A DNA stretch of 27,771 nt from a virus, in the IMG/VR virus record IMGVR_UViG_3300008108_000266, positions 1 through 27,771 of that record; one strand, 5' to 3'. The notes beneath the pieces are model-generated. The model worked only from the letters and a program-made list of their open reading frames with translations. It searched no databases and was not told where the DNA came from. Of this stretch, positions 1 to 27,771 are shown one piece after another; the first letter of the stretch is position 1; each line of letters begins with the position of its first letter. The translations under genes were made by a program, and so were the position numbers.

Positions 1-2140
1 CATCTTCTGAAGCAGTAAACGGAGATTGACCTTCCCTAACAACAAATGGGTTGGTAGTCGAGTTATTAGTGTAAGGGCTGTTAAGCATCTGCCCTAAAAC
101 ACCGTTTTTACTAAGTGCATCCTCTCTAATACCATATTTAATAAAATTACCACTCTTCGTCTCATACCTAGACATCCCAACGCCAATGTCTTTTTCAACA
201 GGCTTCCCGCCTCCTTGGCGAAGAACTTCAATCTGGTAATCGATATCCCCTTTAAGAACCTCTTTCCGTAGACCGTACTCCTGTTTAATTTTTTCAATCT
301 GTTCCCTAGAAGTAGCGTTAAGTATAGCAACCGCCGCTCTGCTCTGCGCCTCAAGAATTGCACGTTGAATATCCTTGGCGTACTTGTCTTCCAACTGAAT
401 GCTTTGCGCTGCTTCGGACAAGGCTGCGGAACGAATCTTGATGCCACGGTCCTTGGCCTGTGCAGCAAGTGCCGCAAATCCTCTTGGCAAACCAGACGCT
501 GCTTGCGCGATTCCGACAGCCAAGGTAGGTGCGTAAGTAGAAGCCAATTTAAAACCAGCGTCAGCTAACAGGAAGAATGCATTGGCGCGCATGTCAGACT
601 TAGTGTCGCCAATAATCTCCCGGTAAGTGGACTCAACCTCACCAAAACGCTTTTTAAGACGTTCGCCATACGTAGGCGCTTCTGTTTTTTTCTCGTCTTT
701 TAGTAGGTCTTTGATAGCCCCGGTAATTTCTTCTCTAGACGGCTGAGTTTTCCCGGCCGTTGTGTCCCCTAAATTGACCAAAGGCACAGGCGGCTTGTCT
801 AGTTTCTTGACGTTACTACGGCCCATCGCATCAAATGGCGTGGACAGATCAACCATTGGCTCGTTCATGGCCACGTTAATGGTGGACAACGACGGAGGCT
901 CTTGACCCGGAGGCGTAGGCGGAGTCAATGGGAATTGCTGAGACCGCTCTTGGTACTCATTAGGTATCTGATTGATCCGATCAGTAGCTGCTGCCAACTG
1001 GTCTGGGGTTATGTTACTGATGTCAGAGGTTCCCAAGAAGCGGGAAAGCGCGTCTCTTGAGGATTCTGTTTCAGAGGCTAGTTTGGCACCAAAAGTTCCT
1101 GCCCCCACTCCTGTAGCGACTGCTGTGCCACGAGGGTTTACGCGCATAGATTCACGGAAAGCTTGTGTGAACGGCATATTGCCAATATCAAGCGTATTAG
1201 CGCGCTCAAACTTTGTACCTGCTCCCGCCGTCGGCATACCGCCCGGGCCAGCAACAATATTTTCTCTACCCTGTACAACTATCCGCCCCCCGTCCGTATT
1301 CCGCAACGGCCCACGCATTGGCGCGACACGGAACCCTTGTGGTTGCAAGGATGGAGGTAATTGAGAATAAATACGATTGATTGTGCCACCTACTTCTTCG
1401 CCAAGACCACTCAGCATCTGACGGCCACGGGTCACGTAAGGAGATAAAGCACTCGCAATACGTGCACCACCCTGCTGTGCTACGTCACGAATACCGCCGC
1501 CAAAGCCCATCGACATGTTGTACTGCTGAAGCAGTTGCATGTCGCGCTCAGTCATTTGCTCCGGAGGCACGTTCCCCGAAGCGAGTTCCAACATCCGATC
1601 CATGTCGAATTGCAACGACTGCTGCGCTTGATCGAAGCGGTTTTCCTGCGAGACATCCATGCCAAACGCCGCGCGGAGCGGGGGCATTCCATCAGGCGTA
1701 GGCGGAGCCTGTTCAGCCCCGCCCTGCGGAAAAGGGGCGGCACCCTCCATGCCCGGAGGCATCATTCCTTGAGGAGGCATTTGCGGAGTCTGCGGTAACG
1801 CACCAATCCCCCCAGCAGGAGGAGGAGGCGGAGCCGCTTGGGCACCCATTTGGCCTTGGAGCATCGCCAGTACTTCCGGCGGGGTTTCCATTGCTGCTTC
1901 TTCGCCAACCATCTGTGCCAATTCAAGATACCGGGCATCAATTGATCTGATATCTCCACGCAGGTTATTCATCAGAATCTCAGGATTTTGAGGCGAACGA
2001 GTCATTGGCGGAGTCTCCTCCGCCATCTCTTCTTCCATCATATCCTCATCTTCTTCGAAGCCAGCCATGATGCCGCTGTTCATCGTCTTTTTTGACACAG
2101 GCGCGGCAAACATTTCGCGCTGGAGAATGGTCTCTTTCAT
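1..2140 (-). CDS. large internal virion/structural protein, 3' truncated
   Basis: An uninterrupted reading frame runs from an ATG at 2140 to the window edge, giving 713 residues with the C-terminus missing. I followed it codon by codon and found no stop. A GGGA-type ribosome site lies just before the ATG, 9 bases after the preceding gene's stop. The N-terminus is acidic and Met-rich (FEEDEDMMEEEMAEE). A helical segment with MNNLRGDIRSIDARYLELAQ follows, then a Pro/Met/Gly-rich linker (about residues 110-160), then Gln-rich and Ala-rich helical stretches and a charged coiled-coil-like region around residues 560-650. I remember similar MNNLRGD...SxDARYxELAQ openings in proteins of aquatic phages next to ejection-type proteins, but this is memory only. 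Its position after two internal-virion-like genes suggests a DNA-ejection or internal core protein. The biochemical role is unknown. Confidence 0.85.
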   Translation of the reverse strand, partial: MKETILQREMFAAPVSKKTMNSGIMAGFEEDEDMMEEEMAEETPPMTRSPQNPEILMNNLRGDIRSIDARYLELAQMVGEEAAMETPPEVLAMLQGQMGAQAAPPPPPAGGIGALPQTPQMPPQGMMPPGMEGAAPFPQGGAEQAPPTPDGMPPLRAAFGMDVSQENRFDQAQQSLQFDMDRMLELASGNVPPEQMTERDMQLLQQYNMSMGFGGGIRDVAQQGGARIASALSPYVTRGRQMLSGLGEEVGGTINRIYSQLPPSLQPQGFRVAPMRGPLRNTDGGRIVVQGRENIVAGPGGMPTAGAGTKFERANTLDIGNMPFTQAFRESMRVNPRGTAVATGVGAGTFGAKLASETESSRDALSRFLGTSDISNITPDQLAAATDRINQIPNEYQERSQQFPLTPPTPPGQEPPSLSTINVAMNEPMVDLSTPFDAMGRSNVKKLDKPPVPLVNLGDTTAGKTQPSREEITGAIKDLLKDEKKTEAPTYGERLKKRFGEVESTYREIIGDTKSDMRANAFFLLADAGFKLASTYAPTLAVGIAQAASGLPRGFAALAAQAKDRGIKIRSAALSEAAQSIQLEDKYAKDIQRAILEAQSRAAVAILNATSREQIEKIKQEYGLRKEVLKGDIDYQIEVLRQGGGKPVEKDIGVGMSRYETKSGNFIKYGIREDALSKNGVLGQMLNSPYTNNSTTNPFVVREGQSPFTASED

Positions 2141-2149
2141 GATTTTCCC

Positions 2150-2995
2150 TTATGCAATGCCTTTGCTAATGGCATTAATACCAGCTGCTGTTCCTGCAAC
2201 CCCGGTAAGAAGGCCGCCTACCTGTTGGACCATACTTGGAGCAGGTACGTTTTGCGTAATAAGTGCGCTCTGCGAGGATGGCAAGCCTTTTTGGATATCC
2301 GAGACAAAACCAAGGTGCTGGTACGGTAGCATGGCTTGCTGGAGGTTGGAGCTGCGCAATGCGTCCATTTCGCGTTGACGCTGTGCTTGTTCCTGCTGGC
2401 CAAGACCATACTGGAAACTGACATCCTGCTGGCCAAGGTTTTGAACCTGTCCGCCTAGCGCGCCAATGCCTTGAGCAATCTGACCTGTGGCAATTGCCGA
2501 TTGCAGTGCACGTTGGGAAGCTTGGTTATAGTTTTGACTCAAAAGGTTAGCCATGGTGGATTGCTGCGTCTCTGCCAAACCTCGGGCAAGATTAGCGCGC
2601 TGAACACCTTCACGGGAGCCACCAAATGCCCCCGCCCGAACAGCTTGGGATTGCATATTTTGTTGTGCAATATCGCCCTGACGTTGGATATTCATCATCG
2701 CCGCATCAATTACATTCTGCTGATACGGAGACATGTATTGTTGAATCGCTTCAGGCGACAACATCTGCTGTGCAGCGTTGTACCCCTGTCCTGCCGCAGT
2801 GGTATACGGCACGTAGGCACCAATTCCCTGCTGGCCACGCGCAATTGCTGCTTGTTGAATCGGGGACATTCCCGCCACGGTAAAAGCGGGAAGTTGAGGC
2901 ATTGGGACGGCTCGAGCCGTCTCCACTAAGCCCATTCGGAGGGCTTCGACCTCCGGGGCTTCTCTAATTATCTGTTCGGTGGTTGTGGTTGCCAT
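2150..2995 (-). CDS. internal virion (ejection-type) protein, Gln/Ala-rich helical
   Basis: This 281-residue protein is dominated by Gln, Ala and Gly. It has a Met/Gln-rich helical centre (LSPEAIQQYMSPYQQNVIDA, about residues 79-98), then an AGAFGGSREGVQRANLARGL stretch and a long amphipathic Gln/Ala region. A weakly hydrophobic glycine-rich tail (GGLLTGVAGTAAGINAISKGI) closes it. This composition is typical of podovirus internal virion or ejection proteins that leave the capsid with the DNA. The site AGAGGATAATC precedes the ATG. The gene follows the 820-residue protein after 2 bases and is followed by the next internal protein after 9 bases, so the three probably work together. No catalytic motif is visible. 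Assignment rests on composition, context and remembered family resemblance. Confidence 0.75.
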   Translation of the reverse strand: MATTTTEQIIREAPEVEALRMGLVETARAVPMPQLPAFTVAGMSPIQQAAIARGQQGIGAYVPYTTAAGQGYNAAQQMLSPEAIQQYMSPYQQNVIDAAMMNIQRQGDIAQQNMQSQAVRAGAFGGSREGVQRANLARGLAETQQSTMANLLSQNYNQASQRALQSAIATGQIAQGIGALGGQVQNLGQQDVSFQYGLGQQEQAQRQREMDALRSSNLQQAMLPYQHLGFVSDIQKGLPSSQSALITQNVPAPSMVQQVGGLLTGVAGTAAGINAISKGIA

Positions 2996-2997
2996 GA

Positions 2998-5460
2998 TTA
3001 TCCTCTCGAAGCATTATTTTCTAGCTTATGCATGAGCGCATACATCTTTCGCGCCCCTTCGCGACGGCTACCGTTGCCCATCCCCCGCACGGCACGTGCG
3101 GTCATGACAAACTCGCCGTCAGAGAGCATGGCGGGGATGGAATCGGAGGTCTCGGTCCCCGGTCCGCTGATCTGACCAGTGCGTCTAGGATAGCCGCCAG
3201 CGCGCAACGTGGCAATGCCCCCTTGATTCAAGTACTGCTCACCATAGGGAGACATAAACGCGCTTGGGGTATATGCCGTTTGTGCCGGTTGCGTATACGG
3301 GGAGTAACTTCCTCCTGTGATATCGGTTACACCATATGACGGCTTATATTGGCCACTGCCGATAACCGTGCCGCGCTCATCGTACCTAACCCCCGGCACA
3401 TTTTGGATGTAGTAGCGGCTTGGATCTTTCGCCATGTATTCTGGAGTAGACATGCGCATCCGATCCTCAAACTCTTGCTGCTCCTGTGTTTTATCGGGGT
3501 CTTCTGGCCCACCAAATCCACCGGCCAAAGCAACCCCTGCAATACCTGCGGCTGCCGTTGGGCCGTAAGTTCGCATAAAGTTGGGGCTTAGAAATTTTTC
3601 TGCTTCGTCAAATGACATTCCATTCTTCTTGGCGAAGTCAAAAATCTGCTCTTTTGACGGCCCGGGCGCAAATATGTCTTCTAGACCCTCCATCATAGTT
3701 CCCGGAGTAACGGCCTTTTTCATGGACGGGATTAAATCAGGGCCTCCCTTTTTATATGGGGTAACTGGTACATTGCCAATCCCACCGTCAGGAACTGGAA
3801 CGGCAGGGGAAGCAGCAGCGGCAGGACTAACTCCTCCAGCCGTCACATCCGCCATAGGTAGGGTTCCGCTGCTTTCCCCACTGATAACCTCATATTTTGC
3901 GGCATCCGCAGGAGACATCGCCGCGCGCTGTCGTGCTGCAATATCTGTGGCTGGGGTTGTTATGTCTGGGGGAGGAAGTACTCCAGATATATCAGGAGTA
4001 CCTGCTCTTCCGTATGCAGAAGATCCGGGGTCTAGATCATACGTAAAATTCCCTTGGGAACCGATGTTTGCAGGAGTGCCATCGATCATATATCCCGGGG
4101 TTAGTTCAAGCCCTGTGTTCATTGGAACGGCGGCCGTACCATCTGAGGCCCCTGCCGCCTGTGCAAGTACGCGCTGTGTGCCGGTGCCAATAGTGTCCGC
4201 TAAACTAGGCTGCTGTGCCGCCGCTACTTGATCAATGTTCATAGCAGCGGCATCTACATTAGCAATATTTTGAACCCTTGGAGTCTCAAGTTCTAGGGTG
4301 TCAAGTTTTGGAGCGGCTGCTGCACCTTTTTGTAGTTGAACCTCAGTAGCGTTAGCTACTGAATTAGTCGCCGCTTGGTCTACTTGTGCTTTTGTCCCGC
4401 CACTAGCGTATGTACCGGCTGCTGTTATTGCAGCATCTCTAAGGCCGTTTTTAGCCGCCTCGGTTAGGTCTTGACCTTGCAGCAATCCTGCCCCTGTGCC
4501 TACTATTTGCGCAGTAATTGCAGAATTAACTACAGCGTTGTTCATAAAAGCCGGAGTGTATTTGCTCACGGTGTTATAGATAGGGCTGCCCGGGCTAGAG
4601 AAGTATGCGGTTGCCCCTGCAAGTGCTGCTGACTTTGCTATGTCTTTAAGATCTCCTCCCCTAAATGCTGTGGTAGCTCCAGAGGCTATTGACGCAGCCC
4701 CAACAGGACCAACGAAAGGGGTAAGAAATATAGTAATGCCAATTTGAGTAATGATGCCGCCAACGTCACTTCTTATAAAGTCCCGCGCATCACTGACAAA
4801 ATCATCAACAACCTCTTTGGCCTTTTCTAGGCCAACTGCTTTGCCTAATTTTTTCCACTTCTTAGAGCCATATTCATGAAGGCCCGTTCTTGGGTTAATC
4901 GTACCCGCACCGCCCAATGCCTTTAGAAGTTGTGCCTCTTGTGGATTAATGTGCGCCAACATAGTGTCGCCACGACGACCTTGGCTGGCCACTAATCTAG
5001 CCGCTTCTGCAATACCCCCCATGGCAAACTTTTGGGGGGCTATTGCTCCAATCCCCTCACCTATGTCTTCTTTGCCTTCTTTTGCACGAAGTGCATCCAC
5101 CAATAGGAAGTACATAGCAGACAAAAACGGCTCATCGTACTCAGGAGGCAAAATATCAAGTAATACAGGGGCTTCTTTTCTTACTTCTTCAAGAAACGCT
5201 GGGTAATCATCCTTCCGGTTTAATGCCTCTTCAAAACCATCAACGAGAGCCTCAAGAATATCAGTAGGAAGTTGACGTGCTTTTTCCCGGAAACCGGCTA
5301 AACGATCTTCCAGTTCTGCCGACACATCAGGGCGAGCTTCATTAAGCGCTTGTCTGCTAATGTCATACGCCTCATTTCGAGAAATCTGAATGGAGGACGG
5401 CGGTTCACCGGCCTCGGCAGGTTGCCCTAGTGCCATGATTCCTTCAGGGGATGTAGCCAT
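2998..5460 (-). CDS. large internal virion protein with GG-motif and DGEFVMTARAV C-terminus
   Basis: The protein has 820 residues and follows GAGGGCACATC-ATG. The first 140 residues are acidic and helical. A conserved-looking segment (KFAMGGIAEAARLVASQGRR, about residues 143-162) runs into RGDTMLAHINPQEAQLLKAL and a Gly-rich loop. Next comes a hydrophobic membrane-like region with GGIITQIGITIFLTPFVGPV, then long Ala/Thr/Pro-rich low-complexity sequence. The C-terminus carries SDSIPAMLSDGEFVMTARAV and a basic tail. The DSIPAxLSDGEFVMTAxAV signature is, as I recall, common in tape-measure-like and internal virion proteins of environmental phages. Its size and place beside two further internal-type proteins suggest a role in DNA ejection or a trans-envelope channel. 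No lytic transglycosylase motif was recognised. Function is inferred, not shown. Confidence 0.75.
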   Translation of the reverse strand: MATSPEGIMALGQPAEAGEPPSSIQISRNEAYDISRQALNEARPDVSAELEDRLAGFREKARQLPTDILEALVDGFEEALNRKDDYPAFLEEVRKEAPVLLDILPPEYDEPFLSAMYFLLVDALRAKEGKEDIGEGIGAIAPQKFAMGGIAEAARLVASQGRRGDTMLAHINPQEAQLLKALGGAGTINPRTGLHEYGSKKWKKLGKAVGLEKAKEVVDDFVSDARDFIRSDVGGIITQIGITIFLTPFVGPVGAASIASGATTAFRGGDLKDIAKSAALAGATAYFSSPGSPIYNTVSKYTPAFMNNAVVNSAITAQIVGTGAGLLQGQDLTEAAKNGLRDAAITAAGTYASGGTKAQVDQAATNSVANATEVQLQKGAAAAPKLDTLELETPRVQNIANVDAAAMNIDQVAAAQQPSLADTIGTGTQRVLAQAAGASDGTAAVPMNTGLELTPGYMIDGTPANIGSQGNFTYDLDPGSSAYGRAGTPDISGVLPPPDITTPATDIAARQRAAMSPADAAKYEVISGESSGTLPMADVTAGGVSPAAAASPAVPVPDGGIGNVPVTPYKKGGPDLIPSMKKAVTPGTMMEGLEDIFAPGPSKEQIFDFAKKNGMSFDEAEKFLSPNFMRTYGPTAAAGIAGVALAGGFGGPEDPDKTQEQQEFEDRMRMSTPEYMAKDPSRYYIQNVPGVRYDERGTVIGSGQYKPSYGVTDITGGSYSPYTQPAQTAYTPSAFMSPYGEQYLNQGGIATLRAGGYPRRTGQISGPGTETSDSIPAMLSDGEFVMTARAVRGMGNGSRREGARKMYALMHKLENNASRG

Positions 5461-5499
5461 GATGTGCCCTCGATCAAAATTGCCTAAATTATGGCGTAT

Positions 5500-6894
5500 T
5501 TATTGGGTTAAATCATAAAAAGAAAGACTTCCAACCCCGCTTCCTGAGGTGGCCCCATCCACGGTACGAACCGCCACCGTGTAGATGTCGCTTGTCCCAC
5601 CAATGGTCGCGCCAAGCTGTAAATCCCAGTTGTATCCGGTAGGTGTAGAGGTAGCACTCGTGCCGCCACTACCTGTTGATGTAACGTAGTCGGTTTGCAC
5701 AATACTGCCCACCGCTGATATTGCCGTTGCTGCAACATCAAAATCCACATTGGTATCTGTCGGGACGGTAGCCGCCCAAGTTGCCCCCGTTAATGTCGGA
5801 TTCTTCAGCAGCGCCACCTCGTAGTTCTGGCTGGTCAACGGCAGAAACTGTACTCTATTTGGCAACACAACCGATCCTGTACGTCCAGAAGCCAACCGTA
5901 TAGAAACAACAGGGAAAAAAGTAGCGGCGGTTGTTATTCCGGTAAGTACTGTGGTGCGTCGCGCTACGTGGTCAATAGATGTTTGTCCGTAACCACCTTC
6001 AGAAACCACAGTCGAACAAATTTGTTTGAGGGCCGCGCTGCCCGTAAAAGTATTACTTGTAGTAATTTGATACCTGACAGGCAATATAGCCGTGGTCATG
6101 TAAACCTTGTCTATATCGTTGGCATTATTGAATGTATGGCAAATAATGTACTGCCCGTTGATAATGAATCCGCAACGTACCGAGCCAACGCCTAGCCACT
6201 CAAAATCCATCCAAAGGATTTGGGCTTTCGTTAAATCTAGGGTCAAGCCCGAGGGGCCTGTGCCGTCTAATTTGTCCCCGTTCCACAAAGATTGAGGAAC
6301 ATCTCTAGCGTCACTTGGCGATCCTGACGTGCTCGTGCGAAGAACAAATTGAGGTTCGGATAAATTCTCTTTTTGTAAGAAAACACCGTTCCCAGCATTA
6401 AAGTAACCCACACGTGAAGTAACTTCAGCCGTAGGCTGCATGACAAAGGTAGCAAGTACCAAAAGCCCTTTCCCGGGCTGATATGGCATACATCGAGCAG
6501 ATTGTCTGATAACAGTCTGAGAAGGACCATTTACCGTCATACTGACGGAGCATTCATCTGCTACATAAGTTGACGTAGGGACCCCAGAACCCGTCCCTTG
6601 TTCATCAAACTGATTGTCTTTGGCAAATCTATTTTGGCTGTCGAACAAAGTGTAAGGTTCCGATACCCGCAACCTTCCGAAAGCGTCGGCCCCAACACCG
6701 GCCCCGTAGACACCAATCGTCGCAGTAGTAGCCATAAATTGAGCGATAAAGTTATCCAGCGTATTGAAATACTGCCGGAGGATGTTGTTTAAAGCATCTT
6801 GGTAGACACTGTCATACAAAGGCGGCGCATACGGTAAAGCAGGGGCCTTGGTCCTCGGTAAAGGAACAGCGTCTGTAGTTACAATGCTACCCAT
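5500..6894 (-). CDS. phage structural protein, probable tail/appendage component
   Basis: This 464-residue protein starts at an ATG that shares one base with the stop of the tail-hub gene (TAATG), so translation is probably coupled. The N-terminus is Pro-rich with a helical stretch, followed by a conserved-looking segment GRLRVSEPYTLFDSQNRFAK (about residues 73-92). The rest is beta-rich with many Thr, Ser and Gly, including aromatic segments such as ILWMDFEWLGVGSVRCGFII. That pattern suggests a carbohydrate-binding or lectin-like jelly-roll fold. I recall the RLRVSxPxTLFDSQxRF segment from structural proteins of marine and freshwater phages. Placement directly after the hub suggests a distal tail or host-contact protein. 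No enzymatic residues were recognised. Confidence 0.75.
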   Translation of the reverse strand: MGSIVTTDAVPLPRTKAPALPYAPPLYDSVYQDALNNILRQYFNTLDNFIAQFMATTATIGVYGAGVGADAFGRLRVSEPYTLFDSQNRFAKDNQFDEQGTGSGVPTSTYVADECSVSMTVNGPSQTVIRQSARCMPYQPGKGLLVLATFVMQPTAEVTSRVGYFNAGNGVFLQKENLSEPQFVLRTSTSGSPSDARDVPQSLWNGDKLDGTGPSGLTLDLTKAQILWMDFEWLGVGSVRCGFIINGQYIICHTFNNANDIDKVYMTTAILPVRYQITTSNTFTGSAALKQICSTVVSEGGYGQTSIDHVARRTTVLTGITTAATFFPVVSIRLASGRTGSVVLPNRVQFLPLTSQNYEVALLKNPTLTGATWAATVPTDTNVDFDVAATAISAVGSIVQTDYVTSTGSGGTSATSTPTGYNWDLQLGATIGGTSDIYTVAVRTVDGATSGSGVGSLSFYDLTQ

Positions 6895-9092
6895 TAGCGT
6901 CTACCATCCGCACGAATATCAATCTTAGGAACCCCTAGCTGCCATTGTGTACCGCGAGTAGTGGATTCCACCCTAAAGGCCATTTGCCTTCCTCTTACCC
7001 GGGTATACAAAATCTGCCCAAACTGCTGGACGTTGTATGTTTGCTGCCCCGCATAAGACTGCGCAGACGACAATTTAGGAGCTTGTGTAGAGCCGTAGTT
7101 TGATCCCGGATTTTCTCTTGGCCGAACTTTAAACACCACGGAAGGATTAGCCGAAGTTAAACCTGAGGTGTTTGACCCATCAAATGTAATGTCCGGAATA
7201 ATCTGGGACACAAACCCATAACTATGACCATCCCCAATATCAAAATCGGAAGACTGAATGTAAGAATTAATTGGAGCCGGTGGATTAGTAGACCCATCGT
7301 CTACACCTACTTCATGACTGATCAAAAGACCCGTTGGCGTGGTAGCAATTGGGTACGGCCGCAAAGAAGTATCTAGCCATGCTGTTCGGCTCAACGTGCC
7401 GTAATACCAAACCTTTTCCCCATAGTTGTATATGACGTAACGATCTATGACCGTAGAATCTTTAGAGCAATAAAACCACCAAATTTCGGTATACCCTTCG
7501 TTCGTCCCCGCAAAAACTTGCGCAAACTGATCCCGATTAATGTTTTCGTAGACATAAGTTCTGACCGAACAGGGTAGAGTATTTACCCTACCATCGTAAA
7601 CATAGAACTTATCAATGCCCATCCAAAACACAGCGCCAGTAGCCGCTACCATGGAGTTTTGTGAGGCCATGGAGATATTATCGGAGAGGAGGTTAAAGCT
7701 CCACACCAAGGGGAAACCAATGTACTGCATTGCGTACAAGGCGCTGTCTGTCCAAACTAGAACTTCTAAACGAGATTGAAGCGCACCAATGATGGAGGAC
7801 CCACGAGACAAACGGAAACTACCCGCTTGGTTAGTTTCAGTATCCGTCCAATCATAGTAATCTTCCTGATCCGACCAACGGATCAGCATTGGGTCTAGTT
7901 CAGTGCTGTTGTATGCCCCATAGCCATTGCAGCCAAAACAAATCGTGATTCGTGTGGCATCCGACACGAGCACCTGATTTATTTTGCTAGGAACATCGGG
8001 GCCTTGAATAAGAAATCCGCGAGTGCTCCAAGCAGGGGATGCTCCGCTAAGGGGTTGCCATCTGTAAAGCCCTCCGCCTCTCGGAGAAAATAAAAGGTCT
8101 TCCCCGTAGTTGGACTGCGACCAAATACGCAATTGTTGAAGAGGAGCGGAAGAGCCAGAGTAAGGTTCTCCCCAACCGGGGAAGTTTGTGGCTTGATAAA
8201 CAAGCGTCCCGCCTGTATGCGAAACCGCTGTTGTTCCGTCCTGCCCTCGCAAGCCGCCGCTAAATTGATTACCAGCGATAGACGTATAGGTTATATATTC
8301 GCTATCAATCAAAATTGCGCCCGTGCCTGTAAACGCAGAACTATTTACAACAGGGATAGTAGTGACGGAATTGTCAATATTTCCGCCGGGGGCAGCAGGA
8401 AGTGCAGTAGCTACGCCGCCGGGGATAAATCCTCCCCACGGAGAAACGCCCCATCCTGTGCCAACAGTGTTTGTATCTGCACCCACACCTATTTGATAGG
8501 CTGAATCGGTAGCAGACCCGCCGTTTCCGCTATCAGAAGCATTTGCAACGACAGGGGCTCCACCGTTATTAGTAGCAATGTTGCCGGTTACCGCTGCACG
8601 AGCGGATATAGTGTACTGCGTACCACTGATGACTGTTTGTATTTGATACTCTTGATTAAGCACGGCAGCAGTGATATTGCCGCCAAGACTTACTGCATTA
8701 CTGAACGTGACAAAATCACCAACTTGAATAGCGTTGGCTAATGTGTCTGTAACCGTAATAGTTGATGATCCATTAGTCGCAGCAAAAGTGGTGGTGTTGA
8801 GGTTTGTCTCACGGATCGGGGTTATGTCGTAATACTCAGCACCATTCTCCAAGTAAAACTTCAAACTGGTGCCTAGCCCAACAATGTTAAACCCTTTAAG
8901 AGTTACCCAATTCCAAAGAGAGCGGCAAGTCCCTAAAAACGTAGTGTACGTATCCGCTGACCACCCACCAATTTTTTGCGGCATACCGGCACGAAACCGG
9001 ATTTTGTCACCGTCATACCACCCACCTTCGTTAGTAAGGGTAGTAACTTCCCTTACTATCCCCGGCCTAAATTGAAGTTTTTGAAATGGCAT
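6894..9092 (-). CDS. tail hub / tubular protein B-like (P22 gp10, T7 gp12 type)
   Basis: The protein has 732 residues and follows GAGGATTTTT-ATG. The N-terminus (FRPGIVREVTTLTNEGGWYD, then DKIRFRAGMPQKIGGW) is the usual opening of podovirus tail hub proteins. The C-terminal half has regular beta-propeller-like segments, for example MLIRWSDQEDYYDWTDTETN, a bulky VLVWTDSALYAMQYIG and EIWWFYCSKDS. P22 gp10 and T7 gp12 form a hexameric hub at the distal tail. Two beta segments look like insertions: residues about 105-170 with NGSSTITVTDTLANAIQVGD, and residues about 238-300 with GAILIDSEYITYTSIAGNQF. The second closely resembles a segment of the fibre at 11121-12365. Family assignment rests on remembered motifs and gene order and is fairly secure. 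Confidence 0.85.
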   Translation of the reverse strand: MPFQKLQFRPGIVREVTTLTNEGGWYDGDKIRFRAGMPQKIGGWSADTYTTFLGTCRSLWNWVTLKGFNIVGLGTSLKFYLENGAEYYDITPIRETNLNTTTFAATNGSSTITVTDTLANAIQVGDFVTFSNAVSLGGNITAAVLNQEYQIQTVISGTQYTISARAAVTGNIATNNGGAPVVANASDSGNGGSATDSAYQIGVGADTNTVGTGWGVSPWGGFIPGGVATALPAAPGGNIDNSVTTIPVVNSSAFTGTGAILIDSEYITYTSIAGNQFSGGLRGQDGTTAVSHTGGTLVYQATNFPGWGEPYSGSSAPLQQLRIWSQSNYGEDLLFSPRGGGLYRWQPLSGASPAWSTRGFLIQGPDVPSKINQVLVSDATRITICFGCNGYGAYNSTELDPMLIRWSDQEDYYDWTDTETNQAGSFRLSRGSSIIGALQSRLEVLVWTDSALYAMQYIGFPLVWSFNLLSDNISMASQNSMVAATGAVFWMGIDKFYVYDGRVNTLPCSVRTYVYENINRDQFAQVFAGTNEGYTEIWWFYCSKDSTVIDRYVIYNYGEKVWYYGTLSRTAWLDTSLRPYPIATTPTGLLISHEVGVDDGSTNPPAPINSYIQSSDFDIGDGHSYGFVSQIIPDITFDGSNTSGLTSANPSVVFKVRPRENPGSNYGSTQAPKLSSAQSYAGQQTYNVQQFGQILYTRVRGRQMAFRVESTTRGTQWQLGVPKIDIRADGRR

Positions 9093-9105
9093 AAAAATCC
9101 TCGTT

Positions 9106-11118
9106 TTATGAGGCAGTAATTAAAATAATACCTTTGGTGCCAGCAACCACAAAATAAGAAGGAGAATACACAGCCGTGTAAAGCTCCCCTTCGTAAGAGG
9201 GCACGTTAGTTGATTTAAATGTAACGCCATCTACAGTCATTTGTACGCTTAGGTAATATTTAGAGCTTATGAATTTATACCCTGCTGCAATAAGCATTCC
9301 ATTAGGCGGTTCAATTGCAAACGACCGAATAAAGGTGTTTGCTTCTGCCATGGTTAAATTAGTCCACGTAGTCCAATCATATGGGGTAGTAATAAGATAC
9401 CCCCCACTGGCTGGACCATCTAATGCAAAAAAGTATCTACTGCTATTTAAATTAGTTGGACTTCTGCGATACTCTATTGATCGCATGATTCTAGTTGAGC
9501 CACCTGTATTGACCGTGGGCACTGGACCAACATTGCCCCAAAGACCAGAAGCAGAGAAAAAGGTCTCTAGCTTATTGACAGATCCCCCCGCTAAACCAAA
9601 CGCAAACCCATAAAGAGGGTCCTCCGTGTAGTACATAGCGTAGTAATTAGATGAAAGAGGCTGAGTACCTGCGGTCCAATTTACGCCATCAGAACTATAT
9701 ACAACATGATCTCCAATCCCAACAAAAGTGTATTTACCAATTCCCGGACCGGGGGTATCCATTTGTGAGCCATACATACCAGCAAGGATAGTAAGACCTG
9801 CCGTAGCGCTACTGAAGTTTTCAGCCCAATTTACGCCATCGGTAGTGCTGTAAATAACTCTGGGTTTTCCATTTTCGGCGGAACCCCCCACAATAACTCT
9901 AGTGCCATCTGTTATTAATGCAAATCCAGAAAAAGAAACATCAGCAGCGGCAGCAGGGAGGTAATATCCGGTTATAGAAGTAAGAGTAGTTGTAGTAAAA
10001 ACTATGGCGGAATTACTTGTAGAAAAGACATACAAGCCCCCACTTATGCCACTTGCGTAGGTGCTGGATAGAATCCTTGAATTACTTGAATAAACAATAG
10101 TAGCAGTGCTTCTGGTAAACCCTGTTGCATACTGTATTTGGTTTCCAACGAACACATATCTTCCAAGAGAAGAACTGTATTCGATTCCATATATGGTTAT
10201 GTCCCCGACAAGATTAGCAGCAGCAGGAGAGTTTCTTTGAACAGTGAAAGCGGTCCCGTTTGTACTAGTAACTAACTGACCTTTTTCTCCACCTATTAAA
10301 AGAGTAGACCCCGTGTAATGCAATGAATAAGCGGATTGTTCTCCGATTGATGCAGTGGCTGTATAAACTGTTGAAAATGCTGCATTACCAGCGGCATTTG
10401 TTCTAATAAAAGGGGCTCCAGTGCTTATTGTATTACCTACTACAACATACAAATTTATAGGAGCACCGGCCCATATTATTTTCCTAATTGATTCTGTCGT
10501 ATTGTTTGCAATATTGATCCATGTAACCCCTGAATCATTAGAATAGATATACCTAGAGTTCGATGACCCCCCAACAGCCACCCATCTTCCGGGAGCCCCT
10601 GACCCAGAGGGATTGCCCCAAGTAACACTAGTAAAACTTTCAGTGACCCCTGCGGGGGCAGAACGAGAAGTCCAAGCAATACCGTCGCTGCTCGTTTTTA
10701 TAAGCGCGCTGTCACCCACAATGACATACACATTGTTTGCATAGTGGATGCTTACTTGATTAGTTTGTCCAGTTACTGCGTTGCTCCATGTAACCCCATC
10801 ATTATTGGAGTACATGATGGTGGTAGCACTAATCGCTACAAATCGATTATTTGTGCTGTCGTAGGTTACGGAAAGATACTCAAGCGAAGCTGAAGTTCCC
10901 GCAGGGGGAGAAATACGAGTCCATGTAGCACCGTTTGTGCTACGCATGATGGTAGCTTTTTGTCCTACAGCAATAAACGTATTTCCAGACCTTGCTACAC
11001 CATTTATGTAATCTACGTACCCATTGTTACCATCGGGAATGTAAACAGACCTATCTGTCCATGTGATGGTCCTGTTTGCCCCGGCCCCCATCATTAGCCG
11101 TTGTGTAGTTGGTTCCAT
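9106..11118 (-). CDS. Asp-box beta-propeller protein, likely receptor-binding tail protein
   Basis: This 670-residue protein consists almost wholly of repeats ending in an Asp-box-like motif: STNGATW (about 60-66), SNNDGVTW (104-111), SSDGIAW (143-149) and SNDSGVTW (193-200). Later come STNGTAF, STTDGVNW, SSDGVNW and TVDGVTF. Units are about 40-60 residues and many contain a beta strand of the form YVxVG or FVAVG. This is the pattern of sialidase/BNR and Ycf48-like propellers, though the Arg triad of a true sialidase was not identified. No signal peptide or membrane segment is visible, as expected for a virion part. The ATG lies 2 bases after the fibre stop without a clear ribosome site, suggesting coupled translation. 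Its place between fibre and hub suggests surface recognition. Enzymatic activity cannot be judged. Confidence 0.75.
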   Translation of the reverse strand: MEPTTQRLMMGAGANRTITWTDRSVYIPDGNNGYVDYINGVARSGNTFIAVGQKATIMRSTNGATWTRISPPAGTSASLEYLSVTYDSTNNRFVAISATTIMYSNNDGVTWSNAVTGQTNQVSIHYANNVYVIVGDSALIKTSSDGIAWTSRSAPAGVTESFTSVTWGNPSGSGAPGRWVAVGGSSNSRYIYSNDSGVTWINIANNTTESIRKIIWAGAPINLYVVVGNTISTGAPFIRTNAAGNAAFSTVYTATASIGEQSAYSLHYTGSTLLIGGEKGQLVTSTNGTAFTVQRNSPAAANLVGDITIYGIEYSSSLGRYVFVGNQIQYATGFTRSTATIVYSSNSRILSSTYASGISGGLYVFSTSNSAIVFTTTTLTSITGYYLPAAAADVSFSGFALITDGTRVIVGGSAENGKPRVIYSTTDGVNWAENFSSATAGLTILAGMYGSQMDTPGPGIGKYTFVGIGDHVVYSSDGVNWTAGTQPLSSNYYAMYYTEDPLYGFAFGLAGGSVNKLETFFSASGLWGNVGPVPTVNTGGSTRIMRSIEYRRSPTNLNSSRYFFALDGPASGGYLITTPYDWTTWTNLTMAEANTFIRSFAIEPPNGMLIAAGYKFISSKYYLSVQMTVDGVTFKSTNVPSYEGELYTAVYSPSYFVVAGTKGIILITAS

Positions 11119-11120
11119 AA

Positions 11121-12365
11121 TTAGTTAGTGTAATTAATTAACGCAGAACCACGCCACGTAGAGCCGCCATTGCTTGTGACAAACATAAAAAGATGAACCC
11201 CGTTTGATATGTTGGGGGGCGCATTTTCTGGCCAATATGTATTCGCCCACCATGTTGGAAGGGCTCCCGAAGAAGTAGTCAACTGCACCGTTAAACTGTA
11301 TACCTCTGATGGTACGTTAGATATAGTGAACGTAGAGTTAGTTGAGATAGACTTGGTAAAATAATTTCCCAACGAACAGTCTACGTTCAATGCTGGAACG
11401 GCCACAGCATTGCTCTTGTATTGGCCGTTAATATATGCGCCCAACAAGGTTTTATTTGTAAGTGCCTGAGCACTAATAGTGTCTACTAAGAATCGCAGAA
11501 GTGAACCCGTTCCAACTACTCCAGTATCTGTGGAGCTATTCCAACTAATGTTCCCGTTAGTGACTAAATTTGCCAAAGAAGCGGCAGGTATCTCAGTCAC
11601 AACAGCACTCGCTGCATGAGCAACGTCTGATGTGCCACCTTGCGCACGAGAAAGGCCGGTAAGCGTATTAGTTGTTTTTCCTGAATAGGTGATTCGCTCT
11701 GAGTCTATCTGTATTGTTCCGCTGCTAGAAAATGCAGTTCCATCTACAAGTGTTAAAGAACTAGCTCCAGCAGCAAGCGCACTTGCCAATGTGGATGAGG
11801 GAAACGCTGTGGCATATGCTGGTGGCAATAACTTTTCATTTACCGTTATGTTTTTACTGGTAGCTGTTTCTACTACCGTCAAGTCGTTCGAAACGGTTAG
11901 GTTATTCCCTACGCGAAAGTTTTGGCTAACTGAATTTAATGCGTCGTATGCGTTAACCCCGTCACAAAGAACAAAGGATGTTTGTCCCGTTGGAATAACT
12001 ACAAAAGCCGAACCGGGAGCGGCTGTTGTACCACCAATGGAAGTGGCCACATAAATCGTAGCCGTATACCCAGAAATATTTTTAATGATATAAAGCTTAG
12101 TGGCAGGTGGCGCATAGACCGCAAAGTTTGTGGCAAGCGGCGATCCTACGTTAAGTTCAAGAACCGCATTCCTTGCTTGATCAGCCGCACCATCCGTGGC
12201 CACTAGTGCATACGGTGTCGCTGTAATAGTGATGGGCTCATAACCGGAAATAGCCTCTTCGATCAAAGTGCCAAGGTTAGTATTCGTGGTAGAGCCCCAT
12301 GTCCCGGACTGCTCTCCGGTCCCAATAAGCTCAATACGTAAATTAGGAGAAAACGTACTTGGCAT
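11121..12365 (-). CDS. tail fibre protein
   Basis: The protein has 414 residues and starts at an ATG behind AAGGAATAGCC, 2 bases after the Rz1 stop. The first 40 residues (PNLRIELIGTGEQSGTWGST and on) match the N-terminal module I associate with phage tail fibres and minor tail proteins. The middle has a strand-rich region with SQNFRVGNNLTVSNDLTVVE, similar to fibre shaft repeats. Next comes a module (about residues 193-258) with GTIQIDSERITYSGK and LSRAQGGTSDVAHAAS that is also present in the tail hub. The C-terminal part is aromatic-rich (PTWWANTYWPENAPPNISNG), likely a binding tip. It is followed at once by the propeller gene, so the two probably form one host-recognition apparatus. Confidence 0.75.
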   Translation of the reverse strand: MPSTFSPNLRIELIGTGEQSGTWGSTTNTNLGTLIEEAISGYEPITITATPYALVATDGAADQARNAVLELNVGSPLATNFAVYAPPATKLYIIKNISGYTATIYVATSIGGTTAAPGSAFVVIPTGQTSFVLCDGVNAYDALNSVSQNFRVGNNLTVSNDLTVVETATSKNITVNEKLLPPAYATAFPSSTLASALAAGASSLTLVDGTAFSSSGTIQIDSERITYSGKTTNTLTGLSRAQGGTSDVAHAASAVVTEIPAASLANLVTNGNISWNSSTDTGVVGTGSLLRFLVDTISAQALTNKTLLGAYINGQYKSNAVAVPALNVDCSLGNYFTKSISTNSTFTISNVPSEVYSLTVQLTTSSGALPTWWANTYWPENAPPNISNGVHLFMFVTSNGGSTWRGSALINYTN

Positions 12366-12367
12366 GG

Positions 12368-12622
12368 CTATTCCTTACTTTTGCCTTGCGGCGTTGTATT
12401 GTTTGACGCATTGGTCGAGGGCAGTTTTAAGCCGGTCTGCTTCGGCAGCGATCCCAACAAGAAATTCTCCATCCTCTCGATGAAGCTCTTTTCCACTACA
12501 GGAGGCTGATCCAGTGCTGGTAGTACCGGACACGGTACTTGTTTCGGCGGGGCGGGGCGATCTGTCGCGCAAGCTGTTACTAAGAGCAGTGGCACGAGCA
12601 TTAATATCCCTAATCTCGGCAT
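12368..12622 (-). CDS. Rz1: Rz1-like outer-membrane spanin lipoprotein, nested in Rz
   Basis: This 84-residue product lies inside the Rz gene in another frame and ends 7 bases beyond it. It starts at an ATG behind GGAGACAGAAAG. The N-terminus MPRLGILMLVPLLLVTAC is a lipoprotein signal ending in a lipobox (VTAC, Cys18). The mature part begins with a Pro-rich run (ATDRPAPPKQVPCPVLPALD). Rz1 lipoproteins sit in the outer membrane and pair with Rz across the periplasm to fuse the two membranes at the end of lysis. Nested out-of-frame coding is the classic lambda arrangement. At 84 residues it is longer than lambda Rz1 (60), with a polar C-terminal tail. Confidence 0.88.
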   Translation of the reverse strand: MPRLGILMLVPLLLVTACATDRPAPPKQVPCPVLPALDQPPVVEKSFIERMENFLLGSLPKQTGLKLPSTNASNNTTPQGKSKE

Positions 12623-12842
12623 CTTTCTGTCTCCTCAACGTATCAGCCGTGTTCTGTAATTGCTGCTCCCGTTTACGTGCTTCTTCTTGCGCCTTGGCGT
12701 ACTCGGCGTACTGCTTGGCTTTTTCCGCATCCCATTTCTGTTGGATTTCGGCTTGGCCAGCAGCGTTGCCTTTATAATACCCTCCCCCGGCTGCCGTGCC
12801 AATGGCAATTACAAAGCCGAGGATGACCCAAGGATTCATCAT
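12375..12842 (-). CDS. Rz: Rz-like inner-membrane spanin
   Basis: The 155-residue protein has an N-terminal membrane segment (about residues 5-22, VILGFVIAIGTAAGGGYY). A long charged coiled-coil region follows, rich in Ala, Glu, Gln, Lys and Arg (about 30-85), then a segment ALSNSLRDRS and Cys residues near 114 and 144. This is the shape of an i-spanin: anchored in the inner membrane and reaching through the periplasm to the Rz1 lipoprotein encoded inside it. The start overlaps the stop of the upstream small secreted gene by ATGA, so translation is coupled. Two adjacent ATGs are possible starts. Together with the endolysin upstream this fixes the region as the lysis cassette. Confidence 0.9.
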   Translation of the reverse strand: MMNPWVILGFVIAIGTAAGGGYYKGNAAGQAEIQQKWDAEKAKQYAEYAKAQEEARKREQQLQNTADTLRRQKDAEIRDINARATALSNSLRDRSPRPAETSTVSGTTSTGSASCSGKELHREDGEFLVGIAAEADRLKTALDQCVKQYNAARQK

Positions 12843-13009
12843 TTTGGCGGCACTTTTGTGCCATCCAATTTCTTGTGAATCTTAACATCTTTGCAAACTT
12901 TTACTTCCTTGCCCTTAGCGTCTTTTTGGACGTTGCAGACCTTTTTGACTTCCTGCGCCAACGATAAGTTAACAGTCAAGGCCAGCAAAGTTATCAATAG
13001 CGTTTTCAT
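12839..13009 (-). CDS. small secreted periplasmic protein
   Basis: A 56-residue reading frame runs from the ATG at 13009 to the TGA at 12839. It starts MKTLLITLLALTVNLSLA, a clear signal peptide with a probable cut after Ala18. The short mature part is Lys-rich and has two Cys (VCNV and VCKD) that could form a disulfide in the periplasm. There is no lipobox. The start shares one base with the upstream stop (TGATG), and the stop overlaps the Rz start (ATGA), so it sits tightly inside the lysis operon. I do not recognise its family. A role in lysis or envelope contact is inferred from context and export signal only. Confidence 0.75.
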   Translation of the reverse strand: MKTLLITLLALTVNLSLAQEVKKVCNVQKDAKGKEVKVCKDVKIHKKLDGTKVPPK

Positions 13010-13482
13010 CAGTTGATCTCCGGATGAGGGGGTTGAACAGGCGCTGGTTTACCGCCATAGCCTGTAGCTACTGGTGGCGGAGAACTAATAGGATCAATGG
13101 TCGGTTCCATGCGCACAGGCGCGTGGGTGGGCGCGGAAGCCTTTGGGCCAATCGGCGGCACAGGCTTATCCTCACGGTCTTCCTTGGTAGACAACCCCGG
13201 TGGCGTAAACTGAGGCAGCGCATCCTTGCCTTTGACCGCCAAAAGTGTTGCCAATGAGCCAAGTATGTACTTGGACATGTCGCTCAAAATTAGGAAGAAC
13301 TGCTTGTCCGCAGGAGCCATGCCCGACATCGGCTGTGTTACAAAAACGACACTGTATAGGCTGACCCCCACCATGATGATCACGGTGCAGCAGAACGTCA
13401 GCGCAATACAGAACTTAATTACCGCATCGTGCTGTTCCTGAGTTAGCGCAAGGAACTGGCTGATCAACTTTAGCGGGTTCAT
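13009..13482 (-). CDS. putative holin (two membrane segments, Pro-rich tail)
   Basis: The 157-residue protein has a strong membrane segment at about residues 21-48 (VIKFCIALTFCCTVIIMVGV and on). A second, weaker one lies at about 62-84 (FFLILSDMSKYILGSLATLL). A long, charged and Pro-rich C-terminal tail (about 90-157) follows, presumably cytoplasmic. Two membrane passes beside a GH19 endolysin and spanins fit a class II-like holin, which would let the endolysin reach the cell wall. The tail is unusually long for a holin. Two other membrane proteins lie upstream in the same cassette (14270-14575 and 14434-15120), so which one is the true holin cannot be settled from sequence. Its start lies inside the upstream lipoprotein gene. 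Confidence 0.55.
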   Translation of the reverse strand: MNPLKLISQFLALTQEQHDAVIKFCIALTFCCTVIIMVGVSLYSVVFVTQPMSGMAPADKQFFLILSDMSKYILGSLATLLAVKGKDALPQFTPPGLSTKEDREDKPVPPIGPKASAPTHAPVRMEPTIDPISSPPPVATGYGGKPAPVQPPHPEIN

Positions 13483-13666
13483 ACGTTTCCACCTTCATGT
13501 CTTCAGGTTTAGTCAACTGATCCGGACAGGTTCCGGTGCTACTACAGTACGGTCTCTTGCACTGCTTCTTTTCCCAATTCTCTGGGTCCTGACATTCGTA
13601 CCGGTAGCGGTCACACCCACTAAGCCACGCGAGTATCAGAACCAAACATATTGAGTGCCACTTCAT
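13415..13666 (-). CDS. small Cys-rich lipoprotein in lysis cassette
   Basis: The likely start is the ATG at 13666 behind GGGAGCATCACT, giving 83 residues; a longer reading has a poorer N-terminus. The first residues MKWHSICLVLILAWLSGC form a lipoprotein signal with lipobox LSGC (Cys18). The mature part is polar and Cys-rich (YECQDPENWEKKQCKRPYCS, then TGTCPDQL and PCANSGTARC), suggesting disulfides in the periplasm. The gene overlaps the end of the endolysin by 47 bases and the start of the putative holin by 68 bases. I recall similar CQDPxNW...CxxPxC lipoproteins beside lysis or tail genes in aquatic phages, without a known function. Its place suggests an accessory envelope factor for lysis or superinfection control. 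Confidence 0.8.
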   Translation of the reverse strand: MKWHSICLVLILAWLSGCDRYRYECQDPENWEKKQCKRPYCSSTGTCPDQLTKPEDMKVETYEPAKVDQPVPCANSGTARCGN

Positions 13667-14273
13667 AGTGATGCTCCCTGTCTGCCAATCCAATAAATCC
13701 ACCATTGATGCGCTTGGTCAACATGCGGATATCTCCTGCATCGGCCAAAGCATTTAACTTATTAGTTTCCCAAAACCAGCAAGCACTTTGTGCTGCGCCT
13801 TCGAAAGTCTCTAAATACTCCGAGGCTTGTTCTGGTGTCATCTCAAGCGAGGCACCAAACCAAAAATAATTATCCTTGCCAGTCAACTGGAGAATGCCTC
13901 GTCCGCGAAAAATCCAGCCCTGCTCACTAGCCTCATCCCCGTTACCCATCCTATTAGCGTACACACGGCTGGCAATCTTCTTCGGGTTGCGCTCATACTG
14001 CTTGGCAAGCTCCATCGTTGGAAAATACTTGGCAAAAATACGCATCAGACCAGACGCACTGTAGTTCAGGTTCTCTGTAACAAAGACAAAGCCACCAGAC
14101 TCATGACTACACTGGGCCAAGAAGGCTGCCACGCGCTTCGGGGTATTGATTTGATATTCGTCGAGAAGAGATTTTCCGCCTAGCTCTGTCTGCGGACCAA
14201 ACAGGGTGTCATACCACTGTTGGGGGTATTTGGTATGCGGGGCAAATTTCTTAAACTGCGCGAGTGTAATCAT
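13620..14273 (-). CDS. GH19-type endolysin (chitinase-like muramidase)
   Basis: The 217-residue protein has the features of the glycoside hydrolase 19 endolysin group. It contains FLAQCSHESGGF with the probable catalytic Glu58, TENLNYSASGLMRIF at about 66-80, a KIASRVYANRMGNGDEAS stretch, and WIFRGRGILQLTGKDNY at about 120-136. A C-terminal TKRINGGFIGLADREHHYE segment completes the domain. Such enzymes cut the glycan backbone of peptidoglycan at the end of infection. No signal peptide or separate wall-binding domain is present, so release through a holin is expected. The ATG overlaps the upstream stop (ATGA), with GGGAA just before it. This is one of the most secure functional calls in the window. 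Confidence 0.92.
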   Translation of the reverse strand: MITLAQFKKFAPHTKYPQQWYDTLFGPQTELGGKSLLDEYQINTPKRVAAFLAQCSHESGGFVFVTENLNYSASGLMRIFAKYFPTMELAKQYERNPKKIASRVYANRMGNGDEASEQGWIFRGRGILQLTGKDNYFWFGASLEMTPEQASEYLETFEGAAQSACWFWETNKLNALADAGDIRMLTKRINGGFIGLADREHHYEVALNMFGSDTRVA

Positions 14274-14575
14274 TTCCCGTACATCCTCTCAATCTGTATT
14301 TCTTTGCGAAGTTCCCGCATCTTTTTTACTTCTGATACTGCGGCTTGTGTTGCAAAATACATGTCGTAATACATAAAAGCTAAAACGGGCATCACGATAA
14401 AAAACATCAACAGAACTGACAAGACCACAACGATTAGTGACCAAGGGACATCCTCTGTATCGCGCTTTTCGTTGTTAGCCACATTATTCCCACCGCCCAT
14501 ATAACTACGAACACCACTGCCGAGACCCATGCCACCTTTGCCTTGATTTCCTGTATTCTTTTTCTGCGTCGCCAT
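14270..14575 (-). CDS. small membrane protein of the lysis cassette
   Basis: This 101-residue protein has a Gly/Asn-rich hydrophilic N-terminus (about 1-43), one long membrane segment at about 45-70 (VPWSLIVVVLSVLLMFFIVM and on) and a short charged helix at the C-terminus. Its first 142 bases are shared, in another frame, with the end of the upstream membrane protein. No good ribosome site precedes the ATG. The stop overlaps the endolysin start. A single-pass membrane protein directly before an endolysin could be a holin, pinholin or antiholin. I cannot tell which, and no family was recognised. Confidence 0.7.
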   Translation of the reverse strand: MATQKKNTGNQGKGGMGLGSGVRSYMGGGNNVANNEKRDTEDVPWSLIVVVLSVLLMFFIVMPVLAFMYYDMYFATQAAVSEVKKMRELRKEIQIERMYGK

Positions 14576-15120
14576 GATGCTATTTGTGCTCGTCTAAGTT
14601 CTTCTGCGTGGGCTTCCTCCTGTTCGGCAACAATTTGTTGCCACATCTTTTCGAACTTTTCCCACAGGGACCCAAGCTCTGGCGGGGCTTTAAACACCAT
14701 GGTTTCCCGTATTTCCGCCAGCATAGCGTCTAGTCTGGAGGTTATCAATATGCGTTTTAGGGCTCTCCGGCCAATGCTTTCCTCTCCTTTATAGACCTGT
14801 TTTGCATCCATTTGCTCCTTCAAAAAGGCCTTACTAATGGCATCATAAGCATCCATCAAGGTGCCTAGTTGATTGCCAATGTCGGTAAAAACGTCACCCG
14901 GGTCTGCCTTGGCAATCTCCTGTACCCGCTGCACCTCAGCGTTGTATTGCTGTTTCTGTACAGGGGTCGGATCAACTATCTTGTTGTATTGCTCCTTTAG
15001 GTCTTTTAGGACATCGCTGACATCCCCCGCCGCCCCCTTGATTTCCTTGTAAAGTTGGCAACCCTTTTTAACCGCTGCGACGGCAGCATTGGCGGCGGCT
15101 AAAAGGGTTAACGGGTCAAT
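14434..15120 (-). CDS. helical membrane protein with probable AUU start
   Basis: The open frame begins right after the stop of the upstream gene, and its only well-placed start is AUU at 15118-15120, five bases after GGAGG. Read from there it has 228 residues beginning DPLTLLAAANAAVAAVKKGC after the initiator. The first in-frame GTG (14934) has no ribosome site and would remove 62 residues that look like normal coding sequence. The protein is helical and highly charged. A coiled-coil-like stretch runs over about residues 152-195, followed by one membrane segment at about 196-216 (VAWVSAVVFVVIWAVGIMWL) and a short tail. No enzyme motif is seen. Its place at the head of the lysis cassette suggests an envelope role. 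The last 142 bases overlap the next gene. Confidence 0.7.
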   Translation of the reverse strand: MDPLTLLAAANAAVAAVKKGCQLYKEIKGAAGDVSDVLKDLKEQYNKIVDPTPVQKQQYNAEVQRVQEIAKADPGDVFTDIGNQLGTLMDAYDAISKAFLKEQMDAKQVYKGEESIGRRALKRILITSRLDAMLAEIRETMVFKAPPELGSLWEKFEKMWQQIVAEQEEAHAEELRRAQIASWRRRKRIQEIKAKVAWVSAVVFVVIWAVGIMWLTTKSAIQRMSLGH

Positions 15121-15130
15121 TTATACCTCC
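15118..15130 (-). promoter_or_regulatory. strong ribosome site with AUU initiation codon
   Basis: On the minus strand the order is GGAGG, TATAA, ATT. The GGAGG overlaps the last codons of the upstream gene, TAA is that gene's stop, and ATT follows at once. The spacing of five bases is ideal. A TTG one base further on leads to a stop after three codons, so ATT is the only start that opens the long frame. In E. coli, infC and pcnB use AUU and are thereby sensitive to initiation factor 3. Use of AUU here is inference. Confidence 0.6.
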
Positions 15131-15501
15131 GGCTCATCAGGGAAAACCACTGCAAACGGGTCCGTATTAGTCTGCGGAATATCCCGGAGCGCCTGTACGT
15201 ATTGCAACAACGGAGTTAGCGTAGCGGAGCCAGCAAGACCCAAATCAATTAAGTCGCGCTGGCGGTCAACCCTCCACCTAAAAGCCTCAATTCTCTTATT
15301 TCGTTCTTCCCGGACCTTGACCCAAACAGCGTCCTGATTCAACTCCCAGCTTTCTGTCTCCGGCACATAGCGGTAGGAGTTGCCATCAAAGGGGTGCATG
15401 TTTGACGTAACGTCATAGTCATCCCGGTGCAGCTTGTCGCCAGAGTAGATAAAGCCAAGGTCTTCGTGGCTAACATACGTAGGAACATTGACAAGTATCA
15501 T
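15121..15501 (-). CDS. tail fibre assembly chaperone-like protein
   Basis: The start is taken as the ATG at 15501, one base after the stop of the large fibre gene, giving 126 residues; a longer reading needs a TTG inside that gene. The C-terminal half has the layout of phage tail fibre assembly proteins: WVKVREERNKRIEAFRWRVD, then LLQYVQALRDIPQTNTDPFA and a terminal VVFPDEPE. In that family a W..R..RN helix and a Y.QALRDIP motif are typical, and the genes normally follow the fibre they help to fold, as here. The N-terminal part (DLGFIYSGDKLHRDDYDVTS) is less familiar. The gene also carries the ribosome site for the next gene in its last codons. Confidence 0.75.
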   Translation of the reverse strand: MILVNVPTYVSHEDLGFIYSGDKLHRDDYDVTSNMHPFDGNSYRYVPETESWELNQDAVWVKVREERNKRIEAFRWRVDRQRDLIDLGLAGSATLTPLLQYVQALRDIPQTNTDPFAVVFPDEPEV

Positions 15502-15502
15502 A

Positions 15503-18500
15503 TTAAAACTGCCCTGTGTAATAGTCGCCAACTAGCGTTGGGTTAAACGGAAGAATCACCACTCGGTAAATCGTACCCGCAGTTACTGCGATGTTTATGC
15601 CGTCAGCGTTTATGCCAGAAGCCGCCCACGTCAAAGTAGTTACCACTGGGTTAACAGTCGAGTTGTTATAGTCCCCCGTTGTACCGTAAGTAATTAGATA
15701 GCCGACAGCGCCATAACCTAAATACATTCTTCTGACGAATGTTGACGCTGTAGCTCTAAATACCCCAGAGTCATAAATACAACCGGGAGGGGCGATACGG
15801 ATGAAACGCCACTGCCCAATACCAGCCCGAGCCATTATTGCCTTGGAATTTCCTGTTCCTCCGCCACCGCCAAGAGATGATGAGAACCAAGCTGCATCAG
15901 GTGAATAACCGTAAATTTCAACGGTATCGTCGTTCGTCTTAGCACTGTCCCCGCCAAGCAATTCGAAGTCTTGAAACGTACAAGATGGGTTGGGGACAAA
16001 TCGTAAAGTAATCGTTGCCCCCGCTGTTGCAGCAGCATTCCTGTTTCGACTTAATTGGATGTAATGCAAGCCCGTACCAAAATTATTCCAAACAACACTA
16101 ATCACTCTTGCGTTATCTATCGTAGCGCTAGTCGCGGTAAGCCCTGTCCCAGACGCTGTGTATACCTTACCAATGACTAACGCATTTTGTATGTTTCTGA
16201 CTGCCGTATTGTTAGCCACACTATTTTGCGTAGTGTAGTAATCGTTAATTCCCGCATCAGCGGCGGAGGTAAATGTTATCGTGGGGAATGCACAAGTAGT
16301 TGTTTCTGTTGAAGCATTAATACCCGCAAGCTCGTTTGTGAAAACGCCTGATATGTTGTTTGACTTAGCGACGTTAATTGCATTTCCGGGCTGGTTTAAA
16401 TATGAAACGTATGAATTAACTCGAACAAACGTAAATGTTGTTCCGTTTGCCGTGGCCGTAGCATTAACAAAGCCAAATCTATCAGTTAAATTAAATGTTT
16501 TTTGACCGAAATATATGTATTCTGTATAGACGTTGGTTGTTGTCGGTATGCCGGTTCCGGTTATTAAAAAATATCCGGGGTTTCTGTTGAAGCCGCTGGT
16601 TGTTCTACTTAAAGTGATAGTTGAAGATCCGTTTACTGAATCTCCAGTAAGCGTAAAACTTTCTGCTGCACTACCTACAACTGGGCCATCAAAGTAGTAA
16701 TTAAAGTCGTTTCTAATATTTGCGCCAATACCCCAACTTGAGCCGCGCAAATACCCTCGATACCCAAAGTTATTTCTAGAAGAAAATGGCACATCCTGTC
16801 CGCCGTTGTCATTTGCATTTATCCATCCAGCATCTCCAGCATCCACATCAATGAGGCAGGTGCCCTGCGGCACATATGCGCCCCACACTTCTGGTACACA
16901 CGTAAGGTATGCAAAATAGCCAGTAAAGCCGTTTACCGTTCCGTTTGACGTAGAACCAACATTCCACCAAGCAGTCGTAGCTCCAAACGGATTACTTGCT
17001 GTTTTAAAGCACATTACCCCGTTACAGTACAACCTACCGGGGAATGCCGTATCTAACGGATTCCATACCCACGTAAGTATGATCCACTCGTTAATATCGT
17101 TAAACTGCCATACACGGAGAGCCGTGACAATTGCAGCGGGGGCAGTCGTTGCCAACGTGACAGACAAACGTCTATCTACGCCACCTTCGTTAACGATTAC
17201 TTTTATTCCGTTAGCTGCCGCTGCACTACTGGCAACCCAAAACACGTTCTGGTTTACAGTAGTAATGTCATCGACTCTGAACCTCGCTTGGATAGAAAAG
17301 CCTCGCGCCTTGCTGTCCGTTGTCAATGGAAGTGACATTGACTTGGTAGAGAATATACGTTGCAGTCTTGCTGATGGAAACTCTACGGCACCACCTGCCC
17401 CAGTATCAACAAACGGTATACCGCCTACCCACGATGCTCTGTTAGCAGATAGGGCGTAGACACGCCAAACTGTACCGCCTCGATCTTCACCTAGCTGCCA
17501 TGTCCAATATGCGGTAGCAGTGTTGTTGTTGTATACATGGACAAAAGTTCTGCTAGAAATGTCCCCTTCAGTCCAATAGTTGTAATAGAGCGTGGTGGTG
17601 CCGCCAAAAGTAAGCGTGACTTCTTGGGCGCCGTAGCCGCCGCCTGTCAGTGTCCCGGAAACCGTGTTATCTGCTGACCAATACGAGAGATGAAATCTTT
17701 CGCCGTTAATTCGTATGTACACCTCTGATGTTGAAACAACAGACACAGATAGGATTGTCGGCGTAGCTATTGTTCCTGTAATAAGGAACTGGCCTGTTAC
17801 TCGCGTACCGGTTGGGTTTTGGCTTGCATCCCCCGCAAATGCAACAGCATAGTTATACGAATTACCGTCTGCAAAAGTGTCTTCTGTTGGGTCTACATAA
17901 TTTAGCCCCAGCACAAGCTCAGATGTTGATCTTACGTTCCTAGCGGTAGTGGGCCAATTTGTCTCCGCCATGTGTAACAATTCACGTTGATACCAACGAC
18001 CCCCGTTAGTTTGATCGCCTATGTAGTAGTAGTTTCGAAGAAAATTGTTTCTATCCGTAGAGGCTCTTGGAAACCCAACAACAGCATAGAAGTTATAGTT
18101 TGCGCTATCGCTAGTTTGTGCGTTTCTGTCCCAATAATAGTTATCAGGCGTATCGGTGTTGTTAAATCCCCCGCCTTTTTGCAAAGTAAAAAGAGTTCCA
18201 TTATTGGTTGTACCGGCATTAGTCCAAGGCGAATACCCGGTCCCTTCTCCATAAATATTCCAATACTGAGGCTTTTGCCACGTATTAAACTCTAACGTGC
18301 GTTGACGGCTATTAGCCCGAACAATTCCGCTATTAGTAAAAACCCCGTTTACCGTTGGATTACCAGATGCGCCATTGCCATTACTAACATTTATTACCCC
18401 GTCAATACCGGGACCTTGGCTGTAAGTAGCGGAGAGTGTGCGCGGAGTAAATGTCCCATCCCCCGCTGGATTCCACGCTAGTAATCCTGCACTAGCCCCC

Positions 18501-18820
18501 ATCTGCTCTTTGTTTACTGATCTCTTTGCAGGGTATGTTAAAAATACTTCTTTTATCCCTGCCGAAAAATTGACAAGCGCGTTAGCGTTTGTTGATGCGT
18601 AAACCGTGGTACGAGCAAGGGTTGTAGCCCCTGTTAATGTCCCAAGACCTACTTCCCATTCGTTTGTGCCCTGACCGACAATCGCATAATACGTTGTGTC
18701 ATTTATAGCTAAAGCGGCACTAAACGCTTGAAATCCCGCGCTGGTCCCAGCAAGAGTGATAGGCCCCGTACCAACAGTGGTTGTGGACTCTTTTACACGG
18801 TCTGCAACAATAAACGCCAT
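15503..18820 (-). CDS. giant tail fibre with LamG-like domain
   Basis: At 1105 residues this is the largest protein in the window. It follows GAGGCAATT-ATG. Residues 1-105 (FIVADRVKESTTTVGTGPIT through KEVFLTYPAKRSV) match the virion-attachment module I know from many phage fibres. A shaft-like region with short GNPTVNGVFTNSGI segments follows. About residues 485-655 look like a concanavalin/LamG sandwich (GFSIQARFRVDDITTVNQNV, WIILTWVWNPLDTAFPGRLY), a sugar-binding fold. The remainder is beta-rich, with NGSSTITLSRTTSGF similar in style to a segment of the hub. A Gly-rich linker (SSSLGGGGGTGNSKA) precedes the C-terminal part. It probably binds surface polysaccharide. No active-site motif for a depolymerase was recognised. 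The next gene is its likely chaperone. Confidence 0.8.
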   Translation of the reverse strand: MAFIVADRVKESTTTVGTGPITLAGTSAGFQAFSAALAINDTTYYAIVGQGTNEWEVGLGTLTGATTLARTTVYASTNANALVNFSAGIKEVFLTYPAKRSVNKEQMGASAGLLAWNPAGDGTFTPRTLSATYSQGPGIDGVINVSNGNGASGNPTVNGVFTNSGIVRANSRQRTLEFNTWQKPQYWNIYGEGTGYSPWTNAGTTNNGTLFTLQKGGGFNNTDTPDNYYWDRNAQTSDSANYNFYAVVGFPRASTDRNNFLRNYYYIGDQTNGGRWYQRELLHMAETNWPTTARNVRSTSELVLGLNYVDPTEDTFADGNSYNYAVAFAGDASQNPTGTRVTGQFLITGTIATPTILSVSVVSTSEVYIRINGERFHLSYWSADNTVSGTLTGGGYGAQEVTLTFGGTTTLYYNYWTEGDISSRTFVHVYNNNTATAYWTWQLGEDRGGTVWRVYALSANRASWVGGIPFVDTGAGGAVEFPSARLQRIFSTKSMSLPLTTDSKARGFSIQARFRVDDITTVNQNVFWVASSAAAANGIKVIVNEGGVDRRLSVTLATTAPAAIVTALRVWQFNDINEWIILTWVWNPLDTAFPGRLYCNGVMCFKTASNPFGATTAWWNVGSTSNGTVNGFTGYFAYLTCVPEVWGAYVPQGTCLIDVDAGDAGWINANDNGGQDVPFSSRNNFGYRGYLRGSSWGIGANIRNDFNYYFDGPVVGSAAESFTLTGDSVNGSSTITLSRTTSGFNRNPGYFLITGTGIPTTTNVYTEYIYFGQKTFNLTDRFGFVNATATANGTTFTFVRVNSYVSYLNQPGNAINVAKSNNISGVFTNELAGINASTETTTCAFPTITFTSAADAGINDYYTTQNSVANNTAVRNIQNALVIGKVYTASGTGLTATSATIDNARVISVVWNNFGTGLHYIQLSRNRNAAATAGATITLRFVPNPSCTFQDFELLGGDSAKTNDDTVEIYGYSPDAAWFSSSLGGGGGTGNSKAIMARAGIGQWRFIRIAPPGCIYDSGVFRATASTFVRRMYLGYGAVGYLITYGTTGDYNNSTVNPVVTTLTWAASGINADGINIAVTAGTIYRVVILPFNPTLVGDYYTGQF

Positions 18821-18827
18821 AATTGCC

Positions 18828-20300
18828 TCATACGGTATTGTTTACCTGCCAATCTCCGGGCTCTTCCGTTTCTTCCGGGTCCCAATTTGGCAAGGTACTG
18901 CTGTCTATGTTTTGCCAGTTTTCCGGCTGGTTATTCTCTATTGTGCCCCATCCGGGGGCAGTATTGGTACTAACTTCTTGCCACGTGCCTGATTGATTAT
19001 TTTCGGCGGTGCTCCAGCCGGGATTGGTATTGGTATCAATCTCTTGCCAAGTGCCTCCCTGTGCCGTATTTACCTCCCCCCAATTTGATGCGGTATTTGC
19101 CTCTACCGTCTGCCAATTTCCGGGCTGATTGTTCTCCACCTCCCCCCACGCCGGAGAAGTATTGCTGTTGATGTCCTGCCAATCCGGGGTTTGGCTATCG
19201 TTTATAAGCTCCCAAAGGAAGCGACTAAATGCGGTGTCTTGAAGTCGGGAGGACTCAAGAATTGTCGCCGAGAAAAGAATAGATCGATTAAATACCGCAG
19301 ACAATCGAACTGCTTCGGATTGTGCTACCGGATAAATAGCCGTTGAAGATAAAAATGCGTCTAGCTGAATATCTTCATCGATGTTTGTCCCAAAAAGAAC
19401 ATCCCCCGTTTGGTTCTCACTAACACTGATAGCTTCTAATAGCGCCTTAAGAAATACAGCAGTAGAAGATCCTTGATCTACAACCATTACAGTTTCAGCA
19501 CGTTGGGCGAAAGCTGTTTGAGTTCCTGTGCTTGTGTCATAAAATTGGGCATCTTCATCAATATCAGCAGAAAAATCAGCTTGTGCAGACGATAGCCCAG
19601 ACAAATCAGCTTCTTCCAAAACTGACGACACAAAATCAGCTTGAGCCGACTCTGTAGTGCTCGTATCTACCTCTTCATTAACGGACCTAAAAACCGTTAG
19701 CGTCGAATTTTGATCGACGAGCATTTCCACGCGATCTTCAACAACACTAATCAAAAGACTTGAAGTGATATTTAAGTCATACGCTTCTATAGCGTCGGAT
19801 AAAATACCCTGTGAAGGAATACTTCCTGTTTCTATAGAAGAGAAATGACCTTCTTCCGAAATATTTCCATTAGCGGTTAAAAGCCTAGTCAAGTTGTCGT
19901 TGAAAGTCGCGGATTCATTCGTGGCAGCGACAACATCGGCTTGCGCAGAATTAACGACACTAAAATCTGCCTCCTCCAGTACTGAGGCTAATGCTGTCTG
20001 AAGGGCCGATAAAGAGGCATCAAATTGAACATCTTCGTCAATTTGGCCATCAAAAACAACTTGTACAGAGACAGTACTACTAGTGTCTATTTCTTCGCTT
20101 ACGAAAGAGACTATTGTAGATACTGCATTGACGATAGAAGAAACATCTATCTCTTCGCTTCTCGTTACATCGACAACAAAGAATGCGGCTTGGGAAGAGG
20201 CAAAATTAACTTCTTCTGAAACAGTGGCAAAGACTATCTGTGCGCCACCGGGGAGCGTGGAAAAAGGCGCTTGTGAAAAAGCTGTAATGCCATACAACAT
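18828..20300 (-). CDS. two-tier repeat protein, probable virion appendage
   Basis: This 490-residue protein starts at an ATG behind GAAGGCGC. After a short N-terminus (27 residues) come seventeen consecutive units of exactly 20 residues (28-367). They are marked by an acidic start such as SEE, LEE or DED and often contain SAQADF or similar. Residues 8-27 look like an eighteenth, weaker unit. From Trp363 to the end there are eleven units of exactly 11 residues, each starting with Trp, alternating between types like WQEIDTNTNPG and WSTAENNQSGT. The protein is very acidic and has no Cys, membrane segment or signal. Strict repeat length suggests a solenoid or fibrous fold. I recall Trp-repeat tails in phage structural proteins but no named family. 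Context among neck and fibre genes points to a fibre or adaptor. Confidence 0.8.
   Translation of the reverse strand: MLYGITAFSQAPFSTLPGGAQIVFATVSEEVNFASSQAAFFVVDVTRSEEIDVSSIVNAVSTIVSFVSEEIDTSSTVSVQVVFDGQIDEDVQFDASLSALQTALASVLEEADFSVVNSAQADVVAATNESATFNDNLTRLLTANGNISEEGHFSSIETGSIPSQGILSDAIEAYDLNITSSLLISVVEDRVEMLVDQNSTLTVFRSVNEEVDTSTTESAQADFVSSVLEEADLSGLSSAQADFSADIDEDAQFYDTSTGTQTAFAQRAETVMVVDQGSSTAVFLKALLEAISVSENQTGDVLFGTNIDEDIQLDAFLSSTAIYPVAQSEAVRLSAVFNRSILFSATILESSRLQDTAFSRFLWELINDSQTPDWQDINSNTSPAWGEVENNQPGNWQTVEANTASNWGEVNTAQGGTWQEIDTNTNPGWSTAENNQSGTWQEVSTNTAPGWGTIENNQPENWQNIDSSTLPNWDPEETEEPGDWQVNNTV
18831..19214 (-). repeat. eleven 11-residue (33-base) Trp repeats
   Basis: From Trp363 to the C-terminus every eleventh residue is Trp over eleven units, with a short twelfth (WQVNNTV). 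Neighbouring units alternate, giving a 22-residue super-period: WQxIxxNTxPx and WGxxENNQxGx. The first unit overlaps the last 20-residue unit by five residues, so one repeat type passes straight into the other. Confidence 0.85.
19200..20219 (-). repeat. seventeen 20-residue (60-base) coding repeats
   Basis: Residues 28-367 of the repeat protein divide without any insertion or deletion into seventeen units of 20. Loose consensus: a small or acidic residue, Glu, acidic, x, Asp/Gln/Asn, Phe/Val/Thr, Ser, then polar residues and an alternating hydrophobic strand. Examples are LEEADFSVVNSAQADVVAAT and NEEVDTSTTESAQADFVSSV. A degenerate unit precedes at 20220-20279. Confidence 0.8.
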
Positions 20301-20314
20301 GCGCCTTCATCCTT

Positions 20315-20494
20315 TTATACAGCGGTCAGTTGTGCCTCATCAAACCAACGAGTATGAGCTACGCCATCCGCATCTGTCCAAGCAACTAAATACTGGACAT
20401 TACCGTCCTCATCCATTCGCAAAGCTTCTACGGGACCTTGAGGAACCGTAATCAATAGCTTTACGACATCGCCTTTTTTAAACGTAGTCGCCAT
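20315..20494 (-). CDS. small conserved-type phage protein (59 residues)
   Basis: The frame from the ATG at 20494 to the TAA at 20315 encodes 59 residues. A GAGGAGCAGTA site precedes it. The product starts MATTFKKGDVVKLLITVPQG, continues with ALRMDEDGNVQYLVAW and ends DADGVAHTRWFDEAQLTAV. It reads as a compact beta-barrel (SH3/KOW-like) with a VxWTDxDGxxxxRWFxExxL finish. I recall very similar short proteins in aquatic phage genomes, without a known role. It fills the gap between two structural genes and is probably a virion accessory or small regulator. Confidence 0.8.
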   Translation of the reverse strand: MATTFKKGDVVKLLITVPQGPVEALRMDEDGNVQYLVAWTDADGVAHTRWFDEAQLTAV

Positions 20495-20507
20495 TACTGC
20501 TCCTCAA

Positions 20508-21080
20508 TTAAACGGCATCTGCCGAGAAGGTATAAGTTACGTTCAGGGTGTCGCCGTTCGCCACAAGCTTGTCGCCGCCTGTAAAGTCGCCTTCGGAGAA
20601 CAAGATGCCCGACGTACCCGAAGCAACGGTTGCCAAAAACGCACCCGCAACTGTCGTTGTGTTATTGATGTTGAACACCGCAGGGCTTGCCGAGTTGTCA
20701 ATAACAGACGGATCAGCCAAAGTCGCTGTTCCAAACGTCACCGATTTACGGCTACCAGAATAGTTGGTGTCTTCAGTCCAGCCAATATGAGAAGCCAGCG
20801 TATCGCCCGGGGCATATACCGTACCCGAACCGGGACCTGTTACTAAGCCGAGATACCAAGCAGCGGTGTAGCCGGATGCCTTAAAGTATTTAGTGTTTAA
20901 GTCTTGTAGTCCTTCATTAACAACGAGATTGTGGAAAGTATCTTCCCACTTCAAATTACCATCAACATCAAAACATTTGACATTGAATACCCCACCAAAC
21001 TTGACACGCCCATCGCTGGTCGAGAGCCTTCCAAGGCCAGCGTGGACTGTCTCCCCCATTTGCGATTTTGCTGTAGGCAT
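20508..21080 (-). CDS. phage structural protein (190 residues)
   Basis: The ATG at 21080 is chosen because AGGAGTGATC lies directly in front; a GTG two codons earlier overlaps this site and is unlikely. The protein has an N-terminal strand-rich part (KFGGVFNVKCFDVDGNLKWE) and then DTFHNLVVNEGLQDLNTKYF. A segment YTAAWYLGLVTGPGSGTVYA follows, and a Ser/Thr/Gly-rich beta region with a hydrophobic finish closes it. The KWEDxxHNLVVNEGL and AAWYxGL segments are familiar to me from small structural proteins of environmental phages. Its setting between a tail adaptor and a repeat protein supports a virion role. No enzyme features are present. Confidence 0.75.
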   Translation of the reverse strand: MPTAKSQMGETVHAGLGRLSTSDGRVKFGGVFNVKCFDVDGNLKWEDTFHNLVVNEGLQDLNTKYFKASGYTAAWYLGLVTGPGSGTVYAPGDTLASHIGWTEDTNYSGSRKSVTFGTATLADPSVIDNSASPAVFNINNTTTVAGAFLATVASGTSGILFSEGDFTGGDKLVANGDTLNVTYTFSADAV

Positions 21081-21097
21081 GATCACTCCTTTTACGA

Positions 21098-22057
21098 TTA
21101 CGGATTGACTCTAATTTTTGCTTGGCCATCGCGATAAGCATCGCCACGTTCAAGCCCTGTACCAAGACGATTAAGCTGAGACAGAGCGTCCATGAACTTC
21201 TTCTCATAGTACGCCATCATGTCCTGTTCGCCCTTCATATAAATGTACCCCTCTACCAGCGCCCCATACAGCAGCGCAGGAGAATATGTGTCGCCTAGCC
21301 AAGTCCTGCCATTGGTATTACCCACACTGGCTACAGGAACAGTAAATGCAGTACCGCCGGGAAGCGTAGCAGATACCGTATCCCCCACCACATAATTAGC
21401 ACCACCGTCTACTATTGCCACAGAAGTAACGCCCCCGCCTGACACCACAATGTCTGCGGTAGCACCACCCCCAGTTCCATTCGTAAGCGGCACTTCAAAA
21501 TACGTCCCGTTTGTATATCCAGACCCCGCTGTGATCGCGCCAAAAGTAAGAATAGGCCGTTGGATAATTGATTCTGGATAGTAGTAGTAATGCAGTTCTA
21601 CGCTATACGCCGCATTAGGGGTAGGGCCCAACAAAAAGCTCAATTCATCTGTAATTGTGCTAGAAGCCACAGTTGGCCCAAACAAAGCGTAGTATTTTGG
21701 AACACCACTTGTTGCGGCCGTTGGGTAAACCTCTCGAATGTAATTAACATCCTTGTTGAGTAAGTAAGTATAGGTCCCTGTATTACTTATCACAGCCATC
21801 GAAAATACCGACAAGAAGTCAGAAGGGCATGACAAGTAACTGTTGCCGTTCGTAGTTATACCCGTGACATTTTTGCGAAGAGAGGGTATTTGAACGGTGT
21901 TATAAACACGTTTTTCTGCTTGACGAATAAAGGTGTTTATCTGTTGCGTAGGACCAGATTCACTCGTGCCAGTGCCAGAAACGCTTGTCCAAGTGTTGGC
22001 TGGGAAGTCGTTTTGCAGGTAGTTCTTGATAGCGATAAAAAGTTCGTTGTATGTCAC
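21098..22057 (-). CDS. tail adaptor (tubular protein A-like) with inserted beta module
   Basis: The start codon is GTG at 22057 behind GAGGTAGCC; this gives 319 residues. The N-terminal part (about 1-167) has the adaptor-fold pattern of podovirus tail tubular protein A: a helical start, NTFIRQAEKRVYNTVQIPSL, YLSCPSDFLSVFSMAV, GVPKYYALFGPTV and SVELHYYYYPES. This fold then resumes at about 250 with TWLGDTYSPALLYGALVEGY and a helical YMKGEQDMMAYYEKKF. In between (about 168-248) sits a Gly-rich beta module (ITAGSGYTNGTYFEVPLTNG, VTSVAIVDGGANYVVGDTVS), which looks inserted. Such adaptors join the portal to the tail hub. The pattern is convincing, but the exact homologue (T7 gp11 or P22 gp4 type) is not certain. 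Confidence 0.8.
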   Translation of the reverse strand: MTYNELFIAIKNYLQNDFPANTWTSVSGTGTSESGPTQQINTFIRQAEKRVYNTVQIPSLRKNVTGITTNGNSYLSCPSDFLSVFSMAVISNTGTYTYLLNKDVNYIREVYPTAATSGVPKYYALFGPTVASSTITDELSFLLGPTPNAAYSVELHYYYYPESIIQRPILTFGAITAGSGYTNGTYFEVPLTNGTGGGATADIVVSGGGVTSVAIVDGGANYVVGDTVSATLPGGTAFTVPVASVGNTNGRTWLGDTYSPALLYGALVEGYIYMKGEQDMMAYYEKKFMDALSQLNRLGTGLERGDAYRDGQAKIRVNP

Positions 22058-22064
22058 GGCTACC

Positions 22065-22484
22065 TCAGACTAGTCTAATCAACGCAAACGTCGGGTTATC
22101 CGCTGGCAAACTAATGACAAAGTTCTCGTTATTTGTTGTTTGATTTCTTCCAAAATCCAACACAAACATCGCTTTGTTCGCGTTACTGCTGTTATAAATT
22201 AATGCGCCTCTAGTAGTAAACGAGGTTCCCGCCCACGATGGATTATCAAAACTAACGTAGGCAATGTCATTTCCAGAAGAAACAGTTACATTAACTAGTG
22301 TTTCTCCACCCGCCGTATACCCCGTTCCTACAACTTCGTCGGTTGTTGTATATACAGTTGTGGAAGGCCCTAAATTGGCCAGCGACGTGTACAAAGCGAT
22401 CTTTAAGACATCCGTCTCAAGATCATGCTGCCCAAGGAGTACTTGCTCCTTAAAGCTGGTCGTCCACGTTTGAGTAATGGCCAT
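22065..22484 (-). CDS. small structural protein (139 residues)
   Basis: The protein begins ITQTWTTSFKEQVLLGQHDL and contains LKIALYTSLANLGPSTTVYT, then a Gly-rich turn region (EVVGTGYTAGGETLVNVTVS) and strands ending SLPADNPTFALIRLV. The layout resembles short beta-sandwich virion proteins that I recall next to tail adaptors in environmental phages. Only a weak ribosome site (GTGAGTG) precedes the ATG, which lies 9 bases after the zinc-ribbon gene. No catalytic features are visible. A role as a minor virion or head-fibre protein is inferred from fold style and context. Confidence 0.75.
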   Translation of the reverse strand: MAITQTWTTSFKEQVLLGQHDLETDVLKIALYTSLANLGPSTTVYTTTDEVVGTGYTAGGETLVNVTVSSGNDIAYVSFDNPSWAGTSFTTRGALIYNSSNANKAMFVLDFGRNQTTNNENFVISLPADNPTFALIRLV

Positions 22485-22493
22485 CTATAGCAC

Positions 22494-22826
22494 TCACGAA
22501 ATCACTATGGTCACTGGAGATAAAATACCACTTGCAGTCAATGGCGCAGCCACTGGGGCCGGTTGCATTCCTATTGAAGCAAATGTCGAATCTCCTCCCT
22601 GCCAAACCGATACGGTAACGGTAGAAATAACATCCGGCCGAGGATCATAAATAGCAATCGGCTCGTTAATCCCCCGTTTTGGTTCCAACTGCGGGTGCTT
22701 TGGTTCATAGCACTCCGGGCAAACCTTAAATCCCGTCCATTCCTTTTTTAACACTTTGTAGGGATACCGCTGACCACACTGGTCACATATGGCTAACGAG
22801 TATCTTCCAACTGCATAGCCAGCCAT
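22494..22826 (-). CDS. zinc-ribbon protein between tail adaptor genes
   Basis: The 110-residue protein carries two Cys pairs, C14-x2-C17 and C36-x2-C39, separated by 18 residues. This is the layout of a zinc ribbon (ICDQCGQRYPYKVLKKEWTG, then FKVCPECYEPKHPQL). The rest is a Pro-containing linker and a short beta-rich, hydrophobic C-terminus ending VTIVIS. I recall the same CDxCGxxY...LxKEWTGxxVCPxCxxxxHPQ pattern in small proteins of marine and freshwater phages near tail adaptors. Its function is not known to me. A structural zinc finger in a virion or assembly factor is the simplest reading. The ATG is preceded by a poor GGGG site and lies 1 base after the upstream stop. Confidence 0.8.
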   Translation of the reverse strand: MAGYAVGRYSLAICDQCGQRYPYKVLKKEWTGFKVCPECYEPKHPQLEPKRGINEPIAIYDPRPDVISTVTVSVWQGGDSTFASIGMQPAPVAAPLTASGILSPVTIVIS

Positions 22827-22827
22827 A

Positions 22828-23499
22828 TTAGTACCCCAAATCAGGCGTTAGATAGACACTCGCAATGTCTCTATCTTCCTGTGCCGCCCTCGCAAACTCT
22901 TCCTCATACAACTGTTTCAACACAACTACGCGATCTGGTGCTTTCTTCAATGCAATGTAATAGGCAAGACCTGCCGCCAAACATGGCAAGAATCGAAATA
23001 CAACATCAGACGTATTGGTATATGCCCCTACATCCTCGATTCGACGGACGGCGTAGTAGCGAAAAATGTAGGGCTCACTGTTGTCTGGCGCGGGGTAGAC
23101 AAACAGCTTTGGTGAACTTGTACGTTGAACGTAATACTGAGCAGGACGGGCTTGCGTATTCTTGTCAGGCAAATGCAAGTATTCGTTCTGGCTGATTCGA
23201 TCAATAGTAATGTCTTGCTGGTTCTGACCAGTGCCTGTGCGGATAACCGCAGACAGTACATTGACGGTATCGGCAGGGAGCGTGTATTCAGCTTGCCCAA
23301 ACACCATGGACACTTGCCGCTGCTCAATTGTCCAAAGGTTTAACCCTCGGTTAGCCCATTCAAGGAACAACAAGTTCAATGACCTGCGCGCAGTACGCAT
23401 GTCATAACCGGTACGATCCTCTAGACCGCACCGCTCATACGCCTCTTCAATTAGCTCATCAAACTCTAAGTTGAAGGTGGTTGTCCCTGAGGTAGCCAT
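22828..23499 (-). CDS. head-to-tail adaptor (P22 gp4-like)
   Basis: The 223-residue protein has the marks of the P22 tail accessory factor gp4 and related adaptors. These are EFDELIEEAYERCGLEDRTG (about 12-31), YDMRTARRSLNLLFLEWANR with GLNLWTIEQ, then QAEYTLPADTVNVLSAVIRT, RISQNEYLHLPDKNTQARPA and a YYVQRTSSPKLFVYPAP strand pair. The C-terminal helices contain FLPCLAAGLAYYIALKKAPD and a charged finish. Such proteins attach under the portal ring and begin the tail tube. The ATG follows GGAAGAAATAACCT, 3 bases after the stop of a small basic protein. The remembered family signature is strong, and the gene order (head genes before, tail genes after) agrees. Confidence 0.88.
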   Translation of the reverse strand: MATSGTTTFNLEFDELIEEAYERCGLEDRTGYDMRTARRSLNLLFLEWANRGLNLWTIEQRQVSMVFGQAEYTLPADTVNVLSAVIRTGTGQNQQDITIDRISQNEYLHLPDKNTQARPAQYYVQRTSSPKLFVYPAPDNSEPYIFRYYAVRRIEDVGAYTNTSDVVFRFLPCLAAGLAYYIALKKAPDRVVVLKQLYEEEFARAAQEDRDIASVYLTPDLGY

Positions 23500-23502
23500 A
23501 GG

Positions 23503-23811
23503 TTATTTCTTCCTAGCTTTTGCCTTCACTACAGGTTTGGCTTTAACTGTTACTTTTTTCTTCACTGCGCCGCCTTTTTTCATACCAGCAGGAGCACGTG
23601 CGGCCGCTATCAATTTTTCTTTGTAGCTAAGATTTTCATCTTGTTGTTTTTTCTTCCTTGCAGCTAGAGCCCTTGAAGCGCCTTCTTTATCTATTACGGA
23701 CCTTGCTACTTCAGCTAAGGGAGCCGTTGCTAATGAAAAAAAACCTTTTTTAGGAACAACAGCATTCGGGTTAGCAGGACCAGATGCAGTTGCAGTGTAA
23801 GTCTTTGGCAT
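23503..23811 (-). CDS. small very basic protein with GMKKGGAVKKK motif (1)
   Basis: This 102-residue protein has an excellent AGGAGATAGAT-ATG start. The N-terminal half is neutral and Ala/Pro-rich, with FFSLATAPLAEVARSVIDKE. The second half is helical and basic (ASRALAARKKKQQDENLSYK), then has GMKKGGAVKKK and a Lys/Ala/Val tail like that of H1 histones. The motif and its DNA are shared with the upstream neighbour at 23822-24088. Such tails suggest nucleic-acid binding, perhaps a packaged DNA-associated protein, but no family or function is established. It precedes the head-to-tail adaptor. Confidence 0.7.
   Translation of the reverse strand: MPKTYTATASGPANPNAVVPKKGFFSLATAPLAEVARSVIDKEGASRALAARKKKQQDENLSYKEKLIAAARAPAGMKKGGAVKKKVTVKAKPVVKAKARKK
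23551..23583 (-). repeat. 33-base direct repeat, copy 1
   Basis: This copy matches 23858-23890 in 32 of 33 bases by eye. Both encode MKKGGAVKKKV in the same frame of adjacent small basic genes. It suggests duplication or recombination between the two genes. Confidence 0.85.
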
Positions 23812-23821
23812 ATCTATCTCC

Positions 23822-24088
23822 TTATTTGGATTTTCTAGCCGCAGTTTTCTTAGCCGCTACTTTTTTCTTCACTGCCCCGCCTTTTTTCATGCCCACAGTA
23901 GGGCGCGCTGTTCGTTGCAGTTTTGCTGTGTACTCGGCTTGGGCCTGTTGTTCTCTTTGTTTTTTCGCCGAAGCAGCTGCTAATGCTTGGGCTTGAGCAG
24001 CTTGAGCGGCTTGAGCGGCTTTTTGAGGGGCCGTTATTGAATCTCCAAGTCTTTTAAGTGCTTTTTTAGCAAGGTCAAAACCAGCCAT
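23822..24088 (-). CDS. small very basic protein with GMKKGGAVKKK motif (2)
   Basis: The ATG at 24088 is chosen because AGGAGAGAAAC stands before it; a longer frame would reach into the upstream gene. The 88 residues begin MAGFDLAKKALKRLGDSI. A low-complexity Ala/Gln helix (AAQAAQAAQAQALAAASAKK) follows, then GMKKGGAVKKK and a Lys/Ala tail. The composition suggests a coiled coil plus a nucleic-acid-binding tail. It shares the motif, its DNA and the stop/ribosome-site junction sequence with the downstream neighbour, so the pair may be a tandem duplication whose first halves have diverged. No named family is recognised. Confidence 0.7.
   Translation of the reverse strand: MAGFDLAKKALKRLGDSITAPQKAAQAAQAAQAQALAAASAKKQREQQAQAEYTAKLQRTARPTVGMKKGGAVKKKVAAKKTAARKSK
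23858..23890 (-). repeat. 33-base direct repeat, copy 2
   Basis: See copy 1 at 23551-23583. The single difference is a synonymous G/C change in a Gly codon (GGC against GGG). The two copies start 307 bases apart. Confidence 0.85.
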
Positions 24089-24098
24089 GTTTCTCTCC

Positions 24099-24422
24099 TT
24101 ATTTGCAAACAGCGCCGCCAGATTTGTAGCGCTGGCCTTTTGACGCACTGAATTTCTTCTGATTCAACCCCGCCTTGCCGCTGTGTTTAACACTGGGTGG
24201 CTTCGTCTCTTTAATCATCTTGCCGATATCCGGATCACGACGATCTGGAGTTACTGCATCGCCTACACGATTGATAGAACCGCCACTGCCAAACTTCATG
24301 CCCTTACTGGTCTTGCTAAATTTCTTAGCAACCTTTGTCGGAATGCCAACCTTTTTCGCAAAAGCCGGATTATGCGCCGCCGCATCCATTAATTTCTTCT
24401 GCTTTGCACTTTTAGCTGGCAT
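24099..24422 (-). CDS. small basic protein ending in GGAVCK
   Basis: The 107-residue protein starts behind GGAGATCAGAA. Its N-terminus MPAKSAKQKKLMDAAAHNPA followed by FAKKVGIPTKVAKKF resembles a motif I recall in many phage small proteins (AxxNPxFAKKVGIP), and distantly DUF3008-type proteins. The middle is Gly/Ser and Lys-rich, with KGMKFGSGGSINRVGDAVTP. The C-terminus is QRYKSGGAVCK, a variant of the Gly-Gly-Val motif of its neighbours. It is strongly basic with no membrane segment. A nucleic-acid or capsid-interior role is possible. The gene overlaps the upstream coiled-coil gene by 11 bases. Confidence 0.72.
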   Translation of the reverse strand: MPAKSAKQKKLMDAAAHNPAFAKKVGIPTKVAKKFSKTSKGMKFGSGGSINRVGDAVTPDRRDPDIGKMIKETKPPSVKHSGKAGLNQKKFSASKGQRYKSGGAVCK

Positions 24423-24654
24423 TTCTGATCTCCATTAAACGGTCTAGTTTTACGTCTAATCGGTCAAGACGATCTAATACTCGATTGATGTCCGCATGAA
24501 CTTCCGCCTTGGTGACATATTCTTTCGCAATCTCTTCACGAGTGCGATTTAGAAGCACTTGCAGCCGATGGACCTCGGCTGATTTTTCTTTCAGTATCCA
24601 GCTCACTAACCCGAGCAATACTGAAAGTACTGTATTCCATACCATGACTTCCAT
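24412..24654 (-). CDS. small membrane-anchored coiled-coil protein
   Basis: The 80-residue protein has one N-terminal membrane segment (about 5-21, VWNTVLSVLLGLVSWIL). A long charged helix follows (about 22-78) with heptad-like Leu/Val spacing (INRVLDRLDRLDVKLDRLME). The topology resembles small phage membrane proteins with a cytoplasmic or periplasmic coil. XhlA-like proteins have the reverse order, so I do not assign that family. The start is either Met1, one base after the previous stop, or Met4 behind GGAAGTC; neither has a strong ribosome site. Its place among basic proteins in the head-tail region, away from the lysis genes, is odd. Function unknown. Confidence 0.7.
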   Translation of the reverse strand: MEVMVWNTVLSVLLGLVSWILKEKSAEVHRLQVLLNRTREEIAKEYVTKAEVHADINRVLDRLDRLDVKLDRLMEIRNAS

Positions 24655-24655
24655 C

Positions 24656-24943
24656 TCAGCATTTCCACCGTTTACGGGCTTGTCTCAAGCGGCTATTTGG
24701 ATCAGCCGCCGCCTTTGGAAATTGCTTCATCTGGCCTTCACTACGAGCGCAATAAGACTTCCTTCTCGACGCGCGCGCGGGAGAAGGATTGTCTTCAGTA
24801 ACCGCAGTCTTCAGCTTGCTGCCGGGGTTGGCACGACGGTAGGCTTTTACGCCTTGCTCCGTCATACCCGCCCCGGACTTAGTCGGGCGAAAATTGCCTG
24901 ACTTGACCGAAGTTGCAATCGGTTTTTCGCGCTTGCGAGGCAT
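24656..24943 (-). CDS. small conserved-type basic protein ending RKRWKC
   Basis: The 95-residue protein begins PRKREKPIATSVKSGNFRPT and contains GAGMTEQGVKAYRRANPGSK. It then has RRKSYCARSEGQMKQFPKAA and ends in a basic run RLRQARKRWKC. I recall a family (probably DUF6321, not checked) with the same RKSFCARxxG...ARRRWKC layout in many marine and freshwater phages and some myoviruses. Two Cys, one central and one terminal, could bind metal or form a bond. The start has no visible ribosome site and lies 3 bases after the previous stop, which suggests coupled translation. Role unknown; basic charge suggests DNA or RNA contact. Confidence 0.8.
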   Translation of the reverse strand: MPRKREKPIATSVKSGNFRPTKSGAGMTEQGVKAYRRANPGSKLKTAVTEDNPSPARASRRKSYCARSEGQMKQFPKAAADPNSRLRQARKRWKC

Positions 24944-24946
24944 GAT

Positions 24947-25219
24947 TTAGCAAATGCGAGTCTTCTTGCCGCGCGCAGCGCCATTGCCACGCGACTGAAC
25001 CATGCCGCCGCTGGCATAACCCATTGCCATTTTTTTGCGTGGGCTAACAGCGCCCCCCGCTGCATAGCCCATCATGCCGCCGCCCATTTTTTTCATGGGC
25101 ATAGCGTCCATTTCATACATGTCGTCGCCTTCCATGCCCATTTTGGTGGACTTGGCCAGCTTCACGCCTTTATTCATCGACATGCCCGACTTCTTGCGCT
25201 TCTTGTTCATCTTCATCAT
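24947..25219 (-). CDS. Met/Lys/Gly-rich small basic protein
   Basis: The 90-residue protein is preceded by AGGAGCCGAATC. It is extremely rich in Met, Lys and Gly. It opens MMKMNKKRKKSGMSMNKGVK, has an acidic patch EGDDMYEMDAM in the middle, and two copies of a Gly motif (MGYAAGGAV and MGYASGGMV). The end is GAARGKKTRIC with a terminal Cys. Low complexity rules out a confident fold. The MGYAxGG motif recurs in variant form in neighbouring genes and in the large internal virion protein, hinting at a shared partner. I recall similar Gly-Gly-Met/Val tails in phage small proteins but no known function. Confidence 0.7.
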   Translation of the reverse strand: MMKMNKKRKKSGMSMNKGVKLAKSTKMGMEGDDMYEMDAMPMKKMGGGMMGYAAGGAVSPRKKMAMGYASGGMVQSRGNGAARGKKTRIC

Positions 25220-25230
25220 GATTCGGCTCC

Positions 25231-25512
25231 TTATGCCCAGAAGAATGTGGCAGAAATAACGTCCGTTAAATCTGCATACGCCCCGCTTTTAAACAAAATA
25301 CCATCCTCTGGCAGTGACATATAAATGGCACTGCTACCCGCAGGAACGTCGATTTTGTACAAGACGGTGCCACCACTGCCGCCGTCTTTAATTACAACTT
25401 CGCCCACACCTGCATCTGGAGACACATATATGGCCTTGATACGAGTCCGGCCAGTAAAAATGTTCCCGTCAGCATCTAGATAGGTACTCTGTAAATCGCT
25501 CATGTATCCCAT
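25231..25512 (-). CDS. small beta-rich virion protein (93 residues)
   Basis: A strong AGGAGGTCGCC site fixes the ATG at 25512 rather than the one three codons later. The product contains DADGNIFTGRTRIKAIYVSP, VVIKDGGSGGTVLYKIDVPA and AIYMSLPEDGILFKSGAYAD, a pattern of short strands and tight turns like a jelly-roll or Ig-type decoration protein. It ends LTDVISATFFWA. No Cys, membrane segment or catalytic motif is seen. Its place right after a similar-sized structural gene and close to the capsid gene suggests a head decoration or accessory protein. That is an inference; the family is only vaguely familiar. Confidence 0.72.
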   Translation of the reverse strand: MGYMSDLQSTYLDADGNIFTGRTRIKAIYVSPDAGVGEVVIKDGGSGGTVLYKIDVPAGSSAIYMSLPEDGILFKSGAYADLTDVISATFFWA

Positions 25513-25525
25513 GGCGACCTCCTAA

Positions 25526-25966
25526 TTAGGCAGCGGTAGTAAACGTGATCGACGCAGCCAAGGTGCAGAAAGCGTATGCAAACCAGTTAGTGCCGTCACT
25601 CACCAGATCAACACGATCACCGGCAACCGAAGAACTTGCCACAAAAGTAATAGTGTCATCACTTGTACCAGTATCACCAGCTGCACCAGCGGCATTGAAC
25701 TGCATACCCTTGATGATGTTCGCGCCACCATTGGTTACAACGGTGTACGCAGTACCAACCGGTGCTGTTTTAACAATAAAAGTAAAGCGCAGACCGGCCG
25801 CTGGAAGAGGCAACGTCGTTGCAAATTCAGAAGCAGCGTCTAAGAAAATGGTCTTCCCGCTATCAGCAGCGGTCAAAGTGCTTGCAGCGGTTTTGGTAGT
25901 TACAGCGACAGGACCGATAAAGCCGTTATCAGAGATAACCGGACCGGTGAAGGTAGTATTTGCCAT
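25526..25966 (-). CDS. small structural protein after capsid gene (146 residues)
   Basis: The protein starts NTTFTGPVISDNGFIGPVAV, a module I recall from virion proteins and fibre N-termini of environmental phages. It continues with Thr/Ala/Gly-rich strands (LTAADSGKTIFLDAASEFAT, LRFTFIVKTAPVGTAYTVVT) and ends FVASSSVAGDRVDLVSDGTN with an aromatic finish. GAGG lies 5 bases before the ATG. It is the first gene after the capsid terminator and has a structured 148-base leader, so it may be separately controlled. The likely role is a capsid decoration or minor structural protein. It is not an enzyme as far as can be seen. Confidence 0.75.
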   Translation of the reverse strand: MANTTFTGPVISDNGFIGPVAVTTKTAASTLTAADSGKTIFLDAASEFATTLPLPAAGLRFTFIVKTAPVGTAYTVVTNGGANIIKGMQFNAAGAAGDTGTSDDTITFVASSSVAGDRVDLVSDGTNWFAYAFCTLAASITFTTAA

Positions 25967-25987
25967 GTTGTCCTCACATGCGAGTTA

Positions 25988-26032
25988 GGTGTATTCGTCT
26001 GCATGTCGTCAGCCGGGTCTGTCGAATACACC
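25988..26032 (-). promoter_or_regulatory. 10-bp inverted repeat in leader of 25526-25966
   Basis: GGTGTATTCG (25988-25997) and CGAATACACC (26023-26032) are perfect inverted repeats with a 25-base spacer. In the leader RNA the spacer also contains ACATGC (from 26001-26006), which can pair with GCATGT (from 25976-25981) lying just before the GAGG ribosome site. This would form an H-type pseudoknot. It could equally be a protein-binding site. Function is unknown. Confidence 0.5.
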
Positions 26033-26046
26033 GGAAAGTCCCGGAA

Positions 26047-26073
26047 TATTGGCAATATACACCATTGCCAATA
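26047..26073 (-). repeat. 10-bp inverted repeat downstream of the terminator
   Basis: TATTGGCAAT and ATTGCCAATA are perfect inverted repeats with a 7-base loop. They lie just past the terminator in transcription order. They could be a second hairpin of a tandem terminator, an RNase-resistance element or an operator near a promoter. Confidence 0.6.
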
Positions 26074-26076
26074 AAA

Positions 26077-26102
26077 GAAAAGGGGCCAATTGGCCCCTTT
26101 TC
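26077..26102 (-). terminator. rho-independent terminator after major capsid gene
   Basis: A perfect 26-base palindrome has a GGGGCC stem, an AATT centre and A/T ends. On the minus strand the GC stem is followed by TTTTCTTTTATT. It starts 12 bases past the capsid stop codon. It probably isolates or attenuates expression so that capsid protein is made in excess over downstream genes. The palindrome is symmetric, but the opposite direction has a shorter T run. Confidence 0.85.
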
Positions 26103-26114
26103 TCGTTCTCCTTA

Positions 26115-27038
26115 TTAGGCAGGAGTGTAGCCTTCCGAACCCCAGATTGCTCTTGGGTCAGACCAGCCGAAGCTGTAACGCTCACGAGCCTTGTACCGGA
26201 CGTTACCCGTATCGAAATCACCTTCAAAGGCGGTCTTGATATTGGAACGCTGGAACATCTTCAGGCCGTTCGGTGCATCGGTCATCAGGAACCATGCGTC
26301 CGGATCGGTCAGGAAGTGGTTCACGAAGTAACCTTCTGGAACCATGCCCATGGACTTGATGGCGTTGATGTCGTTATCTGCGGTCTCGGTGCGCAGGGTC
26401 GATTTCATCAGGCGCTCTGCGGTAAATTGCAGTTCCTTAGGAATGATCATGCGACGGACCGACAGAGCGACCTTCAGGCCACGTTCGTCGGTGAAACCAG
26501 CGACATCGATGATGCCCTGTTCAAGCGAGGTCTCATTCAAGTCAGCGGCCGTTCCCGGCACGTTGCTGAAGTTTGGACCCAGTGCGGTTGGGTGGTTAGC
26601 GTTACACAGGGAAACGCCGTCACCGCCGTTGTAAGGACCAGTGGTGTTGAACGCATTGTTCAGCACCGAAGCGGCCTTCACTTGCTTGGTGTAAGACATC
26701 GAACGAGCCAACGCCTTGGTGTAGCGCGACGACAGACGGTCATAGAGGTTATCCTCAATGGCCTCTTCGGTCAGGGCGAACGCCAGAGCGACGGTTTCGT
26801 GGGTGTAACGAGCCGTGAACGATTCCTGTGCCGAGTCGTAGTTAACGCCAGCACCTTCGTTCTTGGTCGGGGCTTCGCCGAAGCCGGTCAGCATGACCTC
26901 TTCTTCGAAGGCACGATCAGACGATTCAATTGAGAAAATCGCCTCGTGCTCGTTTTCATAGCGCTTGTACTCCATCCCGAACAGAGCGTTCAGGCCGGGT
27001 TCTAGCTCTTTTACAAGTTGCGAACGAGAAATAGCCAT
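26115..27038 (-). CDS. major capsid protein, HK97-like
   Basis: The 307-residue protein is preceded by AGGAGCTAAATC, a strong ribosome site. It begins ISRSQLVKELEPGLNALFGM, followed by EYKRYENEHEAIFSIESSDR and EEEVMLTGFGEAPTKNEGAG. It has the repeated helix-strand pattern of HK97-fold major capsid proteins (SFTARYTHETVALAFALTEE, LYDRLSSRYTKALARSMSYT, KAASVLNNAF). The C-terminal part contains IPKELQFTAERLMKS and ends REERYSFGWSDPRAIWGSEG-like sequence typical of these proteins. It should form the icosahedral shell. I recognise the YTHETVALxFAxTEExxxDNLYDxLSxRY signature from environmental phages. The terminator directly behind it agrees with high-level expression. Confidence 0.9.
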   Translation of the reverse strand: MAISRSQLVKELEPGLNALFGMEYKRYENEHEAIFSIESSDRAFEEEVMLTGFGEAPTKNEGAGVNYDSAQESFTARYTHETVALAFALTEEAIEDNLYDRLSSRYTKALARSMSYTKQVKAASVLNNAFNTTGPYNGGDGVSLCNANHPTALGPNFSNVPGTAADLNETSLEQGIIDVAGFTDERGLKVALSVRRMIIPKELQFTAERLMKSTLRTETADNDINAIKSMGMVPEGYFVNHFLTDPDAWFLMTDAPNGLKMFQRSNIKTAFEGDFDTGNVRYKARERYSFGWSDPRAIWGSEGYTPA

Positions 27039-27051
27039 GATTTAGCTCCTA

Positions 27052-27642
27052 TTACGGTGACGGTGCGGTGTTAGCAACACCGGCACTGCCATACAGATGG
27101 CAATTAATCTTTACAATTGCTTGGGTGTAGTTCGTGCCCAAGGAATTGCCCGGAATGGTATACAGGCCCACCAGAGTCAGTACCAACGCTGCATCTTCTG
27201 CAATCGTGGACGAGTCCAGTTCCGTTGCCGACACACCGGTCACGTTGCTACCAGCGGTGTAAGCAATATTTGCCTGTTTGCCAAAATCAGCCTGAACGAT
27301 GTCTTCGTCAGCCTGAATCGTGAACAACTGATTCGGGTCATCGATGACTTCGGCAGTGATTTGGCCGGTTGTGATATTAACCGAACCGGGGTAGTAGTTA
27401 CTCCAAGTCGGTTTGCCAGAGGTGGGGTCAACATAGTTACAGCCATTGAAGACACCAACTGCCACAGTGTGCAGAGTGGAATCATATTTGACAATGTAAC
27501 CATTTTTCAGTGTGACTAGATCACCTTGATAAATAGCGCCTGATTGGTTGTCCGCGATGAGATAACCGTACTGCTTCTGTGCACCAGTAGCAGACAGGTT
27601 ACCCATGGGGCGGAGACCATAGGCTTTATCTACGTTTGCCAT
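27052..27642 (-). CDS. head structural protein upstream of capsid gene
   Basis: The 196-residue protein follows AGGAGCTACAC-ATG. It begins NVDKAYGLRPMGNLSATGAQ and continues QKQYGYLIADNQSGAIYQGD, with a segment VGVFNGCNYVDPTSGKPTWS. It then runs through strand-rich sequence (EVIDDPNQLFTIQADEDIVQ) to a Thr/Asn-rich end. I recall the KAxGLRPxxxxxG...NQxxxIYxGDxVxxxxxG layout from head-associated or decoration proteins encoded next to capsid genes in environmental phages. Its place just before the major capsid gene suggests a decoration or head-stabilising protein. No protease or scaffold motif is seen. Confidence 0.78.
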   Translation of the reverse strand: MANVDKAYGLRPMGNLSATGAQKQYGYLIADNQSGAIYQGDLVTLKNGYIVKYDSTLHTVAVGVFNGCNYVDPTSGKPTWSNYYPGSVNITTGQITAEVIDDPNQLFTIQADEDIVQADFGKQANIAYTAGSNVTGVSATELDSSTIAEDAALVLTLVGLYTIPGNSLGTNYTQAIVKINCHLYGSAGVANTAPSP

Positions 27643-27669
27643 GTGTAGCTCCTAAAGGGTTATGTAGTC

Positions 27670-27771
27670 TTAACGACTACCGAAAGTAGTGCGAGTGCTC
27701 CGTTCTGGAGCCTGTATCCGCATCGTCGAGTGAGCGTTTTCACGCATCAACTCATTGTCTACCGCTTGAAT
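27670..27771 (-). CDS. C-terminal end of an unknown protein (partial)
   Basis: An open frame enters from the window edge and ends at a TAA at 27670-27672, giving 33 residues: polar, with MRENAHSTMRIQAPERSTRT near the end. The 27 bases up to the next ATG hold that gene's ribosome site. By position it could be a scaffold, protease or other head gene, but the fragment is too short to name. Confidence 0.6.
   Translation of the reverse strand: MQAVDNELMRENAHSTMRIQAPERSTRTTFGSR

Follow-up and report, generated by a model that had tools for sequence, protein, structure and literature searches.

A 490-residue protein encoded in the tail module of a freshwater virus of bacteria belongs to a real, strikingly regular repeat family, which is carried by phages with SU10-type adaptors related to HTVC023P and is absent from the family libraries used here. 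The reading favoured here, at a probability of about 0.45, is that this protein is a length-adjustable, beta-rich tail-fibre rod, the C-terminal Trp array of which would join the rod to the next fibre.

Two strictly spaced arrays in one protein

The repeat-protein gene lies at 18828..20300 on the minus strand of the window (the whole stretch of DNA analysed, 27,771 nucleotides of IMG/VR record IMGVR_UViG_3300008108_000266), where the ORF list gives it an ATG start, 490 codons and a stop. Periodicity was scored as BLOSUM62 self-similarity by lag and compared with 3000 shuffles. Residues 28-367 (19200..20219, minus strand) had been predicted to divide into seventeen 20-residue units without gaps, and the self-similarity of residues 1-367 bears this out, with peaks at lag 20 (z = 9.5), lag 40 (z = 8.3) and lag 60 (z = 7.4) against a shuffle maximum of 4.5 at any lag. 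The decayed eighteenth unit proposed for residues 8-27 mostly dissolves on comparison with relatives, in which its 'SQAPFS' segment forms part of a conserved N-terminal motif (MLYGITAFSQAPFSTLPGGA, residues 1-20; 20241..20300, minus strand), and only its last six or so residues fit the unit. Across residues 363-490 (18831..19214, minus strand) the peaks fall at lags 22 (z = 13.7), 44 (z = 12.3), 66 (z = 11.1) and 11 (z = 9.0), the shuffle maximum being at most 4.6 over both arrays, so that the alternating 22-residue super-period is confirmed. Tryptophan is confined to this array, at residues 363, 374 and onwards to 484 with a spacing of always 11; the expected spacing is therefore exact, while the expected count of eleven units is refined to 12 Trp, that is, eleven full units and a truncated twelfth. 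The overlap between the arrays is a real change of register, as originally predicted: the first Trp occupies column 16 of the final 20-mer, replacing the Phe that is the family consensus there (47%). By the same self-similarity measure, no comparable period was found in four adjoining structural proteins (best z 2.5), and no W-x10-W array was found in the other window proteins checked, a single W-x10-W pair being present in the 1105-residue fibre.

In the family-wide profile of the 20-residue unit, position 2 is acidic in about 80% of units, usually as Glu, positions 4/6 and 16/20 are hydrophobic, and Lys, Arg and Cys are nearly absent. The whole protein contains 77 Asp and Glu against 10 Lys and Arg, with one Lys and no Cys. 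Such patterned hydrophobics, together with the near absence of Lys, Arg and Cys, fit beta strands, and on this pattern the protein is fairly likely to be a beta rod.

A widespread family that changes length in whole units

Searches of Pfam, NCBIfam and PDB returned no match to the repeat protein and those of PHROGs only sub-threshold ones, in line with the earlier expectation that no described family spans both arrays, and no known tail fibre profile in Pfam, NCBIfam or PHROGs matches the protein or its relatives. A tblastn search of phage records with the whole protein also returned no match, a result that low-complexity filtering probably makes uninformative, since the homologue from phage DSL-LC04 finds only itself when used as query. 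A hand-written consensus of the Trp array does match DSL-LC04 (E = 3e-3); the further listed matches (E about 0.1-0.4), nearly all to tape measure proteins of Paenibacillus phages, seem fortuitous. Scans of viral contigs with a single sequence and with an alignment profile yielded 48 and 392 relatives, respectively, and the loci analysed in detail are the best 80 of the 392. None of 39 pattern matches in bacterial and archaeal genome contigs was confirmed as a relative. The repeat protein is hence no isolated oddity, having a relative in hundreds of viral contigs and its Trp spacing in named phage records, and the family, at least hundreds strong in viral contigs, all but escapes Pfam, PHROGs and NCBIfam, in part probably because searches mask it through their low-complexity filters.

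Relatives span roughly 6 to 34 units of 20 residues. In pairs above 60% identity, the gaps in the first array, some of which are split by the aligner, are almost all of 20, 40, 60, 80 or 100 residues, the exceptions being rare shifts by a single residue at one site and minor differences in the N-terminal linker, while the Trp array differs in length by 22 residues. In one relative (L097, compared with L085, L086 and L089), a single exact 60-bp tandem duplication shows directly, barring an assembly artefact, how a unit is gained. Of 62 distinct proteins extending into the Trp array, 52 have an uninterrupted run of 6 Trp and six a run of 4; the window type and its partial copy have 12, and two further proteins, both ending at or next to contig ends, have 5. 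The Trp count is thus even in every complete relative (4, 6 or 12), which makes 22 residues the step by which this array grows or shrinks, and the tail after the last Trp is usually six residues long. The inference that strict spacing reflects a constraint is upheld, because relatives at about 27-47% identity retain the 20/22-residue quantum and the differences between close pairs come in complete units; one-residue indels recurring at one site leave the spacing very strict rather than absolute. These quantised indels provide a clean natural experiment on length change in phage fibres.

Genomic setting of the repeat gene

The late structural module runs in the order capsid, two SU10-type adaptors (PF24175), g192, repeat protein, 1105-residue fibre, chaperone and GH19-like endolysin. 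The adaptors are adaptor A (223 aa; 22828..23499, minus; PF24175 E = 3e-12) and adaptor B (319 aa; 21098..22057, minus; PF24175 E = 3e-20), followed by the upstream virion protein g192 (20508..21086, minus; phrog_8123 E = 2e-20; PDB 26la chain U, 'Structural protein', E = 3e-7). Downstream of the repeat gene lie the fibre gene (15503..18820, minus) and a tail fibre assembly chaperone of the Phage_tail_APC type (15121..15531, minus; PF16778 E = 6e-11; phrog_4912 E = 1e-13). The repeat gene thus has the place of a tail-fibre gene, inside the tail module with adaptor genes on one side and distal fibre genes on the other, and its product very probably belongs to the virion as part of the short-tail fibre apparatus.

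This setting is conserved. Nearly all relatives keep the order adaptor A, g110, adaptor B/g139, g192, repeat protein and fibre; g192 lies at most 1.2 kb upstream of the repeat gene in 52 of 59 testable loci, and a fibre-type N-terminal domain follows directly downstream in all 59. The domain is of the 1105-residue fibre type in 52 loci and of the g414 type in seven, which include HTVC023P, HTVC027P, DSL-LC04 and 023Pt_psg01 and in which the gene gaps are 1-55 bp. Most loci match the 1105-residue fibre only over residues 1 to about 120: an N-terminal domain of about 105 residues is conserved, and the remainder is usually exchanged, a sequence pattern as expected for an anchored, swappable receptor-binding fibre. 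In two loci (L029 and L068), the region downstream of the repeat gene matches the fibre N-terminal domain three times, which hints at several fibres, either alternatives or mounted together. In all three family members followed by a g414-type gene, the even Trp units carry Gln at +7, a suggestive feature in three lineages only.

Several further features of the window and its relatives were recorded. Within adaptor B (21098-22057, minus), an inserted domain at residues ~170-245 matches tail fibre/baseplate PHROGs (phrog_5342 E 1e-9) and seems optional, because the adaptor of some relatives is shorter, at about 225-242 aa. Two virion proteins (6894-9092, residues ~240-301, and 11121-12365, residues ~176-265) both match phrog_4406 over a short module of the type 'SEYITYTS..GNQFSGGLRGQDGT...H.GG', suggesting from sequence that this module may be shuffled among structural proteins; the locus region overlapping adaptor A in some relatives (L072, L089) also matches the g732 protein. 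The small, mostly Lys-rich proteins g102, g108, g107 and g90 (23503-24422 and 24947-25219, minus) have a '(K/S/A)GGAV' motif in common, which makes them look like derivatives of each other, and g102 and g108 show the highest dN/dS of the neighbourhood (0.48-0.72). A 670-residue protein (9106-11118, minus) is weakly similar to the YCF48/BNR beta-propeller (PF14870 E 0.008, under the curated cut-off). After the GH19 endolysin, an 84-residue ORF with lipobox LLVTAC overlaps a 155-residue membrane-anchored ORF in another frame (12368-12842, minus), and the two look like an embedded Rz1/Rz spanin pair.

Conserved ends, variable middle and competing readings

The best-conserved stretches of the repeat protein are its N-terminus and the beginning of the Trp array, the least conserved its middle, with a mean pairwise identity of 0.68/0.61 for the N-terminal motif against 0.46/0.36 for the array and an invariant set of R, L, W, E, I, D, W, W and W at the start of the Trp array (49 sequences). 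The protein as a whole diverges far faster than its neighbours, even where the flanking genes are nearly identical. Relative to one locus (L061), identity is 100% for the capsid, 90% for g192 and 87% for the fibre (117 aligned residues) against 47% for the repeat protein; relative to another (L072), it is 87% for g192 and 89% for the whole fibre against 43%. Rapid divergence and recombination are inseparable in these two comparisons because synonymous sites are saturated. The sole unsaturated comparison, over the first 109 residues against L041, gives a dN/dS of 0.14, as under purifying selection, and positive selection on the repeat protein is hence unsupported. The Trp array co-varies with the N-terminus of the downstream fibre beyond the level of the upstream genes (partial rho 0.345, p = 0.002). 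In a finer test, however, neighbouring 20-mer segments co-vary with it likewise, so that gene linkage can explain the association, and a specific co-evolution of Trp array and fibre is not claimed.

A divergence so far above that of the neighbouring genes would also be expected if the repeat protein were itself the receptor-binding fibre, with the 20-residue array as its shaft and the Trp ladder as an adhesive tip stacking on surface glycans, Trp being a residue that commonly stacks on sugars. Hypervariable islands of aquatic phages, moreover, typically hold tail fibre and recognition genes (PMC3909814). The start of the Trp array is nevertheless among the most conserved parts of the protein, the opposite of a typical receptor-binding tip, and a separate fibre with a conserved anchor and an exchangeable distal part is encoded directly downstream. 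This reading is considered unlikely, and it is probably the fibre encoded beside the repeat gene that grips the host cell.

The regularity of the array likewise bears on whether the protein is ordered at all. AlphaFold2 monomer predictions gave no usable model for either the 490-residue protein with 26 relatives (pLDDT 30.6) or the 202-residue minimal member L109 with 49 sequences (pLDDT 42.7), so that claims about the fold can be no better than the sequence pattern allows. The two predictions weigh neither for nor against the earlier proposal of one solenoid coil or hairpin per 20-mer and a Trp ladder at the end. Such very low confidence, the highly acidic composition and the variation in unit number among relatives would suit a low-complexity acidic tether, serving as flexible spacer or virion decoration with no ordered rod. 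Monomer predictions from shallow alignments often fail for trimeric fibres, however, and the exact 20-residue phase, the patterned hydrophobics and the conserved acidic position represent more order than a tether needs, which makes this alternative improbable. Curli repeats are similar in length to the 20-residue unit. A curli-like or other functional amyloid outside the virion is nonetheless hardly credible, even though uncultivated HTVC023P-type pelagiphages are reported to carry CsgA/B repeat genes (PMC9599517), given that no Pfam model of curlin (CsgA/B) or of any other repeat matches and that the gene lies in a tail module between adaptor and fibre rather than in a curli operon.

A proposed connecting rod of the fibre apparatus

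The conserved ends, the variable and quantised middle and the adjacency to a fibre gene fit a rod connecting the tail hub to the next fibre. In the connecting-rod model, the conserved N-terminus (GITAFSQAPFS) would anchor the chain on the adaptor or tail hub, and the 20-residue array would form an elongated beta-rich shaft, probably trimeric, that could lengthen or shorten by complete 20-residue (60-bp) units. At the C-terminal end of the chain, the Trp array would then act as a conserved joint holding the N-terminal domain of the fibre encoded immediately downstream, a role that is tentatively assigned by analogy. The Trp ladder thereby offers a concrete, testable hypothesis, in which a conserved joint would let short-tailed aquatic phages exchange their distal fibres. 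An extension of the model, in which a rod of 20n residues carries a Trp dock of 22m residues and the number of Trp sets how many, or which, following fibres attach, is doubtful; if true, the 12-Trp version of the window would carry about twice as many fibres as the usual 6-Trp versions.

The general plan of N-terminal motif, beta-type repeats and Trp ladder, placed ahead of a fibre gene, extends beyond the version seen in the window, because named phage records carry a 22-residue array and the 11-residue Trp spacing in the same position. In DSL-LC04 (WJZ48131.1) and HTVC023P (gp68), a hypothetical protein directly before the g414-type fibre gene likewise combines an array with a Trp ladder, but its repeats are of another kind: the unit measures 22 residues (z 11.4 and 11.1, respectively) and is of the VTGVQATxxVGxVTV type in place of the Glu-anchored 20-mer of the window. 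The N-terminus of gp68 is similar to that of the window protein, although gp68 is encoded far from the adaptors, unlike the window gene, and the only significant stretch between the DSL-LC04 and window proteins is the Trp array (E = 5e-8). The terminal Trp at 11-residue spacing number four in DSL-LC04, three in HTVC023P and two in 023Pt_psg01, and in HTVC027P the repeat is looser and two Trp stand 15 residues from each other. In DSL-LC04, the annotated 'tail tape measure' (L052:13141-15516, minus) holds an almost perfect 17-residue tandem repeat, MDLSSAQGTLGGPSYAG.

Comparison with known systems

Several known types find no support in the sequence. No T7-type fibre N-terminal domain was found here, choline-binding or CROP-type 20-residue aromatic repeats gave no Pfam match at E up to 0.1, and the adenovirus-type triple beta-spiral, with its repeat of about 15 residues and Gly/Pro turn, is at odds with a period of 20 and no conserved Gly/Pro column.

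The closest functional likeness is to phage SU10, where Trp 839, 847 and 857 of a dock loop each bind one subunit of the trimeric short fibre, via Ile24, and where the adaptor bears a long fibre made up of a proximal and a distal trimer (PMC9509320). The likeness to the proximal long-fibre protein gp12 and to the gp17 dock lies in an adaptor-proximal fibre component and in Trp at about one per ten residues engaging a trimeric fibre; no sequence similarity was found between the repeat protein and SU10 gp12 or gp17, and carrying the precedent over to the Trp array is an inference from analogy. Three or more Trp about ten residues apart, as in SU10, are present in the window (12) and in complete relatives (4-12), while the more distant 023Pt_psg01, with 2, falls below that number. 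The SU10 dock sits in a beta-propeller loop of the nozzle protein gp17, whereas the window Trp array is on a separate repeat protein, and SU10 has three Trp spaced 8-10 residues apart where the window family has 4, 6 or 12 at a spacing of 11. Not every Trp number seen (2, 3, 4, 6 and 12) is divisible by three, which counts against a trimer dock.

Tail fibres of pelagiphages show fibre-specific repeat patterns, no sequence similarity between phages and high variability (PMC3909814). The window protein resembles such aquatic phage fibre shafts in being repetitive and highly variable, and differs from them in its conserved C-terminal array and in a period that is strict over 17 units. In function it is most likely a normal component of the fibre apparatus, unusual in its construction and kin in kind to the repetitive fibre proteins of other phages.
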